Positions 1-64,000 of a stretch of 64,000 nt of DNA are shown piece after piece. Every line of letters begins with the position of its first letter. Within the stretch, counting starts at the first letter, position 1. Below the pieces are notes generated by a model. The model did no database searches and was not told where the DNA came from. It saw nothing but the letters and a program-made list of their open reading frames with translations. The stretch comes from a bacterium (GTDB taxonomy: Bacteria; SZUA-182; DTGQ01): positions 41,111 to 105,110 of the forward strand of contig JBFLZW010000041.1 of the NCBI GenBank assembly GCA_040755755.1. The letters are read 5' to 3'. The position numbers and the translations under genes were made by a program.

Positions 1-9
1 CTTAACGAG

Positions 10-118
10 GATGGTAAAAATAACCATCACCCCCACCCAGCCTCCCCTGCCACAGGGGCTCCCTGCCTCAAGGGGGAGGAGTGGAAGGGATGTTCCCATC
101 AAAGAAGGGGAACATCTG
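10..118. repeat. Dispersed intergenic repeat, family A (AACCATCACCCCCACCC type)
   Basis: This GC-rich stretch downstream of fmt contains AACCATCACCCCCACCCAG, then a CCTGCCACAGGGGC segment and a GGGAGG box, ending in a GATGTTCCC...GGGGAACATC inverted pair. Closely similar text recurs at 47560-47720 and 49868-49920 inside a coding gene, and related fragments occur at 24105-24130, 25385-25435 and 42275-42475. I see no gene in 1-130. Confidence 0.7.
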
Positions 119-130
119 AAGTTGCTGCCT

Positions 131-1081
131 CTAGGCTGTGCCTGACCATCGCTGGCCTTCCAGTTCCTGATCGCGAACTCCCTGGAGGTATTCCCAGGCA
201 GACATTGCCTGTTTCCCTTCATGCTGAAGCCGGGTAATAGCCAGCATGCTGTTTTCTCCTGCCTCGACAACCAGTCCTTCCCTTCGATCAGCATGTACGA
301 TTCTACCGGGACAATCACCTCCCTGCTGCTTGACGATTTGTGCCTGCAATAATTTTATCCGTCGTCCGTTCAAATAGGAAAATGCTCCTGGCCAGGGATT
401 CAAACCGCGAATCAACCTGCAGATTTTTTCGGCCGGCTGAGTCCAGTCGATTGCACCGTCCTCCTTTTTTAACAGCCGGGTATAGGTAGCCAGATCATTG
501 CGCTGCTTATGGCGAATTACCTTCCCCTCCTCATACATGGCCAGTGTTTCCATCAAAACCTCCGCTCCCAGCCGGGCCAGTCGAGGAGAGAGTGTTCCTG
601 CCGTATCATCGGGCAGGATGGCAATTTCTTTCTGCAGCAGGATATCGCCCGTATCCATGCCCGCATCCATCTGGATGGTGGTCACTCCCGTGATTTCATC
701 TCCCTCGATGATTGCCCACTGGATCGGAGATGCTCCCCGGTGCCGGGGCAGGAGTGAGCCGTGGACATTAACGCAGCCGTGGACGGGGATCGATAACAGA
801 CTTTGTGACAGTATCTGCCCGTAGGCAACCACCACCACCAGTTCCGGCCCGGCCTGCTGAACAAGCTCCCTGCCCTGCGGACTCGATGCTTTTTCCGGCT
901 GCTCGACGCGAAGCCCTGTTTGCTGCGCCAGGACCTTGACCGGCGAGGGATACGGCCGCTGCCCCCGTCCCTTTGGACGGTCGGGCTGGGTAATCACCAT
1001 TTCGACCTGATGGCGGCTGTGAACGAGGGCCTCAAGGGATGGGCAGGAAAAATCAGCGGACCCGAAAAAGACGATCCTCAT
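131..1081 (-). CDS. fmt: Methionyl-tRNA formyltransferase
   Basis: Transfers a formyl group from 10-formyl-tetrahydrofolate to initiator Met-tRNA in the cytoplasm. At 316 residues it has the usual family length. The N-terminal Rossmann-like formyltransferase domain begins MRIVFFGSADF. The catalytic set is recognisable as N105 and H107 in NVHGSLLPRHRG and D143 in MDAGMDTGD; the C-terminal OB-like domain follows from about residue 205. The ATG at 1081 has a strong AAGGAGG site a few bases upstream. It is the last gene of the minus-strand run uppP-ftsK-lolA-def-fmt. The def-fmt pairing is common in bacteria because the deformylase undoes the modification that Fmt makes. The def-fmt gap of about 160 bp holds a CACAGAG-type repeat, so the two need not be tightly co-translated. 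Confidence 0.97.
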   Translation of the reverse strand: MRIVFFGSADFSCPSLEALVHSRHQVEMVITQPDRPKGRGQRPYPSPVKVLAQQTGLRVEQPEKASSPQGRELVQQAGPELVVVVAYGQILSQSLLSIPVHGCVNVHGSLLPRHRGASPIQWAIIEGDEITGVTTIQMDAGMDTGDILLQKEIAILPDDTAGTLSPRLARLGAEVLMETLAMYEEGKVIRHKQRNDLATYTRLLKKEDGAIDWTQPAEKICRLIRGLNPWPGAFSYLNGRRIKLLQAQIVKQQGGDCPGRIVHADRREGLVVEAGENSMLAITRLQHEGKQAMSAWEYLQGVRDQELEGQRWSGTA

Positions 1082-1164
1082 CGTATTGGTTCCTCCTTAT
1101 TCTCCCTTCCCCCTCCCCTGCCTGTCGCTTCTTCCATATCAGGAACTCCCCGCTCCACTCTTCT

Positions 1165-1242
1165 GCTTTTCTCTGTGTACCTCTGTGCCTCTGTGTCTCT
1201 GTGGTGTCCTTTGTCTTTGTCTCTGTTTTTGCCTTTGTCTTT
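1165..1242 (-). repeat. CACAGAG-type dispersed repeat (family B), copy 1
   Basis: Read on the minus strand this is GACACCACAGAGACACAGAG followed by GCACAGAGG and a further CACAGAG, with an A-rich ACAAAG-rich flank. It lies between def and fmt, upstream of the fmt start. Other copies are at 4845-4877, 20918-20950, 42512-42536 and 56403-56462. Confidence 0.75.
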
Positions 1243-1759
1243 ACTCCCTGGCTGCCAGTTTGGCTTTTTTGCGCAGTTTCATTTTGAGCAGGTCCCGTTT
1301 GATCTTGCTCATCCGGTCGATAAACAGGACCCCGTCCAGGTGGTCCACTTCATGCTGGATCACCCGGGCTAAAAGGTTTTCTGCGGTCAGCTCATGCTCG
1401 ATCCCGGCCAAATCGAAGAATTTCAGCCTGACACGCTGAAACCGGCTTACATCGCCCCATACTTCAGGAATACTCAGACAGCCTTCTTCCCCGGTTATCA
1501 TCTCTCCATCGGAATGGATGATTTCGGGGTTGATGAGTATCAGCGGATCCTTGCCCTTGTCTTCAGTAGCGACGTCAATAACTACAATCCTTTGTAAAAC
1601 TCCCACCTGCGGGGCCGCCAGGCCTACGCCCGGTGCACCATACATTGTTTCCAGCATGTCCGCGACCAGCTTTCTGACCGACAGGTCAGACTGATTGACC
1701 ACAGCAGCCTTTTCCCGCAAAACGGAAGCCGGATATTTGAAAATTTCCAAGATGGCCAT
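1241..1759 (-). CDS. def: Peptide deformylase
   Basis: Metal-dependent hydrolase that removes the N-formyl group from nascent proteins. All three signature motifs are present in 172 residues: GVGLAAPQVG (44-53), EEGCLS with metal ligand C94, and QHEVDH with ligands H136 and H140 and catalytic E137. The start ATG at 1759 begins MAILEIFKYP, a standard deformylase N-terminus. The C-terminus is Lys-rich (KLRKKAKLAA). It sits between lolA and fmt in a same-strand run, with about 80 bp to lolA and about 160 bp to fmt, the latter occupied by a dispersed repeat. Confidence 0.97.
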   Translation of the reverse strand: MAILEIFKYPASVLREKAAVVNQSDLSVRKLVADMLETMYGAPGVGLAAPQVGVLQRIVVIDVATEDKGKDPLILINPEIIHSDGEMITGEEGCLSIPEVWGDVSRFQRVRLKFFDLAGIEHELTAENLLARVIQHEVDHLDGVLFIDRMSKIKRDLLKMKLRKKAKLAARE

Positions 1760-1839
1760 ACGATATTATCTCTTCGTTTTTCGATAGTTACTGTTAAAGT
1801 CCTTTCTTTTCATAAGAATAAGACAAAATCCCCTGCTTG

Positions 1840-2619
1840 TCAATGGGTAACAGGACTTACCGGCTTTCCCGTATCCGGCACATCCTCATCGATCACCTCC
1901 ACGCCCCTGGGAGGAACGAAATGAAATATCGTATCCGCTAACCCCTGGTTGCGCTGAAGGTGGAGAAAATCGATATCATTGGTATTTCCGTAGGGATCAA
2001 CCAGAATGATCCCGGTAATGCCCAGTTCCCTGGCCTCCAGTTTCAATTGCATCTTTTTTATATTGGCCTGTGCCCGGCGGGGCACCAGGTTGAGCAGAAC
2101 GACTCCGGAGTCATCCGGCTGCGATCCTCCATCTGCCAGGCTGATGATAAAGCTCTGCTGCAAATTCCCGAGGCCGGAAAGAAAGGACAGGGGTGTCGTG
2201 TCCTGCAGGACCGTGCTGGCCTTTCGTTTCACTACCTGGGCATCCTCCGGTACATACCACCAGAAGTCTTTTTGATTGATGACATATATTTGCTTTTCGG
2301 GAGATTCGTAATCCCATTTCATCAGGTTCGGCTTTTTAAAATAGATTTTCCCTCTGGCCTCGGTGGTTGTGTTCAGGGTTTGACTGAAGCTCTTTTGCCG
2401 GAAATCCGCCTGAAGATCGGTGAGCTTATCATACCACTCCTGGACCCGCCGGACAACCGGCTCGGCTTTGACCGCCTGCGGCCCTCCCTCTAATTTCTTC
2501 CCCTGCGATTCTCCCCCCCATGAAGGATGAGGGCTGATCACCTGAAACAGTGCCGCCGATACCAGAAAAAAAGCCGCCATGCCATAATAAACGATCTTAT
2601 TTTTCATAATCCCTGCCAA
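1840..2619 (-). CDS. lolA: LolA-like outer-membrane lipoprotein carrier protein
   Basis: Periplasmic chaperone predicted to carry lipoproteins from the LolCDE complex to the outer membrane. The first 35 residues have a basic start and a hydrophobic stretch (residues 9-28) typical of a Sec signal peptide. The mature part follows the LolA pattern: TDLQADFRQKS, GKIYFKKPNLMKWDYESP, and GIILVDPYGNTNDIDF. At 259 residues it is longer than E. coli LolA (about 200). The start is probably TTG at 2619, with GGGAGG six bases upstream inside the end of ftsK, giving a 23-bp overlap; an ATG at 2607 is the alternative. The overlap suggests translational coupling to ftsK. LolA-type proteins without a recognisable LolB partner are common outside the gamma-proteobacteria. 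Confidence 0.85.
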   Translation of the reverse strand: MAGIMKNKIVYYGMAAFFLVSAALFQVISPHPSWGGESQGKKLEGGPQAVKAEPVVRRVQEWYDKLTDLQADFRQKSFSQTLNTTTEARGKIYFKKPNLMKWDYESPEKQIYVINQKDFWWYVPEDAQVVKRKASTVLQDTTPLSFLSGLGNLQQSFIISLADGGSQPDDSGVVLLNLVPRRAQANIKKMQLKLEARELGITGIILVDPYGNTNDIDFLHLQRNQGLADTIFHFVPPRGVEVIDEDVPDTGKPVSPVTH

Positions 2620-4801
2620 TTAACACCTCCCTTGGTTTGCTTCCCTGGGGTTTACTTACCACTCCGTCACGCTCCATAAGCTCGATCATCCGTGCCGCCC
2701 GGTTGTATCCGATTCTCAGGCGGCGCTGAATCATGGAAATCGAGGCCTGCCTGGTTTTGATCACCAGGTCCACGGCCTTGTCATACAGGTCATCGTACTC
2801 CTCCTCGTCCTGCTTGCTTCCGGGCTTGGCATCATCCCCGCAGAAGGACAGGATGGTATCGTCATATTCCGGCTTCCCCTGTGAAGCCAGGTATTTTACC
2901 AGCCGCTTGATCTCCCCTTCGGTAATGGAAGAGCCGTGAAGCCGGACCAGGTCGGAGCTTCCGGGCGGCAGAAACAGCATATCTCCCAGTCCCAGCAGTT
3001 TTTCCGCTCCATTGGCATCCAGAATGGTTCGGGAGTCGGTTTTCGAGGAGACCCGGAAGGATATCCGGCTGGGAAAGTTGGCTTTGATCAGGCCGGTCAC
3101 TACGTCAACCGACGGGCGCTGGGTGGCGATAATCAGATGGATGCCTACAGCTCTGGCCATCTGGGCGAGGCGGATAAGCAGGGTCTCCACTTCGCGGGCC
3201 GACATGATCATCAGATCGGCGAATTCGTCGATAACAATGACGATGTAGGGCAGAGGGCTGTGGTGCAGTATCCCTGCCGGGGACTCTTCCGGCGATCCTT
3301 CAGGCGCGGGCGGGGAGGGCTTTTTATCCTCGGAGAGGACCTGGTGATTATACTGGCCGATGTTCCTGACTCCCCGGTCGGCCAGGATCCGGTAGCGGTT
3401 TTCCATCTCCTGGGTAGCCCACCGAAGAGCGCTGGCCGCCTCCTTCGGCTCCACCACCACCGGGGTCAAAAGGTGGGGAATGTCATTATAGACTCCCAGC
3501 TCGAGCATCTTGGGGTCGATCATGATAAACTTCACCTCGTCAGGGGTGGCATTGAAAAGAATGCTGCAAATCAGGGCGTTGATGGCCACGCTCTTGCCTG
3601 ATCCTGTTGCTCCGGCAATCAGAAGATGAGGCATCCTGGCCAGGTCGGTGACATAGGGGGTACCGGCAATGTCCTTGCCAAGGGCCAGGGTCAGCCGGGA
3701 ATTTGCCTTGGTAAACTGCTCCGATTCCAGGATTTCCCGAAGGTACACCACCTCCCGCTGCTGGTTGGGGATTTCCAGGCCGACCACGCTTTTGCCGGGA
3801 ACCGGGGCCACGATCCGCACCGACAGGGCTTTCATGGCCAGAGCCAGATCATCGGACAGATTGGCGATTTTGGAAATCTTGACCCCCGGTGCAGGCTCGA
3901 ACTCATACCGGGTTACGACCGGGCCGGGAAGCACCTGAACGACCTTGCCCTGAACCGCAAAGTTCAGGAGCTTTTCTTCCAGCTTCCGGCAACTGTCCTG
4001 AATCCACTGTTTGCTCTCGGCAGTCTCCGTTTTCTGGGTCTGTTCGAGCAAAGACAGGGGAGGAAGAGCCCCTTTAGGTCCGGACAGGATTTCCTCGAAT
4101 GCATCTTCTTCATCAGCCTGAGACTGCTTTTCCTTGCGCTTTCCCTTGCCGGGTGATTTTTTCGATTGTTTTTTATCCTTCTTCCCGTGCGATGAGGGCT
4201 TATCCTCGCTCCCCCGGCTGCCCCTGACCCGGTCCCAGAGGAAAGTCACAGCCTGGACCACGAGGGAGGGGAGGGGGAGAATGAGGTCGAGTACTGAAAC
4301 CTGCGTCAGGAGGATCAGGGAAATCGAAAACATGGTCAGCAGGATGATAAAGGTGCCCAGGGTGCCGAACGAGGAAACCATTTGCAGGGAATTGATGACC
4401 AGATAGCCGGTCAGCCCGCCGTGACGGAACCCGGCGAAGGTCTCGCCGTTTAAACCGCCCAGGATCAGCGACAGCAGGCCGCAGGTCGAAGGCAGCAGAA
4501 GAAGAATCCCCAGCCATTGAGAGAACGAGTGATTCCAGCCGCGTAGGGTAATCATACGCCAGCCCCAAAAAATGAGAACGAGAGGGATCAGGAAAGCGAC
4601 GCCGCCAATAATGATCACGAGATGATCGGCCAGCCATGCGCCGAAGCTGCCCATGAGATTATGAACAGCATACGATCCGACGCTGCTGAAGGAGGGGTCC
4701 TGGGGATGGTAGCTCAACAGGCTCAGGAGAATGAAAAGGGCCAGGGCAAAAAAAACCACTCCGAGAATTTCCTGAACCAGCCGCTGCTTTAATGAATCCA
4801 T
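2597..4801 (-). CDS. ftsK: DNA translocase FtsK
   Basis: Septum-located DNA pump that clears chromosome ends at division and activates Xer recombination. From the chosen ATG it has 734 residues. About four membrane segments lie in residues 10-180, then a short Lys-rich linker (KKDKKQSKKSPGKGKRK), the motor with Walker A GATGSGKS (about 396) and Walker B VIDEFADL (about 520), and a C-terminal gamma winged helix (SISMIQRRLRIGYNRAARMIE). This is a short-linker FtsK. The open frame runs further upstream to a GTG at 4861, but that extension (MPLWCRWYWYLYFIYLW) is unlike the family and lies over a CACAGAG repeat, so I prefer the ATG at 4801 (MDSLKQRLVQEILGV). No strong ribosome site is visible at either. 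It lies downstream of uppP and overlaps lolA. Confidence 0.95.
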   Translation of the reverse strand: MDSLKQRLVQEILGVVFFALALFILLSLLSYHPQDPSFSSVGSYAVHNLMGSFGAWLADHLVIIIGGVAFLIPLVLIFWGWRMITLRGWNHSFSQWLGILLLLPSTCGLLSLILGGLNGETFAGFRHGGLTGYLVINSLQMVSSFGTLGTFIILLTMFSISLILLTQVSVLDLILPLPSLVVQAVTFLWDRVRGSRGSEDKPSSHGKKDKKQSKKSPGKGKRKEKQSQADEEDAFEEILSGPKGALPPLSLLEQTQKTETAESKQWIQDSCRKLEEKLLNFAVQGKVVQVLPGPVVTRYEFEPAPGVKISKIANLSDDLALAMKALSVRIVAPVPGKSVVGLEIPNQQREVVYLREILESEQFTKANSRLTLALGKDIAGTPYVTDLARMPHLLIAGATGSGKSVAINALICSILFNATPDEVKFIMIDPKMLELGVYNDIPHLLTPVVVEPKEAASALRWATQEMENRYRILADRGVRNIGQYNHQVLSEDKKPSPPAPEGSPEESPAGILHHSPLPYIVIVIDEFADLMIMSAREVETLLIRLAQMARAVGIHLIIATQRPSVDVVTGLIKANFPSRISFRVSSKTDSRTILDANGAEKLLGLGDMLFLPPGSSDLVRLHGSSITEGEIKRLVKYLASQGKPEYDDTILSFCGDDAKPGSKQDEEEYDDLYDKAVDLVIKTRQASISMIQRRLRIGYNRAARMIELMERDGVVSKPQGSKPREVLIGRDYEK

Positions 4802-4844
4802 TGGGGTTGTCCACAAATAAATAAAATACAAATACCAATACCAA

Positions 4845-4877
4845 CGACACCACAGAGGCACAGAGACACAGAGATAC
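4845..4877 (+). repeat. CACAGAG-type dispersed repeat (family B), copy 2
   Basis: The plus strand reads CACCACAGAGGCACAGAG followed by ACACAGAG, preceded by an AAATACAAATACC A-rich flank like that of the copy at 20918. It lies between uppP and ftsK, directly upstream of the ftsK start; relative to the gene it is in the opposite orientation from the other copies. Confidence 0.75.
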
Positions 4878-4924
4878 CCGGAGAAAAGACAGGGAGTAAT
4901 GTATTCATAGACAGCTCCATAACC

Positions 4925-5752
4925 TCAGACTTTTTTCAGATAGAGAAGCAGCCCGCTGCCGATCGCCACCAGCCAGCAGTACCAGGCAAACAGGGACAGC
5001 CGCTGTCGGGAGAGGAGCTTGAGGAGGTATTTGATGGCCAAATAGCCGACAACGGCGGCTGCCAGGGTGCCCGCCAGGATGGCCGGTAAGTTGATACCCG
5101 GCTGCCAAAGAAGATGCATGCTGTCCTTTGCCTCCAGAACTGTGGCCCCCAGTATGGCCGGAATGGACAGCAGGAAGGAATACTCGACACAGGCCGAAGG
5201 CTCCAGGCCGCAAAAAAGACCCATGGCAATGGTCGCCCCGGAGCGGGATATGCCCGGAGTTATGGCAATCCCCTGGAAAAGGCCGATGAGCAGTGCATCC
5301 TGGATAGTCATCTTTTCCAGCTTCCGGGTGGCATTCATGCGCCTGCTGGCAAGCATTAACAGCCCGCCGGTAATACAGAGGGCCAAAAGTACGAGATAAG
5401 TGTTTGAAAAGATTTGCTCGAAGAAATCCTTGGAGGCAAATCCGATTATGGCCGTTGGCACGGACCCGATCACCATCATGAGAAAAACCTTCCGCCCGCG
5501 CTGAAGAGCCCCGGCCCCCGGATCGGGCTTCCATCTCAGGAGCCCCTCGATAATCCGGGCAATTTCCTTGCGGTAATAGGCGAAAACAGACAAAAGTGTG
5601 CCCAAATGGAGGAAAATTTCGAATAATAATCCTGGACGGTCAAAATTTTTTAGAAAAGATTCGATAATTACCAGATGACCTGAACTGCTTACCGGGAAAA
5701 ACTCGGTCAGGCCCTGAATAATTCCCAGGAGTATGGAGTGAAAGAAGCTCAT
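4925..5752 (-). CDS. uppP: Undecaprenyl-diphosphatase
   Basis: Integral membrane phosphatase (BacA/UppP family) that converts undecaprenyl diphosphate to the monophosphate carrier used for peptidoglycan and surface polysaccharide. Both family signatures are present in 275 residues: QGLTEFFPVSSSGH (13-26) and PGISRSGAT (166-174), embedded in a strongly hydrophobic multi-pass protein. The ATG at 5752 begins MSFFHSILLGIIQG, with AAGGGA upstream. It is the first gene of the minus-strand run and sits behind a plausible promoter at 5831-5859. Recycling of the carrier is directly relevant to the polysaccharide locus that begins about 7 kb away. Confidence 0.96.
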   Translation of the reverse strand: MSFFHSILLGIIQGLTEFFPVSSSGHLVIIESFLKNFDRPGLLFEIFLHLGTLLSVFAYYRKEIARIIEGLLRWKPDPGAGALQRGRKVFLMMVIGSVPTAIIGFASKDFFEQIFSNTYLVLLALCITGGLLMLASRRMNATRKLEKMTIQDALLIGLFQGIAITPGISRSGATIAMGLFCGLEPSACVEYSFLLSIPAILGATVLEAKDSMHLLWQPGINLPAILAGTLAAAVVGYLAIKYLLKLLSRQRLSLFAWYCWLVAIGSGLLLYLKKV

Positions 5753-5830
5753 TGGACTTTTTCCCTTACGGTGCCGGCTGCTCGACGATGATGCAGGCAG
5801 GGTTCTTGGTTACAGTTACTTGAATAGGTA

Positions 5831-5859
5831 AGTATATATCGTTCTTAATCTTGTGTAAA
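5831..5859 (-). promoter_or_regulatory. Predicted sigma70-type promoter for uppP and the downstream run
   Basis: On the minus strand TTTACA (5859-5854) and TATACT (5836-5831) are separated by exactly 17 bp, about 80 bp before the uppP start. This is a pattern match only. Confidence 0.45.
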
Positions 5860-5886
5860 GACCAAAATGAGGAAACAGAAAGTACC

Positions 5887-5915
5887 TTGATAAATCATCG
5901 GGAATATACTATTAT
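5887..5915 (+). promoter_or_regulatory. Possible promoter for the activase gene
   Basis: TTGATA (5887-5892) and TATTAT (5910-5915) with a 17-bp spacer lie about 75 bp before the ATG at 5990, in the AT-rich divergent region shared with uppP. Several alternative -10 boxes overlap here, so the exact hexamer is uncertain. Confidence 0.3.
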
Positions 5916-5989
5916 TTTAGCTTTCATTTCTGGTTATAGTGAAAGAGGAGAGGTTAGAATTACATTTGGTTGGAAGGGAGTGACGAAAA

Positions 5990-8900
5990 ATGCGCGAAAA
6001 ATCTGAGGGCAGGAAAAAGATATTGTGTCTTGGGATTGACATCGGATCGATCAGCGTCGACTTTGCCCTCGTTAACCAGGATCGTGAGATTATCAGGACT
6101 TCCTATCACCGGGTCAAAGGACAGCCTATTCTCAAGACCCTTGAAGTGCTGGAGAAAGAGTTTGCCGATTTTCTGGCCGAAGATTCCATCAGCCTGTCGT
6201 TTACCGGGACCGGCGGACTGATCCTGAGCCATCTGCTGGATACGTTCTTTATCAATGAAATCATCGCCCAGATGAAAGCGGTCATCCTGCTTCATCCCGA
6301 GGCCAGAACCATTATCGAAATCGGCGGCGAGGATTCCAAACTCATTCTGCTCGACTACCAGCAGTCCTCACAATCTCTGGTCCTGAAGGATTTTGCCATG
6401 AATACCATGTGCGCTGCGGGTACCGGCTCTTTTCTCGACCAGCAGGCTTCGCGGCTCGGCATCTCGATCGAGGAAGAGTTCGGCGAACTGGCCATGAAGT
6501 CGAAAAACCCGGCCCGTATTGCCGGGCGGTGCAGCGTTTTTGCCAAATCGGATATGATCCACCTCCAGCAGGAGGCCACCCCGGACTATGACATCATTGC
6601 CGGGCTGTGCATGGCTATGGCCCGAAACTTCAGGGGAAGCATCGGCAAGGGGAAGGAGTTCCAGAAGCCCATTCTCTTTCAGGGAGGAGTTGCCGCCAAT
6701 AAGGGCATGGTGAGGGCGTTTGAGACGCTTTTCAAGCTCGCTCCGGGAGAGTTGATCATCCCGAAGTACTATAACTGCATGGGCGCTATCGGAGCTGCCC
6801 TGGTCGCGCTCGAAACCCCGAAATTCATCAGGGGAAGGAATGTCCTGAAAACGATAGCCGATTATTTGAACCAGGACCGCTATCAGGAATCCCACCTGCC
6901 GCCGCTGCACGCTGGCAAGCCCCCGTCTTCGGGAAAACGCCCTGCGGATGCGGGAAAACCATCCGGGGCAGGGAACGGCCAGAGCGGGAGAGACGCAAAG
7001 CCGATTCCGGCCTTTCTGGGAATCGACGTCGGCTCGATCAGTACCAATGTGGTAGTGATCGACAGCAACAAAAAGGTCCTGGCAAAAAGATACCTGATGA
7101 CTGCCGGACGCCCGATCGAAGCGGTCCGCACGGGGCTTGATGAAGTCGGGCGGGAGCTCCAGGACCGGGTCAGAATCTGCGGAGTGGGCACCACCGGATC
7201 GGGAAGATACCTGATCGGGGATTTCGTGGGGGCCGATATCATCAAAAACGAGATCACCGCCCAGGCCAAGGCCGCGGCAGCCATTGACCGGCAGGTCGAT
7301 ACTATCTTCGAAATCGGCGGCCAGGATTCCAAGTACATCAGCCTCGATCAGGGTGCGGTCGTGGATTTCGAGATGAATAAGGTGTGCGCTGCCGGAACCG
7401 GCTCTTTCCTGGAAGAGCAGGCGGAAAAGATCGGCATCAATATCAAGGAGGAGTTCGGAAACCTGGCCCTCTGTGCTTCCGCTCCCGTAAGGATGGGGGA
7501 GCGCTGTACCGTATTCATGGAGTCTGACCTTGTCCACCATCAGCAGAGCGGTGCCGCCAAGGAGAACCTGGTGGCCGGTCTCAGCTATTCGATCGTTCAT
7601 AACTACCTGAACCGCGTGGTGGCCGGACGCAGGGTTGGAAACCGGATATTCTTCCAGGGCGGAGTGGCAGCCAATAAAGGCGTGGTCGCTGCCTTCGGGC
7701 AGGTCCTGCAAAAGCCGGTGATCGTTCCCGAACACCACGAAGTTACCGGGGCCATCGGCGTGGCCCTGATCGCCCAGGAGGAGCAGACCTGGACCCAGAG
7801 CAAATTCCGGGGATTTGATCTGAGCCACCGCCGCTATGAAATCGAGAGCTTTGAATGCGCAGGATGCGCCAATCACTGCCAGATTAAAAAGGTCGTGCTC
7901 GATCAGGACCGGCCGCTTTTCTACGGCAGCCGGTGTGACCGCTACGATGAAAAAAAAGGAGAAAAACTCTCCGCCCATCCCCTCGATCTGTTTGCCTTCC
8001 GGTCACAGGAGCTTCACCGGCAGTACCTGACTCCAGCCGGGGATTCATCTTCTTCCAGCGCGCCTCGCACAAAGATAGGTATCCCCTTATGCCTGTTCTT
8101 TCACGAGTGGCTTCCCTTCTGGCGGACCTTCTTTACGGCCCTGGGGCTTGAAGTCATCCTCTCTCAGGCAACGAACAAGGAGATCATCAACCAGGGGGTA
8201 CAGGCGGCTGTGGACGATACCTGCTTTCCCATCAAGGTGGCCTATGGACATATCCATAACCTCCTCCGGCAAAAGGTCGATTATCTCTTTTTGCCCAGCA
8301 TCATCAACATGCCAACCGAGCAGAACGGTATCCATGACAGTTTCAACTGTCCCTACGTCCAGACGATTCCCTACACCGCCGCCGCGGCTATCAATATCGA
8401 ACAGAGCGGGACAAAGCTTCTGCGGCCTGTGGTATACCTGCGAAGAGGACTGAAATCTATCCGCAAAAGCCTCATCCCCCTTGGCCGAAGCCTGGGAAAA
8501 TCCGCGGCGGACACCGGAAAAGCCATTGACCGGGCTTACGCTGCCCAAAGCTCCTTCCATGCCGCCCTCCAAAAAAAGGGAGAAGAGATTATCAGCACAC
8601 TCCCGGAACAGGAGAAGGCAATGGTCCTGATCAGCCGGCCCTACAATGGCTGCGATTTCGGGCTGAATCTGGAGATTCCCAGAATTTTTCGCGAAATGGG
8701 CTTTCTGATCATTCCGATGGACTTTCTGCCGCTCCACCAGAACCAGATCGCCGAAAACTGGCCCAATATGTACTGGCGCTACGGGCAAAGAATCCTGAGC
8801 GCTGCCCGGTTTATCCGAACACGGGCAAACTTGTATGCCATCTACCTGACGAATTTCAGCTGCGGCCCTGATTCGTTCATCACCCAGTTTTTCCAGCACA

Positions 8901-10282
8901 CGATGAGTGGAAAGCCCTACCTGCAGATCGAGGTTGACGAGCACAGCGCCGGTGCCGGAATAATCACCCGCTGTGAAGCCTTTGTCGATAGTCTGCGAAG
9001 CCGGCAGCGGCAGCAGGCTGTGGCCGGTGATATGCCTGAAACCGTGATGTGCCGGACGGTCTCTTCAAATTCATGCCGGAAGGATACCTATTCTCACCGC
9101 AAGCTCTACATTCCCCCCATGGCCGGACATGCCCATGCCCTGTGTGCCGCCTTCAGATCCCAGGGAATAATGGCCGAGGTCATACCGGAGTCCGACGAGC
9201 AGACCCTGCAGTATGGCCGGATGTACACCTCCGGCAAGGAGTGCTTTCCCTGCCTGGTAACAACCGGCGACATGGTAAAAATCACCCGTTCATCCCAGTT
9301 CGATCCTGAAAAGAGCGCCTTTCTCATGCCTTCCGGCGATGGTCCCTGCCGGTTCGGGCAGTACTATCAGCTGCACCGGCTGGTCCTCGACCGCCTGGGT
9401 CTTCCCGAAGTGCCAATCTATTCTCCGAGTCAGGGGGAAACTTTTTACCGTGAGCTGGGGATCATGGGGAGAAAGTTTATTCGTCTTGCCTGGCAGGGGA
9501 TCGTTATTACCGACTACCTCGAAAAGTGGCTTCTGCAAAACCGGCCCTATGAAAGCTCTCCCGGGGAGGCAGACCGGATTTATAACCAATGCCTGTCCCT
9601 GCTCTGCCAGACTATCGAAACTCAAGGGGCTGCCTTTCCGGTTATCGGGCAGATCCTGCGGATCCTCGGCGAATTTCGCCGGGAGCCGAAAACACAGCGG
9701 CCAATCATCGGTATTGTGGGCGAGATTTTTGTCAGGTCCAACCGCTTCAGTAACAACGACCTGATCCGCAGAATCGAAGCCCTCGGCGGGGAGGTCTGGA
9801 TGCCGCCAATTACCGAGTGGTTCCATTATATCAATTACACCAGCAAGATTCACAGCCTGGTCAATCAGAATCTGAAAAACCTGCTTTCGACCATGATCCG
9901 GGATATTCTGCAAAAGAAGGACGAGCGCAAAATTCACCGCCTGCTCTGCCCGGCCATTCTCGACGGAAAAGACCCTTCGATCGAGCAGCTCCTCGATAAC
10001 AGCCGCCCCTACCTGCATTCCTCCTTCGAGGGTGAGGCCATCCTGAGCATTGGCAAGGCCATAGATTATGCCGCTAAAAACATGGACGGATTGATCAATG
10101 TCATGCCCTTCACCTGCATGCCGGGAACCATCGCTTCCACGATCATGAAACGAGTGCGGATGGACTACCGCGATTTTCCTTTCCTGAACCTGGCGTATGA
10201 CGGCCTCGAGCAAACCTCCATCAAGACCCGGCTGGAGGCATTCCTGTACCAGGCCCGGCAATTCCAGGAAAAGGCGCGGTAA
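5990..10282 (+). CDS. Large 2-hydroxyacyl-CoA dehydratase activase-type iron-sulfur ATPase
   Basis: A 1430-residue protein with two consecutive BcrAD/BadFG-type (ASKHA fold) ATPase domains. The first starts at LGIDIGSISVDFALV (about 14), the second at LGIDVGSISTNVVVI (about 343). Each has the cysteine pair that in HgdC-type activators holds a bridging [4Fe-4S] cluster: C141 (CAAGTGSF) with C181 (GRCSVF), and C466 (CAAGTGSF) with C506 (GERCTVF). A cysteine motif C623-x2-C626-x3-C630 follows, then a region like DUF2229 and the dehydratase D-component up to the C-terminus. Related proteins use ATP to drive low-potential electron transfer to 2-hydroxyacyl-CoA dehydratases or benzoyl-CoA reductases. 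For this long fused form the substrate is unknown to me. SD GGAAGGGAG precedes the ATG. It appears to be a single-gene unit with no dehydratase subunits nearby. Confidence 0.9.
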   Translation: MREKSEGRKKILCLGIDIGSISVDFALVNQDREIIRTSYHRVKGQPILKTLEVLEKEFADFLAEDSISLSFTGTGGLILSHLLDTFFINEIIAQMKAVILLHPEARTIIEIGGEDSKLILLDYQQSSQSLVLKDFAMNTMCAAGTGSFLDQQASRLGISIEEEFGELAMKSKNPARIAGRCSVFAKSDMIHLQQEATPDYDIIAGLCMAMARNFRGSIGKGKEFQKPILFQGGVAANKGMVRAFETLFKLAPGELIIPKYYNCMGAIGAALVALETPKFIRGRNVLKTIADYLNQDRYQESHLPPLHAGKPPSSGKRPADAGKPSGAGNGQSGRDAKPIPAFLGIDVGSISTNVVVIDSNKKVLAKRYLMTAGRPIEAVRTGLDEVGRELQDRVRICGVGTTGSGRYLIGDFVGADIIKNEITAQAKAAAAIDRQVDTIFEIGGQDSKYISLDQGAVVDFEMNKVCAAGTGSFLEEQAEKIGINIKEEFGNLALCASAPVRMGERCTVFMESDLVHHQQSGAAKENLVAGLSYSIVHNYLNRVVAGRRVGNRIFFQGGVAANKGVVAAFGQVLQKPVIVPEHHEVTGAIGVALIAQEEQTWTQSKFRGFDLSHRRYEIESFECAGCANHCQIKKVVLDQDRPLFYGSRCDRYDEKKGEKLSAHPLDLFAFRSQELHRQYLTPAGDSSSSSAPRTKIGIPLCLFFHEWLPFWRTFFTALGLEVILSQATNKEIINQGVQAAVDDTCFPIKVAYGHIHNLLRQKVDYLFLPSIINMPTEQNGIHDSFNCPYVQTIPYTAAAAINIEQSGTKLLRPVVYLRRGLKSIRKSLIPLGRSLGKSAADTGKAIDRAYAAQSSFHAALQKKGEEIISTLPEQEKAMVLISRPYNGCDFGLNLEIPRIFREMGFLIIPMDFLPLHQNQIAENWPNMYWRYGQRILSAARFIRTRANLYAIYLTNFSCGPDSFITQFFQHTMSGKPYLQIEVDEHSAGAGIITRCEAFVDSLRSRQRQQAVAGDMPETVMCRTVSSNSCRKDTYSHRKLYIPPMAGHAHALCAAFRSQGIMAEVIPESDEQTLQYGRMYTSGKECFPCLVTTGDMVKITRSSQFDPEKSAFLMPSGDGPCRFGQYYQLHRLVLDRLGLPEVPIYSPSQGETFYRELGIMGRKFIRLAWQGIVITDYLEKWLLQNRPYESSPGEADRIYNQCLSLLCQTIETQGAAFPVIGQILRILGEFRREPKTQRPIIGIVGEIFVRSNRFSNNDLIRRIEALGGEVWMPPITEWFHYINYTSKIHSLVNQNLKNLLSTMIRDILQKKDERKIHRLLCPAILDGKDPSIEQLLDNSRPYLHSSFEGEAILSIGKAIDYAAKNMDGLINVMPFTCMPGTIASTIMKRVRMDYRDFPFLNLAYDGLEQTSIKTRLEAFLYQARQFQEKAR

Positions 10283-10885
10283 TAGGCAACCGGATTTTTC
10301 GGGGGGTGTTGGGTTTACCGTGAAAACATACGGCTTCCCTTAATCGTTCGCCTCCACCACCGACAGAGAAAGTCCTTGTGAAAGCAAAGTGATGCAGTAT
10401 ATCCGGTGTGGCGCTTTTGTGCTTGATAGGATTTAAGAATCCATGCCGGTGAAGCATTTGGGCACAGGAGGGGATGAGGGGACAGGCATGATAAGAAAAG
10501 GGATGAGGCAGATTCCTTCCGACTCACGCAGGCTGAGCTTGGCGCACTCAGGATATGACACCATCTTCACTTCACGAACTTTACCTTAAAAGCCCCAAGG
10601 CAATCTCCAACCTGCGATTTATTTCATCCATTAAATCCTTATCCATTTTTTCTCAGAGACGGAGTATCAACGAGTTATGGAGAACTGTTAATTTATGCAC
10701 TCTCAGCACTGAGCGTTGCTTCAAAACTGCCACGCATCACTATTTGTCGGGCCATTGGATTGGCTCACCATCTTCAGGCGAGTGAATATCCTCTTGGATC
10801 GATCAAGCATTGGATAGGCTGGTATTTGGTCTCCGGGTCTACTTTGGTCCGACCCGGACACCACGGACCCCAACGGCTCAGTATA
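10283..10885. other. Intergenic region between convergent genes, no gene recognised
   Basis: About 600 bp separate the end of the activase gene from the end of the transglutaminase-like gene. Short open frames (for example 10555-10785) have no ribosome site or family resemblance. I see no tRNA and no clear hairpin followed by a T-run. Confidence 0.5.
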
Positions 10886-12631
10886 TCACCACAGGAACCC
10901 ACTCAACCCGGTATAGCCGAAGATGCTGCCTGTCCCAAAACCGAAACCATACGCCGGACTGGAGGAGTAACCATACGTGCCGGAGAATTGGCCATAAGTT
11001 ATGGGCGAACTGACCACACTCGTGAAGCCGAAGCTGCCCACGGGGCTGTACCAGCCGGAGGACATGCTGCCAAAGCCGCTTCCACCTCCCCCCCCACTTC
11101 CCCCATAGCCGAAGCCAGCCGCTGGACTGTATGCTGCGGGGCTATAGTTATACGCAGCGCCATAGTTGTACGCCGTGCCGCTGTACAGGCGGGGGGACTG
11201 GCTGTATGCAGCAGACTGGCCATAGGAAAAGGATGAGGGGCTGAGCGGACTGGCGGGATTAAAACTGACCACAGGGGTAACGCCACCGCTGGAGACAAAG
11301 CTCCCTGCCGGGCTATAGCCGGAGAATGAACTGCCAAAGCCGCCAGTGATTCCCCCTCCAAACCCAGGAGTATATCCGGACGCAGGAGGAGTATAGCTGC
11401 TTGCCTGTCTGCCGGGTGTTGATTGACCGGCGGTGCTGGATGTATGGGCAGGGTTGGCGGAAGAAGCGGGGTTGTTTCCGGTTGGACTATTCGAGGCCAC
11501 AGGACCGGCCGGGGCAACCGATTGACTGACGGCACCGGGAGTAACCTCGAGGGAAAGAGCATAGTCACCGGCTGTGATATCATCTGTCTTTCTCAGGCAA
11601 TTGATGTGAACTACATCGTTTTTGATCTCAAACACCAGGCCAGTCTCTGCCTGAGTAACCGAAGGGGCGGCATGATAGTAAGACCATGAGATTGCTGACA
11701 GATCGGAATTATCTCTTCCATGAGCCTCCTTGAGGCGAAAGATATCGACGTGGTGAATATCGCGCTGGGCATCATACGGAATCCAGCCAAGTTCAGGATA
11801 GTAAACCTCGACCCAGGAATGAGGGCCGGTAAGCCAGCTCGTATAGTAGGTCGAATAGCCGATCGACCAGTCATACATTCTGGCCAGACTGATTCCCGAA
11901 ACGAAGCGGGCGGGGATTCCTCCGGCCCGCAGCAGGGCACAGGCAAGATGAGCAAAATTGGTGCAGACCCCTTTTCTGAGCATCAGGGTAGAGCGGGCAT
12001 CAGAAGCTGGATTTGCATCGTACTCGATGTTGTTCAATATCCACTTGACGATATTTTCAACCGCCTGGAATTGATGGGTACAGCCGGCTACCAGCTCATC
12101 AGCCTTGGCTTTGATCGCCTGATCGGTGGATTGAACCATACCGGTACCTGTGAGATATTGCTGTACATCAAGTGGCAGAGTCCCTTGATTGACCGGGAAA
12201 GGATCACTGCTCACCAGGGGGTCGAGTATCGCCCTGACAGTTGCCTGCTGGGTTATGGTAATGTCCAGAGCAGTATTCCCGATGCCCTTCCAGATCAGAT
12301 CGGTATACGAATTCCCATACTTATCGGTCCCCGGCCGCTGAATGTCCGGCTCTGATGAGAAGGAAAGGGAAAAGGCGCTGTCTTCCTGAACATTCGTGCG
12401 GTAGGTATACTGAGCAGGGTGAAAGTAGCGGTAGGAGAATTCGCTGACCGCTCCCGTGATCTGGAAGGTAAGTGTCTGCTCGGTAACGATATCCGCTGAC
12501 ATGTTGCCGGTAATATAAAAGTATTCTGCCCTCAAGATGCCTGCCTTCATGAATTGCTGAAAAAAGAGCGAGATACACAGCAAAAAGATCAACTTCGATT
12601 TGAGCAACAAAATTTTATCTATTTTCTTCAT
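10886..12631 (-). CDS. Secreted transglutaminase-like protein with Gly/Ser/Tyr-rich tail
   Basis: A 581-residue exported protein. Residues 1-35 form a signal peptide (basic start, hydrophobic KLIFLLCISLFF). Residues about 40-160 are a beta-rich N-terminal domain. Residues 185-300 are a transglutaminase/protease-like core with the triad C223 (GVCTNFAHL), H271 (GPHSWVEVY) and D287 (WIPYDAQ). From about 365 onward the sequence is low-complexity: first Ser/Pro/Ala/Asn, then from about 412 Gly/Ser/Tyr/Phe-rich tracts with recurring YSPA, GYT and GFG units, ending GLSGFLW. The core family includes peptidases and cross-linking enzymes; activity here is not decided. The tail looks like a surface-exposed, self-associating or cell-wall segment rather than a folded domain. 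A promoter-like pair lies at 12740-12768. It is transcribed away from the polysaccharide locus. Confidence 0.85.
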   Translation of the reverse strand: MKKIDKILLLKSKLIFLLCISLFFQQFMKAGILRAEYFYITGNMSADIVTEQTLTFQITGAVSEFSYRYFHPAQYTYRTNVQEDSAFSLSFSSEPDIQRPGTDKYGNSYTDLIWKGIGNTALDITITQQATVRAILDPLVSSDPFPVNQGTLPLDVQQYLTGTGMVQSTDQAIKAKADELVAGCTHQFQAVENIVKWILNNIEYDANPASDARSTLMLRKGVCTNFAHLACALLRAGGIPARFVSGISLARMYDWSIGYSTYYTSWLTGPHSWVEVYYPELGWIPYDAQRDIHHVDIFRLKEAHGRDNSDLSAISWSYYHAAPSVTQAETGLVFEIKNDVVHINCLRKTDDITAGDYALSLEVTPGAVSQSVAPAGPVASNSPTGNNPASSANPAHTSSTAGQSTPGRQASSYTPPASGYTPGFGGGITGGFGSSFSGYSPAGSFVSSGGVTPVVSFNPASPLSPSSFSYGQSAAYSQSPRLYSGTAYNYGAAYNYSPAAYSPAAGFGYGGSGGGGGSGFGSMSSGWYSPVGSFGFTSVVSSPITYGQFSGTYGYSSSPAYGFGFGTGSIFGYTGLSGFLW

Positions 12632-12991
12632 ACCGTTTCCTCCGTTTGACCAGGCTGAATCCTGCCTGCCGACAGCTTCATCCGGTTTGGCTTGGGAGCA
12701 ATTATGGAAAGTAAATGAGAATAGAACTGGATATTAGATAGTATACAAAATTACGTCTGATTTTGAAAGAGAAAGTTTCCAGCAGGATGGATGATACCTG
12801 CAGGGTTTTTTTCCGATAAGTACGATAGCAAAGTTTTTGAAAAATGATCTCTCTGAATTTAACTCGACCGGACAGGAACTTCCATTCTATCTCTGGAGAG
12901 TTTCAGCACCAGCGCAGGATAACGCCGTGCGCCACTGGCCACTGACCACTTACTACTTACCTTAAACCTGGTACGGAGGATACAACTGACG
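12632..12991. other. Divergent intergenic region
   Basis: This 360-bp stretch separates the transglutaminase gene from the first glycosyltransferase of the polysaccharide locus. It holds the promoter-like pair at 12740-12768 (minus), a small GCAGG/CCTGC hairpin followed by a T-run at 12782-12812, and near 12928-12957 a CCACTGGCCACTGACCACTT tract resembling other dispersed repeats. No gene is seen. Confidence 0.5.
12740..12768 (-). promoter_or_regulatory. Possible sigma70-type promoter for the transglutaminase gene
   Basis: On the minus strand TTTCAA (12768-12763) and TATACT (12745-12740) are spaced by 17 bp, about 110 bp before the start at 12631. Pattern match only. Confidence 0.35.
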
Positions 12992-14209
12992 ATGGAGGAT
13001 AAGAAGGGTGTACTCAGGGAGCTTCCGGTGAATATTTTACACATCCTGGACCATTCTCTCCCGTACGTTACCGGATACAGCCTGAGAAGCCATACCATGA
13101 TAAAACTGCAACGGGATTTGGGGTTCAATCCTCTGATCATCACTTCTTCCCGGCATGCCCTTGTCTCTAATCCCGTGGAGTTGATCGATGGGATTTATCA
13201 CTACCGGACCTTTTTTCCGGAAGAAGGGGAAAATTTCGGGAAACACTGCCTTTTGGGGAAAGAAAAGCTCCTGATTTCTCTCCTGAATCGGGCTGTTTCG
13301 AAGATAGCGGCCCAGCAGAGGGTAGATTTGATCCATGCCCATTCTCCCTGTACCAATGGACTGGCCGCTCTGGAAGTCTGCCGGAGAAAGAGAATACCCC
13401 TGCTGTATGAGATTGATGATGTTCAGGACACCTTAACTGCCGGCCGCAAGGAGGAAACTCCGCTGTCGAGCCCTGTTTTGAGGAGAAATCTGGAAGCTTT
13501 TTTATGGCAGCAGGCCGGGGCTGTGGTGGTCAGGGAAGAAAGACAGCGGGAGGAAATCATCCGTTCGGGAATTCCCGGAGAAAATGTTTACGTAGTTCCC
13601 CGGGAAGATGGCTGCACCAGAGAGACAAATTTGCAGGAGGATAATCAGACAGCAGGTTTCATCTGCTCTCTGTATCATCTGCAAGGGGTCAGTTCCCTGC
13701 TCGGAGTATTTTTGAAAGAAAGAAATTCAACCGGCGGCTCCCTCGCTGTTCCCGGCACGGAAGGAGACAGGAGGAAGAAAAAATCAGGAGTCAAATCCCA
13801 AGGTTCTGATACTTCAGGGCATATTATTTATATCGGTCAGGTCAAGCCCCGGAATTCCCGACGCCTGCATCCGCTCATCAATGTTCTGGTTTATCCGTGG
13901 TTAGCGGCGGGTCCAATCGGGGAGAAAGTTCTTTCTTCAGATCCGATCGATGCCCTGCTTATCGATGGAGGTGCTGCGGCTGGTGAAGCAGCCGATTTAT
14001 GGGAGATGAAAGCGGATAAGCAGGCGCAGTCAACTTTAGGGGCTGAAGATATTTCCGAATTAACCGGCAGGTGTCTCAAGCTTCTCATAAACAGGCAAAT
14101 CAGGCACATTTGTGAGGAAAGATGCAGGCAGCAGGCCGGGAAGAATCCCTCCCGGCTTGAAGTAATGGAGCAGTATCTCAAAATTTATAAAACGCTGCTC
14201 TCTCTCTAG
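12992..14209 (+). CDS. GT4-like glycosyltransferase, possibly degenerate C-terminal half
   Basis: The 405-residue product begins with a GT-B N-terminal domain (ILHILDHSLPYVTGYSLRSH) strongly reminiscent of the exosortase-A-associated glycosyltransferase family (TIGR04063 type, from memory). The nucleotide-sugar-binding half is shorter than usual: after about residue 200 I find HIIYIGQVKPRN and NVLVYPWLAAGPIGEKV but not the normal EKG segment or an E-x7-E motif, and a Lys/Arg/Ser-rich stretch (about 255-272) is inserted. It may therefore be inactive, or specialised. SD-like GGAGG lies 14 bases before the ATG. The next gene, 138 bp on, is an asparagine-synthase homologue also typical of exosortase-A loci, yet no exosortase is visible in the window. 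Confidence 0.7.
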   Translation: MEDKKGVLRELPVNILHILDHSLPYVTGYSLRSHTMIKLQRDLGFNPLIITSSRHALVSNPVELIDGIYHYRTFFPEEGENFGKHCLLGKEKLLISLLNRAVSKIAAQQRVDLIHAHSPCTNGLAALEVCRRKRIPLLYEIDDVQDTLTAGRKEETPLSSPVLRRNLEAFLWQQAGAVVVREERQREEIIRSGIPGENVYVVPREDGCTRETNLQEDNQTAGFICSLYHLQGVSSLLGVFLKERNSTGGSLAVPGTEGDRRKKKSGVKSQGSDTSGHIIYIGQVKPRNSRRLHPLINVLVYPWLAAGPIGEKVLSSDPIDALLIDGGAAAGEAADLWEMKADKQAQSTLGAEDISELTGRCLKLLINRQIRHICEERCRQQAGKNPSRLEVMEQYLKIYKTLLSL

Positions 14210-14347
14210 TTCCCTTCCCGAAGGGGAAATTACCTGGTGAGCATCCATAAAGTTCCGATAAGAACACTGATGGGTTTTCAACTGGCAGAGGGAACCTTGT
14301 GATCTCGATTTGTCATTCTTCCCCGGAATTTCAGCGGAGCGCGAATC

Positions 14348-16285
14348 ATGGGCGGAATTGTCGGAGCTTACGGATATTACAATCAGCAGCCGGTTCAGGA
14401 AGGGTTGATTCGGAAAATGACCAATACCTTAAAGCACCGGGGGCCGGACGAGAGGGGTGAATATCATGACCGGGAGCTTGCCCTGGGACATCGGCGGCTG
14501 TGCATTATTGATAGGGAAGAAGGACAGCAGCCGCTGTTCAATGAAGACCGTTCAAAAGTGCTGGTCCTCGATGGAGAGATTTATAATTATCGAGAGCTGC
14601 AGCAGTATCTGAGGGGCAGGGGGCATTATTTCCAGACCGACTCCGATGCGGAAGTTGCTCTCCACCTCTATGAGGAAAAAGGAGTACAATTTCTTGGCGA
14701 TCTGCAGGGCATGTTCTCCCTGGCACTGTGGGACAAGAAGGCCAGGCAACTGGTGCTGGCCCGCGACCAACTGGGCATCAAGCCGCTGTATTACTGTTCT
14801 GACGGATACCGGCTGCTGTTTGCCTCCCAGATCAGAGCGCTTTTCCAGGACCGGACTGTGGACCGGGAGCTTAATCCCCGCAGCCTGGCCGACTACTTGA
14901 CTTACCTGTATGTTCCGGCACCCAAAAGCATTTTCCTGGGGATTTATAAAATCCCTCCGGGCTATTATCTGCTCTGTTCTCCGGAAGGGTATGTGGTGCG
15001 AAAGTACTGGGATCTTGAATTACCTTCCCAGGAAGAGGAGGGGTCGTCTTGGGAGGAGTATCAGCACACCCTGCTCGATCTGCTTTCGGAGTCGATCAGC
15101 AGTCATTTGCCTGCCGGCATGCCGGCAGAGGTGTTCCTGAGTGGAGGGCTCGATTCGGCGACCCTGCTGGCTGTGGGGCATCGGCTGGGGGCAGACCTGC
15201 GGGCTTATACTCTCGGATTTGATGGGTCAGACATGGATGAGCGGCCCTTTTCACGCCTTCTGGCCCATTATTTCGACATTCCATACCGGGAATGGGTCGG
15301 GAACCCGAAGATGATGCTGAAACGGTTGGACCAGGTGGTCCAGTCATATGATGAACCCCTGGGCGATGCCGCAACTGTTTTGACCTATGAAATGGCCCGG
15401 CAGGCAGCAGGACAGCATACCAGAGTAGCCCTGTCCGGAGAAGGAGGGGGAATGATCTTTACCCCCTGCTGCCGGTATGGCCTGAACCGGGAGGATAATT
15501 GCATCCAGCGCTTGTGGTCAGACGGCATGGTGAATACTTATTCTCCGGGAGCGGGGAGCTGTTTGGGAGTTGGATGGATAGGTCGATTACTTCAGAGGCA
15601 ACCCGGCCAGTCCGGGGCATCTTTGGCCCGTACGTACTTTAACTCCCTGGCCTGTTTTTCGGCCGAAGAGATCCATCGGCTTTTGAGCAGGGATTTCTTT
15701 TCCGAACTTCGCGGGTATGATCCATTTGTTCTGTTCCATGATCTCTACCAGAAGGCAGCCAGTCCCGACCCCTGCTCACGGCTGCACTATGTGGAGATGA
15801 AGAGCTATTTACCGGATAATGTACTGGCCAAAGTCGATCGAGCCGGTATGGCCAATTCCCTGGAAATCCGGCTGCCGCTTCTGAATCACCGGCTGGTGGA
15901 ATTTCTCGTCCGGGTGCCGGTCCGGTTCAGGCTGAAGGGAACAGAAGAAAGATATCTTTTAAGAAAAACCCTGGAAGGGATTCTTCCGTCGGTAATTGTC
16001 TGGCGCAGGGAACAGAAAGCCGATCTCCTGTTCCGAAACCTGCTTTTGGATGACAGTTGCCTGACAGAGGAGGATTTGGGGCAGAGCAGTCACTGTTCTC
16101 TTTTATCTGAAATCCTGAACTTTGACGAAATAACTTCCATCCGTCAGCACCATCGGCGGGGAAACCGGGATTACTCCAGGCAGATGTGGGCTGTACTTTT
16201 TTTGTGCAAATGGTACCGCCAGTACATGTCCAGAACCACCAGCAATGCCCGTGAAGAGGCTGAGCCATCGCTGGTGGTGTGCTAA
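14348..16285 (+). CDS. Asparagine-synthase-like protein lacking the N-terminal catalytic cysteine
   Basis: A 645-residue homologue of glutamine-dependent asparagine synthetase, closest by eye to the exosortase-A-associated amidotransferase type. The N-terminal class II glutaminase domain (1 to about 215) retains KHRGPDERGEY, LGHRRLCIID and LDGEIYNY, but it begins MGGIVG where the family has MCGIVG, so the Cys nucleophile is Gly. The ATP-pyrophosphatase domain has an intact PP-loop SGGLDS (265-270), but the usual SGEG-(G/S)-DE motif reads SGEGGGM (363-369), with G368 and M369 in place of Asp-Glu. Amide transfer from glutamine is thus unlikely, and ATP activation may also be affected. The likely role is modification of a polysaccharide or lipid in the neighbouring locus, or none. 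Local compensating indels or an assembly error are alternatives. Confidence 0.85.
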   Translation: MGGIVGAYGYYNQQPVQEGLIRKMTNTLKHRGPDERGEYHDRELALGHRRLCIIDREEGQQPLFNEDRSKVLVLDGEIYNYRELQQYLRGRGHYFQTDSDAEVALHLYEEKGVQFLGDLQGMFSLALWDKKARQLVLARDQLGIKPLYYCSDGYRLLFASQIRALFQDRTVDRELNPRSLADYLTYLYVPAPKSIFLGIYKIPPGYYLLCSPEGYVVRKYWDLELPSQEEEGSSWEEYQHTLLDLLSESISSHLPAGMPAEVFLSGGLDSATLLAVGHRLGADLRAYTLGFDGSDMDERPFSRLLAHYFDIPYREWVGNPKMMLKRLDQVVQSYDEPLGDAATVLTYEMARQAAGQHTRVALSGEGGGMIFTPCCRYGLNREDNCIQRLWSDGMVNTYSPGAGSCLGVGWIGRLLQRQPGQSGASLARTYFNSLACFSAEEIHRLLSRDFFSELRGYDPFVLFHDLYQKAASPDPCSRLHYVEMKSYLPDNVLAKVDRAGMANSLEIRLPLLNHRLVEFLVRVPVRFRLKGTEERYLLRKTLEGILPSVIVWRREQKADLLFRNLLLDDSCLTEEDLGQSSHCSLLSEILNFDEITSIRQHHRRGNRDYSRQMWAVLFLCKWYRQYMSRTTSNAREEAEPSLVVC

Positions 16286-16828
16286 GTTGAGTTTGGCATG
16301 CCATTTGCATTAATGAACGTGGTAACGAAATAAATGCCCAGACCGGGGAGCTTCAACATGGCGGTGAATTGTGGGGGATGTTCGAAAACATATTGGAGCC
16401 CTTCCGGCCACGACAACTGAAGCGGAAAATCTGATTATTGCGAATTGTGAACGGTAATTTTCTCTGGTGACTGCGAACAAACTACTTGCGGAGCTTCGAC
16501 TACACACGACAAATCCTATGACTGCTGGGTGAATGCTGCTGCTCACGAGGTATGGGAACTTTGCTCTCTGATCTGGGCTTTTATTACTGTCATGGCACTG
16601 TTATGAGTGATTGTTGCCAGAGCCGACAGGAATTCTGCACTCAAATCTTGCTGGGCGGAATCCGGAAAGAGCGTGGCCGGCGTGCCCCTGTTGTGGACTG
16701 GCCTTCCAGAATCTGTATAAATTTTTACCAGGCACGATAGTGAGCTCGTCTCTCAGATCGAGGTATAGTATCTATATGTAATATTTATTCATAACTTATA
16801 CTAATTAATAACTATTTTAGCTTTATTT

Positions 16829-16925
16829 CTCCTGACTTCTGGCTCCTGATTTCTGACTTCCGGTTTCTGACTCCTGACTTCGCTCTCCTGACCACGGACC
16901 ATTGACTTTTGGCTCCTGACTCCGG
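16829..16925. repeat. CTCCTGACT-type dispersed repeat (family C), copy 1
   Basis: A run of degenerate nonamer units of the form TCTGACTTC / GGCTCCTGA repeated about ten times. The same units recur at 18422-18494, there in both orientations. Confidence 0.7.
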
Positions 16926-16997
16926 GCTTGGATCTCCTTAACTTGTAATTTACTAAATTTTACAATAAGTTTCTTACATAGCTGTCTGAAAAACTAG

Positions 16998-17026
16998 TTG
17001 ACAAAGGGGTGGGCATGGTTTAATAT
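16998..17026 (+). promoter_or_regulatory. Strong sigma70-type promoter for the polysaccharide export operon
   Basis: TTGACA (16998-17003) and TAATAT (17021-17026) are separated by exactly 17 bp. The predicted transcript would carry a leader of about 210 bases before the export gene. The match is among the best in the window. Confidence 0.6.
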
Positions 17027-17087
17027 ACGTTCCGAAAAGCTGGCAAGAAATTATTACAATTAATTCAACTTCTACACTATAGTATGT

Positions 17088-17125
17088 CAATTATCAAATG
17101 AGCTTCCTCGGGTGACAATTATCAA
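17088..17125 (+). promoter_or_regulatory. Direct repeats CAATTATCAA in the export-operon leader
   Basis: Two exact copies of CAATTATCAA (17088-17097, 17116-17125), 28 bp apart start to start, lie downstream of the promoter match. The spacing is near an integral number of helical turns, so an operator is possible; no regulator is identified. Confidence 0.25.
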
Positions 17126-17244
17126 CTAATTTTACTCACTTTTTTCTCGCTGTACAGAGTTTCGCGGATATTTTTGCCTGGAGGAGAGATTTCCCCGGTC
17201 ACGAGTGCCCAATACGATAACTCCAATACGGGAAGGGGATGAGA

Positions 17245-18240
17245 ATGCTAACTATACTTATATTTATGCCTATGCTCCTGAAGGTCGGCTTATTTTCCTG
17301 GGCTAGAGCTTGCTTTTTCTTCTCTGTTCAATTAAGGCGTCTGGCAGCGGTTCTCTTTTCCCTGGTTATCACCTGCCTTATCTCATCATCTTCCATCTCC
17401 ATAGAGTTGAAGGATTATTCTATAGGTCCTCAGGATGTTTTAAAAATCGAGGTCTGGGATAATCCCGATTTATCGAGGGAAGTGACGGTCTCATTGAAAA
17501 ATACCATTTCCTTCCCGCTGATAGGAGAAATGCAGGTTGAAGGGTATACCGTAGAGAATCTCCAGCAGAAGATCCGGACCCGTCTGGCAGATGGTTATCT
17601 GGTTAATCCCCAGGTTACGGTAACGGTCAAGGAATATAACAGCAAAAAGGTTTATGTGCTGGGAGAGGTCGAGAAGCCCGGCTATTATCCCTTCTCCAAA
17701 GTAACCACCATGGTCGAGATCATCTCGATGGCTGGCGGACTTACTCCCGATGCCGGGCAGGAAGCTTATATTATCCGGTCTCCGGAGAAAATTGACCCTG
17801 ACGATATCAAACACCTCATTCAGGGAGGAAAAAACGACCTTCCCTCCGAAACTGCAATCAACAGCTCAAACACCATCCCCGGCAAGGGTTCTGCATCCGA
17901 GGGTGCAGTCAAAAACCAGGTTATTACTCTTAACCTGAACGACTTTAATCAGGGCATCAATCTCAATTTCGAGCTTCAGAATAATGATACTCTCTACATT
18001 CCCAAGGCCCAGTTTTTCTATGTGATTGGGGAAGTGAAATCTCCCGGACGGTTCAAGCTGGAAAAAGAGGTTAATGTACTGCAAACCATCTCGATGGCAG
18101 GCGGGCTTACTCAGAAGGCCAGTGAAAGAAAGATCAGGATCATCAGGACCCTGGATGGCAAGGAGCATGAGATAAAAGCCAAAATGACGGATCTGGTTTT
18201 GCCGGATGACATAATCAAGGTTCCTGAGAGTTTCTTTTGA
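17245..18240 (+). CDS. Wza-like polysaccharide export protein (Poly_export/SLBB)
   Basis: Predicted outer-membrane or periplasmic polysaccharide export channel component. After a hydrophobic N-terminus (signal sequence, roughly residues 1-50), the Poly_export domain starts at YSIGPQDVLKIEVWDNPDLSR, followed by two SLBB-type beta-grasp modules, each with the V-x-GEV-x-(K/S)PG pattern (VYVLGEVEKPGYY and FYVIGEVKSPGRF) and ISMAGGLT. The total is about 331 residues, similar to compact Wza homologues. The frame opens at an ATG at 17239, but GGAAGGGG abuts it; the next in-frame ATG at 17245 has correct spacing and is preferred. A lipobox is not clear. The next gene is a Wzc-like kinase, the standard partner. 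Confidence 0.9.
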   Translation: MLTILIFMPMLLKVGLFSWARACFFFSVQLRRLAAVLFSLVITCLISSSSISIELKDYSIGPQDVLKIEVWDNPDLSREVTVSLKNTISFPLIGEMQVEGYTVENLQQKIRTRLADGYLVNPQVTVTVKEYNSKKVYVLGEVEKPGYYPFSKVTTMVEIISMAGGLTPDAGQEAYIIRSPEKIDPDDIKHLIQGGKNDLPSETAINSSNTIPGKGSASEGAVKNQVITLNLNDFNQGINLNFELQNNDTLYIPKAQFFYVIGEVKSPGRFKLEKEVNVLQTISMAGGLTQKASERKIRIIRTLDGKEHEIKAKMTDLVLPDDIIKVPESFF

Positions 18241-18557
18241 ATTTAGCTGTTTATCCATCAAAGTTTATCTCCTCATAAGTTATATCTCAAGGTTTGGGTT
18301 TTCCCTTTCAGCATCACCATGCAGCGTTTTATTTGAAGTATGTATGTGCAGGAATAATTGTCGGTGTGGTTGTATGGCCGGGTTATCATTGCATCAGGTA
18401 ACTCACAGGGCGAAGCTATTTTCAGGAGTCAGAATCCAGAAGTCAGAAGTCAGGAGAAGAGGATTGCTTATTCTGACTCCTGACTCCTGACTCCAGGGTA
18501 CGATATAGTTCAAACTTAAGGATAGTTGCCACAATCAGTATAGGGGAATACTTATCT
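18241..18557. other. Intergenic region with inverted family C repeat
   Basis: Between the export gene and the kinase gene. It contains the repeat at 18422-18494 whose two halves are complementary, and no gene that I can support. Confidence 0.5.
18422..18494. repeat. CTCCTGACT-type dispersed repeat (family C), copy 2, hairpin-forming
   Basis: The left half reads CAGGAGTCAGAATCCAGAAG and continues AGTCAGGAG; the right half reads TCTGACTCCTGACTCCTGAC. The halves are reverse complements around a short AT-rich loop (about 18458-18472), so the transcript could fold into a long stem between the export and kinase genes. Confidence 0.7.
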
Positions 18558-20870
18558 ATGGAGCATCAACAATTGAGCTTTCAAGAGGAAGAGATACATC
18601 TTCGGGACTATTGGCGGGTCGTCATGAAGTATCGATGGACCGTCGTCACCCTCTTTATCATCGTGTTCGTAACCGTAGCTATAGCTACTTTCAGCGCCGA
18701 GCCGGTCTACAAGGCCACTGCCCAGATTCTCATCGATAAGGAAAACCCCAATGTTCTCTCAATCCAGGAGGTCATGTCCCTGGATGCTCAGGATCTTGAC
18801 TACTATCAGACGCAATATAAAATTCTCCAGAGCCGGTCCCTGACCAGGGCGGTCATCAAGGCCATGGACCTTGCCCATCACAAGGAGTTTGACAGTACTC
18901 AGCAGGAAAAAGGGCTGATTGCCACAGTCGCCAGCTCTATCAGGGAATCGCTCAGCTCCCTGCTGCATACCTTCTTTCCTTCCCGGCCTGATTCTTCGGC
19001 AACAGCCACTCTGACTCCTCAGGAGATCCGTGACCGGGAGGAAGGCAGGCTGATCGATGCCTTTCTCGACAAGCTGCAGGTCGAGCCGATCAGAAACAGC
19101 CACCTGGTCAACATCAGCTTTCTGGCCCATGACCCGACCCTGACGGCAAGGGTTGTCAATGTCCTGGCCGATCAGTACATTCAACACAACCTGAAGCTCA
19201 AGTTCGAGGCCTCGATGGATGCCTCCGAGTGGTTGAACCGGAATGTGGGCGAGCTCAAGAAGAAGGTGGAAACCTCCGAGGAGGCCCTTCACTCCTATAA
19301 GGAGGAGAATAAGATTGTCTCTCTTGAGGAAAAGCAGGACATTATCGTCCAGAAGCTTTCCGAGCTCAACACCGCAGTCACGGATGCCAAAACCAAGAGG
19401 ATCCGTCTTGAGACCCTCTATAATCAGGCAAACAAATTTAAAGCCAGCGGGGAGATGCTCGAATCCCTCCCTTCGGTCATGAATAACCCTCTCATCCAGG
19501 AGCTGAAAAAGGATTATATCTCTCTTCTGGCCGAGTATAACCGGGAGTCCAAACAATATGGTTCCAAGCATCCGCACATCATCAAGATCAGCTCTCAATT
19601 GACCTCTCTCAAGAACAGGATTCAGTCCGAGGTTCAAAAGATTGCCAACAGCATCAAGACCGAGTATGAAATCGCCGTAGCCCAGGAGCAGGTCCTGATC
19701 GAGGCCCTGAACGAGCAAAAGGAAGAGGCCCTGGAGCTGAACAAGAAGGCGATTCAATACAACGTCCTGAAGCGGGATGCCGAAAGCAACCAGCAGATGT
19801 TCGAGGTGGTCCTGAACCGCCTGAAAGAGACCGATCTGACCCGCGGCCTGAAGAACAGCAACATCCGGATCATCGACCGGGCCGAAGTGCCCGAATTTCC
19901 GATCAAGCCCAATAAAAAGCTCAACCTGTTACTGGGTGCGATCGTCGGGCTGTTTGCCGGTATCGGGCTGTCCTTCTTCTTTGAATATCTGGATAATACT
20001 ATCAAGACCCCGGAAGACCTCAAGCGCTATCTTAACCTTACCTTTCTCGGTCCGGTTCCCCATCTGGATTTATCCGAAACAGAGGGACTTCCCTGCCCTG
20101 AGATGATAGCCCTGCACAAACCCAAAAGCCATACCAGTGAGGCCTACAAGGGCCTGCGGACCAGCGTCCTGTTCTCCTTCCCCGACCATGATCCCAAGGC
20201 ATTGCTGATTACCAGCGCCTCTCCTTCTGAAGGAAAGACCATTACATCGACCAATCTGGCCATCACCATGGCCCAGGGAGGCTCGCGGGTGGTCATGATT
20301 GACTGCGATATGCGCAAACCCCGTCTTCACCGCCTGTTGAATATGAAGAATGAAAAGGGAATTTCGAACCTGCTCATCGGCCAGTGCCCGATCGAGGATG
20401 TTCTGCAGAATGGACCGGTGGACAATCTCAAGATTATAACCTGCGGCCATCGCCCTCCCAATCCTTCCGAGCTTCTGGTTTCTGATAACCTGAAAAATAT
20501 CCTGACTGAGCTTAAAAAACGGTTCGATCATATCATCATCGACTCACCCCCGCTGGTTGCGGTAACGGATTCGGTAATCATCAGCCGCATTGTCGATGGT
20601 GTCATTCTGGTGATCCACGGAGGTGTGACCAGCAGGGAAGTCATCAAGCGGGGTTATGACCTTTTGAAAAATGTCAATGCCCCGATGCTCGGTGGAATCA
20701 TAAATAATATTGACCTTGGCAAGCGAAGCTACTATTATTACTACCAGTATTATTATTACCAGTATTATGGAGACGGGGAAACGAAAACACACAAGCGGCG
20801 CACGAGGAAAAAACGCGTACAGCATGCTGAGCACGAGGTAAACGAAAGCCGGGAGGTTGCCTGGAAATAA
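18558..20870 (+). CDS. Wzc-like chain-length regulator and BY-kinase
   Basis: Inner-membrane polysaccharide co-polymerase fused to a bacterial tyrosine kinase, 770 residues. The N-terminal Wzz domain (about 13-110) includes a first membrane segment (WTVVTLFIIVFVTVAIAT). A long coiled periplasmic region with KKKVETSEEALHSYKEEN-type helices follows, then a second membrane segment (about 455-475, LLLGAIVGLFAGIGLSFFF). The cytoplasmic kinase has Walker A SPSEGKT (about 556-562), Walker A' VVMIDCDMRKP and Walker B IIIDSPP. The C-terminal tyrosine cluster is striking: eleven tyrosines in Y725-Y737, interrupted only by Q730 and Q735, followed by a basic tail. In this family such clusters are autophosphorylated and a partner phosphatase resets them; none is seen nearby. 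It pairs with the Wza-like gene upstream. Confidence 0.94.
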   Translation: MEHQQLSFQEEEIHLRDYWRVVMKYRWTVVTLFIIVFVTVAIATFSAEPVYKATAQILIDKENPNVLSIQEVMSLDAQDLDYYQTQYKILQSRSLTRAVIKAMDLAHHKEFDSTQQEKGLIATVASSIRESLSSLLHTFFPSRPDSSATATLTPQEIRDREEGRLIDAFLDKLQVEPIRNSHLVNISFLAHDPTLTARVVNVLADQYIQHNLKLKFEASMDASEWLNRNVGELKKKVETSEEALHSYKEENKIVSLEEKQDIIVQKLSELNTAVTDAKTKRIRLETLYNQANKFKASGEMLESLPSVMNNPLIQELKKDYISLLAEYNRESKQYGSKHPHIIKISSQLTSLKNRIQSEVQKIANSIKTEYEIAVAQEQVLIEALNEQKEEALELNKKAIQYNVLKRDAESNQQMFEVVLNRLKETDLTRGLKNSNIRIIDRAEVPEFPIKPNKKLNLLLGAIVGLFAGIGLSFFFEYLDNTIKTPEDLKRYLNLTFLGPVPHLDLSETEGLPCPEMIALHKPKSHTSEAYKGLRTSVLFSFPDHDPKALLITSASPSEGKTITSTNLAITMAQGGSRVVMIDCDMRKPRLHRLLNMKNEKGISNLLIGQCPIEDVLQNGPVDNLKIITCGHRPPNPSELLVSDNLKNILTELKKRFDHIIIDSPPLVAVTDSVIISRIVDGVILVIHGGVTSREVIKRGYDLLKNVNAPMLGGIINNIDLGKRSYYYYYQYYYYQYYGDGETKTHKRRTRKKRVQHAEHEVNESREVAWK

Positions 20871-20917
20871 CCCGTGCAGGATAAGGCAAAATACGAAATA
20901 CAAAATGAAAATACAAA

Positions 20918-20950
20918 GGACACCACAGAGACACAGAGGCACAGAGAAAA
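20918..20950 (+). repeat. CACAGAG-type dispersed repeat (family B), copy 3
   Basis: GGACACCACAGAGACACAGA followed by GGCACAGAGAAAA, with an AAAATACAAA flank, directly upstream of rfbD. It matches the reverse complement of 1171-1209 almost base for base. Confidence 0.8.
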
Positions 20951-20972
20951 GCGAAGATAGATCAGGGAGATC

Positions 20973-21860
20973 ATGGTGAAAATTTTGCTGATTGGATCCG
21001 GCGGCCAGGTTGGATGGGAGCTTGACAGGACATTGCAGGTTCTGGGCGAGGTCATCGCCCTGGATTATCCGGCAATCGATCTGACCAGCCCGGAGCAGAT
21101 ACGGAAAACGGTACGGGATATCCGTCCCGCGCTCATCGTCAATGCCGCCGCCTACACAGCCGTGGACAAGGCGGAGGAAGAGCCCGATGTCGCCCTGGCG
21201 ATCAATGGCCGGGCACCGGGCATTCTGGCTGAAGAGGCAAAAAGGGTCGGGGCCGCTATCGTGCACTACTCCACCGACTATGTGTTCGATGGCCGGGGAA
21301 GCTCCCCCTATACCGAAAACGATACACCCAATCCCCTGAATACTTACGGTCGCACCAAGCTGGAGGGTGATCTGGCTGTCCAGGCGGCGGGTGTGCCGCA
21401 TCTCATCCTGCGGGTCAGTTGGGTGTACGGAGCCCGGGGGAAGAATTTCCTGCTCACCATGCTGAAGCTGGCCGGGGAGAGGGAGGAAATCCGGGTGGTG
21501 GATGACCAGATCGGCAGCCCCACCTGGTGTCGGATGATCGCCGAGGCCACGGCCCAGATTCTGGCCCAGGGAGTGAGTGACCTTTCGGGGTTCCTCCGGG
21601 ACCGGGGCGGGCTCTATCACCTGACCGCCGCAGGAAAGACAAGCTGGTTTGGCTTCACCAGGGCGATTCTGGCCGCAGATCCTCACCGGAATGAGCACAA
21701 AGCCGTGCGGCTCATCCCGATTTCAACGGCTGAATATCCCACCAAAGCCAGGCGGCCTGCTTATTCGCTGTTATCATCCGAGGCTGCCCGTGCAGCGTTC
21801 GGTATCCGGCTTCCCGGATGGGAAAGCTCACTGAACCAGGTGTTATCAACTACAACCTAA
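20973..21860 (+). CDS. rfbD: dTDP-4-dehydrorhamnose reductase
   Basis: NADPH-dependent last step of dTDP-L-rhamnose synthesis. At 295 residues it is full length for the family. The N-terminal Rossmann motif is IGSGGQVGWE (7-16); NAAAYTAVDKAE and YSTDYVFDG are typical of RmlD; the catalytic pair is Y125 and K129 in YGRTK. The ATG at 20973 is preceded by AGGGAGA at short spacing, and by a CACAGAG repeat. It is the first of four rhamnose genes in the order D-B-A-(toxin/antitoxin)-C. Confidence 0.96.
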   Translation: MVKILLIGSGGQVGWELDRTLQVLGEVIALDYPAIDLTSPEQIRKTVRDIRPALIVNAAAYTAVDKAEEEPDVALAINGRAPGILAEEAKRVGAAIVHYSTDYVFDGRGSSPYTENDTPNPLNTYGRTKLEGDLAVQAAGVPHLILRVSWVYGARGKNFLLTMLKLAGEREEIRVVDDQIGSPTWCRMIAEATAQILAQGVSDLSGFLRDRGGLYHLTAAGKTSWFGFTRAILAADPHRNEHKAVRLIPISTAEYPTKARRPAYSLLSSEAARAAFGIRLPGWESSLNQVLSTTT

Positions 21861-21895
21861 TAGAGTCAAGATAGAGTAAAGATAGAGTAACGCCA

Positions 21896-23050
21896 ATGGG
21901 AAGATCATCTTTTGTGCAATTTTCGCCAATACCCCGGTCTCCGCAATCTCATCAGGTTATTCTGGTCACCGGCGGGGCGGGATTCATCGGATCGAATTTC
22001 ATTCGCTCCGCGCTTGCCAGCCGGCCCGGCTGGCGGATCGTCAACCTCGATGCCCTGACCTATGCCGGGAATCTGGCCAATTTCAGCGACCTCCCCCCCC
22101 AAGATGCGCAGCGGCACCGCTTTGTTCAGGGCGATATCAGGGACACGAAGTGTCTGAAGCAGATTTTCGAACAGGAAGCGATAAGCGCAGTCGTTCACTT
22201 TGCCGCCGAGTCCCATGTTGACCGCTCCATCCTCGGCCCCGATGCCTTTGTCGATACCAATGTCCTGGGAACCTTCCGGCTGCTGGAAGCGGCACGGGCC
22301 TGTTGGGAAGGCAGGGGCAGGCCCGAAGCTTTCCGGTTTCTGCATGTCTCGACCGATGAGGTATATGGAAGCCTCGGCCCCACGGGCCGCTTCCATGAGG
22401 ACACCCCCTACGATCCTTCGAGTCCGTACTCGGCCTCGAAGGCTTCTTCGGACCATTTCGTGAGGGCATATTACCGCACCTTCGGTCTGCCGACCCTGGT
22501 CACGAACTGCTCCAATAACTACGGACCCTATCAGTTTCCCGAAAAGCTCATTCCGCTGATGATCATCAACATCATCGAAAAAAAGCCCCTCCCGGTCTAC
22601 GGGGACGGGAAAAACGTCCGCGACTGGCTCTACGTGCTCGATCACTGCGAGGCCCTGCTCAGGGTTCTTGAGGCAGGGGTGCCGGGTGAGACCTATAATG
22701 TCGGCGGAGGGGCCGAGCGGGGGAACATCGATATCGTCCATCAACTGTGCGACCTTCTCGACCGCCGCCTGATGAGACCGGCAGCGGATTCGAGCCATCA
22801 GCTCATCCGCTTCGTTCCCGACCGCCCCGGCCACGACCGGCGCTACGCCATCGATTCCTCGAAGATTCGGCGGGAGCTGGGCTGGTCGCCGCAGCATGAT
22901 TTCGAGCAGGCCCTTGCGGCCACGGTTGACTGGTACCTGAACCACCTCGATTGGGTCGAGGCTGTCCGCAGCGGAGAATACCGCACCTGGATCAGCCTGA
23001 ATTACCAGAACCGGGAGGAATGGTGTAAAAAAGAAGACACGGTGGGGTAG
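21896..23050 (+). CDS. rfbB: dTDP-glucose 4,6-dehydratase
   Basis: Converts dTDP-glucose to dTDP-4-keto-6-deoxyglucose. The extended short-chain dehydrogenase fold is clear: TGGAGFIGSN, STDEVYG (Thr-Asp-Glu at about 153-155), Y178-x3-K182 in YSASK, and NCSNNYGPYQFPEKLIP. It has 384 residues, longer than the usual 340-360 because about 20 residues (MGRSSFVQFSPIPRSPQSHQ) precede the nucleotide-binding strand; a later start is possible but no ribosome site clearly decides. The 4-keto sugar product could also feed the two aminotransferases at 26906-29322. Confidence 0.96.
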   Translation: MGRSSFVQFSPIPRSPQSHQVILVTGGAGFIGSNFIRSALASRPGWRIVNLDALTYAGNLANFSDLPPQDAQRHRFVQGDIRDTKCLKQIFEQEAISAVVHFAAESHVDRSILGPDAFVDTNVLGTFRLLEAARACWEGRGRPEAFRFLHVSTDEVYGSLGPTGRFHEDTPYDPSSPYSASKASSDHFVRAYYRTFGLPTLVTNCSNNYGPYQFPEKLIPLMIINIIEKKPLPVYGDGKNVRDWLYVLDHCEALLRVLEAGVPGETYNVGGGAERGNIDIVHQLCDLLDRRLMRPAADSSHQLIRFVPDRPGHDRRYAIDSSKIRRELGWSPQHDFEQALAATVDWYLNHLDWVEAVRSGEYRTWISLNYQNREEWCKKEDTVG

Positions 23051-23061
23051 GTATAATCCCT

Positions 23062-23145
23062 CCCCGTGGAGGGCACCCTCATCTCGTGGAAAATACACTC
23101 CCTCGCCCCTTGGGGGAGAGGGTTGGGGTGAGGGGGATGGCAGTT
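23062..23145. repeat. Family A-type repeat (CCCTCACCCCAACCCTCTCCC class)
   Basis: Between rfbB and rfbA. It contains CCCTCGCCCC...GGGGGAGAGGGTTGGGGTGA, a widespread type of bacterial intergenic repeat. Related text lies at 42370-42440 (other strand) and inside the GH2-like gene at 46640-46715. Confidence 0.7.
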
Positions 23146-23196
23146 AGCAGGGTTTGGGGAAGGATTTTCGTCAGGAAGGAAGGATAAGGAAGGATT

Positions 23197-24090
23197 ATGA
23201 AAGGTATCATTCTTGCCGGGGGGTCGGGAACACGGCTGTATCCCATCACCCAGGTTGTGAGCAAGCAGCTTATGCCGGTGTATGACAAGCCGATGATTTA
23301 CTATCCCTTGTCGGTACTCATGCTGGCCGGGATCCGGGAGATTCTGGTCATTTCCACGCCGTCGGATTTGCCCCGGTTCCGGGAGCTTCTGGGGGACGGG
23401 ACCCAATGGGGTCTTTCCTTCTCGTATGCCGAGCAGCCCCGTCCGGAGGGCCTGGCGCAGGCTTTTATCATCGGCCGGGAATTTGTCGGCAGCGACTCGG
23501 TTTCCCTGATCCTGGGGGATAATATCTTCTATGGCCATGATCTGGTGAAAATCCTCCGACGGGCAGCAGCCCAGAGCGAAGGAGCGACCATTTTCGGCTA
23601 TTGGGTGCGGGACCCGGAACGCTACGGGGTGGTGTCCTTCGATGAGAGCGGGCAGGCAATAAGCATCGAGGAAAAGCCGGCCCGGCCGAAATCTCACTAT
23701 GCCGTGACCGGCCTGTATTTCTATGACAGCCGGGTCCTGGACATAGCCCTTGGCCTGAAGCCTTCGGCCAGGGGAGAGCTGGAAATCACCGATGTCAATC
23801 GGACGTATCTTGCATTGGGGGCTCTCAAAGTGGAAAAACTGGGCCGGGGCATTGCCTGGCTGGATACCGGGACCCATGAGTCCCTGCTTCAGGCATCGAA
23901 CTTTATCGAAGTCGTCGAGCACCGCCAGGGGCTGAAAATTGCCTGTATCGAGGAAATCGCCTACCGCCTCGGCTATATCGATGCCAGCCAGGTGGAGAGC
24001 CTGGCCGGATGTCTGGCCAAGAACAGCTATGGTCAATACCTGCTGCATATGCTGCAAGCAACTGACCGGGAACAGGACATAGCGCCATGA
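23197..24090 (+). CDS. rfbA: Glucose-1-phosphate thymidylyltransferase
   Basis: Makes dTDP-glucose from dTTP and glucose-1-phosphate, the entry step to the rhamnose pathway. It has 297 residues with the nucleotidyltransferase signature [16 protein letters not shown] (3-18), the [17 protein letters not shown] segment, and LGDNIFYG with the metal-binding Asp. The C-terminal [11 protein letters not shown] matches RmlA. A clear AAGGA ribosome site precedes the ATG. A toxin-antitoxin pair separates it from rfbC. Confidence 0.97.
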
Positions 24091-24185
24091 ACGTTTTCCG
24101 TACGTTAGATGTTCCCCATCTTGTATAGAAGTATCCAATACACTATAATGATACAAGCAGTGGAGAACTTTCCAGGAGGCAAGCT

Positions 24186-24407
24186 ATGAAACAGGATATA
24201 AAAATCACTTCTCAGCACGAGCAAAGCCTTGTTGAGAAGATCCGCAGTCTTTCGCCTGAGAGGATTGCCGAGGTGGAAGACTTTATTGACTTCCTGTGTC
24301 AGCGCGACCTGGATCATCGTCTGACCCAATCGGCTGCCAGGCTCTCTGAACCAGCATTTCAAAAGGTATGGGATAATCCTGACGATGCAGACTATGATCA
24401 GCTATGA
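24186..24407 (+). CDS. Antitoxin of a MazF-type pair
   Basis: A 73-residue acidic protein with the pattern LVEKIRSLSPERIAEVEDFIDFL and a C-terminal LSEPAFQKVWDNPDDADYDQL, as seen in small antitoxins (DUF2281-like) encoded next to MazF/PemK toxins. It would bind and neutralise the toxin through its C-terminal part and probably represses the pair, though I do not see a defined DNA-binding motif. The ATG at 24186 has a good AGGAGG site. The gene overlaps the toxin gene by 23 bp, and the module interrupts the rhamnose genes on the same strand. Confidence 0.75.
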   Translation: MKQDIKITSQHEQSLVEKIRSLSPERIAEVEDFIDFLCQRDLDHRLTQSAARLSEPAFQKVWDNPDDADYDQL

Positions 24408-24750
24408 ATTTGGTGATGTTGTCCTTGTCCCGTTTCCTTTCACCGATCAGTCAGTCAGCAAAAAACGCCCGGCCATAGTCGTCAGCTCCAGCGCTTATCA
24501 CCGGGAGCGTCAAGATATTGTCCTCATGGCGGCGACGAGCCAGATAAAACCATCGGCATCTTTTGGCGAAGTTACGATCGCTCAATGGGAGCAAGCCGGT
24601 CTCCTTAAACCATCAGTAATTAAGCCGATCTTTACCACGATCGAGAAGCTGCTTGTCTTGAGAAAGCTCGGAAGGCTCGATAAACGAGACAGGCGGAATC
24701 TTCAAGAGAGCCTTCGAGAGATTCTGGGCGAAGACGATGGTCACGGTTAA
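24385..24750 (+). CDS. MazF/PemK-family toxin
   Basis: A 121-residue protein with the CcdB/PemK beta-barrel pattern: FGDVVLVPFPFTDQS, then KKRPAIVVSS, and a central DIVLMAATSQI strand. The family cleaves mRNA at short sequence motifs. Two in-frame starts are possible, ATG at 24385 or at 24394 (MISYEFGDV); both overlap the antitoxin end, implying coupled translation. The reading frame is intact, so the module is probably functional. Confidence 0.85.
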   Translation: MQTMISYEFGDVVLVPFPFTDQSVSKKRPAIVVSSSAYHRERQDIVLMAATSQIKPSASFGEVTIAQWEQAGLLKPSVIKPIFTTIEKLLVLRKLGRLDKRDRRNLQESLREILGEDDGHG

Positions 24751-24780
24751 CCAGGTAAGTTTAGTAGGATAGGAAAGAGC

Positions 24781-25356
24781 ATGAATATTTATCATACCTC
24801 ACTCGAAGGAATACTGCTGATCGAGCCGCGTGTTTTCGAGGATTACCGGGGGTTCTTTCTGGAAACTTATCACCAGCGAAGGTTCCAGGAAGCGGGAATC
24901 AATCAGGCTTTTGTCCAGGATAACCATTCCCATTCCGTGCGGAATACGCTGCGGGGCCTGCACTACCAGCTTCAGCACCCGCAGGGGAAGCTGGTCTGGG
25001 TGGTGCGGGGCACGATCTTTGACGTGGCGATCGATATCCGCCGGGGCTCTCCGACCTTCGGCCAATGGCTCGGCGTCCACCTGAGCGCCGAGAACCACCG
25101 CCAGATATTCATCCCGGAAGGATTTGCCCACGGCTTTTGCGTCCTCAGCGACCAGGCTGACGTTATCTATAAGTGCACGGACCTCTATACCCCCGGAGAC
25201 GAGTACGGCATCCGATGGAACGACCCTGCCCTGGCCATCAACTGGCCGGTGCAGGAACCTGTCCTGTCGGAAAAGGATGCCCGCTACCCCGCCCTCGTCC
25301 AGGTGGAGGAAGATATGCTGCCCCGGTGGAAGGGGCGCACAGGGGCAGGGTTTTAG
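24781..25356 (+). CDS. rfbC: dTDP-4-dehydrorhamnose 3,5-epimerase
   Basis: Third enzyme of dTDP-L-rhamnose synthesis, a cupin of 191 residues. Family signatures are present: EPRVFEDYRGFFLETYH, QDNHSHSVRNTLRGLHYQ with the catalytic His in GLHYQ, and IPEGFAHGF; the DxRxxSPTFG motif is DIRRGSPTFG. AGGAAAG lies upstream of the ATG. It completes the rhamnose set, 30 bp after the toxin gene. Confidence 0.97.
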   Translation: MNIYHTSLEGILLIEPRVFEDYRGFFLETYHQRRFQEAGINQAFVQDNHSHSVRNTLRGLHYQLQHPQGKLVWVVRGTIFDVAIDIRRGSPTFGQWLGVHLSAENHRQIFIPEGFAHGFCVLSDQADVIYKCTDLYTPGDEYGIRWNDPALAINWPVQEPVLSEKDARYPALVQVEEDMLPRWKGRTGAGF

Positions 25357-25384
25357 GCAATGTATTGAATTTGCTGGCATTAAA

Positions 25385-25435
25385 GTTCCTCCCCCTTGAG
25401 GGGGGAGGTCAGGTGGGGGTGAATGATAGAATCCA
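25385..25435. repeat. Family A-type repeat
   Basis: TCCCCCTTGAGGGGGGAGG followed by GGTGGGGGTGAATGATAGAATCCACC. The second part is the reverse complement of the text at 42276-42300, showing inverted dispersed copies of one element. Confidence 0.7.
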
Positions 25436-25494
25436 CCTTGGATAGAGGAATAATTGGGAGTTCCCTTAAGTGCCTGGACCTGGAGAGTCCCTGA

Positions 25495-26802
25495 TTGCTG
25501 AGCAAGGCTCCCAACGGTATTTCCTTCGAGCCGAACCGCTGTTGTCAATGCGGTGTCTGCCTTTCCGTATGCCCGCACGGTGCCCTTACCGCCTGCATCG
25601 ACGATAAGCTGCTCATCTACCGGATTGACTGGCAGCGCGAAAAGTGCAGCCTGTGTGGAAGGTGTGTTAAAACCTGTCCGGCTTCTGTCACCAGCACCTG
25701 GTCGGTGCAGCAAAACCCGCCTGAAATACCGGCGACATATCTGGCCTGGATAACCGATGAACGGTTGAGATATTGTTCCTCGTCAGGGGGTGCATGCCGG
25801 GGATTGATTCAGGCGGCGCTCGATTGCGGGCTGGCCGATTACGCTTACACCCTGCTCAAGACCGACGCCTTCCCCTGGGCACAAGGCCGCTGGATGCGGA
25901 GCATCGAGGACCTGTCGGCAATAGCCAACTCCCTGTATCTTCCGCTGATGTTCGGGAAGAACCTCTATCCTCTCCCTGCAGGAAACCGCCTCCTGGTGGC
26001 AGGGCTCCCCTGCCAATTGGCAGCTTTCACCAGGTCCCTGGGCGGCAGCAGGAGCCTGAGCAGCAACAGGAGCCTGAGCAGCAGCAAAGTAAAGGGTGAT
26101 CTTTTCACTATAGCTATCTTCTGCAAGCAGCAAAAGACCTTCGGCTTTGCCAGATTTTTCGCCTCGCTGGCCGGGTATGAATTCCCCTCCTGCCCCCCGA
26201 TAACTTTTCGGGGAAACGGCTGGCCGGGCCAGGTTTCCATTGGCTCTTCCCCTGGCTCTTACTCTGAGCCCTGGGAGCAAATAGCAGGCCTGATCTTCGG
26301 CAAGAAACTGTGGCGGCTGCCTGCCTGCGCCCTGTGCGCCGACCCCTTTGCCAGTGGCGCAGACCTTGTTCTCGCTGACCCCTGGGGTATTTCCGGGCAA
26401 TCCATCGATGCCGGTAAAACCCTGGTCTTTGCCATGTCGATGAGGGGCCGGTCTTTCCTTGAGTCTCAAAAAGGGCAAGAGGCTGGGAAAAGGCAGGAGG
26501 GTGGAAAAAAACAAATGGCCTGGAATGAAATTCCCGGCAAGGTTGCCTTTGATTCAATAGACTGGCCAGGCATGGTGAGGAAAGCCCGGTTGAAGAAACT
26601 GTATGCCGGGCAAGCCACCGGCGCTGGCACTGGAACTGGCGATGATGCTGGCACTGGTACTTCCGGCATGGAAAGGTTGTTCTTTTTCCTGGCAGAAAAG
26701 CAAAAACGAGTCTACGAAAGCCTCCTGGACTGTTTCAAACCACCAGTATGGTTACAGAAAGTTATTGGCAAATTACCCGATCTGGAGCGATTGGTAAGGT
26801 AA
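25495..26802 (+). CDS. FrhB-like protein with two [4Fe-4S] ferredoxin motifs
   Basis: A 435-residue member of the coenzyme F420 hydrogenase/dehydrogenase beta-subunit family as found in polysaccharide loci. Two ferredoxin clusters are clear: C16-x2-C19-x2-C22-x3-C26-P and C51-x2-C54-x2-C57-x3-C61-P. The FrhB N- and C-terminal regions follow (YCSSSGGACRGLIQAA, AGLPCQLAAF, and CALCADPFASGADLVLADPWG). Members in such loci are thought to be redox enzymes acting on a sugar or carrier, but the reaction is not known to me. Odd features are three low-complexity insertions: a Ser/Arg repeat at about 182-198, a Gln/Gly/Lys run at about 323-338 and a Gly/Thr repeat at about 378-392. The start is TTG with GGAGAG eight bases upstream. 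Confidence 0.8.
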   Translation: MLSKAPNGISFEPNRCCQCGVCLSVCPHGALTACIDDKLLIYRIDWQREKCSLCGRCVKTCPASVTSTWSVQQNPPEIPATYLAWITDERLRYCSSSGGACRGLIQAALDCGLADYAYTLLKTDAFPWAQGRWMRSIEDLSAIANSLYLPLMFGKNLYPLPAGNRLLVAGLPCQLAAFTRSLGGSRSLSSNRSLSSSKVKGDLFTIAIFCKQQKTFGFARFFASLAGYEFPSCPPITFRGNGWPGQVSIGSSPGSYSEPWEQIAGLIFGKKLWRLPACALCADPFASGADLVLADPWGISGQSIDAGKTLVFAMSMRGRSFLESQKGQEAGKRQEGGKKQMAWNEIPGKVAFDSIDWPGMVRKARLKKLYAGQATGAGTGTGDDAGTGTSGMERLFFFLAEKQKRVYESLLDCFKPPVWLQKVIGKLPDLERLVR

Positions 26803-26905
26803 GGGGGCGGTGCGGCTTGTGCGTTCTCAGCGCCCTCTCGCACAATCCATGTCATGAAGCTTGTGTTTTGAGTAATCAAGAAAGAAGAAGAGGAGGTACT
26901 TATTC

Positions 26906-28078
26906 ATGGTCGTAGCATCACCCATCCGTTCCAAAGAGCGTTTCCTCGTGTTTGGTTCTCCTGCTATAGAAGATGCCGAGATTCAGGAAGTTGTTGCCAG
27001 TATGCAGAGCGGCTGGCTGGGTACCGGCCCAAAAGTGGCCCGGTTTGAAAATGATTTCAGGATTTATAAAGGTATAAAACATGCGGTAGCTGTCAACTCC
27101 TGCACCGCAGCCCTGCATTTGAGCATTCTGGCTGCCGGACTCAAGCCGGGTGATGAAGTCATTACCACGGCCATGACGTTCTGCGCTACGGTCAATGCCA
27201 TCGTTCACGCCGGTGCTACCCCGGTACTGGTAGATATCGATCCCGTAACCATGAACATGGACCCGGAGCAGGTCGAGGCCAGAATCACTCCCAGAACCCG
27301 GGCCATTCTCCCGGTGCATTTCGCCGGTTGGCCATGTGATATGGATGCCCTCTGCGCCATTGCGAAGCGGCACGGTCTGAAGCTGATCGAAGATTGTGCT
27401 CACGCCATCGAGGCAGAGTACAAGGGCCGCAAGAGCGGCTCATTCGGAGACTTTGGCTGTTTCAGCTTTTATGTCACCAAAAATATCGTGACCGGTGAAG
27501 GCGGCATGGTCCTGACAAACCGTGAAGAGGACGCTGCCCGGATTAAGGTTTTGGCCCTGCACGGCATGACCAAAGATGCCTGGAAGCGGTTCAGTGACGA
27601 AGGATATAAACATTACCAGGTCGTAGAGCTTGGATTCAAATACAATATGATGGATATCCAGGCTGCAATCGGGATTCATCAACTGCAGCGCATTGAGCAG
27701 TACTGGCAGAAACGAAGAAAAATCTGGCAGCGGTATAACACGGCATTTCGCGGCTTGCCGATCGGTTTGCCGGGAAACCACGGACCGGAAATCCGGCATG
27801 CCTATCACCTCTATACGATCATGGTCGATAAAGCCCGCGCCGGTATCAGCCGCGATAGTTTTCTGAACGCCATGACCGCCCATAATATCGGTGTCGGCGT
27901 GCACTACCTGAGCATTCCCGAACATCCCTACTATCGAGAGACCTTTGGCTGGAAACCGGAAGATTACCCGAATGCCCTGCGCATTGGCCGCCAGACAGTC
28001 AGCCTGCCGCTCTCAGCCAAGCTGACGGATGAGGATGTCGAGGATGTGATCGAGGCGGTCAGGAGCTCTTTGAGTTGA
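26906..28078 (+). CDS. DegT/DnrJ/EryC1/StrS-family sugar aminotransferase
   Basis: PLP-dependent aminotransferase or dehydratase acting on nucleotide-linked keto sugars, 390 residues. The PLP lysine is K192 in FYVTKNIVTGEGG; other family landmarks are SCTAALHLS, TTAMTFCATVNAI, EDCAHAIEAEYKG and a C-terminal YPNALRIGRQTVSLPLS. An AGGAGG site precedes the ATG. The stop codon overlaps the start of a second family member. In context it may convert the RmlB product to a 4-amino-4,6-dideoxy sugar (inference). Confidence 0.93.
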   Translation: MVVASPIRSKERFLVFGSPAIEDAEIQEVVASMQSGWLGTGPKVARFENDFRIYKGIKHAVAVNSCTAALHLSILAAGLKPGDEVITTAMTFCATVNAIVHAGATPVLVDIDPVTMNMDPEQVEARITPRTRAILPVHFAGWPCDMDALCAIAKRHGLKLIEDCAHAIEAEYKGRKSGSFGDFGCFSFYVTKNIVTGEGGMVLTNREEDAARIKVLALHGMTKDAWKRFSDEGYKHYQVVELGFKYNMMDIQAAIGIHQLQRIEQYWQKRRKIWQRYNTAFRGLPIGLPGNHGPEIRHAYHLYTIMVDKARAGISRDSFLNAMTAHNIGVGVHYLSIPEHPYYRETFGWKPEDYPNALRIGRQTVSLPLSAKLTDEDVEDVIEAVRSSLS

Positions 28079-29322
28079 GTCATTGGACTAACAGTATTGC
28101 TTTTGCTGGCCGGAACCAGATGAGAAACCTTAAGAATCTGGTGTTAGGCAGGCCGGTGATACTGCCTTCGCTCGGTTCAATGACCCTGGACCAGGATGAT
28201 GTTGATCTTGCGCGGAATTGGTTGCAGAACCGTTCACAGTGGATGGACCCAGGACTTGTTACTCAATACGAGACTCGGTTTGCTCATTGGAACGGTTCAA
28301 AGCATGCTTTTGCCTTTATGGGTGGGCGAGTGGCTCTCAGCGCATGTATCCATGCGCTTGGGCTGCAACCCGGAGATGAGGTAATTCTGCCTGGCTATAC
28401 CTGTGTTGTTGTTCCCAATGCATTTCATTATGCTGGAATCAAGGTAGTTTATTGCGACATTGAGCTCGATACCTATGGATTGGATGTTGCCCAAATTAAA
28501 AGCAAAATTACTGCCAAAACCCGTGCTATCTTACTGCATCACCTGTATGGCCTGGTTTGCCGAGACTATGAAGCTATTATCGAGTTGGCGAAACACCATG
28601 GGTTAAGAGTAATTGAAGATTGTGCACATTCAACAGGAGCAGAATATCGAGGGCGGAAAGTTGGTAATTGGGGCGATGCAGCCTTTTACAGTAGTGAACA
28701 ATCAAAGGTTTTTACTACTATTCAAGGGGGAATAGCCGTTACTAATGATGAGAAAATTGCAGAAGGACTCAGGGAATATTATGATCAGGCCCCCTTGCCG
28801 GATGAGGATTGGCTAGACAAGCAACTGCATAATGTAATCTTGAACTATTATCGATTCAAGCATCCTCATCGCTGGTGGCGTGGAGATCTGATCAACATAA
28901 GATATGGTGACAAATCCCTTGTCTCTACCACCTGTGAGGAAGAGCAAGGGATTTGTCCCGGTCACTACGGACGGAAAATGATAGCGCCTATCGCTGCCAT
29001 TGGGATTAACCAACTTAAAAAAATTGACCACTATAACGAGCGGAGACGACAGACCGCAAAGAGGTGGGATCAATGGTGTATGGCGAGAGGATACAAGCAG
29101 CCAGTGGTAATCGATGGTTCGGTTCCGGTTTATCTGCGCTACCCGGTATTAGTTGAACCAGAAAAGAAGCAAGATCCATTATGGGCTGTTAAGGAACTCG
29201 GTGTTAACATTGGGGTCTGGTTTGTTACCAATATCCATCCTGCACAGCGGGTGGTAGAAGGGTGTCCGAATGCGAATTTGGCTGTGAAGCAGTGTATAAA
29301 TTTTCCGTGCCTGATCGAATAA
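28075..29322 (+). CDS. Second DegT/DnrJ/EryC1/StrS-family protein
   Basis: A 415-residue homologue, only distantly similar to the one upstream. The likely PLP lysine is K211 in SEQSKVFTTIQGG, with GYTCVVVPNAF and EDCAHSTGAEYRG as other landmarks. The frame opens at a TTG (28075) overlapping the previous stop; an ATG at 28120 (MRNLKNLVLGRP) is an alternative. From here on the DNA is noticeably more AT-rich than upstream, marking the border of an imported segment. The exact reaction is not deducible. Confidence 0.88.
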   Translation: MSHWTNSIAFAGRNQMRNLKNLVLGRPVILPSLGSMTLDQDDVDLARNWLQNRSQWMDPGLVTQYETRFAHWNGSKHAFAFMGGRVALSACIHALGLQPGDEVILPGYTCVVVPNAFHYAGIKVVYCDIELDTYGLDVAQIKSKITAKTRAILLHHLYGLVCRDYEAIIELAKHHGLRVIEDCAHSTGAEYRGRKVGNWGDAAFYSSEQSKVFTTIQGGIAVTNDEKIAEGLREYYDQAPLPDEDWLDKQLHNVILNYYRFKHPHRWWRGDLINIRYGDKSLVSTTCEEEQGICPGHYGRKMIAPIAAIGINQLKKIDHYNERRRQTAKRWDQWCMARGYKQPVVIDGSVPVYLRYPVLVEPEKKQDPLWAVKELGVNIGVWFVTNIHPAQRVVEGCPNANLAVKQCINFPCLIE

Positions 29323-29900
29323 TGTTAAAACGGATTGTGCGCTTTTTGTTTAAATGCCTTGAATTTGCTTACCAGCTTTTTGGGGGAGCAATAAGAGGTA
29401 ATGATTCCGCGGCCGCGTCATTTGTTAGGAAGAAGGTGTACGGTAGTACATGTGAGATTGATACTAACGTTTTTATAAAGAATAAACGCAATTTTATAAC
29501 TGGCTCTGGCTGCTGTCTCTATCATTCGTGCTATATTTTAAATAACAATGGTAAGTTTACCATGGGCAATAATTCGCACCTAGGTGCTTTTTGCTATGTA
29601 AATGTGTGCTTTGGAACGGTAACTATAGGTGATGATGTCGCTATTGGTCCGGGGACAAAAATAATTGCTTACTCTAATCATTATCAGTATGGAAAGAAAA
29701 TCACGGAGGTAAGAATCACCGAGGATGTTACCATTGGAAACAATGTCTTTATTGGAGCAAATTGTATTATTCTCCCGGGAACGATTATTCCTGATAATAC
29801 CATTGTTGGTGCTGGCTCTGTAGTGAAAGGTAAACTGGAGTCAAACTCCATATATGGCGGTGTTCCCTGTAAAAGGATAAAAACTGGCTGGTATGAATAA
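29322..29900 (+). CDS. Left-handed beta-helix (hexapeptide) acyltransferase
   Basis: A 192-residue member of the LbH acetyltransferase family. Hexapeptide repeats are obvious: VTIGDDVAIGPGTKI and VTIGNNVFIGANCIILPG, ending in the typical YGGVPCKRIKTGW. The ATG overlaps the stop of the aminotransferase gene (TAATG), so I use it rather than a GTG at 29262 that would run 60 bp into that gene. The probable role is O- or N-acylation of a sugar, perhaps the amino sugar made by the preceding enzymes. Confidence 0.88.
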   Translation: MLKRIVRFLFKCLEFAYQLFGGAIRGNDSAAASFVRKKVYGSTCEIDTNVFIKNKRNFITGSGCCLYHSCYILNNNGKFTMGNNSHLGAFCYVNVCFGTVTIGDDVAIGPGTKIIAYSNHYQYGKKITEVRITEDVTIGNNVFIGANCIILPGTIIPDNTIVGAGSVVKGKLESNSIYGGVPCKRIKTGWYE

Positions 29901-30534
29901 TTTTAACTTTCTCATAAATGATATTAACCACAGGATTGCGCAGTCCCTTCCTTATAAAGGTCGTGTGATTGACCTTGGATGCGGTACAGCACCTTATAAG
30001 AAATACATATTAAAAGTAGCCGATAAGTATATTGGTGTAGATTGGAAAAGTAGCTTTCATGACCAAAGTAATGTCGATGTATTCTGTGATCTTTCCAAGC
30101 AATTCCCTTTCGAAGACAATTGTGCCGACACGATTGTATCCTTTCAGGTTATAGAGCATTTGCCGGAACCAGGCTCTTTTCTAGCCGAATGCTACCGAAT
30201 CCTACGGCCGGGGGGCAGGTTATTTTTTACCGCGCCATTTATGTGGCATATTCATGAAGCGCCTTATGACTACTATCGGTATACCAGGTATGGATTTATT
30301 CATTTACTTGAAAAGAGTGGATTCGTTAACATTAAGGTGCATGAAAATACGGGATTTTGGCAGATGTGGGTACTTAAATTCAACTATCATACAAGTCACT
30401 TTACCCACGGACTGCTTAAGTACTTATTAATTCCAATCTGGTATATAGGGCAGATCATATCTCCAATCCTAGACAAATATGATAGCCATCCGCAGGAAAC
30501 TGCCAGCTATACTGCTTTTGCGAGTAAGCCTTAA
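29893..30534 (+). CDS. Class I SAM-dependent methyltransferase
   Basis: A 213-residue Rossmann-type methyltransferase with motif I VIDLGCGTAPYKKY, motif II-like YIGVDWKS, and VSFQVIEHLPEPGSFLAECYRILRPGG typical of Methyltransf_11. It overlaps the acyltransferase gene by 8 bp and its own stop overlaps the flippase start (TAATG). It probably methylates a glycan or lipid-linked sugar; the target is unknown. Confidence 0.88.
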   Translation: MNNFNFLINDINHRIAQSLPYKGRVIDLGCGTAPYKKYILKVADKYIGVDWKSSFHDQSNVDVFCDLSKQFPFEDNCADTIVSFQVIEHLPEPGSFLAECYRILRPGGRLFFTAPFMWHIHEAPYDYYRYTRYGFIHLLEKSGFVNIKVHENTGFWQMWVLKFNYHTSHFTHGLLKYLLIPIWYIGQIISPILDKYDSHPQETASYTAFASKP

Positions 30535-31994
30535 TGTCTCTTAAACGGTCCGCTGTTTCTGGAGTCAAATGGATGGGCATGTCCAAGGCTCTGGCTACTG
30601 GTGCTGATTTCCTCAAGCTGGCTATTTTGGCTCGTTTATTGACCCCATCGGATTTTGGTCTGATGGGTATGATAAGGGTAATCATTGGCTTCGCGCAGGC
30701 CTTCAGTGATATGGGTTTTAGTAATGCTATTATCTACAGGCAAGATGCTAATCAGGATCAGCTTTCCACAATCTACTGGCTCAGTATATTGACCGGCGTG
30801 TTAGTGTTTGCTCTGGTGTGGGTGGCAACACCGCTCTTGGTTTATTTTTATCATGAGCCCAGACTGAGGGATTTACTCTTTTGGGCAGCGTTAAGTTTTA
30901 TCATTACTTCCATTGGTAATCAATTCCAGGTTTTGCTACAGAAGGAATTGCACTTTAATTGCTTGGCTGGGATAGAGGTAACAGCAGTCATCATTGGGGC
31001 TACTATTGCGGTCGTATCGGCTGTAGCTGGTCAGGGTGTCTTTTCGCTTATTTGGGGTCAATTAGCCTCGGCTGGTTCAATGGCTCTCTTGCTGACAGTG
31101 TTTGGAAGTAAGACGTGGCGCCCTCATCTACATTTTAAACGAGATGATTTAAAAGGCTATATGAGCTTTGGCCTTTATCAAATGGGTGAACGGGCAGTAA
31201 ATTACTACACCGCCAATGTAGACTATTTGATAATTGGCCGGTTTTTAGGAGCTGATATCCTCGGAATTTATACTATAGCCTATGAGCTGGTGGTTAGACC
31301 TATTTCAACCATAAATCCAGTTGTGACTCGTGTCGCCTTTCCTCTCTTTGCCAAGAAGCAGGCAGACAATGCAGCCTTACGTCGGGGCTACCTTGAAGTA
31401 ATCAGGCTGCTCGCTTTTATTATCTTTCCTCTCTTGATAGGACTAGGAGTGACTGCTCCCTTGGCCATACCCGTATTTTTCGGGAAACGCTGGGTGTCAG
31501 CTATTCACCTCGTTCAAATTTTAGTAATACTCGGGATGCTAAAGTCCATAGAGAATCCAATAGGTTCTATTCTATTGGCCAAAGGACGGGCAGATATAGG
31601 ATTTGGTATGAATGCCTTTTGTGCCGCAGTGAATACTTGCGTATTTTGGTTTGTAGTGCGGTATGGCGTATATGCTATGGCTTGGGCAGAAGTTGCTTTA
31701 TGCTTGGTTTACTTTATAGTTGGCTTAACGATTTTGTATTTTATCATCGGACTTGGCCAGTCTGAATATTTTGCTGCTTTAATCAAACCAACAGTGGCAA
31801 GTTCAGCTATGGGTGCAATTGTGTTTAATGCTTATTTTTTACTTTCTAGGTTGGCTTTGAGCAGATCCATCCTGCTGCTTGGGTTGGTTATGCTCGGCAT
31901 GACGGTGTTCGGATTATTGATGTCAGTTTTTGAGCGCAATTACTTAGTAGGGGTATGGAATTTAGTGACTAACAGGAAACAGGAGATACACTGA
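30534..31994 (+). CDS. Wzx-type polysaccharide flippase (MOP superfamily)
   Basis: A 486-residue multi-pass membrane protein of the WzxC/lipopolysaccharide exporter type, with about 12-14 hydrophobic segments. Landmarks include the N-terminal SGVKWMGMSKALATGADFLK, ARLLTPSDFGLMGM, and NVDYLIIGRFLGADILGIYTIAYEL. It should flip undecaprenyl-diphosphate-linked repeat units to the periplasmic side. One-base stop/start overlaps with both neighbours indicate a tightly coupled operon. Base composition is AT-rich, as usual for Wzx genes. Confidence 0.92.
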   Translation: MSLKRSAVSGVKWMGMSKALATGADFLKLAILARLLTPSDFGLMGMIRVIIGFAQAFSDMGFSNAIIYRQDANQDQLSTIYWLSILTGVLVFALVWVATPLLVYFYHEPRLRDLLFWAALSFIITSIGNQFQVLLQKELHFNCLAGIEVTAVIIGATIAVVSAVAGQGVFSLIWGQLASAGSMALLLTVFGSKTWRPHLHFKRDDLKGYMSFGLYQMGERAVNYYTANVDYLIIGRFLGADILGIYTIAYELVVRPISTINPVVTRVAFPLFAKKQADNAALRRGYLEVIRLLAFIIFPLLIGLGVTAPLAIPVFFGKRWVSAIHLVQILVILGMLKSIENPIGSILLAKGRADIGFGMNAFCAAVNTCVFWFVVRYGVYAMAWAEVALCLVYFIVGLTILYFIIGLGQSEYFAALIKPTVASSAMGAIVFNAYFLLSRLALSRSILLLGLVMLGMTVFGLLMSVFERNYLVGVWNLVTNRKQEIH

Positions 31995-33829
31995 TGCCAG
32001 GGCTGGTAGGATTTGCGATTCTCCATAGTAAACGGATGATGAATCCGATTGGCCAGGTCGATCCCAAGAAGGTGCTTTACAAGATGCAGGATTTAATCAC
32101 TCATGAGGATTTCTATAAAAGAGATGAACTCTTTTATGACGGTTATCTCGGTGCAACGCGGTCTCATATCAATATTATTCAAAAAGAATCTCAGCCTTAT
32201 TGCCGTGATGGTATCTACATATGGCTGGATGGAGAGTTTTATAATCGAGAAGAAATATCCAGGCGGCACCGGATCACCGCAAAGACTGACCTTGAGTTAC
32301 TTCATGTACTTTTTAGGCAAGAAAGCACTTTCTCTTTCCTTAAAGGAATAGATGGTATTTTTTCAGCTATTGTTTATGACTCACTTCAGCAGAAGGTATA
32401 TTTGATAGCTGATCGCTATGGATTGCGGCATTTATATTGGACTGTATATCGGGGGTGCCTTGCTTGGAGTACAGAAATAAAAGCCATAACAGCAATACCT
32501 GGCTTTGAACCAAAAGTTGATCATCGGGCTATGAAAGAATTTTTAGGCATCGGCTATATGCTGGAGAACCGTACTTGGTTTGAGCAAATTGAATTGCTGC
32601 CATCAGGGACTGTCCTGGCTTGGGATATTAAGAATGGAGATATCTGTAGCAAACATCGCTACTGGTGGTGGGATGAAATTAAACCTATGACCGGAAAGAT
32701 TAATGAAGATGATGTCGCGAGGGAATTAGGGCGACTTCTGGTCGATGCGGTTGAGAGGCGATGCTATAGAGGGGATCGCGTTGGATTAACGTTGAGTGGT
32801 GGGTTAGACTCGAGGGCATTGTTGGCTGCTATGCCAGATCAGGGGAATCAAATCCATGCAGTTACCTTTGGCAGAGCAGGCTGTGATGATGTGCGGATTG
32901 CAGCCTTGGCCGCCAAGGTCAAGGGTGCTGTACACCATAATATTGAATTAAATAGTACCAATTGGCTAATGCCACGCCTTGCTGGAATATGGTGGACTGA
33001 TGGGCAGTTGAGCCTTATGCATATGCACGGTATAGAAGCAAGAAGTATGATTAGAAATATATTCCAGGTAAATCTTAATGGGTTTGCTGGTGACCTTATC
33101 TTGGGTGGAAGTTATCTCAAAGATAGAAGGTTCTTATCTGTCAATAATGATAGAAATCTGATCGCCAGTATTATGGATTGTGATCCTTCTCTTATTGAGA
33201 ATTTTCCTCAATATTCACCATTAGGTAAATTTGATTTTTATTTCCTTCAAAATAGGGTTAGAAGGTTCACTTTCTGTGGAACGAAACATTGGCTGACCTC
33301 CGTGGAGCAAAGAAAACCATTTTATGATAATAAACTTATCGAGTTGGTCTATTCTTTGCCAGATGCAATGAGGTTTAACAGTCACATCTACAGGCTTATG
33401 CTCCTTAAAACATTTCCTGACTTTTATCAAAGGATTCCGTGGCAAAGAACGGGTGTTCCTATCAGTAGGTCCGCCTCAATGGTGGAAGCGGTCACACTCC
33501 TTCGTAAAACCAGGAATAAGGTTCAGCGGAAATTGAGTTCGCTTGGTATTCAATGTAATAACCTTATTAATTATACAGACTATCCAAATTGGTTACGGCA
33601 AGAGCCAGCCCGCTCTTTTTTTGATAAGGTTCTAAATAGCCCATCAGCGATATATCCTGCCTACATTTCAAAGGAACAAGTATATGATAAGTTGGCAAGA
33701 CATCAGCATGGCGAAGATCATGCTGAGATGTTGTGTCGATATGCAACCTTTGAAATTTGGCTGCAACAGATATATGAAAATCACCATAGACCGGGTAATG
33801 AGGCGATTTGTGAATTAACTGCTTGTTAA
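31994..33829 (+). CDS. Second asparagine-synthase-like protein, also without the N-terminal cysteine
   Basis: A 611-residue asparagine-synthetase homologue inside the operon. The N-terminal domain resembles the glutaminase fold (WLDGEFYNREE, DRYGLRHLYW) but starts MPGLVGF, with Pro where Cys2 should be. The synthetase domain keeps the PP-loop SGGLDS (268-273) and a recognisable NGFAGDLILGGSY (about 362), so ATP activation is likely intact. The protein could use free ammonia or another nucleophile, or form a different amide or ester on the glycan. It differs clearly in sequence from the homologue at 14348. Start ATG overlaps the flippase stop (TGATG). Confidence 0.85.
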   Translation: MPGLVGFAILHSKRMMNPIGQVDPKKVLYKMQDLITHEDFYKRDELFYDGYLGATRSHINIIQKESQPYCRDGIYIWLDGEFYNREEISRRHRITAKTDLELLHVLFRQESTFSFLKGIDGIFSAIVYDSLQQKVYLIADRYGLRHLYWTVYRGCLAWSTEIKAITAIPGFEPKVDHRAMKEFLGIGYMLENRTWFEQIELLPSGTVLAWDIKNGDICSKHRYWWWDEIKPMTGKINEDDVARELGRLLVDAVERRCYRGDRVGLTLSGGLDSRALLAAMPDQGNQIHAVTFGRAGCDDVRIAALAAKVKGAVHHNIELNSTNWLMPRLAGIWWTDGQLSLMHMHGIEARSMIRNIFQVNLNGFAGDLILGGSYLKDRRFLSVNNDRNLIASIMDCDPSLIENFPQYSPLGKFDFYFLQNRVRRFTFCGTKHWLTSVEQRKPFYDNKLIELVYSLPDAMRFNSHIYRLMLLKTFPDFYQRIPWQRTGVPISRSASMVEAVTLLRKTRNKVQRKLSSLGIQCNNLINYTDYPNWLRQEPARSFFDKVLNSPSAIYPAYISKEQVYDKLARHQHGEDHAEMLCRYATFEIWLQQIYENHHRPGNEAICELTAC

Positions 33830-33841
33830 TGCATTTGGAAG

Positions 33842-33870
33842 TTGAGTCACTTGAAAAGGCTGTGACTCAA
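33842..33870. repeat. Perfect 9-bp inverted repeat
   Basis: TTGAGTCAC (33842-33850) and GTGACTCAA (33862-33870) flank an 11-base loop just after the asparagine-synthase-like gene. No T-run follows, so it is not a standard terminator; it may be an RNA processing or stability hairpin. Confidence 0.5.
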
Positions 33871-33942
33871 TCCTCAATTCAACCAGAGAGACTTCCCAAG
33901 GCCACAATAAATAAAGCACAACAACTAAAAAGGTAATAGTTT

Positions 33943-35115
33943 ATGAAAGCATTACATTTGGTAACCATGTATTTACCCCTTACTGAGGGGTGGATATATT
34001 CTCAGATAGCAGACCAAAATTCATTGACCAGCACCGTAGGAGCCATCCATCGGTCTGATATTGATTACTATCCATTTCCCGACACCCATGTATTTACTGA
34101 TCAGTGGCCGATTTTTAAAAGAGGAAAAATGAGGAAGCTATTGTACAAGTTTCCCCAAATTGCTATTTATTGGCTTAAGCATAAGTTAAAACAAGGTTCT
34201 TTTGACCTTTTGCACTGCCATTTCGGCGACTTAGGATTTTATGCCCTCCCTTTGAAAAAATATTTACAGATTCCCATGGTCACCATGTTTTATGGATATG
34301 ATGCAACGCAACTCCCTGCTCAAAAACCGATCTGGCGTAAACGGTATTTAGAATTGTTCCAGCATGGGGAAATATTTTTGGTCGAAGGAAACCATATGAA
34401 AAAAACCTTGATGAAACTGGGATGCCCCGAAGAGAAGATCAAAATTTTTCATCTTGGGGTTGACCTCCAAGGTATTCCTTCACAAGCAAAGTATGTTCAG
34501 AAAGGGGAAACACTGAAGCTGCTGGCAGCGGGCGCCTTTCGTGAGAAAAAGGGGCTGCCTTATGCAATTGAAGCATTTGCCCAAGCTAAGCAAGAATGCG
34601 AAGACATGACGCTTACCGTAATAGGCGACTCTCCTGGAGGCGATCGGGAAGAAAGGGAAAAGGAAAGAATTTTACAGGTTGTAAGTCACTATAATATATC
34701 AGATTCTGTAACTTTCCTTGGGTTCCAGCCACATCAAAGGTTCATTGAAGAGTTACAAAAGCATCATCTATTCATCTCTCCGAGCGTTGTAGCCGAAGAT
34801 GGAGACACAGAGGGTGGATCACCCGTATCCATCACTGAGGCATCCGCTGCTAGTCTCCCGATAATCAGTACTTATCACTGCGATATCCCTGAAGTAGTAC
34901 TCCATGAGAGTACAGGACTTTTAGTAAAGGAGAAAGATATTAACGGACTTAAAGAAAGCATATTATACTTTGCAAGTCACAGAGACAAGGTTAATACTTT
35001 CGGTTTGAACGGCCGCCAGCATATAGCTGACGAGTATAACCTCAGTAAACAACTCATCAAATTACAGAGTATTTACAAGGATCTTCTGAGAAAAGAAAGT
35101 ATGACATACAACTGA
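33943..35115 (+). CDS. GT4-family glycosyltransferase
   Basis: A 390-residue GT-B retaining glycosyltransferase. The donor-binding half has AAGAFREKKGLPYAIEAFAQAK and EDGDTEGGSPVSITEASAASLPII, the latter holding the E-x7-E-type motif. The acceptor half begins with MKALHLVTMYLPLTEGWIYS and includes LLHCHFGDLGFYA. It is a cytoplasmic enzyme adding one sugar to the lipid-linked unit; donor and acceptor cannot be told from sequence. AT-rich. Confidence 0.9.
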   Translation: MKALHLVTMYLPLTEGWIYSQIADQNSLTSTVGAIHRSDIDYYPFPDTHVFTDQWPIFKRGKMRKLLYKFPQIAIYWLKHKLKQGSFDLLHCHFGDLGFYALPLKKYLQIPMVTMFYGYDATQLPAQKPIWRKRYLELFQHGEIFLVEGNHMKKTLMKLGCPEEKIKIFHLGVDLQGIPSQAKYVQKGETLKLLAAGAFREKKGLPYAIEAFAQAKQECEDMTLTVIGDSPGGDREEREKERILQVVSHYNISDSVTFLGFQPHQRFIEELQKHHLFISPSVVAEDGDTEGGSPVSITEASAASLPIISTYHCDIPEVVLHESTGLLVKEKDINGLKESILYFASHRDKVNTFGLNGRQHIADEYNLSKQLIKLQSIYKDLLRKESMTYN

Positions 35116-35210
35116 TCCTGATGAATATAGATGAGAAATTATCTACCATGCCCTATTGGCAACATTTCCGAACAGGAATCTAACTTTAGAGAAGATGTTA
35201 TAAGAGAGGA

Positions 35211-36437
35211 ATGAATGCTGGAATGAAAATACTTTTTCTCTATGAAACTATCACTGACCCGCTTTATGAGCTTGGCTCCCAAAACCACAATGCTCGTGTG
35301 CAGGAGTCTTTTCGAAAGATAGGACACGATGTTGTTCTTCTCGACGACTCTCACGACAATAGTAACGGAAAGGTTGCCTCGTATAGAAATTTATATCAGA
35401 GAATCATAAAAAGGTATCTACCGGAACAATTAGCTGTTATCCCCCGCGACATTTATGATATTTATAGAGACAAGGTAATATATAGAAAAAAAGTCGAGAG
35501 TTTTGTGGAAAAAAACCAACCTGAGATGATATTCGAACGATTTACTCCTATGCATACGGCTGGCTTGGAAGTAGCTAAGAGAAAAAAAATCCCTATAATA
35601 ATGGAAGTCCACTCCCCCTGGGAAGAGGTAGGAGAGTATTTTTCTACTGAAAGTCTTCCGTGGTACTCAAAGAATGTGTATAAAAACGCTTTACTTGGGG
35701 CAGACGCTATTATCGTAGTGTCGAGTTCGATGAAAAAATATCTCTGTGACAGGTGGGGAGCTTGTGAAGACAAGATTCATGTGATACCCAATGCTGTGGA
35801 TCAGGAATTTTTTCACCCGGTAATACCCGGTAAGATTGAAAAGATAAAAGATAAATATCATTTGCATGGGAAAAAAATAATTGGTTTCATTGGTAGCATG
35901 GCGCCATATCATGGTCTTAATTATCTTATTGAGGCTTCCAAAGAGGTAGTTCAGCAAGAAAAAAATGTTATTTTCTTGCTGATTGGGTCTTTCAGAAAGG
36001 AGGAGGCTAAAAAAGCGGTCCTGGATGAAATTGATAATTACGGATTGCAGGATTATTTTCTCTTTACGGGAAAAGTAAATTACCTTGATATCCCCTCTTA
36101 TATTGATTGTATGGACATTTGTGTTCTGCCATCAGGCAATAATTGGTATGGCTCCCCTATCAAACTATTTGAGTATGGGGCACGAGGCAAACTGGTAATT
36201 GCAGGGCGACTATCGCCTATCGAAGATGTCATTGAGGATAGCCGGGAGGGTATTCTTTTTGATCCAAAGAGTCCGAAAGATTTGGCCAGGAAAATACTGT
36301 ATGCACTGAGGGAACACGACAACATCAAAGATATGGGCTTACAGCTTCAGAGGAAAATATCAGCTAACCATACATGGGCGCATAATGCGAGCCGGATCCA
36401 ATCTATTGCTAACGGGTTGATGAGACGAGATCATTGA
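35211..36437 (+). CDS. GT4-family glycosyltransferase
   Basis: A 408-residue GT-B enzyme. Features are MKILFLYETITDPLYELGSQ near the start, VIPNAVDQEFFHP, IIGFIGSMAPYHGLNYLIEA and the C-terminal donor site region around LPSGNNWYGSPIKLFEYGARGK. Two starts are possible (35211, or 35223 which begins MKILFLY); GAGAGGA sits very close to the first and at better distance from the second. Codon and base use are AT-rich like the previous gene. Confidence 0.9.
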   Translation: MNAGMKILFLYETITDPLYELGSQNHNARVQESFRKIGHDVVLLDDSHDNSNGKVASYRNLYQRIIKRYLPEQLAVIPRDIYDIYRDKVIYRKKVESFVEKNQPEMIFERFTPMHTAGLEVAKRKKIPIIMEVHSPWEEVGEYFSTESLPWYSKNVYKNALLGADAIIVVSSSMKKYLCDRWGACEDKIHVIPNAVDQEFFHPVIPGKIEKIKDKYHLHGKKIIGFIGSMAPYHGLNYLIEASKEVVQQEKNVIFLLIGSFRKEEAKKAVLDEIDNYGLQDYFLFTGKVNYLDIPSYIDCMDICVLPSGNNWYGSPIKLFEYGARGKLVIAGRLSPIEDVIEDSREGILFDPKSPKDLARKILYALREHDNIKDMGLQLQRKISANHTWAHNASRIQSIANGLMRRDH

Positions 36438-36520
36438 CCGTTACCGTAAAGGGTCCTTTCGTTCGTATGCGGAAAATTAAACAGGATCATCAAATAAATT
36501 AAATTAGTGAGAGTATACTA

Positions 36521-37663
36521 ATGATACATATTCTTCATGTCGTAGGTGCCCGTCCTAATTTTATGAAAGCGGCTCCGGTCATAGCCGCTTTGGATCAATA
36601 TAACGGTTTTCGGCAGACATTGGTTCATACCGGTCAGCATTATGATACCAACATGTCAGACATTTTCTTTCATCAATTAGGGATTCCGAAGGCCGACTTT
36701 AATCTGGAGGTTGGTTCAGGGTCTCATGCCCAGCAGACATCCCAGATTATCTGCCGCTTTGAGCCGGTAGTGCTTGAGCAAAAGCCCGATCTCGTTCTGG
36801 TCTATGGTGACGTTAATTCTACTGTGTCTGCGGCCATAGTCTGCACAAAGATCGGCATTCCCGTAGGGCATGTGGAGGCAGGCCTGCGTTCATTCGACCG
36901 CACGATGCCGGAGGAAATCAACCGCTTGCTCACGGATCAAATGGCTGATCTGCTTTTTACCTCGTCGATAGATGGTAACGAAAACCTGAGACGGGAAGGC
37001 ATTGATGATAAAAAAGTCCATCTGGTGGGTAATGTCATGATTGATACATTGATTCGCTTGCTGCCGAAAGCAGATGATGAGATATTCAAGTGGCTGACAG
37101 GAAATGGACAAAGCCCAACGGCAGCCAGCGAAAAGAGTTGGCTACATGAACTTATCAATGGCCCCTATGCTCTGGTCACTCTGCATCGTCCCTCGAATGT
37201 TGATGATCCTGTCATGCTGCGGAAAATTATCCTGACCCTTAGTGAGATCAGTCACTCCGTGCCGGTTATTTTCCCTATCCATCCCCGCACCCGGCAAAGA
37301 CTTCAGGGCTTACAACTCGATCTCGACTATGAACAGTTTAAGCTGATCGAGCCGATCGGCTATCTTGAGTTTCTTGCCTTGCAGCGCCGGGCAAAGGTAA
37401 TCATTACCGACTCAGGGGGCATCCAGGAAGAGACAACTTTTCTGGGCATCCCCTGCCTGACTGTGCGGGAGAATACCGAGCGTCCGGTTACTATCACAAC
37501 AGGCACCAATATCCTGGTAGGGCAGGATATGAAGCGGCTTAAGGAAGAGGTGGAAAGATTGCTGGCCGGAGCAGGGGGAAAAGGTACAATACCTCCCTTA
37601 TGGGATGGTAAAGCAAGTGAGCGCATTGCGATGGTTTTAAAAGAATGGCTGTGCTCCGCTTAA
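36521..37663 (+). CDS. wecB: UDP-N-acetylglucosamine 2-epimerase (non-hydrolysing)
   Basis: Interconverts UDP-GlcNAc and UDP-ManNAc. It has 380 residues with the family hallmarks GARPNFMKAAPVIAAL, TGQHYDTNMSD, VYGDVNSTVSAA, HVEAGLRSFDRTMPEEINR and TDSGGIQEE. It is more GC-rich than the genes on either side, so it may have a different origin. No UDP-ManNAc dehydrogenase (wecC) is seen, so ManNAc itself may be the incorporated sugar, or wecC is elsewhere. Confidence 0.95.
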   Translation: MIHILHVVGARPNFMKAAPVIAALDQYNGFRQTLVHTGQHYDTNMSDIFFHQLGIPKADFNLEVGSGSHAQQTSQIICRFEPVVLEQKPDLVLVYGDVNSTVSAAIVCTKIGIPVGHVEAGLRSFDRTMPEEINRLLTDQMADLLFTSSIDGNENLRREGIDDKKVHLVGNVMIDTLIRLLPKADDEIFKWLTGNGQSPTAASEKSWLHELINGPYALVTLHRPSNVDDPVMLRKIILTLSEISHSVPVIFPIHPRTRQRLQGLQLDLDYEQFKLIEPIGYLEFLALQRRAKVIITDSGGIQEETTFLGIPCLTVRENTERPVTITTGTNILVGQDMKRLKEEVERLLAGAGGKGTIPPLWDGKASERIAMVLKEWLCSA

Positions 37664-37666
37664 CCA

Positions 37667-39289
37667 ATGGAGATTAGAGGGGTCGGAGGGCGTTTTTTCA
37701 TAGTTGTTGCCCGAAAATTAATAAAGTACACTCTTATTTGGCTAACTTCACAAACTATCACGAAAACTATGATCCAAATACAAGACTTAGTTTATAAAAA
37801 AAATTATAGCTCTCTTGTTTTTATTTTGATGGCTATAGGAGGAATATTAGTTGGTAATTTCCTTGCAAAATATCCATTAACCACAGTAGTCTTTTTAGGA
37901 ATATTGATTGTGATGGTGTATTTTATTTTACACCCCAGGAGGATATCAGTTTATTACTTATCCTTTTTTATTGTGTACTGTATTGTTTCCGGGAATTTGA
38001 CTTTTCCCACCCTTTTTTTTATAGGCTCCATTGGAATTTATCCTCATGATTTCTTCATTGCAGGAATACTAAGCCTTAATTTATTTTATTTTATAAGAGT
38101 AATTTTTTTTAATGTAAAATACAAACTTAATATTGAATCATTTTTTATTATTGCCTTTTTAGGTTATTTAATATTTCTATTTTTAATGCCTTTACTCCAA
38201 AAAAGCGGGCTTCACGAAGGTGCTGGTAATGAAACTCGTTTTATTATCCTCTATTCGACCTTCTTTACAGCAAGTTTTTTTCTCAGGGACCAGAAAGATT
38301 GCCTCTCTTTACTTTGGGTATGTTTCTTAGGGGTTATGCTTTATTGCATTATTTACCTTAGTATGTATTTCTGGCCTGGTAATCCTTTGAGAGCTTTTCT
38401 TCCTGATTATGGCTATGCCGACTATAGACTATCTTATGCTTCCAAGAGTATACCTACTTTGTTCCCGTTCTTTCTTTCGGCAATTTTCCTCCAGTCAAAG
38501 ATAATTAATAAGAAAATAGTATATCTAGGTTTTCTTTTATCACTATCCTATATATTCTTATCCCTATCCAGAGCGACATGGTTAGTTTTAATGTTTTTAG
38601 TTCCTCTGCAAATTATGTTTATAAAAAGAAAATCAATTAGGTTTTCATTTTTAAAAAGCCTTAAAAAGTTATTCATTATAGGATTCATCATATCTTTTTT
38701 GGTACATATCCCTTTTCTCATAAATAATAGCTATTCTGTCGTTCTCAAGGACAGGTTTTTTTCTGCAATCAGGGTTCTAAACATGAACTTAGATGATATA
38801 TTAACAAGCAACGATAGTACTTATTCCAGATGGATCTCATACCAATTAATTTGGGAAAATATTAAAGAGTCGCCGATATTCGGCAAAGGGTTGGGAGCAT
38901 TCATTTCTCGAGGTCAAAGTTTTAAATTTCAGCATGCTTTTTTAAATAAAGTTGATTCAACATATCTTGTTTACTGGTTTAAGGGAGGAGTCATCTGGTT
39001 AGCAATTTTTATTGCTATGATTCTATCCATTATGAAAAAATCCTATAGTAATATGAAAAATGCAAATAACGAGGTAGAATTACTCCTTGCAGTATCTATA
39101 TTTTTCGGTCTGTTGAATACTGTGATCATAGCAGGTCAAGATTTGATTTTATTTTATGGTTTGCAGATTAATTCTATAGCGGTCCTTTTCGCTATTGTGG
39201 TTCAATGGGACGAAATATTTAAAGAGAATCGTAAGGTAACATTTGTAAATACCTATTTAGATGGACAATCCTGCCAACGATACTCATAA
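37667..39289 (+). CDS. Wzy-like O-antigen polymerase/ligase
   Basis: A 540-residue, very hydrophobic protein with about 11-12 membrane segments and a large extracytoplasmic loop around YGYADYRLSYASKSIPTLFPF and the SNDSTYSRWISYQLIWENIKESPIFGKGLGAF segment, the usual O-antigen ligase (PF04932) pattern with a G-x-G-x-G-like GKGLGAF motif. This is the most AT-rich gene of the window. The frame opens at 37667, three bases after wecB; the first 34 residues are unlike the rest, and ATG 37769 (MIQIQDLVYKK) may be the true start. The likely role is periplasmic polymerisation of the repeat unit. Confidence 0.82.
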   Translation: MEIRGVGGRFFIVVARKLIKYTLIWLTSQTITKTMIQIQDLVYKKNYSSLVFILMAIGGILVGNFLAKYPLTTVVFLGILIVMVYFILHPRRISVYYLSFFIVYCIVSGNLTFPTLFFIGSIGIYPHDFFIAGILSLNLFYFIRVIFFNVKYKLNIESFFIIAFLGYLIFLFLMPLLQKSGLHEGAGNETRFIILYSTFFTASFFLRDQKDCLSLLWVCFLGVMLYCIIYLSMYFWPGNPLRAFLPDYGYADYRLSYASKSIPTLFPFFLSAIFLQSKIINKKIVYLGFLLSLSYIFLSLSRATWLVLMFLVPLQIMFIKRKSIRFSFLKSLKKLFIIGFIISFLVHIPFLINNSYSVVLKDRFFSAIRVLNMNLDDILTSNDSTYSRWISYQLIWENIKESPIFGKGLGAFISRGQSFKFQHAFLNKVDSTYLVYWFKGGVIWLAIFIAMILSIMKKSYSNMKNANNEVELLLAVSIFFGLLNTVIIAGQDLILFYGLQINSIAVLFAIVVQWDEIFKENRKVTFVNTYLDGQSCQRYS

Positions 39290-39301
39290 ATAGTAATATT
39301 C

Positions 39302-40579
39302 ATGCCTCCCATACTCCTCGCCAATAAATTCTTTTACCTCAATGGTGGCTCGGAAACCGTTTTCTTCCAGGAGCGTGACTTCCTCAAGCAAAAAGGGTTC
39401 AAAGTCATCGATTTTTCAATGCAGCACCCCAAAAACCTTGAGTCGGAATACGCTGATTTTTTCGTCTCCAATGTAGATTACAATACAGCCGCTCGTGGCT
39501 TCCGCCACCGGGCAAAGATTGCCAGGGATTTCATCTCAAATCCTGAAGCGATACGGAAAATACAAACCCTTGCCGCACAAGAGCGCCCGGCGCTGGCTCA
39601 CCTGCACAACATTTACCACCAGCTCACTCCCTCGATTATCCCTGCCCTCCGCGAAAGCGGGGTAAAGGTAATTCTGACCCTGCATGATTATAAGCTGGTG
39701 TGTCCCTCCTATCTCATGATAAGTAACGAAGCCATTTGTGACCACTGTCAGGGGCAGTACTTTTGGAAGGCTGTGAAAAACAGGTGCCTGGATGGCTCCC
39801 TTTTTAAGAGTTTGATATTGAGTTGTGAGGCTTACTGGCACGCATGGGCAAAGAGCTATGAGGCAGTAGACCTTTTCCTTTCTCCCAGCCGGTTTTTAGC
39901 TGATCTGGTCAGTCAGAACCGGCTCAAGGGGCAAAAGGTTTTCGTACTTCATAATGGGATCGATCTTCAACGGTATTCACCGAGCGGGAAAGATGAAGGA
40001 TATATTCTCTACTTCGGGCGGTTGTCGAGAGAGAAGGGAATTGAAACTTTACTCAAGGCATACACCCAATTTCTCTCATCCTCCTTCCCCATCAGGATTA
40101 TCGGAACCGGCCCTCTGGAAAGTGCGCTGAGATCAGAATACCGGAACGTTGAATTCTGCGGGTACAAGGCTGGTGAAGAGTTGAGAAGGTATATTGATGA
40201 GTCTTCCTTTGTAGTTGTGCCTTCTGAATGGAATGAAAACTGCTCTATGGTGGTTCTGGAATCTATGGCTATGGGAAAGCCTGTTATTGGTTCGCGGATA
40301 GGAGGGATTCCCGAACAGATCGAGGATGGAGAGACGGGATACCTGTTTAGCATGGGGAACATTGAGGAACTGGCGGCCAAAATGGAGGATTTGATTACTC
40401 ACCCGCAGTTGCGGCGGGAAATGGGGTATAAGGCCAGAAAGAAGGTTGAGCGGGAATACTCCCTCACCCGGCATTGCTCGGAACTATTGAAGATCTATGA
40501 TCAGGTTCTTGGAGGGAATTTATCCGACAAGAGGCAGGATGAGGAAAGTTCAGTAAGAAATCAAGGCGTTCAGATATGA
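39302..40579 (+). CDS. GT4-family glycosyltransferase
   Basis: A 425-residue GT-B enzyme. The N-terminal half begins PPILLANKFFYLNGGSETVFFQE and contains HLHNIYHQLTPSIIPAL and TLHDYKLVCPSYLM with a small Cys pair (ICDHC). The donor half has YFGRLSREKGIETLLKAY, SEWNENCSMVVLESMAMGKPVIGS with an E-x7-E-like motif, and GGIPEQIEDGETGYL. The organisation is typical of capsule and EPS transferases. GC content returns to the level of the flanking chromosome. It overlaps the next small gene by 4 bp (ATGA). Confidence 0.92.
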   Translation: MPPILLANKFFYLNGGSETVFFQERDFLKQKGFKVIDFSMQHPKNLESEYADFFVSNVDYNTAARGFRHRAKIARDFISNPEAIRKIQTLAAQERPALAHLHNIYHQLTPSIIPALRESGVKVILTLHDYKLVCPSYLMISNEAICDHCQGQYFWKAVKNRCLDGSLFKSLILSCEAYWHAWAKSYEAVDLFLSPSRFLADLVSQNRLKGQKVFVLHNGIDLQRYSPSGKDEGYILYFGRLSREKGIETLLKAYTQFLSSSFPIRIIGTGPLESALRSEYRNVEFCGYKAGEELRRYIDESSFVVVPSEWNENCSMVVLESMAMGKPVIGSRIGGIPEQIEDGETGYLFSMGNIEELAAKMEDLITHPQLRREMGYKARKKVEREYSLTRHCSELLKIYDQVLGGNLSDKRQDEESSVRNQGVQI

Positions 40580-40836
40580 AAAAAATAGAGCTTAGCAGTC
40601 ATGCCGTATTAAAAGTAGAAATATTAAAAAAACATGGTATTATAATTGATGAGGATTTTGTGAATGAGGTGATAATTTCGCCGGATAAAATCGATAGGGG
40701 ATATAAAGGGAGATTAATTGCTCAGAAGGAATTAGATAAAGAGCATGTTTTGAGAGTTGTTTATGAGAATAAGCCGGAGCATATTTTAGTAATAACTCTG
40801 TACCCCGGCAAAAAGGAACGATATGAGAAAGATTAG
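40576..40836 (+). CDS. DUF4258-like small protein (possible toxin partner)
   Basis: An 86-residue protein with SSHAVLKVEILKKHGIIIDEDFVNEVI and a following beta-rich segment (HVLRVVYENKPEHILVITLYP), resembling DUF4258 proteins, some of which look like RelE/BrnT-type toxins. Assignment is from memory of the family pattern. It starts within the end of the glycosyltransferase gene (ATGA) and overlaps the following DUF2283-like gene by 14 bp, so all three are translated in a coupled way. Confidence 0.65.
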   Translation: MKKIELSSHAVLKVEILKKHGIIIDEDFVNEVIISPDKIDRGYKGRLIAQKELDKEHVLRVVYENKPEHILVITLYPGKKERYEKD

Positions 40837-41032
40837 ATATAGCAAGGACGTAGATGCCCTCCTGATAGAATTATCCGATAAACCCATTGATCATGCCGAG
40901 GAATCGGGACGGTTTATTCTTCACCTCACTAAGGATGGAGAGCCAGTGCTTTTAGAAATTTTAGATGCAAAAGAGTTTGTGATCAATTCTTTTACGAGCG
41001 TGGTAGAAGAGAGAGAAGTAGCTATTTCCTGA
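40823..41032 (+). CDS. DUF2283-like small protein
   Basis: A 69-residue protein following the DUF2283 pattern: IRYSKDVDALLIELSDKPIDHAEE, then FILHLTKDGEPVLLEILDAKEFV. DUF2283 genes are often found directly after DUF4258 genes, suggesting a toxin-antitoxin-like pair, but no activity is established to my knowledge. It overlaps the upstream gene by 14 bp. Confidence 0.7.
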   Translation: MRKIRYSKDVDALLIELSDKPIDHAEESGRFILHLTKDGEPVLLEILDAKEFVINSFTSVVEEREVAIS

Positions 41033-41245
41033 CTCTGTGCTGGCTGGTCGAGCATGCTTACAAGAAAAGTGCACAATCAGGGATCGCCCTTCGGGTAGCC
41101 TTTGGAATGCGGGCAGCAGCCGTAGTTATCGTGGAAGCGGCTTCCATCCGCTTGAATAAGGCCAGGGGGATGGGCTTGAGTTTTAATCCCGAACAGTGAA
41201 TTTCTCTCTTGATATAGAGGTAAAAATAGATTAAAGTGATGAAAG

Positions 41246-41476
41246 ATGATAAAAAATAATCGTTTTAAAAAGCAAAATTCAATGAATAAACAAAGAACTA
41301 TGACCACATCAGAAACTATGGAGTGCTTGCAAACTTCTAAGCCTGCTCTTTTGAAAATGGTTCATCAGGGTAAGATAAGAGCAAATAAGGCAGGACGTGA
41401 ATACCGTTTTTTAAAATCTGAGTTAGACCGATTTCTTTTAGGCGAAATCGAACCATTAAATGCTGCATCGAAATGA
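41246..41476 (+). CDS. Excisionase-type helix-turn-helix protein
   Basis: A 76-residue protein whose core (MTTSETMECLQTSKPALLKMVHQGKIRA, then GREYRFLKSELDRFL) is the HTH_17/excisionase MerR-like fold: helix-turn-helix followed by a two-strand wing. The start could be 41246 or an internal ATG at 41282. Despite the family name, no integrase or attachment site is visible nearby, so it may be a regulator of the downstream coiled-coil gene, which it overlaps by 4 bp. Confidence 0.75.
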   Translation: MIKNNRFKKQNSMNKQRTMTTSETMECLQTSKPALLKMVHQGKIRANKAGREYRFLKSELDRFLLGEIEPLNAASK

Positions 41477-41982
41477 TACCTAAGATCACATTCCCAAAAG
41501 AAATGGCTAAAAAGGTAGTCAAGAAAGTATCGCTGGAAGTAATCTATGAGGTACTTGAAGAGCGAAGCGCGGAAATCAAGGCGGATGTAGCTGAATTAAA
41601 AACAGATGTAAGGGAGCTTAAGCAAAAGCGGGAAGAGGATTTCCGGTGCCTGAACCAAAAGATTGATACTGAAATCGGACAGGTAAGGCAGGAAATCGGA
41701 CAACTGAACCAAAAGATTGATACTCAGATCGGGGGAGTAAGACAAGAGATAGGCCAGTTGAACCAAAAGATTGACACTGGAATCGGACAGGTAAGGCAGG
41801 AAATCGGCCAGTTGAACCAAAAGATTGATACTGAAATCGGACAGGTAAACCAGCGAATTGATACCCTTGGACAAAGAGTTGACAACTCAGGTACTCAATT
41901 AAATCAAAGAATGGATACCATCATACAGATGCTCATAGATATGAACCGGCAGTTAGTTGAAATAGCCAAACAGAAAAGCTAG
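41473..41982 (+). CDS. Coiled-coil protein built of 18-residue repeats
   Basis: A 169-residue protein of unknown function. After a basic N-terminus (MIPKITFPKEMAKKVVKKVS) and a Glu/Lys-rich helix, it has about 3.5 tandem 18-residue units NQKIDTEIGQVRQEIGQL at 61-78, 79-96, 97-114 and 115 onward, then a degenerate continuation (NQRIDTLGQRVDNS). The pattern of Ile/Val/Leu gives a long helix that should oligomerise. No membrane segment or signal peptide is seen. It is co-translated with the helix-turn-helix gene (ATGA overlap). It resembles small coiled-coil proteins paired with HTH proteins in other genomes, but I cannot name a family with certainty. Confidence 0.75.
   Translation: MIPKITFPKEMAKKVVKKVSLEVIYEVLEERSAEIKADVAELKTDVRELKQKREEDFRCLNQKIDTEIGQVRQEIGQLNQKIDTQIGGVRQEIGQLNQKIDTGIGQVRQEIGQLNQKIDTEIGQVNQRIDTLGQRVDNSGTQLNQRMDTIIQMLIDMNRQLVEIAKQKS
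41653..41865 (+). repeat. Tandem 54-bp repeats encoding the coiled coil
   Basis: Units at 41653-41706, 41707-41760, 41761-41814 and a partial one from 41815 are near identical at the DNA level, suggesting recent expansion by slippage or unequal crossing-over. Confidence 0.85.
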
Positions 41983-42274
41983 TCGGTCCCGGAAGGTGTC
42001 GTTACCACCATTCCGAGACCTGGCCTGCTCGACATGAGACTGTCGATACGGCGTATACACATCATTGCCCAAGAGCAAGAGAAGGGCAAAGGAAAATCCT
42101 TTCCCATCAAAACACACCAAAACGCACTATTTTCTCTGGGCGGATATTCCCTGAGGCCCTGGTTGGCAATACCAGCAGTGACACACACAGGGTGAGAGGT
42201 GTCGGGCCTATCCCATAAGCCAGGGCTGAAACCTGGATAAGTTATTGAGGGATATCCCAATTATTACACTACCC

Positions 42275-42475
42275 AAGGTGGATTCTCTCATTCACCCTTA
42301 CCCAGCATCCCCTGCCACAGAGGCTCCCTGCCTCAAGAGCATTTTCATTTGCATGAGGCTACTTACCAAAAAGCCCCCTCACCCCAGCCCTCTCCCCAAA
42401 GGGGCGAGGGAGAATTGTAGCCCTCTGAGCGGAGCGAGGGAGAAAAACATCTTCCTGAGCTCAATATCTCCTGGG
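42275..42475. repeat. Family A-type repeat cluster
   Basis: Contains CATTCACCCTTACCCAGCAT with CTGCCACAG(A/G)GGCTCCCTGC (shared with 10-118), then GGCTACTTACCAAAAAGCC and CCCTCACCCCAGCCCTCTCC with GGGGCGAGGGAGAA. The second half matches the segment at 46628-46715 inside the GH2-like gene. Confidence 0.75.
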
Positions 42476-42511
42476 CGAGAATTCCATCATAAAGCGAAAG
42501 CCCCCCATAAT

Positions 42512-42536
42512 CCACAGAGAGACACAAGGAGCAGAG
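42512..42536 (+). repeat. CACAGAG-type dispersed repeat (family B), copy 4
   Basis: CCACAGAGAGACACAAGGAG followed by CAGAG lies 8 bases upstream of the radical SAM gene; its AAGGAG could even act as a distant ribosome site. It is shorter than the other copies. Confidence 0.55.
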
Positions 42537-42543
42537 TACATAC

Positions 42544-43533
42544 ATGGAAGCCTGTATTATTGTGACCTATCGATGTAACGCAAAGTGCTATATGTGCAAT
42601 ACCTGGCAGTACCCGACCAGGCAGGAAGCCGAGATTACGCCGGACATCATGGCCAGGATCCCTTCCGGCTTGAAATTTCTCAACATCACCGGCGGCGAGC
42701 CGTTTCTGCGAAAAGATCTGGAGGAAATTATCAAGACTGTTCTTCCCAAAACCGCCCGTCTGGTAATCAGCACCAACGGGTATTTCACTGACAGGATACT
42801 GTCCCTGGCTGAAAAATACGGCAACCGTATTGGCATCCGTATCTCTATAGAAGGGCTGCCTGCGGCCAATGACGAGCTTCGCGGGATCAGGGATGGCTTC
42901 GATCATGGGCTGCGAACGCTCCTGTGCCTGCATGATATGGGAATGAAAGATATTGGATTTGGCATTACGGTCTCGGACAGGAATGCCAGGGACATGAAGG
43001 AGCTTTACCGGCTGGCCAAGGCCATGAGAATAGAGTTTGCTACTGCGGCGACCCATAATTCCTACTACTTCCACAAGAAAGACAACGGATTCCAGGATCC
43101 GGAAATGGTTGCCGGTGAATTTGAATGGCTGGCTGAGCAGATGCTGAAATCACGGAGAGTCAAGGAATGGTTCCGGGCATATTTTAACACCGGCCTGGCC
43201 AATTATGTCAGGGGCGGAAAACGCTTTCTTCCCTGTGAAGTGGGCACCGATGTATTTTTCCTGGACCCTTGCGGGGATATCCTGCCGTGTAATGGTCTCG
43301 ATGAGCCTTTGTCGATGGGCAATCTGAAAGAGCAGTCTTTCGAGGAGATATGGCATGGCAGGAGAGCGGAGGAAGTCAGGGCCAGTATCAGGAACTGCCA
43401 GAAGAACTGCTGGATGATCGGAAGTGCAGCCCCGGCCATGAAGAAGCGGATCGGGATTCCCCTCCAGTGGATTATCAGAAAAAAACTCCATCTGTCCACA
43501 AGTCACGCCCCCCAGAAGGCGCATGAATGTTGA
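42544..43533 (+). CDS. Radical SAM protein with SPASM-like C-terminal cysteines
   Basis: A 329-residue radical SAM enzyme. The [4Fe-4S]-SAM motif is C11-x3-C15-x2-C18 (CNAKCYMC), followed by ITGGEPFLRKDL (the GGEP motif) and STNGYFTD. A second cysteine set near the end (CEVG, DPCGDILPCN, NCQKNCWM) is SPASM-like and should bind auxiliary clusters. SPASM proteins modify peptides or sugars; in polysaccharide loci their substrates are mostly unknown. The start ATG follows a CACAGAG repeat; the stop overlaps the next glycosyltransferase by 7 bp, so the two are probably functionally coupled. Confidence 0.88.
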   Translation: MEACIIVTYRCNAKCYMCNTWQYPTRQEAEITPDIMARIPSGLKFLNITGGEPFLRKDLEEIIKTVLPKTARLVISTNGYFTDRILSLAEKYGNRIGIRISIEGLPAANDELRGIRDGFDHGLRTLLCLHDMGMKDIGFGITVSDRNARDMKELYRLAKAMRIEFATAATHNSYYFHKKDNGFQDPEMVAGEFEWLAEQMLKSRRVKEWFRAYFNTGLANYVRGGKRFLPCEVGTDVFFLDPCGDILPCNGLDEPLSMGNLKEQSFEEIWHGRRAEEVRASIRNCQKNCWMIGSAAPAMKKRIGIPLQWIIRKKLHLSTSHAPQKAHEC

Positions 43534-44729
43534 GTGGTAACGATAAATTGAAAATCCTGGTGTTGGGCACCCGCGGGATACCGGGCATCCAGGGAGGGGT
43601 TGAGCGCCACTGCGAGCAGCTTTACCCCAGAATCGCTGCCAGAGGCCACTCGGTTTTTCTCTGTACGAGAACGCCCTATGTGAAAGACAAGACACCTTTC
43701 TATAAGGGTATCAACTTAATCCATTGCTATGCTCCCAGAAATAAAAGCCTGGAAGCGATCACTCACACCTTCATCGGGTTGATGAGGGCGCGGCTGATTT
43801 CGCCTGACGTCGTCCATATTCATGCTATCGGGCCATCGCTTCTGACTCCGGTGGCCAGGCTGCTCGGCCTGCGGGTGGTTGTGACCAATCATGGCCCGGA
43901 TTATGACCGGCAAAAATGGGGGAAGGGAGCAAAGTTTATTTTGAAGCTCGGAGAGAAATTGGGAGGGCTGTATGCTGATGAAGTGATTGTCATCTCCCGG
44001 GTGATTCAAAATATCATCCGCACCCGGTGCCATCGGGAGGCGGTTATCATTCCGAATGGGGTAGAGTTTCCTTCTCAGAGCAGCCGGACAGATTTTCTTG
44101 CCAAATGTGGCCTTTTTCCCGGTAACTATATTTTAACCGTGGGCAGGTTTGTCCCTGAAAAAGGCTTTCATGATCTTATCGACGCTTTCACGGGAAATTT
44201 CACCGATAACTTCGGCAACTTCGGGAGCGATTTCAAGCTGGTAATCGCAGGTGATGCCGATCATGAAACTCCCTATAGTGCATCCTTACGGGAGAAAGCC
44301 AGGCAGGATAAGCGGATCGTTCTTACCGGCTTTATAACCGGCGAGGAGCTCAACCAGATTTATCATCACGCCCGCTTGTTTGTACTGCCTTCCTATCATG
44401 AAGGGCTGCCCCTGGCCCTGCTCGAAGCGTTGAGCTACGGCCTGTCAGTGCTGGTGTCGGACATTCCGGCCCATAGGGAAATCGGGCTCAGCAGCCGCAG
44501 ATACTTCCATCACGGGAATATTTCTGATTTGCGGGCAAAGATAAAGCTTCTCCTCAAAGAGCCCCTGCCGGAGGATGAGAAGCAGGCAATGATGCGGCAG
44601 ATAGAAAAACGATACAATTGGGACCGAATAGCCGATCAAACGCTCGATGTCTACCGAAGAGCAATTAATGGAGGCCTTGTTTCGAAGGAAATACATCCCT
44701 GTTCCGACAAGAATACTATACGGATCTGA
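43527..44729 (+). CDS. GT4-family glycosyltransferase (DUF1972-like N-terminus)
   Basis: A 400-residue GT-B transferase beginning KILVLGTRGIPGIQGGVERHCEQLYP, the pattern of rhamnosyl- and related transferases with the DUF1972-type acceptor domain. The donor domain has TVGRFVPEKGFHDLIDAF, PSYHEGLPLALLEALSYG with an intact E-x7-E motif, and an Asn/Phe/Gly-rich insertion (about 224-236, FTGNFTDNFGNFG). Overlap with the radical SAM gene implies coupled translation. Confidence 0.92.
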   Translation: MLSGNDKLKILVLGTRGIPGIQGGVERHCEQLYPRIAARGHSVFLCTRTPYVKDKTPFYKGINLIHCYAPRNKSLEAITHTFIGLMRARLISPDVVHIHAIGPSLLTPVARLLGLRVVVTNHGPDYDRQKWGKGAKFILKLGEKLGGLYADEVIVISRVIQNIIRTRCHREAVIIPNGVEFPSQSSRTDFLAKCGLFPGNYILTVGRFVPEKGFHDLIDAFTGNFTDNFGNFGSDFKLVIAGDADHETPYSASLREKARQDKRIVLTGFITGEELNQIYHHARLFVLPSYHEGLPLALLEALSYGLSVLVSDIPAHREIGLSSRRYFHHGNISDLRAKIKLLLKEPLPEDEKQAMMRQIEKRYNWDRIADQTLDVYRRAINGGLVSKEIHPCSDKNTIRI

Positions 44730-44909
44730 GTTTCCTTCCGGGATTATGGCCTGATGTGATTGGATTGTCTTTGAATTTTCTCATGAACAGACCCTGCTGA
44801 ACATTTCCAGATAAATTATCCATTATCGAGCACGGTATACAAGAACAGTTACACCAGCCCATTACTAACTTATAGCGGTCACAGGGGCAGGTAAGGGGGG
44901 ACACCGATA

Positions 44910-46334
44910 ATGCTCAAGCACTACTCATACGGGATCAAGCGGGCGATCATGCTGGTCGATGTGATGATACTCCTGTTTGCCTATTACGTCTCGATCATGT
45001 TACGCTCTACCCTCCTGGGGGGTGTGGGCAACAGTCCGGGGTTTGAGAACCTGGTCTGGGTGCTGCTCGTTTCAGCTTTCATTGTCCCGTACAGCTTTTC
45101 GATGAACGGGGTATACGATTTTCACTACAAGACATTCTGGCAGTGCGCGAACAAGATATTGTTTTCACACCTCATTAATCTTATGGTTATCACTCTGATA
45201 GTCTACCTGCTGCGGGTTCAGCATTTCAGCCGCTTTTTCATGCTGGACTTTGTCCTGATCTCGGTGAGCCTGCAGTCGCTCTTTCGTATCTGCATCAAAC
45301 GAAGGCTGACTGATCTTCGGCTTCGGGGGTACAATTACCGCCGGACATTGATTGTCGGCATGACCGAGGCGGCCCGCAGGATCACTTCGAGTATCGAACA
45401 GAATATTCACTGGGGTCTTCGGGTCGACGGCCTGATTAAAGAGGATGACAATGACGATGAAGGCAACTTCCCTCCAGCCCAAAAATATCCCATATTGGGC
45501 ACGCTTGCGAATCTGAAGGAAATCCTGTTGCGGGAGGTGGTGGACAATGTCATTTTCTGCACCAGCCGGAAAGAGATTGCCGACCTGAAAGGCATTATCC
45601 TCGACATCGAGGCCATGGGCATATCTTCGCATGTGGCCATTGCCAATCCTGCGGTCAGGATTTCCAGCACGTTTTTAGGCAATATCGACGGGATACCCCT
45701 CATTACCTATTCTCCGGTCAAGCTCAGCCCCTTTGATCATATGGTGAAAAACATTGTTGACCTTGTGGGCGGGATTATGGGTTTTACGATTTTCCTCATC
45801 CTGTATCCGGTAATCGGGGCAGCCATCAAGCTTGAGTCCCGGGGGCCGGTGCTGTTCAAACAGAAGCGGATGGGAGAGAATGGCCGGATATTCACCCTGT
45901 ATAAATTCCGGTCGATGTACCAGGATGCCGAGCGGCGCAAAGCGGAACTGATGGCCAAAAATCAGCTCCAGGGAGCGGTGTTCAAGATGGTGGATGACCC
46001 CCGGATCACCAGGGTCGGCAAGTTTTTGAGAAAATTCAGCCTGGATGAGTGGCCCCAGTTCATCAATGTCCTGAAACGGGAAATGTCGCTGATCGGCACC
46101 CGCCCTCCGACGCTGGATGAGGTGGAAAAGTATGACCTGTGGCATAAACGGCGGCTGTCCATGAAGCCCGGATTGACCGGACTGTGGCAGATCAGTGGGC
46201 GAAACACGATCACCAATTTTGACGAAATCGTCAAGCTGGACCTGAAATATATCGATAACTGGTCTTTGTGGTATGATTTCTACATTATGCTTAAAACCGT
46301 ACTTGTCACCTTGAAGCGGGAAGGAGCATATTAA
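44910..46334 (+). CDS. WbaP/WcaJ-type undecaprenyl-phosphate sugar-1-phosphate transferase
   Basis: The initiating enzyme of polysaccharide synthesis: transfers a sugar-1-phosphate to undecaprenyl phosphate at the inner membrane. It has 474 residues: four N-terminal membrane helices, a CoA_binding_3-type Rossmann domain (RRTLIVGMTEAARRITSSI), a fifth helix or re-entrant hairpin (IMGFTIFLILYPVIGAAIKL), and the Bac_transf catalytic domain with KQKRMGENGRIFTLYKFRSM, LRKFSLDEWPQFINVLKREMSLIGTRPP and KPGLTGLWQISGR. The first sugar (glucose or galactose type) cannot be told. G-rich SD precedes the ATG. Confidence 0.94.
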   Translation: MLKHYSYGIKRAIMLVDVMILLFAYYVSIMLRSTLLGGVGNSPGFENLVWVLLVSAFIVPYSFSMNGVYDFHYKTFWQCANKILFSHLINLMVITLIVYLLRVQHFSRFFMLDFVLISVSLQSLFRICIKRRLTDLRLRGYNYRRTLIVGMTEAARRITSSIEQNIHWGLRVDGLIKEDDNDDEGNFPPAQKYPILGTLANLKEILLREVVDNVIFCTSRKEIADLKGIILDIEAMGISSHVAIANPAVRISSTFLGNIDGIPLITYSPVKLSPFDHMVKNIVDLVGGIMGFTIFLILYPVIGAAIKLESRGPVLFKQKRMGENGRIFTLYKFRSMYQDAERRKAELMAKNQLQGAVFKMVDDPRITRVGKFLRKFSLDEWPQFINVLKREMSLIGTRPPTLDEVEKYDLWHKRRLSMKPGLTGLWQISGRNTITNFDEIVKLDLKYIDNWSLWYDFYIMLKTVLVTLKREGAY

Positions 46335-46338
46335 CTGC

Positions 46339-49300
46339 TTGAGCTGGTTGAAGCAGAGTATTTGCCTGATGCTTGATTTCCGGAGGAGCCAAAGCCAGAG
46401 GGTTTTGGCTTTTTTCTTGCCGGTTCTGCTCTGGGTGGTACCGATTCTGCTCACCGTGGTGTTAGTTCTCTTCTCCGTGCTGCCACTTTTTCTCTTCATG
46501 CCTCCTGATAGTGTGGCCAAGACGGCTCAGTCGGCGATCCAGGCAGGAACGTCCCCGGCCCGGCAGTCAGAAATGTCTCTGGCACAGACAGGAACGTCCT
46601 TGGCACAGGAGGGCAATGTAAGTCACTTTAGGCTACTTACCAAGAAAGCCGCCCCTCACCTGCCACAGGGTCTCCCTGCCAGCCCTCTCCCCAGAGGGGC
46701 GAGGGAGAAAAACGCTGCCCCGGACTCAATATCCACCTTTAAGTTAATAACAGTGGCACAGGCAGGAGGAACGTCCCCGGCCCAGGCAGAGAGGGGACCC
46801 CTGACCCGGCCGGGAATGGTCCTGAACCAGGATTGGGAAGTCGCCGAAGCACCTGATCTTGACTATGCTGCCTATTGCTCGCAATGGCAAACGCTTGCCT
46901 GGAAAAGGATCGGCCGCCTGCCGCTTATTCAGCATTACCGGGAACCAAACCACTGCGCCTGGTACCGAAAAAAATTCTCCCTGGATAACCGCCTCCTGTC
47001 AGCGGAAGGAAAGGGAAAGTCCCTCCGGCTGACCTTTACCGATGTTCGCCACCTGGCCAGGATTTACCTGAACGGCAGGCTGGCAGGTGAGCATTTTGGC
47101 GGATACCTCCCCTTTTCCCTGGAGTGCGGCCACCTGCTGCAGACAGGGGAAAACGAGCTGGTAGTCGGTGTGCAGGACTGGACATCGGCCATCAGCGCAG
47201 AGGCCATCGGGGCAGGGAAATACCAGGGGCAGGGGCAAGGCTATGGGTCTTCCTCCGGGAACATCAATCCCCTGCGGGAAGCCCAGGGCATCCCGGCGGG
47301 TGATTATGCGGTGCCAAGCTATCCGGGATTTCCCGAACCGGGAACGATCATTGCCCCGATCGGCAGCAGTCACCGCAGGGCTGGAATCTGCGGCCAGGTG
47401 TATCTGGAAGCCATCCCCGATATTCGTATCGGGGAAGTGATCATCGAGCCGAAGCTTGACCAGCACAAGATCAGGGTGAAGGTCGGGATCGAGGCCAACC
47501 TCACAGGCGGCGGGCAGAGGGCAGCAAAGCCTGACGGGAAGGCGGACGAGAAGGGTGAAAATAACCATCACCCCCACCCAGCCTCCCTCCTCAAGGGGGA
47601 GGAGAGTAATGGAGGCTCACTCCTCAAGGGCAATGTCATTAACTTAGAGCAGCGATTTTCCTCCTCGCCCCGGCCCTCTCCCCTCAAGAGGGATAGTGAA
47701 TGCTCCCATACAAGATGGGGAATATCCGAAAGGAAGCCATTGACTGTGACCTTTTGGTTGCGGGAGGTGGGGCTGTTGAATGAAGCCGGGGCAGGAAAAC
47801 ACCGGACCCCACAATACCGGAAAATCGGCCAGGCCACCGTCGAGCAGTTTGAGCAGAATCTGCAGGGTGAGCAGTATGTACAGGCTGCCGAAGGACAGAC
47901 CTGGCTCATCTTCGAGGCAGAGCTTGAAAATGCGCAGCTCTGGGACCTCGATCACCCATTCCTGTACCAGATGAAAGTTACTCTTCAGGAAGGCACCGGC
48001 CAGGGGAAGTCTCTGGATGAGGGGAAATCGCCGAATCAGGGGAAAGGCGTTGCTGAGAACGTCATTGATGAGATGGAGGTCCGGTACGGATTGCGGGACT
48101 GGCGAACCGAAGGGCCGTATTTTATTCTGAATGGAGACAGGATCAATCTTAAGGCGGCATCCATCATTTACGACAACAGCCTGACGGAAGATGAGCTGAG
48201 GCGAAGGATTCATCATCTGAAGGAGGCTCATATCAATCACCTTCGTTTCCATAGTGAACCGCCGCCACCCTTCATACTGGATGTGTGCGATGAAGAAGGA
48301 ATGCTGGTAACTGTGGAGTCGGCCATCTATGGATCATACGTGGGCAGATACGATACCTCATTTACCAGCGAATTCTGGCAGCATGCCAGAGAGCATTGGC
48401 AGGGGCTGGTCAGAAGAGACAGAAATCACCCCTGTGTCATCATCTGGTGCATCGAGAACGAAAGCGTGGAATACGATGCAGGCCGCGGCGGAGAGGTCCG
48501 GTTCATGGAGCTTGGCATGGAGGTCAGGCGGCTTGATCCCCAGCGGCCAATCATGTATGAAGGGGGTATGGATTGCTTTGGCCTGGGTGATATCATTAAC
48601 CTGCATTACCCCCACGAATTTCCCTTCTGGAACTGCCTGCCGAATGACGCATGGTGGCTGGAGCAGGCAAAGGGAGGGGGAAGCCGGAAAGGAAAGAAAA
48701 AGGCTGCCCCGGCTGCAGGTGGTGAGGCGGTGGACCGGAGCGCCGTGGCCGGTGATGAGCCAATGGACCGGAGCTCCGTTATTGGGGAAGATACAGTGGG
48801 CGGCAATGCCATTGCAGGCGACGGGTCAGCGGTCTGGAATGCCAGAGCATATGACGTCTGCCTGCAGGAAGAGTGGCCAAAGCGGGATTGGGAGGGTAAA
48901 GGGATATACCTTGACTCCCTGTGGCGATGGCAGCCGGAGTACAGGTTCTGCTGGAAAAAAGATAAGCCGCTCTATCTGGGAGAAGAGCTTTACCTGCCAA
49001 CCACCACACCTGACCCGTATACCATTTTAATCGGTGATGATGCATATACGAGTAAGGACTGGAGAGCGGATAAAGATCAGGGGCAAGGACAGATGGAGTC
49101 GCAGCAACGACACCAAGAGCAGCAGCAATGGCAACGGCAGGAGGAGCGGAAAGGAGCTGTCTGGCGGTATTACCTCGAGGCCTACCGGCAGGCAGGTGTC
49201 TCAGGGGTCTGTCCCTGGGTGATAACCGGCGAAGAGAGAAAGGATAACCCCTTGTATCGTGCCTGTCAGGAGAGTTTTCAGCCGGTTGCGGTTTTTATCA

Positions 49301-51522
49301 AAGAGCATAATAACCGATTCTGGGAGGATGAGGAAGTCACCAGGACTGTTACTGTCTGCAATGATGAACGAAGAGACAGAAGCAAAGGTTTTCCTCTGGA
49401 GTCCCTGCCTCTGAAGTATCTTTCCCCAGTTGGGGATAACCGGCAGGCTGGAGATGCCTTCATCCTGGAGTGGCAGGTAGTATCATCATCGCCAGCTTCG
49501 GATAGCGGGACAGATAAGAGCGGTATAGCCTGCATAGCCCAGGGCAGGCAAACCTTTCTTCTTCCTCCCGGGCACAGGAAGGCAACAGCCATGAGGTTCA
49601 AAATCCCCAAAGTCACCCAGCCAGGGCTTCAGCGGGAAAGATGGCAATTGCAGGTCAAGGTGAGCAAGAATGGACGGATACGGGATGAAAAGTCATGGGA
49701 CATATGGGGATACCGGAAAGATGTGGGAAAAATTGCCAATACCCTTTGTGGGACGCCCATTTTCCTGTACGATCCGGATGGCACGACAGCCGAAGTTTTG
49801 ACCAGGGCCGGAGTCAAGTATCAAAGGATAGAACCCGATGGTTCCCATTTCCCCCTTATCGAGAGGAAAGTTGATAATAACCATCCCCCCCACCCAACAT
49901 CCCCCGCCACATCTGAAGCTGGCCTGTTGATTCTGGGCAGAAATGCCTTCTCCTGTCTGGAAGGGAAAAAGACATCGATCGGCGTCAAGCCCCCCTGGCA
50001 GGAGCAGATTGACCGCTTCGTAAGCCGGGGAGGGGTACTGATCGCCTTTGAGCAGGAATTTCTCCCTGCCTGGCTGCCTGGCGGGATTACGGCAAACGCT
50101 CTGCACCATTCAACTATGGCTTTCCCCGGACGATGCGGCCATCCCCTTCTCAATGAAGAAATGACGGCTGAAAACCTGCGGTTTTGGGGCAGCGATAATT
50201 TTATCTCGCGCTATGATCTTAACCTGCCGGAGTCCGGGAATTATCGGAGCATTGTGGATAGCGGCGGCATGGGAGGACTGATTTATTCCCCCCTTCTGGA
50301 AATCACCCGGCAGGAAGGGGCCATGATTTTTTGCCAGATGCTGGCCATAAAGAAATGGGAGCCCGAACCGATGGCCAGGGTGCTGTTAAAAAACATCCTG
50401 TCGTATGCGGCGGAAAAAGCACGCGCAAAAAGTAGCCCGTACCAGGTTGCCGCTCAGGAGCAGGAGAGGATAGAGACTCGATCCTCCAGGAGCGGGACGT
50501 CCTCCTCGATCAGGGTGGGCGGGATATTCGGCAGGGGCGAAAATATCATGGTGTTTGACGGCCAGGGCGCAAACTGGGAGCACTTTGGCCAGGACCGGGA
50601 TGAAATCCTGGCCTTTGTCAAAGCAGGAGGAAAGGTTCTCCTGCGCGAAATCGATGAAGAGAGTATCCGGTGGGTGCAGAAGGTTCTGCCGGTCGATTTG
50701 AAAAAGATACAGCCGGAGGAGATGCCGGTAGGGGTAAGAGAAAGGGATGTGGCCGCCCCTGCAAACTGGCCGGGCAATTTCCGCGCCGTGTACTTGGCCC
50801 TTTACAACAGGGACGTATACTGGGTCGAGCCGCACTCGGAATTCCGGTACGATCGGGCTGACTTTGACCGGGGAATTGCAGATTATGCACTTGAGGTTCA
50901 GGATGCAACTAACGATGGGGATGGGGATATCGGAAACAGGGATTTTCGGGTGATCTCCTGGACCAGACCAAACGTCCTGATCGAGCTGGACTATGGCCAG
51001 GGATTTTTTCTGATCGATCAGGTAAAATGGCCCGCAGAATGGGCGCGGGGAGGATTTAACGAAGCAAGGGCAAAAAGATACGCATCCTCGGTCCTGCACT
51101 ATCTTGGCGTGACAATGCAGGAGAAAAAAGCCCCGGCAGAGGAAATCCTCATTCAGGCGGAGAACATGAGCTGCCGCACACCCGGCCAACCCCTCATCAG
51201 ATGCCGCAGCCATGACTACTGGACCCTGTGCAGCAATAATTATATCAGCGATACCGTATATTTTGGGGCTCCCGGCGAGTATGCCTTTACCGTCAGAGCC
51301 AAATGCCGACGGCCCGATTCACCGCCTGTCATGGTTTTGACGATAGACGGTTTAACTGCCGGCATGCAGGTTGTTCCCTCGCTCTCCTGGGACAGTTTCC
51401 GGTTTGCTGCCTGGGTGGAAGAGGGGGAACACGAGGTTTCTTTGAGCCTGGTGAATGCAGAGAATCCATATGGGGAAAAATATCTGTATGTGGACTGGCT
51501 CAGGATCGGAAATACACCTTAA
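46339..51522 (+). CDS. Membrane-anchored glycoside hydrolase family 2-like protein with repeat-derived insertions
   Basis: A 1727-residue protein with one N-terminal membrane segment (about 22-53), so the bulk is periplasmic or extracellular. Next comes a GH2 sugar-binding jelly roll (about 155-360, ARIYLNGRLAGEHFGGYLPF), an Ig-like part, then the TIM barrel (about 590-900) with the acid/base in WCIENES (N707-E708) and a probable nucleophile at E882 or E883 (LGEELY). A long region of beta and flavodoxin-like segments follows, and the C-terminus (about 1600-1720) looks like a CBM35/malectin-type carbohydrate-binding module. It probably trims or degrades the locus's polysaccharide. Several stretches are low complexity or are translated copies of genomic repeats (about 94-137, 407-465, 1176-1190; Gln/Gly-rich at 288-305, 555-572 and 907-935). 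The start is TTG at 46339, five bases after the previous stop, or ATG 46369. Confidence 0.8.
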   Translation: MSWLKQSICLMLDFRRSQSQRVLAFFLPVLLWVVPILLTVVLVLFSVLPLFLFMPPDSVAKTAQSAIQAGTSPARQSEMSLAQTGTSLAQEGNVSHFRLLTKKAAPHLPQGLPASPLPRGAREKNAAPDSISTFKLITVAQAGGTSPAQAERGPLTRPGMVLNQDWEVAEAPDLDYAAYCSQWQTLAWKRIGRLPLIQHYREPNHCAWYRKKFSLDNRLLSAEGKGKSLRLTFTDVRHLARIYLNGRLAGEHFGGYLPFSLECGHLLQTGENELVVGVQDWTSAISAEAIGAGKYQGQGQGYGSSSGNINPLREAQGIPAGDYAVPSYPGFPEPGTIIAPIGSSHRRAGICGQVYLEAIPDIRIGEVIIEPKLDQHKIRVKVGIEANLTGGGQRAAKPDGKADEKGENNHHPHPASLLKGEESNGGSLLKGNVINLEQRFSSSPRPSPLKRDSECSHTRWGISERKPLTVTFWLREVGLLNEAGAGKHRTPQYRKIGQATVEQFEQNLQGEQYVQAAEGQTWLIFEAELENAQLWDLDHPFLYQMKVTLQEGTGQGKSLDEGKSPNQGKGVAENVIDEMEVRYGLRDWRTEGPYFILNGDRINLKAASIIYDNSLTEDELRRRIHHLKEAHINHLRFHSEPPPPFILDVCDEEGMLVTVESAIYGSYVGRYDTSFTSEFWQHAREHWQGLVRRDRNHPCVIIWCIENESVEYDAGRGGEVRFMELGMEVRRLDPQRPIMYEGGMDCFGLGDIINLHYPHEFPFWNCLPNDAWWLEQAKGGGSRKGKKKAAPAAGGEAVDRSAVAGDEPMDRSSVIGEDTVGGNAIAGDGSAVWNARAYDVCLQEEWPKRDWEGKGIYLDSLWRWQPEYRFCWKKDKPLYLGEELYLPTTTPDPYTILIGDDAYTSKDWRADKDQGQGQMESQQRHQEQQQWQRQEERKGAVWRYYLEAYRQAGVSGVCPWVITGEERKDNPLYRACQESFQPVAVFIKEHNNRFWEDEEVTRTVTVCNDERRDRSKGFPLESLPLKYLSPVGDNRQAGDAFILEWQVVSSSPASDSGTDKSGIACIAQGRQTFLLPPGHRKATAMRFKIPKVTQPGLQRERWQLQVKVSKNGRIRDEKSWDIWGYRKDVGKIANTLCGTPIFLYDPDGTTAEVLTRAGVKYQRIEPDGSHFPLIERKVDNNHPPHPTSPATSEAGLLILGRNAFSCLEGKKTSIGVKPPWQEQIDRFVSRGGVLIAFEQEFLPAWLPGGITANALHHSTMAFPGRCGHPLLNEEMTAENLRFWGSDNFISRYDLNLPESGNYRSIVDSGGMGGLIYSPLLEITRQEGAMIFCQMLAIKKWEPEPMARVLLKNILSYAAEKARAKSSPYQVAAQEQERIETRSSRSGTSSSIRVGGIFGRGENIMVFDGQGANWEHFGQDRDEILAFVKAGGKVLLREIDEESIRWVQKVLPVDLKKIQPEEMPVGVRERDVAAPANWPGNFRAVYLALYNRDVYWVEPHSEFRYDRADFDRGIADYALEVQDATNDGDGDIGNRDFRVISWTRPNVLIELDYGQGFFLIDQVKWPAEWARGGFNEARAKRYASSVLHYLGVTMQEKKAPAEEILIQAENMSCRTPGQPLIRCRSHDYWTLCSNNYISDTVYFGAPGEYAFTVRAKCRRPDSPPVMVLTIDGLTAGMQVVPSLSWDSFRFAAWVEEGEHEVSLSLVNAENPYGEKYLYVDWLRIGNTP
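46625..46725. repeat. Family A-type repeat inside the GH2-like gene, copy 1
   Basis: GGCTACTTACCAAGAAAGCC, CCCTCACC, CAGCCCTCTCCCC and GGGGCGAGGGAGAAAAAC are shared with the intergenic copy at 42353-42460, yet here they are read in frame. Confidence 0.8.
47560..47720. repeat. Family A-type repeat inside the GH2-like gene, copy 2
   Basis: AAAATAACCATCACCCCCAC followed by CCAGCCTCCC is identical to 18-47 over about 30 bases; CTCAAGGGGGAGGAG is also shared. It is translated as a His/Pro-rich segment NNHHPHPASLLKGEE. Confidence 0.85.
49868..49920. repeat. Family A-type repeat inside the GH2-like gene, copy 3
   Basis: ATAATAACCATCCCCCCCAC followed by CCAACATCCCCCGCCACATCTGAAG, a shorter relative of copy 2 and of 18-118, translated in the same frame as copy 2 (NNHPPHPTSPA). 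Confidence 0.8.
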
Positions 51523-51562
51523 AGGAAGGAAGTTTGCGTGAATTGCTGAAGAGGTAAGCTGC

Positions 51563-53836
51563 TTGTCGGATAGAATAATAAAATACGGCTTGATATTCCT
51601 GATTATTTACTGCCCGCTGGCCTTTGGGTCGGTGCACATTTTTTCTTTTACCCTGATGGAGATCGTGGTCCTTGGGCTCTGTCTGTGCTGGCTGATGCAG
51701 CAGCTCTTTCAGCGCAGGGTGATGAGGTCTGAATCCAGGGGAGGGGTGGTGTGCGGGGGCGGGAGAGAGCTTGCGGTACGCAAAAGTCCATTGAATTATT
51801 TTATTCTGTCATTCATCGGCCTGATCGTTATTCAATGCCTGCCCTGGCCTGCCTCGTGGGTGAAGATGGTTTCTCCGGGAACATACGGGCTTTACCGCCA
51901 GGCATGGGGGAAAGTGCCTGCTTTCATAACCCTGTCTATCTATCCTTACGGCTCGAAGATCGGTCTTTTTCAGGTCCTGGCCTATGCGGGAGCTTTTTTC
52001 CTGATCATCAACTGGGCGGACACAAAGGAGCGGATCAAGGCCCTGGCAGGCTCTTTTGTGCTGATCGGCTCCATCGAGGCAATCTATGGGCTCTTGATGT
52101 ACCTGGGAAAGTATCATCGGATTTTCTGGTATGAAAAGATCTGGTACCGCGACAGTGTCACCGGCACCTATATTAACCGCAATCACCTGGCAGGGTTACT
52201 GGAAATGGCCATACCGATTGCCTTTGGGCTTCTTGTGGCCATCTCCGGCGGCGGGGGAGAGCGGGAGAATCAAAGAAGGGGAAAAGGCGGCGGGCCGGGC
52301 GGGATCAGGGGCTTTCTGCTGTCTTTGAATATCGACGATCATGAGCAGGCCAGAAAAGTGCTGCTGATCTTTCTCATGTCCATCATGACCCTGGCCCTTA
52401 TGCTTTCCGGGTCCCGTGGCGGCATCCTTTCACTGGCAGCGGCCTTTATCGTTATGAGCACCCTCCTGTTTTTCCGGCGCAGGGGAAGGAAATATGCGCT
52501 GGCAGGACTGGCCATCGTGCTCATCGCTCTGGGATACGGGCTGATAACCGGCCTGAATACGACCATCAAACGGTTCGGGCAGATAAACGACGATGCTCAA
52601 ACGAGGCTCCGCTATGCCAGTACATCTCTGGATATTGTGAGGGATTTTCCTCTGCTTGGTACCGGCTGGGGGACCTTTGGAGAAGCCTACCGGAGATATC
52701 AGGGGCCAAAGGACAGTTATCTGGTGATCGACCACGCACACCATGACTGGGTGGAATTGGGTGCCGAGATGGGCTGTATAGGACTTGGGATGGTGATTCT
52801 TTCCCTCCTGTTCTGCCTGGGACATTTTCTCTCTCTCTGGAAAAACAGGAAAAACAGTGTCAGCCTCGGAATCGGCCTTGGCGGTATCGGGGCCATCCTT
52901 TCCCTGGCCCTCCACAGTTTTACCGATTTTAACCTGCACATCCCGGCCAATGCCCTGCTCTTTGGCATGGCAGCGGGAATCACGCTGAGTGCGCTCACCT
53001 GCAACCGCCACTCCAGGAGAGAGGAAAGCACGGCCCCGCAAGATCAGCAGCGGATACAGAGGAAATCGGATAAGATGAGCCTGCATCTTCCCGGCTGGCT
53101 TCGCTGGCCGCTTGCCGTGCTCGGCACAGCGGGTTTTAGTCTGGCGGCAGTACTGGTGTGGAAGCCCTATCAGGCTGAAAAGGTTTTGCCTACTCTGCCC
53201 GACAGTACCCTGGGAAAAAGCAAAGAACCTGCTCTGGAGGAAGTTTGTACAGCGATTTCCCGGGAACCCGGCAATGCAGAGTACTTCTACCGGCTGGCTT
53301 TACTTTTGGAACAGAGCGAGCAACAGGGGGGCCAGCAGCAGCATGAGCGGCAGCAGGATGAATATGATCGGGCACTGGTTGACAGGGTGTTTGCTCAGTT
53401 GAAGGATGATGCGGCAAAACGCGGGGAAACAGGGGATGACCCCATATTTCTGGCCTTACGGAAAGCCATCTTGTTGAATCCGGCAAACCCTCACTACCAT
53501 TTAAATATGGCCTGGCAGAAAGTCAGGCCCGAAAAGCTGATCGATGCGGACCAGCGTACCTTATCGTCCTTACTCGCTGAGGCCGAAGAGGGGTTTGGCC
53601 GGGCGGTGTATTTTATGCCGCAGTCGGCACAAATCAATCTTTCCGTAGGAAGCTACTGGCTCTGGAAGTCAAAAGTGGTGGAGGAGGAGACAGCCTATCT
53701 CCATGCTTTTGACCAGTTTGTCCGCTGCTTCCGGACAGCCTACAGGATCAACCCCGATTACAGGACGCAGATTCAGCAGATGGTCCGGCAATACTATCCG
53801 GTCGATGATATTCTGGCCAGAATTTTTTCGACGTGA
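51563..53836 (+). CDS. O-antigen ligase/polymerase-like membrane protein with C-terminal TPR-like domain
   Basis: A 757-residue protein. Residues about 5-500 contain 10-12 membrane helices and the PF04932 core, including YINRNHLAGLLEMAIPIAFG, SGSRGGILSLAAAF and GTGWGTFGEAYRRYQGPKDSYLVIDHAHHDWVELGAEMG, the large periplasmic loop with His residues. A soluble C-terminal part (about 550-757) has TPR-like helices (EYFYRLALLLEQ, FLALRKAILLNPANPHYHLNMAWQK). This architecture is known for EPS-type polymerases/ligases. It starts at TTG with GAGGT eight bases upstream. It is the second Wzy-like protein of the locus; one may polymerise and the other ligate, or two polymers may be made. Confidence 0.86.
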   Translation: MSDRIIKYGLIFLIIYCPLAFGSVHIFSFTLMEIVVLGLCLCWLMQQLFQRRVMRSESRGGVVCGGGRELAVRKSPLNYFILSFIGLIVIQCLPWPASWVKMVSPGTYGLYRQAWGKVPAFITLSIYPYGSKIGLFQVLAYAGAFFLIINWADTKERIKALAGSFVLIGSIEAIYGLLMYLGKYHRIFWYEKIWYRDSVTGTYINRNHLAGLLEMAIPIAFGLLVAISGGGGERENQRRGKGGGPGGIRGFLLSLNIDDHEQARKVLLIFLMSIMTLALMLSGSRGGILSLAAAFIVMSTLLFFRRRGRKYALAGLAIVLIALGYGLITGLNTTIKRFGQINDDAQTRLRYASTSLDIVRDFPLLGTGWGTFGEAYRRYQGPKDSYLVIDHAHHDWVELGAEMGCIGLGMVILSLLFCLGHFLSLWKNRKNSVSLGIGLGGIGAILSLALHSFTDFNLHIPANALLFGMAAGITLSALTCNRHSRREESTAPQDQQRIQRKSDKMSLHLPGWLRWPLAVLGTAGFSLAAVLVWKPYQAEKVLPTLPDSTLGKSKEPALEEVCTAISREPGNAEYFYRLALLLEQSEQQGGQQQHERQQDEYDRALVDRVFAQLKDDAAKRGETGDDPIFLALRKAILLNPANPHYHLNMAWQKVRPEKLIDADQRTLSSLLAEAEEGFGRAVYFMPQSAQINLSVGSYWLWKSKVVEEETAYLHAFDQFVRCFRTAYRINPDYRTQIQQMVRQYYPVDDILARIFST

Positions 53837-54116
53837 CAGGACAGGAATCGGTGTCTTCCGCCTGCTGGACATGGACACTCAGACCCGCGATTTCTTCCTC
53901 GCTGTGTCCCTCACAAGGCTCTTCCCTGCCGGAGGAAAGCAGGCTTATCGAAAGACCGCGCCGGTCCAGGATTAACAGCAGCGGCCAGAGGGCCATAGAG
54001 ATAAGCATACCGGGCACATCCAGTGAGTGATTCCGATAGAATTGACCGGGCTCCATGATGATGCAATTGATTCCGATTATCACGTACAGGATGGCAAGAG
54101 CAGCTATAATGTTCAT
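53748..54116 (-). CDS. Small putative membrane protein
   Basis: A 122-residue open frame I cannot assign to a family. The N-terminus (MNIIAALAILYVIIGINCII) and a second segment (PGMLISMALWPLLLILDRRG) look like two membrane helices; the rest is polar and ends with a stretch that overlaps, on the opposite strand, the last 89 bp of the O-antigen ligase-like gene. Support comes from a GAGAGG site seven bases before the ATG and a promoter match (TTGGCC-17-TATAAT) about 40 bases upstream. The C-terminal third may simply be read-through over the neighbour. Confidence 0.55.
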   Translation of the reverse strand: MNIIAALAILYVIIGINCIIMEPGQFYRNHSLDVPGMLISMALWPLLLILDRRGLSISLLSSGREEPCEGHSEEEIAGLSVHVQQAEDTDSCPVTSKKFWPEYHRPDSIAGPSAESASCNRG

Positions 54117-54427
54117 GGTATGCCTCTCAGATGGTGTTTTTATTATGATTGAGTTTACTTTTTATTATACAGCTTTTTGGGAATCCGGCCAAATAAATTT
54201 TTCACTCTTTTATGAAAAACCGCCTTCTCTTGTTGATCGTTCAATCGGGTAAAATGCAAAATCAGTACCAGCCAGGCTATTGAACAGAGTGAATATGTTC
54301 AGAGCCTGGGAGGTGGCAGAATACAGGGCTTCCCCCGGCAATCCCCCGATTCCCTCAACCTTCGCCCGGAAGCAGGGCATGACTCTTCCGGGGTCAGAAA
54401 TTGAGCACGCTGATGCCCAGGACGTGC
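54117..54427. other. Intergenic region between the small membrane protein and ftsH
   Basis: About 310 bp. It contains an AT-rich promoter-like part at 54164-54192 on the minus strand and no gene that I can support; the ftsH end lies at its right border. Confidence 0.5.
54164..54192 (-). promoter_or_regulatory. Predicted promoter for the small membrane protein gene
   Basis: On the minus strand TTGGCC (54192-54187) and a perfect TATAAT (54169-54164) with a 17-bp spacer, giving a leader of about 40 bases. Confidence 0.4.
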
Positions 54428-56398
54428 TCAAACGCTGCCGGAAGCCAAACCGGGCACTGCCGTGGTGCTCCGCTTCCCGTCGTCTGTTTCCTGCGGCTCT
54501 CTTTCAGCTTCAGCTATCAACGCTTGTATTTCCGCCTCACTGAGGACTTCCCGCTCGATCAGTAATCCGGCCAGTCTATCGAGTGTCCGGCGGTTTTCCC
54601 TGAGAATGCTCTCTGCCTGCCGCAAGGCGGCTTGCAGCAGGGCCTGTACTTCCTGATCGATAATTACCGCTGTGCGCTCACTGTAGTCCTTTTCCTGAGC
54701 AATCTCCTTGCCGAGAAACACATGCCCTTCCCCGTGCCGGAACGCTACCGGCCCCAGCCGCTCACTCATTCCCCAATGGCAGATCATGCGCCGGGCAAGC
54801 TGTGTGGCCTGCTTGAGGTCATTTTCTGCACCGGAGGTAACATCATTGAACACCAGCTTTTCAGCAGCCCTGCCCCCCAGGTTGATCACCAGCCGGTGCA
54901 GTAAATAGGATTGAAAATAGTTGTGCTGGTCCTCCTTGGGAAGCTGTTCGGTAACACCCAGCGAACGTCCCCGGGGAATGATGGTAACTTTATGGATGGG
55001 GTCCGAATCAGGGAAGGACTTGGCCACCAGGGTGTGCCCGGCCTCGTGGTAGGCGACAATCCTTTTTTCCTCTTCGTTGAGCAGATCCTCCCGCAAGCCC
55101 CCCAGAATAACCTTATCCTTGGCCTTTTCCAGATCTTCCATATATACCTGGTCCTTGTTCTGCCGGGCGGCATCTATGGCTGCCTCATTGACCATGTTCT
55201 CCAGATCCGCTCCCGAAAATCCGGGTGTCCCCTGGGCCAGAAGCTCCAGATTGACATCGGGAGCAAGCCGCACCTTTCGCGTGTGGACCTTTAGAATCTG
55301 CAATCTGCCTTCCCGGTGGGGCCGTTCGATAACCACCTGGCGATCGAACCTTCCCGGCCTGATCAGAGCAGGATCAAGAACATCCGGACGATTGGTGGCT
55401 GCAATAACCACCACCGAGTGATGCTCACCAAATCCATCCATCTCGGCCAGAATTTGATTCAGGGTCTGTTCCCGCTCATCCTGGCCGCCTCCCAGCCCCG
55501 CCCCCCGATATCGTCCTACCGAATCGATTTCATCAATGAACACAATGCTCGGAGCATTTTTCTTGGCCTTTCCGAATAAGTCCCTCACCCGCGATGCCCC
55601 GACTCCCACAAACATTTCAATGAACTGCGAGCCGGAAATGGAGTAAAAAGGAACATCGGCCTCTCCGGCCACAGCGCGGGCCATCAGGGTTTTCCCTGTC
55701 CCCGGCGGCCCCATCAAAAGCACCCCGCGCGGGATTTTCCCCCCTAACCGCTCATACCTTTTCGGCTCTTTCAAATAGGATACAATATCCATCAGCTCCT
55801 GCTTGGCATGGGTCAGGCCCGCCACATCGTTGAAGGTAATATTGCTCTTGGTCTTCTTATACAGACTGGCACCCGATTTGTTGAATCTGTTGAACAGGGC
55901 AGTCTGGCTGCTGTTCAGTTTCTTGCTGGTGTACCAGAAGAATCCGAGGATCAGAAACCAGGGCACGACAAAAATCATCAGGCTTAAAATCCATTCATTT
56001 CCCTTGTCTGTCCGGACCGTTGCTCCAGCCTTGATCAGCTCCCGCATCAGGTCCTGATCACCGAATTTTGGAATCCGGGTCGAAAAATACCGGAATCCCT
56101 TCTCATCGTCCACAGGCGGAGCTTTGGACAGGAAGATCGCCTGAAAAAACTCCCCGGTGATTATTTCATTCCGGGTTATAACCTCCTTAACGTTTCTTCT
56201 CGCCAGTTCCTCCTTGAATTCGCTGTAGGGGATTTCAAGATATTCCTTTTTCTGGCTTCCAAAGAGAAAAAGCTCATAGAAGATTATGGTTAATATGAAA
56301 ATTACCAGAAGATGCTTCCAGATTCCTCCCCCTGGAGAGGATTTTCCTTTCTCGGGATCTTCCGGCTCATCGTTCCATCGGTCGTTTTCTGCTCTCAT
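54428..56398 (-). CDS. ftsH: ATP-dependent zinc metalloprotease FtsH
   Basis: Membrane-bound AAA+ protease that removes misassembled membrane and short-lived cytosolic proteins. From the chosen ATG it has 656 residues, near the usual length: a first membrane helix (about 28-46), a periplasmic part, a second helix (about 150-170), the AAA domain with Walker A GPPGTGKT (about 230), [10 protein letters not shown] and the [21 protein letters not shown], then HEAGH (about 451-455) with the zinc-binding histidines. The open frame continues to 56641, but the extra residues are Lys/His/Arg-rich text from a CACAGAG-type repeat. The ATG at 56398 has AGGAGAG correctly spaced and the next residues ([18 protein letters not shown]) fit. 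The activity is general quality control and is not tied to its neighbours. Confidence 0.96.
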
Positions 56399-56402
56399 GG
56401 AC

Positions 56403-56462
56403 TCTCTCCTGTGTACCTTGTGTCTGCTGTGTCTCTTGTGTTTCTTGTGTTTCTTGCGTCTC
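56403..56462 (-). repeat. CACAGAG-type dispersed repeat (family B), copy 5, divergent
   Basis: On the minus strand: AGAAACACAAGAAACACAAG followed by AGACACAGCAGACACAAGGTACACAGG, directly upstream of the ftsH ribosome site. It is related to the other copies by the ACACA(G/A)(G/A)AG rhythm and a GTACACAG element also found in copy 1. Confidence 0.55.
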
Positions 56463-56709
56463 CTGCTCCCTTTTGATTGTGCATAGCTTAAACTCGGTTG
56501 ATTTGGATTCCTGCTTGCATTCCTCCCTGTATTCCTGCTTTCACTTTTCGTCCCTATCTGGATATTTCGAGTATATTTCAAAAAATGATGTGAAAGATTC
56601 TCTTGTCTGGAAAAGGGCTCAGAATATCTGGCTAAAGTCACACTATCGGCCCTCTTATCAGTTCAACTATACTAAAATATACTAGAGGGAATTAACTTGC
56701 TATCATACC

Positions 56710-56737
56710 TTGCAAAGAGTTATTCTATAATTATAAT
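56710..56737 (+). promoter_or_regulatory. Possible promoter of the cas operon
   Basis: TTGCAA (56710-56715) and TATAAT (56732-56737) with a 16-bp spacer, about 110 bp before the cas3 start. A second overlapping TATAAT (56726-56731) has no matching -35. Confidence 0.35.
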
Positions 56738-56846
56738 TGATAATCTGCTTTTGTGCCTTGCCACATGATAATATACAAAAGAGTATATACTTCCTTGAAG
56801 GTATCAAATAAATCAGTCATGAGTTTGACAGAAAACGGAGAACATA

Positions 56847-59447
56847 ATGAGTACTTCATCGAATATTATGAGTTACTGGGATTACTGGGGTAAGGCCCGA
56901 CCTTCAGAGGGGAGTGGCCCGACCTTTCACTTATTGCCATATCATTCTTTGGACGTAGCTGCGGTAGCTGCCCACTGGCTGAAAGCGGATGAAGCCCTGA
57001 TGCGCTCTTTTCTTCGCAGTGGCGATGGTATTGAAGAGCATATACTCAAGGCATGGGTATTGTTTTTTGTTGCGCTCCATGACTTGGGTAAGTTTGACAT
57101 ACGGTTTCAGCTTAAGGCACGAGATGTTGCACTTAACCTCAATCCGCTATTTTCTGAAGCCGACGCTTCTGAGGCGAAAGATTTTGACCATGGATCAGCA
57201 GGATTGAATTGGTTTATCAGAGAATTGCCTGACCTTGGATTCGATGGCGAGGTTATTGAAGCCCTGCAGTATTGGATGATAGCCGTTTTCGGGCATCACG
57301 GAAGAGGTTTGTATACAGGAAAAATTTCTCGACCAGGAGCCGATGATGCGGTAATTGAACATAATCGGCAAGCCCGGCGTGAGTGGAGTGAGATGCTTCG
57401 CAAGCTCTTCCTTACACCTGGAGGCATCCAGCGAGGGGATGTTCCGCCTGTTATTCCTCTTGTTCCTGAGCGCTTGGCTGGGTTCTGCTCTGTTTGTGAT
57501 TGGCTGGGGTCGAATACTGATTTTTTCCCTTATGAAGATAAGCCGGACCAGGACTTAAATGAGTATTTCCTGAACCGTCAAACGCTGGCTGAAAAGGCGC
57601 TGTATGCCAGTGGTATGTTAAGAAGCCCCTGCCGGACAGGCGGCATGAATAGGCTATTCCCTGAACTTACAGCGAGAGGTATCCAGTCCCTTGCGGATGA
57701 ATGGCCCAAAGAGCCTGGACTGACCCTCATTGAAGCCCCTACCGGATCGGGAAAAACCGAAGCTGCACTTGCCTATGCTTCAAGGCTCTTAGCCGCAGGA
57801 TTGGCTGACAGTATCATATTTGCCCTGCCTACCCAGGCCACCGCCAATGCCATGTTGTCAAGGCTTGAAAAAGTCGCTGGGAAGCTTTTCCCTGGAGGTG
57901 GGAATGTAGTTCTGGCACACGGGCAAGCCAGATTCAACCGCGACTTTATTCAGTTGAAAGATAGAGCCTATGGAACATCTGTCCAAGGTGGGGAAGAAGC
58001 TTTCGCCCAATGTGCCAAGTGGTTAGCCGCCAGCCGCAAAAGAGTATTTTTAGGACAGGTTGGAGTTTGTACGATCGATCAGGTGCTTTTGTCTGTTTTA
58101 CCCATTCGCCATCACTTTATCAGAGCATTCGGGGTCCGCAAGAGTGTCCTGATCATTGATGAAATTCATGCCTATGACAGCTATATGAATGGCCTTTTGG
58201 ACATTGTTTTAAAAGCACAGCGTATGGCGGGTGGTTCTGCCATTTTACTATCCGCCACTTTGCCGTCCAGACGCAGGGAACAACTCTTTGCAGTCTGGGG
58301 TGTGCAGAGCAATGAATCAGAAAAGGGAAATGCCTATCCATTAGTCAGTCATGCTGGAAATAGCGGGCAAAGCGGACAGAGTGGGCAAAGTATATGGGAG
58401 TCTCCTGAGCTTCTGGAAGAGTACAAGGTGGAAGTCTTGTGCGAGAAATCTGAGGAAATGCTGCCACAGCAGTCTTTGCTTGATGAAATTGTCCATGCAG
58501 CCAGATCAGGGGCGAGAGTAGTCGTTATCTGCAATCTGGTGGCCGAGGCGCAAAAGCTGGCTCGAAGGCTCAGGGAAATTTCTGGTATCGGAGTAGACTT
58601 GTTTCACTCCCGCTTTCGTTTTTGTGATCGGCAGAGAATCGAAGCACAGGTTTTATCAGGCTATGGGAAAGAGCGAAAAAATAACGAGGGGCGCATTCTG
58701 ATAGCGACGCAGGTAGTGGAGCAAAGTCTGGATCTTGATTTTGATTGGATGATCACTCAACTTTGTCCTGTGGATTTGCTCTTTCAGCGTCTTGGCAGGT
58801 TACACCGCCATTCCCGGCAGCGCCCTGCCGGTTTTGAACCGGCCCGCTGCATTGTCCTGGTTCCAATCGGAGAGGATTACGGCAGACATACGGCAATCTA
58901 TGGAGACATCCAGGTCCTTTGGCGTACTCAGAAACTCCTGGAGCGCTCCCCAATAATATCTTTCCCTGGCGCTTATCGCGAATGGATTGAGGCAGTTTAT
59001 GGTGATGAGAGCTGGCCACAGGAGCCTGAATATATTACTATGGCGCATCAAACCTTTATGGATAGCGAAGACGCAAAAAGGTTTTGCGCTCTGAACCTGG
59101 GCAGAGCGGATGCCAATCTGCTTGCTGATACTGACGGCAATGTGGCTGCTCTTACCCGCGATGGGGAAATGAGTCTGAGTGTCATACCGGTGGTGATGAA
59201 GAAAGGAAGACACTGCTTCCTTGACGGTACTGCGCTGGACAGCATTGATGAGCGGGAAGTCGACGAGGCTCTGAATCTGCAAGCCATTCCTGCCCCTCAC
59301 TCATGGCGGTATTCCCTGCCAGAGAGTGAGGATGGGTTGTATTATTTGCCTATGGAATCAGACTCACATGGCGGATGGATATCCAGAATAAAAAAATCCA
59401 CGTTTACTTATCATCCGGATTTCGGATTAGAAAGAGGTGAACTATGA
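56847..59447 (+). CDS. cas3: Type I-E CRISPR-associated helicase-nuclease Cas3
   Basis: Effector nuclease-helicase recruited by Cascade to degrade target DNA. It has 866 residues. The N-terminal HD nuclease has H33 (PYHSLDVA), H78-D79 (ALHDLGKF), DHGSAG and FGHHGRG. The SF2 helicase has Walker A TGSGKT (299-304), DEIH (438-441), the LLSATLPS motif III and QRLGRLHRH motif VI. A small Gly/Gln/Ser repeat (GNSGQSGQSGQS) sits near residue 507. The nuclease and helicase are fused in one chain, as usual. GGAG precedes the ATG; the stop overlaps cse1 by 4 bp. It is the first gene of the operon, likely driven from 56710-56737. Confidence 0.97.
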   Translation: MSTSSNIMSYWDYWGKARPSEGSGPTFHLLPYHSLDVAAVAAHWLKADEALMRSFLRSGDGIEEHILKAWVLFFVALHDLGKFDIRFQLKARDVALNLNPLFSEADASEAKDFDHGSAGLNWFIRELPDLGFDGEVIEALQYWMIAVFGHHGRGLYTGKISRPGADDAVIEHNRQARREWSEMLRKLFLTPGGIQRGDVPPVIPLVPERLAGFCSVCDWLGSNTDFFPYEDKPDQDLNEYFLNRQTLAEKALYASGMLRSPCRTGGMNRLFPELTARGIQSLADEWPKEPGLTLIEAPTGSGKTEAALAYASRLLAAGLADSIIFALPTQATANAMLSRLEKVAGKLFPGGGNVVLAHGQARFNRDFIQLKDRAYGTSVQGGEEAFAQCAKWLAASRKRVFLGQVGVCTIDQVLLSVLPIRHHFIRAFGVRKSVLIIDEIHAYDSYMNGLLDIVLKAQRMAGGSAILLSATLPSRRREQLFAVWGVQSNESEKGNAYPLVSHAGNSGQSGQSGQSIWESPELLEEYKVEVLCEKSEEMLPQQSLLDEIVHAARSGARVVVICNLVAEAQKLARRLREISGIGVDLFHSRFRFCDRQRIEAQVLSGYGKERKNNEGRILIATQVVEQSLDLDFDWMITQLCPVDLLFQRLGRLHRHSRQRPAGFEPARCIVLVPIGEDYGRHTAIYGDIQVLWRTQKLLERSPIISFPGAYREWIEAVYGDESWPQEPEYITMAHQTFMDSEDAKRFCALNLGRADANLLADTDGNVAALTRDGEMSLSVIPVVMKKGRHCFLDGTALDSIDEREVDEALNLQAIPAPHSWRYSLPESEDGLYYLPMESDSHGGWISRIKKSTFTYHPDFGLERGEL

Positions 59448-60916
59448 ATCTACTCATTGACCCATGGATACCGGTACTTCATCAAGGCCGGTTTCAGCAC
59501 GTCACCCTGAAAGATGTGCTGTGCCAGGATGCTGATTGGCAACTGTGCTCTTTCAGGGATGATATGGAATTGGCTGCGCTGCAGCTTGTAATTTGCCTTG
59601 TTCAGGTGATTTTCCCGCCGGATAGCCATAAGGAAGTTCGCCAGCGGCTGGCAACCCCAATGGATGAGGAGGAGTTTTCCTTAAGGGTATCCAAATACCT
59701 CGACATGTTTGTTTTGGATCACCCAAAACATCCTTTTATGCAAACACGCGGAGTCAAAGCCAAGGAATCTACACCCATGCAAAAGCTTTTTATCGGTTAC
59801 GATCGCTCATTTTTTAATGATCCCGATGAGATTTCCCGTGCCTGCCCTGCCTGTGTGGCTGTTGCACTCTTCAATCAGGCCAGTAACTGCCCAAGTTTTG
59901 GAGGTGGATTCAAAGGGAGTCTGCGCGGAAGCGCTCCGCTAACCACCCTGGTGTATGGTGAAAGCCTGCGTTCAACTATATGGCGAAACATCCTGAGTCG
60001 AAATACCGGGGATCAGCAGTCGATGTCCTCTCTTGATGGCAATAACCAGCCAGGGTGGGTGGATCAGATAAAGAGTCAGGAAGTCATTTATCCCCATAAA
60101 ATAGGGTTGTTGAGAGGACTTTTCTGGCAGCCTGCACATGTAGAGGTGGAATGGCAAAATAGCAAGAGCCAGTGCCAAGCCTGCAACCAGGTCACGCATA
60201 AGCTGGCCATAGGGTTTAAAAAGGAAAAATTTAAATATGAAATTCAAGGCATATGGCTTCACCCCCACAGCCCCAGAGAGTGGAAGCTGGCCAAAGGCAC
60301 ACGAGAGGAAAAATATGCATCCTTTACCACTACAGCCCCGGCATGGACCCAGCTTAACACTTTCTTAACAGAGAGAGAAATTGGATCTGCAAAGGCAGGC
60401 CAACCTGCAAAGGCAGGTTATGTTCCATCGGCAGTGGTCAGTCAATTTCGGAAGGTATTTTTTGGTGAAGAGATCAATCTCATTGTTGGCGGCTACCGGG
60501 TAAATCAGGCATCTGTTCTGCAGCGGCGGCATGAGATGTTCAACTTGCCTGCAGGCTGGACTGAAAACATGGACAAGGTGGAGGAGTTGATTGCTTTGGG
60601 CCTTAAGGTTAAGGATGAACTGAGAAAAAAACTCTTCGGCTTTGCCAAAAAGGTCCATGTACCTGGTCTTCCATCCCAGGCTGAAGAGCGTTTTTATCAA
60701 AGTTCTGAACCCCTCATTCACAAGACCCTGCGCACCATGAAGTGGCAGGAAGGGGAAAGGATCAAAGCAGATTTACTGGAACAGTTGAGCTCTCTGGCCA
60801 GGCAGATTTTCGAAGAGGTAACTCAATCCTACCGCCACGATCCGAAAATGATCAGAGCATTTGCCCTGAGCCGCCGAAGCCTTAACAGCGCTTTGAACAA
60901 ATTATCCATCAGCTAA
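59444..60916 (+). CDS. casA: Cascade large subunit Cse1 (Cas8e)
   Basis: Recognises the PAM and starts target unwinding in Cascade, and recruits Cas3. It has 490 residues, close to E. coli Cse1. The N-terminus NLLIDPWIPVLHQGR and the block HPKHPFMQTRGVK are characteristic. Two CxxC pairs, C134/C137 and C244/C247, could form the zinc site known in Cse1. The C-terminal four-helix bundle is covered by residues about 370-490. It overlaps cas3 by 4 bp (ATGA). Confidence 0.94.
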   Translation: MNLLIDPWIPVLHQGRFQHVTLKDVLCQDADWQLCSFRDDMELAALQLVICLVQVIFPPDSHKEVRQRLATPMDEEEFSLRVSKYLDMFVLDHPKHPFMQTRGVKAKESTPMQKLFIGYDRSFFNDPDEISRACPACVAVALFNQASNCPSFGGGFKGSLRGSAPLTTLVYGESLRSTIWRNILSRNTGDQQSMSSLDGNNQPGWVDQIKSQEVIYPHKIGLLRGLFWQPAHVEVEWQNSKSQCQACNQVTHKLAIGFKKEKFKYEIQGIWLHPHSPREWKLAKGTREEKYASFTTTAPAWTQLNTFLTEREIGSAKAGQPAKAGYVPSAVVSQFRKVFFGEEINLIVGGYRVNQASVLQRRHEMFNLPAGWTENMDKVEELIALGLKVKDELRKKLFGFAKKVHVPGLPSQAEERFYQSSEPLIHKTLRTMKWQEGERIKADLLEQLSSLARQIFEEVTQSYRHDPKMIRAFALSRRSLNSALNKLSIS

Positions 60917-60930
60917 AGAAAGGGTTGCCT

Positions 60931-61407
60931 ATGAGTGAACAGGCTTTAACAACCAAGGATCAAACTAATTTTGTTGAGTTTAACTTTGCTGAGCTGAAAA
61001 CCCGCTTCGACAGTGCCTTGAGCAATGGTCAGCGTGCCGAAATTCGCAGAGTGCGTGATCCTGATGAACTGGATTGGCTGCCTTCCTTCTATCGCCTGCT
61101 GCCGACAGGAGCACATGCGGACAGGCAGTGGCGACGCATCATCTTTCTGCTGCCATTTGCCAGGCAGACCGACGGTGCCGCCAGTCTGGGCGCACAACTG
61201 GCTAAGGCCAAGGTAAGTGAGGCGCGTCTATTTCAAATTATCAGGTCCAATTATCCCAATGATTTTCTTTACCTGCGGCGAATCCTGCAACAGGTCCAGC
61301 CCTCTCTCGATTGGCAGCAGTTTGGGAAGATGCTTTATTATTGGGGGGACAACACCAAGCGGCATATTCTTGAGGATTATTTTCTAGCAGCCAAACCTGA
61401 AAAATAA
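60931..61407 (+). CDS. casB: Cascade small subunit Cse2 (Cas11e)
   Basis: Helical subunit stabilising the R-loop in Cascade, about 158 residues. Landmarks are ALSNGQRAEIRRVRDPDEL, FYRLLP and a C-terminal WDDNTKRHILEDYFLA-like segment (here WGDNTKRHILEDYF). The frame opens at a TTG (60925) but the ATG at 60931 with AAAGGG upstream is more likely. It is placed 14 bp after cse1. Confidence 0.93.
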   Translation: MSEQALTTKDQTNFVEFNFAELKTRFDSALSNGQRAEIRRVRDPDELDWLPSFYRLLPTGAHADRQWRRIIFLLPFARQTDGAASLGAQLAKAKVSEARLFQIIRSNYPNDFLYLRRILQQVQPSLDWQQFGKMLYYWGDNTKRHILEDYFLAAKPEK

Positions 61408-61438
61408 TGAGAAAAACAATTGACTTGAGGAGAGAAAG

Positions 61439-62584
61439 ATGAGCGAAAAAAACTTCCTTAATATTCACGTAATTATATCCCATAACCCCTCCTGTTTGAA
61501 CCGCGATGACATGAATATGCAAAAATCCGCCATATTCGGAGGTGTCAGGCGGGTACGGGTCTCAAGCCAGTGCCTGAAGAGAGCCATACGCAAGAGTGAG
61601 TATTACCTGAATAATCTGGGCGAGCCCTCTGTTCGGACGCGGGATTTGAACAGATTGAAAGAGATTTATGCAAGACAGCTTAAAGATAGCTTTTCTCCCG
61701 ACTTCGTGTCCGAAGTGATAGACAGGATTGCTGGTGCAGGAAAGTTTAACAAAAAAGATAAAGATAATGATAAAGGTGAAGAAGACTCCGATGATAAAGA
61801 TACCAAGGGAAAACAGGCAGTTGCCCCCTGGAGTATAATGGAGGTGGAGAGGATTTGCAAAGTCATACAGCAAGCCCAAGCTCAAGGTGAAGATTTAGAT
61901 GAAAAAAGCCTGAAAAAACTGCTTGAGAAAGAGTCTGGACCCTTACTCAAGGCCATGTCAAACTCTATTGATATCGCTCTGTCAGGGCGGATGGCTACTT
62001 CCGGCCTCATGAGTTCCATCGACGGTGCGCTGGCACTCAGTCATGCCATAACCACACATGCCGTTGATGCGGACATTGACTGGTTTACTGCAATTGATGA
62101 TCTGGTGGTAGACGAAGGTGAAGTTGGTGCCGGACATCTGAATACCCAGGAATTCAGTGCCGGAGTCTTCTACCGATATGCCAGTTTGAATATCCGGCAA
62201 CTGGCTGCTAATATGGGAGGAGCCACAAGACCGGAGGCACTTGTCGTGGCAGCTCACCTGGTGCATCTTTTATCTACAGTTGTACCGACTGCCAAACAAA
62301 ATTCTTTTGCGGCTTTCAACCCAGCGGATATGGTCATGACCTCATTCAGCGACATGCCGCTTTCCGCAGCCAATGCTTTTGAGCAGCCAGTTGAAAGAGA
62401 CCGGAAAAAGGGAGGATATCTGATACCCTCTATCAAGGCTTTCGAAGATTACATGGATCGGGTTTATACTGGCTTTGGCCTTGATGATCGAAAGGCGGCC
62501 TTTTCCCTATGGAATACTGCTCTTGAGCCTAAAAAAGCCACTTTGGAAGAACTGAAAAAATGGGTTATGAATGACGGAGTATGA
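61439..62584 (+). CDS. casC: Cascade backbone subunit Cas7e (Cse4)
   Basis: Forms the six-fold backbone along the crRNA. It has 381 residues with the family pattern NIHVIISHNPSCLNRDDMNMQKSAIFGGVRRVRVSSQ at the start, then SGRMATSGLMSSIDGALALSHAITTHAVDAD. Residues about 102-125 are an unusual Lys/Asp/Glu-rich insertion (KFNKKDKDNDKGEEDSDDKD), probably a solvent-exposed loop. GAGGAGAG precedes the ATG. Confidence 0.96.
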   Translation: MSEKNFLNIHVIISHNPSCLNRDDMNMQKSAIFGGVRRVRVSSQCLKRAIRKSEYYLNNLGEPSVRTRDLNRLKEIYARQLKDSFSPDFVSEVIDRIAGAGKFNKKDKDNDKGEEDSDDKDTKGKQAVAPWSIMEVERICKVIQQAQAQGEDLDEKSLKKLLEKESGPLLKAMSNSIDIALSGRMATSGLMSSIDGALALSHAITTHAVDADIDWFTAIDDLVVDEGEVGAGHLNTQEFSAGVFYRYASLNIRQLAANMGGATRPEALVVAAHLVHLLSTVVPTAKQNSFAAFNPADMVMTSFSDMPLSAANAFEQPVERDRKKGGYLIPSIKAFEDYMDRVYTGFGLDDRKAAFSLWNTALEPKKATLEELKKWVMNDGV

Positions 62585-62596
62585 GGTGTATGAGAT

Positions 62597-63253
62597 ATGA
62601 GAGAGTATTTAATTTTGCGATTACAAGGGGTAATGCAAAGCTGGGGGGGACATACTTATGAGGACTATCGGCCAAGCAGCCTTTTCCCATCCCGCAGCGG
62701 CCTGATTGGTTTATTAGCTGCCTGCCTGGGAATAGACCGGCAGGATAATGCAAGGCAGCAAGCCTTATCAGACAGCTTCATCTTTGCCGTTCGTTCTGAT
62801 GAGAGCAAACACCCGGTCCGAAAGGTTATTGATTTTCATACGGTTATGGATGCCCGCAAGGTGGATGGAACGGTTAACAAGAATCCGGTAGTTTCAAGGC
62901 GTGAATATCTCTATGATATTTGCTTTACAGTGGCCATGCAATTCAGGGAAGGAGCTTGTTTTAGCCTGGAAGCTGTTAAAAAGGATATCCAATGTCCTGT
63001 CTACACACCCTTTTTAGGGCGGCGGTCCTGTCCTTTGGGACAGCCGTTATTCCATTCCGTTGTTTCGGCCAATAGCCTTTTAGCTGCTTTATCCATGATT
63101 GAGCCCAAACGCGGCACTGTTTACAGCGAAGAAGCAGAAGGGAGCTCAAATCGTCTGGTTATGCGGGACATGCCTCTGTTCACCGGAAAGCGGCAATTTT
63201 CCACACGCTCCGTTTTTATTCATGCACAAGGAGGCCAAGATGCACTTAAGTGA
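62597..63253 (+). CDS. cas5e: Cascade subunit Cas5e
   Basis: Caps the 5' handle of the crRNA. It has 218 residues with LILRLQGVMQSWGG at the start followed by YRPSSLFPSRSGLIGLLAACLGI, the Cas5e signature, and GRRSCPLGQPLF. It overlaps cas6e by 14 bp. Confidence 0.95.
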   Translation: MREYLILRLQGVMQSWGGHTYEDYRPSSLFPSRSGLIGLLAACLGIDRQDNARQQALSDSFIFAVRSDESKHPVRKVIDFHTVMDARKVDGTVNKNPVVSRREYLYDICFTVAMQFREGACFSLEAVKKDIQCPVYTPFLGRRSCPLGQPLFHSVVSANSLLAALSMIEPKRGTVYSEEAEGSSNRLVMRDMPLFTGKRQFSTRSVFIHAQGGQDALK

Positions 63254-63815
63254 ACTTTCCATGGATTGGTCATTGACTCAAAATCCCTATAAAATTCATC
63301 GGCATCTCTGGCAGGCTTTTCCTGGGATGCCCGATAGCAATCGCCCGTTTTTATTCCGCGTAAATCCAGGGAAAAAGGGAGAACCCTCACAGGTTATAAT
63401 GCAATCGGATGTTACTCCTAATCGAGCGTCATTGCCTCACGGGTGTTCACTGCTGCGAACCAAGGGAGTAAGTCCTTCTTTCAGAGAGGGCCAATTCCTG
63501 CGCTTTCTCGTATGCGCCAACCCGACGAAACGGCTGAATCAAGCCCGCTGTCGAGTACCCCTCATTGATGAAACGGCATTAATCGATTGGCTGGCAGGTA
63601 AACTAAATGAGGCGGCGGAACTTGAAGAAGCCCAGGTTTTCAGCAAGAGAATCCTTTACTTTCGCAAGGATAACCAGCCGGGTAAGATAGTAACCGTAAC
63701 CTTTTCCGGCATCCTTCTCGTCAGGTCTCCTGAAAAACTGCTTAACCTCGTGCAGAGGGGAATAGGTCCTGCCAAGAGTTTTGGCTGCGGGCTTCTTTCC
63801 CTGGCGAGGGCGTGA
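63240..63815 (+). CDS. cas6e: CRISPR pre-crRNA endonuclease Cas6e
   Basis: Cuts pre-crRNA within repeats and stays bound to the 3' hairpin. It has 191 residues. The catalytic histidine is probably H20 in NPYKIHRHLWQAFPG, matching the position in the E. coli enzyme. The Gly-rich C-terminal loop GIGPAKSFGCGLLSLA is present. The frame is open further upstream, but the ATG at 63240 has AAGGAGG seven bases ahead and is clearly the start; it begins inside cas5e. Confidence 0.95.
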   Translation: MHLSELSMDWSLTQNPYKIHRHLWQAFPGMPDSNRPFLFRVNPGKKGEPSQVIMQSDVTPNRASLPHGCSLLRTKGVSPSFREGQFLRFLVCANPTKRLNQARCRVPLIDETALIDWLAGKLNEAAELEEAQVFSKRILYFRKDNQPGKIVTVTFSGILLVRSPEKLLNLVQRGIGPAKSFGCGLLSLARA

Positions 63816-63817
63816 CC

Positions 63818-64000
63818 ATGCTGCCGCCGGTTAAGCCTATTCCGACGAAGGATCGTATCTCTATCCTATTTGTCGAAAAAGGGAACCTCGATGTTTTGGA
63901 TGGCGCTTTTGTCCTGGTAGATAAGACTGGTGTCCGCACCCATATCCCGGTAGGAGAGGTGGCTTGCCTTATGCTTGAGCCGGGGAGCAGGGTTTCTCAT
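63818..64000 (+). CDS. cas1: CRISPR integrase Cas1 (type I-E), partial
   Basis: Only the first 61 codons are inside the window: MLPPVKPIPTKDRISILFVE, then GNLDVLDGAFVLVDKTGVRTHIPVG and VACLMLEPGSRVSH, the standard type I-E Cas1 N-terminal domain. It begins 2 bases after the cas6e stop. The catalytic domain, cas2 and a CRISPR array would lie beyond 64000. Confidence 0.95.
   Translation, partial: MLPPVKPIPTKDRISILFVEKGNLDVLDGAFVLVDKTGVRTHIPVGEVACLMLEPGSRVSH

Follow-up and report, generated by a model that had tools for sequence, protein, structure and literature searches.

Palindromic repeats dispersed between and inside genes of an uncultured bacterium, with one family read in a single frame

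The in-frame spread of selfish palindromes through protein-coding genes has been described mainly from Rickettsia. The Rickettsia palindromic elements (RPE; Ogata et al. 2000, 2002; reviewed in PMC10969869 and PMC2229807) are palindromes of ~105-150 bp fused in frame to many genes of that genus, and their target duplication is given as unknown (PMC2229807). ERIC/RU-1, YPAL/RU-2 and the 107-bp Correia/NEMIS elements are MITEs whose open frames are fused in frame to genes (PMC2229807), and REPs measure 20-40 bp (PMC3733652). Here we describe two families of palindromic repeats from a lineage that is uncultured and has a larger genome. The window, the whole 64,000-nt stretch that was analysed, is C41:41111-105110 of a draft assembly of one strain (G000; 5.26 Mb, 88 contigs), and positions without a contig name refer to it.

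Repeat-encoded segments of a GH2-like protein

The starting point was a stretch of a GH2-like gene, 46618-46750, which the first-pass annotation had found to share its text with an intergenic region at 42353-42460. The features of this gene are as follows.

46339..51522, plus strand: GH2-like host gene, 1727 aa, predicted TTG start (open reading frame; Pfam GH2_N, GH2 and GH2_C; orthologues)
46402..46500, plus strand: hydrophobic anchor or signal segment, residues ~22-54 (Kyte-Doolittle up to 2.9 over 19 residues)
46601..46609, plus strand: TGGCACAGG, left copy of the 9-bp direct repeat that flanks insertion 1, a possible target duplication or linker repeat
46611..46758, plus strand: insertion 1, the reported stretch, a family A copy with imperfect inverted ends GGGCAATGTAAGTCACTTTAGG / CCTTTAAGTTAATAACAGTGGC, residues ~92-140
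46754..46762, plus strand: TGGCACAGG, right member of the direct repeat, at a spacing of 153 nt (51 codons)
47546..47728, plus strand: insertion 2, a family B copy lacking its left end, with family A nested in it, residues ~403-464 (repeat match)
47629..47648, plus strand: left end of family A, GGCAATGTCATTAACTTAGA, within insertion 2 (pattern match at G000:C41:88739-88758)
49835..49915, plus strand: insertion 3, a truncated family B copy in that family's in-gene frame (DGSHFPLIERKVDNNHPPHPTSP) (repeat match)

Local alignment of 46611-46758 with 42350-42480 matched 46629-46709 to intergenic positions 42356-42414 with a single mismatch and three gaps (1, 2 and 18 nt). The score of 62 lies far above the maxima for random window segments (31; n = 1,457) and shuffles (28), and all three strings quoted in the first-pass annotation were found at both places. 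Searched against its own genome, 46615-46760 gave 52 matches including itself, the others at E values from 4e-23 to 0.2, and a strict core pattern of the stretch occurred exactly six times versus none for its reversed control. The reading frame runs uninterrupted from the TTG at 46339 to 51522, so that the gene does stay open across the repeat, and the hydrophobic segment lies directly upstream, in agreement with the proposed position just after a membrane anchor. Residues 94-137, the proposed extent, are encoded by repeat sequence, but these borders are slightly too narrow and are better drawn at 46611-46758.

We compared the protein with orthologues from a genome of the same genus (G001, MAG HOT.CON.50, contig JAILZY010000002.1; a 1557-aa frame, ~66% identity over aligned pieces) and one of the same order (G004; a 1513-aa frame, ~50%). 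Insertion 1 is missing from both, together with the whole surrounding linker of ~100 residues, and neither orthologue carries the same residues without the DNA repeat. The linker around the insertion is itself repetitive (CTGGCACAGA occurs nearby), and GGCACAGG occurs only at 46602 and 46755 within 46301-47000. The stalk as a whole (46540-46790) is made of related 27-nt units (CAGGCAGGAACGTCC...) that are missing in the orthologues; judged by these units, it is a linker expansion in its own right, specific to this species. Because the linker is repetitive and the other family A copies do not fix a duplication length, the reported stretch is likely, though not proven, to be an insertion, and since the linker is also missing in the relatives, the arrival of the A copy cannot be separated from linker growth. 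Misassembly is an unlikely source of the pattern because it recurs on many contigs.

Insertions 2 and 3 belong to family B and not to the repeat first reported. Insertion 2 adds ~60 residues between a pair of strands in the middle GH2 domain, where the matching loop is empty in both orthologues; the region of insertion 3, residues ~1167-1193, is variable in all three aligned proteins. The gene thus holds a single A copy, in the stalk that follows the membrane anchor, and two more distal B copies, one of which occupies an inter-strand loop; EKNAAPDSISTFK lies at a host-insert junction in the protein. An AlphaFold2 model of residues 140-773, built on a two-sequence alignment, was uninformative (mean pLDDT 32.5) and was not used.

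Anatomy and distribution of the two families

Our census covered stretches amounting to ~40% of the genome. In 1.22 Mb of contigs covered end to end or nearly so, we counted 36 family A and 31 family B copies; a DNA-level search found 52 B copies in 2.12 Mb, a wider set partly picked for known matches, and a further count of family A gave 50. Family A copies are GC-rich palindromes, CCCCTCACC...CAGCCCTCTCCCC NN AGGGGCGAGGGAGAAAAACGCTGCCC, whose inverted ends of ~20 bp, such as GGGCAATGTCATTAACTTAAGG, are imperfect; comparing copies did not fix the borders of the family or a target duplication. Family B has a consensus of 123 bp (CAGATGTTCCCCAT...ATGGGGAACATCTG), carries 14-bp terminal inverted repeats, CAGATGTTCCCCAT at both ends, and has no transposase gene of its own. 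Its ends matched the genome 77 times at no more than one mismatch, versus once for the reversed control. Family A is nested in B in GH2 insertion 2 and also between genes at C67:60758-61049, where B ends surround A ends. The window holds the following further copies.

1..118, plus strand: intergenic family B copy with both terminal repeats, starting 24 bp before the window (G000:C41:41087-41228)
23093..23136, minus strand: intergenic family A core (repeat match)
24106..24140, plus strand: lone family B end, TAGATGTTCCCCATCTTGTATAG (end-pattern match)
25306..25469, minus strand: intergenic family B-like copy (repeat match)
42356..42470, plus strand: intergenic family A copy compared in the first-pass annotation (repeat match)

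Among 18 full-length rows representing 17 distinct copies, the two flanks of family B agreed at 56% over 9 bp, versus 27% when flanks were re-paired among copies, and none of 5,000 permutations reached 56%. Agreement was lower at lengths of 7, 8 and 10 bp. Three copies have perfect 9/9 duplications, one of which lies inside FliK with AACACACCC on both sides. Family B is a MITE: it is short, present in many copies, and bounded by 14-bp terminal repeats and a 9-bp target duplication. Long terminal inverted repeats together with a 9-bp duplication are typical of DDE transposition.

We looked for an element that could mobilise family B. In 1.4 Mb, some B ends form pairs at distances of 0.7-3 kb, and the list of ends from the whole genome consists mainly of element-sized pairs; among end pairs up to 3 kb apart, no transposase flanked by B-like ends was identified. 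Y1_Tnp gave six matches in the genome, two of them near repeat copies: of the Y1_Tnp genes (RAYT/IS200-like) at G000:C1:257590-257916 and G000:C30:113724-114026, the first lies ~1.2 kb from a B copy and the second between two A copies. Relatives that have the elements and relatives that lack them both include genomes with Y1_Tnp, so that its distribution showed no link with a RAYT partner.

The complete 123-bp B element is nearly confined to its own species, and the same-genus genome gave three partial matches. Its inner core, CACCCCCACCCAGCCTCCCCCCTCAAGGGGGAGG, occurs widely across the class, with different ends (GGTAACCATTCAGTCC) around it in another genus. The inner palindrome CACCCCCACCC-CCTCCCCC-TCAAGGGGGAGG is common to the class (loci in G002, G003, G005 and G008) while the terminal repeats differ by genus, as though several sets of ends shared a single inner core. 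Matches in plasmid records were restricted to a 33-48 nt piece of the core. A function as an RNA hairpin was considered and set aside: insertions 1 and 2 fold no better than dinucleotide shuffles (z = -0.39 and -0.45), and Rfam covariance models gave no match at gathering score in window 42000-52000.

Other features were seen in passing. A third interspersed repeat, CACCACAGAGACACAGAGGCACAGAG, occurs in both orientations at 4830-4896, 20903-20969 and 1166-1230, and similar text lies near family A copies elsewhere (L027, L030). Four tandem 54-bp units of 18 residues each occupy 41651-41894 within a short ORF (41473-41982). At 56847-59447, a Cas3 helicase-nuclease gene is followed by further genes, possibly a CRISPR-Cas locus.

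Reading frame of in-gene copies and insert-free relatives

Coding status was judged by ORF length, codon signal and homology. By these measures, 12 family B copies lie inside genuine genes, drawn from the 52-copy search and from more divergent copies in the 1.22-Mb census. The hosts, compared with Pfam, are listed here.

C1:73582: adenine methylase
C1:112321: Mu I-like protein
C18:153111 and C18:155146: FliK, two copies
C19:3342: RNase-H-like protein (198 aa)
C22:60579: NB-ARC ATPase
C30:119271: 2215-aa protein
C41:28024: FHA protein
Window 47546-47728 and 49835-49915: GH2-like gene, two copies
C50:70313: polyketide synthase, linker between carrier and reductase domains
C69:64707: HEAT-repeat lipoprotein

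A thirteenth candidate, C6:81142, has the same frame in an ORF with a weak coding signal and was left out of the count. ORFs that cross B antisense or in another frame were dismissed as shadow ORFs, having a weak codon signal on a flank or running antiparallel to a homologue-bearing or long coding frame (C22:1489-1989, C30:1645-2433, C49:573-1430, C1:73378-73869, C1:111570-112892, C18:151593-153809, a 176-aa frame on the minus strand of C50, and window 24802-25782, minus strand). On C50, a 938-aa frame (L204:8901-11714; G000:C50:68901-71714) has KR, ACP and the beginning of a reductase domain fused straight to a GMC oxidoreductase; since these two parts are separate frames in G003:C372, it looks like a deletion fusion or a misjoin.

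All 12 in-gene copies are read on one strand and in one frame, as DVPHFPFLDEEGENNHHPHPASPLKGEE... (DVPHFPFLDEEGENNHHPHPASPLKGEESNGGSHTRWGTS or variants). The B consensus is open in three of its six frames, and if these were equally likely a result of 12/12 would have a probability of (1/3)^12 = 2e-6. The in-gene frame gives the most hydrophilic and acidic peptide, with a GRAVY of -1.39 (versus -0.45 and +0.69 for the other open frames) and a net charge of -5. It is open in 7/7 copies in genes versus 2/14 intergenic copies of at least 70 nt (Fisher p = 3e-4), the other two frames being open in 13/14 and 14/14 of the latter. Net gains in genes, counted for B with both ends plus the 9-bp duplication, were 132, 183, 183, 213 and 255 nt, all multiples of three, versus 5/13 copies between genes (Fisher p = 0.04). 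Family A has five internal copies in genes, all on the same strand, in GH2 (insertion 1), FliK, a DEAD/UvrD helicase, a C30 protein and a polysaccharide export protein, where the copy lies just after the signal peptide. A frame restriction was looked for in these five and not found, the core being read in more than one plus frame.

Several hosts are 57-77% identical to relatives outside the inserts. In G001, the orthologues of the methylase, the Mu I-like gene and the 2215-aa protein have no insert at the matching place, and the RNase-H-like gene of G002/G003 has none near the N-terminus. Alignments with relatives show empty in-gene B sites for five genes in all, these four and GH2. In the relatives of the polyketide synthase, FHA and HEAT hosts, other and unrelated linkers are present, and no site is cleanly empty; the NB-ARC host, with no homologue in the four genomes, offers no empty site.

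These observations bear on three other readings. The inserts could have been domesticated, the peptide being kept for a function (as an acidic, flexible linker, for example, or through metal binding by an HHPHP motif) that would explain the single frame. The frame is better kept in genes than between them, and several copies do lie in stalks and inter-domain linkers; but the hosts are unrelated, sites in relatives are empty, copies differ freely in length and sequence, and tolerance alone would also favour the least disruptive open frame. We regard this reading as improbable, a useful peptide being a possible but not a needed cause of the frame bias. Still less probable is that the linkers came first, the intergenic copies being gene fragments or convergent low-complexity sequence: the repetitive, species-specific linker around insertion 1 fits such an origin, yet for family B it is already contradicted by intergenic copies with intact terminal repeats and target duplications and by the same DNA at ~85-95% identity in unrelated hosts. 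That the hosts are pseudogenes or the inserts assembly artefacts, so that open frames mean little, is hardly credible even for a draft of 88 contigs, given open frames of 198-2777 aa, most with a coding signal on both sides, the identity to relatives outside the inserts of several hosts, in-frame net lengths, target duplications, and the recurrence of the pattern across many contigs.

Probable mobile palindromes and their relation to known systems

We consider it highly probable that A and B are mobile palindromes that spread between and inside genes, with in-gene B copies kept only as hydrophilic in-frame linkers. The data contain two dispersed families, the MITE anatomy of B, in-frame copies in unrelated genes, a single frame for B, and insert-free relatives. 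On this explanation, the stretch in the GH2-like gene would be one copy of a set of short, non-autonomous palindromes that lie mostly between genes and sometimes within them, with family B as a selfish MITE that is probably moved by a transposase acting in trans. Insertions would hit genes in all frames and on both strands, and one into a gene can keep the frame because B plus its duplication makes 132 bp (44 codons) and three of the six frames are open. Selection would then remove copies that shift or stop the frame or that add a hydrophobic or basic segment, leaving, in loops and inter-domain linkers, those whose strand and frame yield the peptide that is most acidic and hydrophilic. Family A would behave similarly, with one strand in its five in-gene copies and mixed core frames. 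Proteins with inserts would be made and tolerated. The idea in the first-pass annotation that a self-spreading repeat enters genes and survives as linker therefore holds most strongly for family B, with its 12 in-gene copies in one frame, target duplication and insert-free relatives, and less so for the family A stretch that prompted it.

A bolder version, which we put forward only tentatively and think doubtful, is that B is tuned for genes, its whole-codon net size and harmless peptide being traits that the element itself has evolved and that lower the cost of landing. If true, B would be able to multiply within coding DNA in the form of interspersed protein inserts, in a lineage without a tie to Rickettsia. 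Protein growth by mobile DNA can be tested here from sequence alone because recent copies show duplications, empty sister sites and frame bias. Gene-family models and structure predictions for such genomes should be expected to hold repeat-derived inserts.

Of the described systems, REP/BIME-RAYT resembles the present one in its interspersed GC-rich palindromes and in the Y1_Tnp genes of the same genome. REPs are extragenic, whereas B has long terminal inverted repeats, makes a 9-bp duplication and sits in genes, and Y1_Tnp showed no association with its ends; we therefore do not assign B to this group. ERIC, YPAL and Correia/NEMIS are likewise short, non-autonomous and open in frame with genes; the fusions emphasised for them often create an ORF or lengthen one, adding signal peptides or membrane segments, whereas internal one-frame insertions dominate in family B. 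The closest likeness is to RPE: palindromes with terminal inverted repeats and an open frame, found between genes and in frame within unrelated genes (12 B and 5 A copies here). Unlike RPE, the 9-bp target duplication is demonstrable, the net length is 44 codons, close relatives have empty sites, and the host genome is 5.26 Mb, while that of the RPE host is reduced and the host intracellular. The likeness is one of description: the A and B elements work like an RPE, which is a narrower claim than being one. New features are the lineage, a 9-bp duplication demonstrated inside a gene, a net length in whole codons, statistics on the reading frame, and relatives with empty sites.
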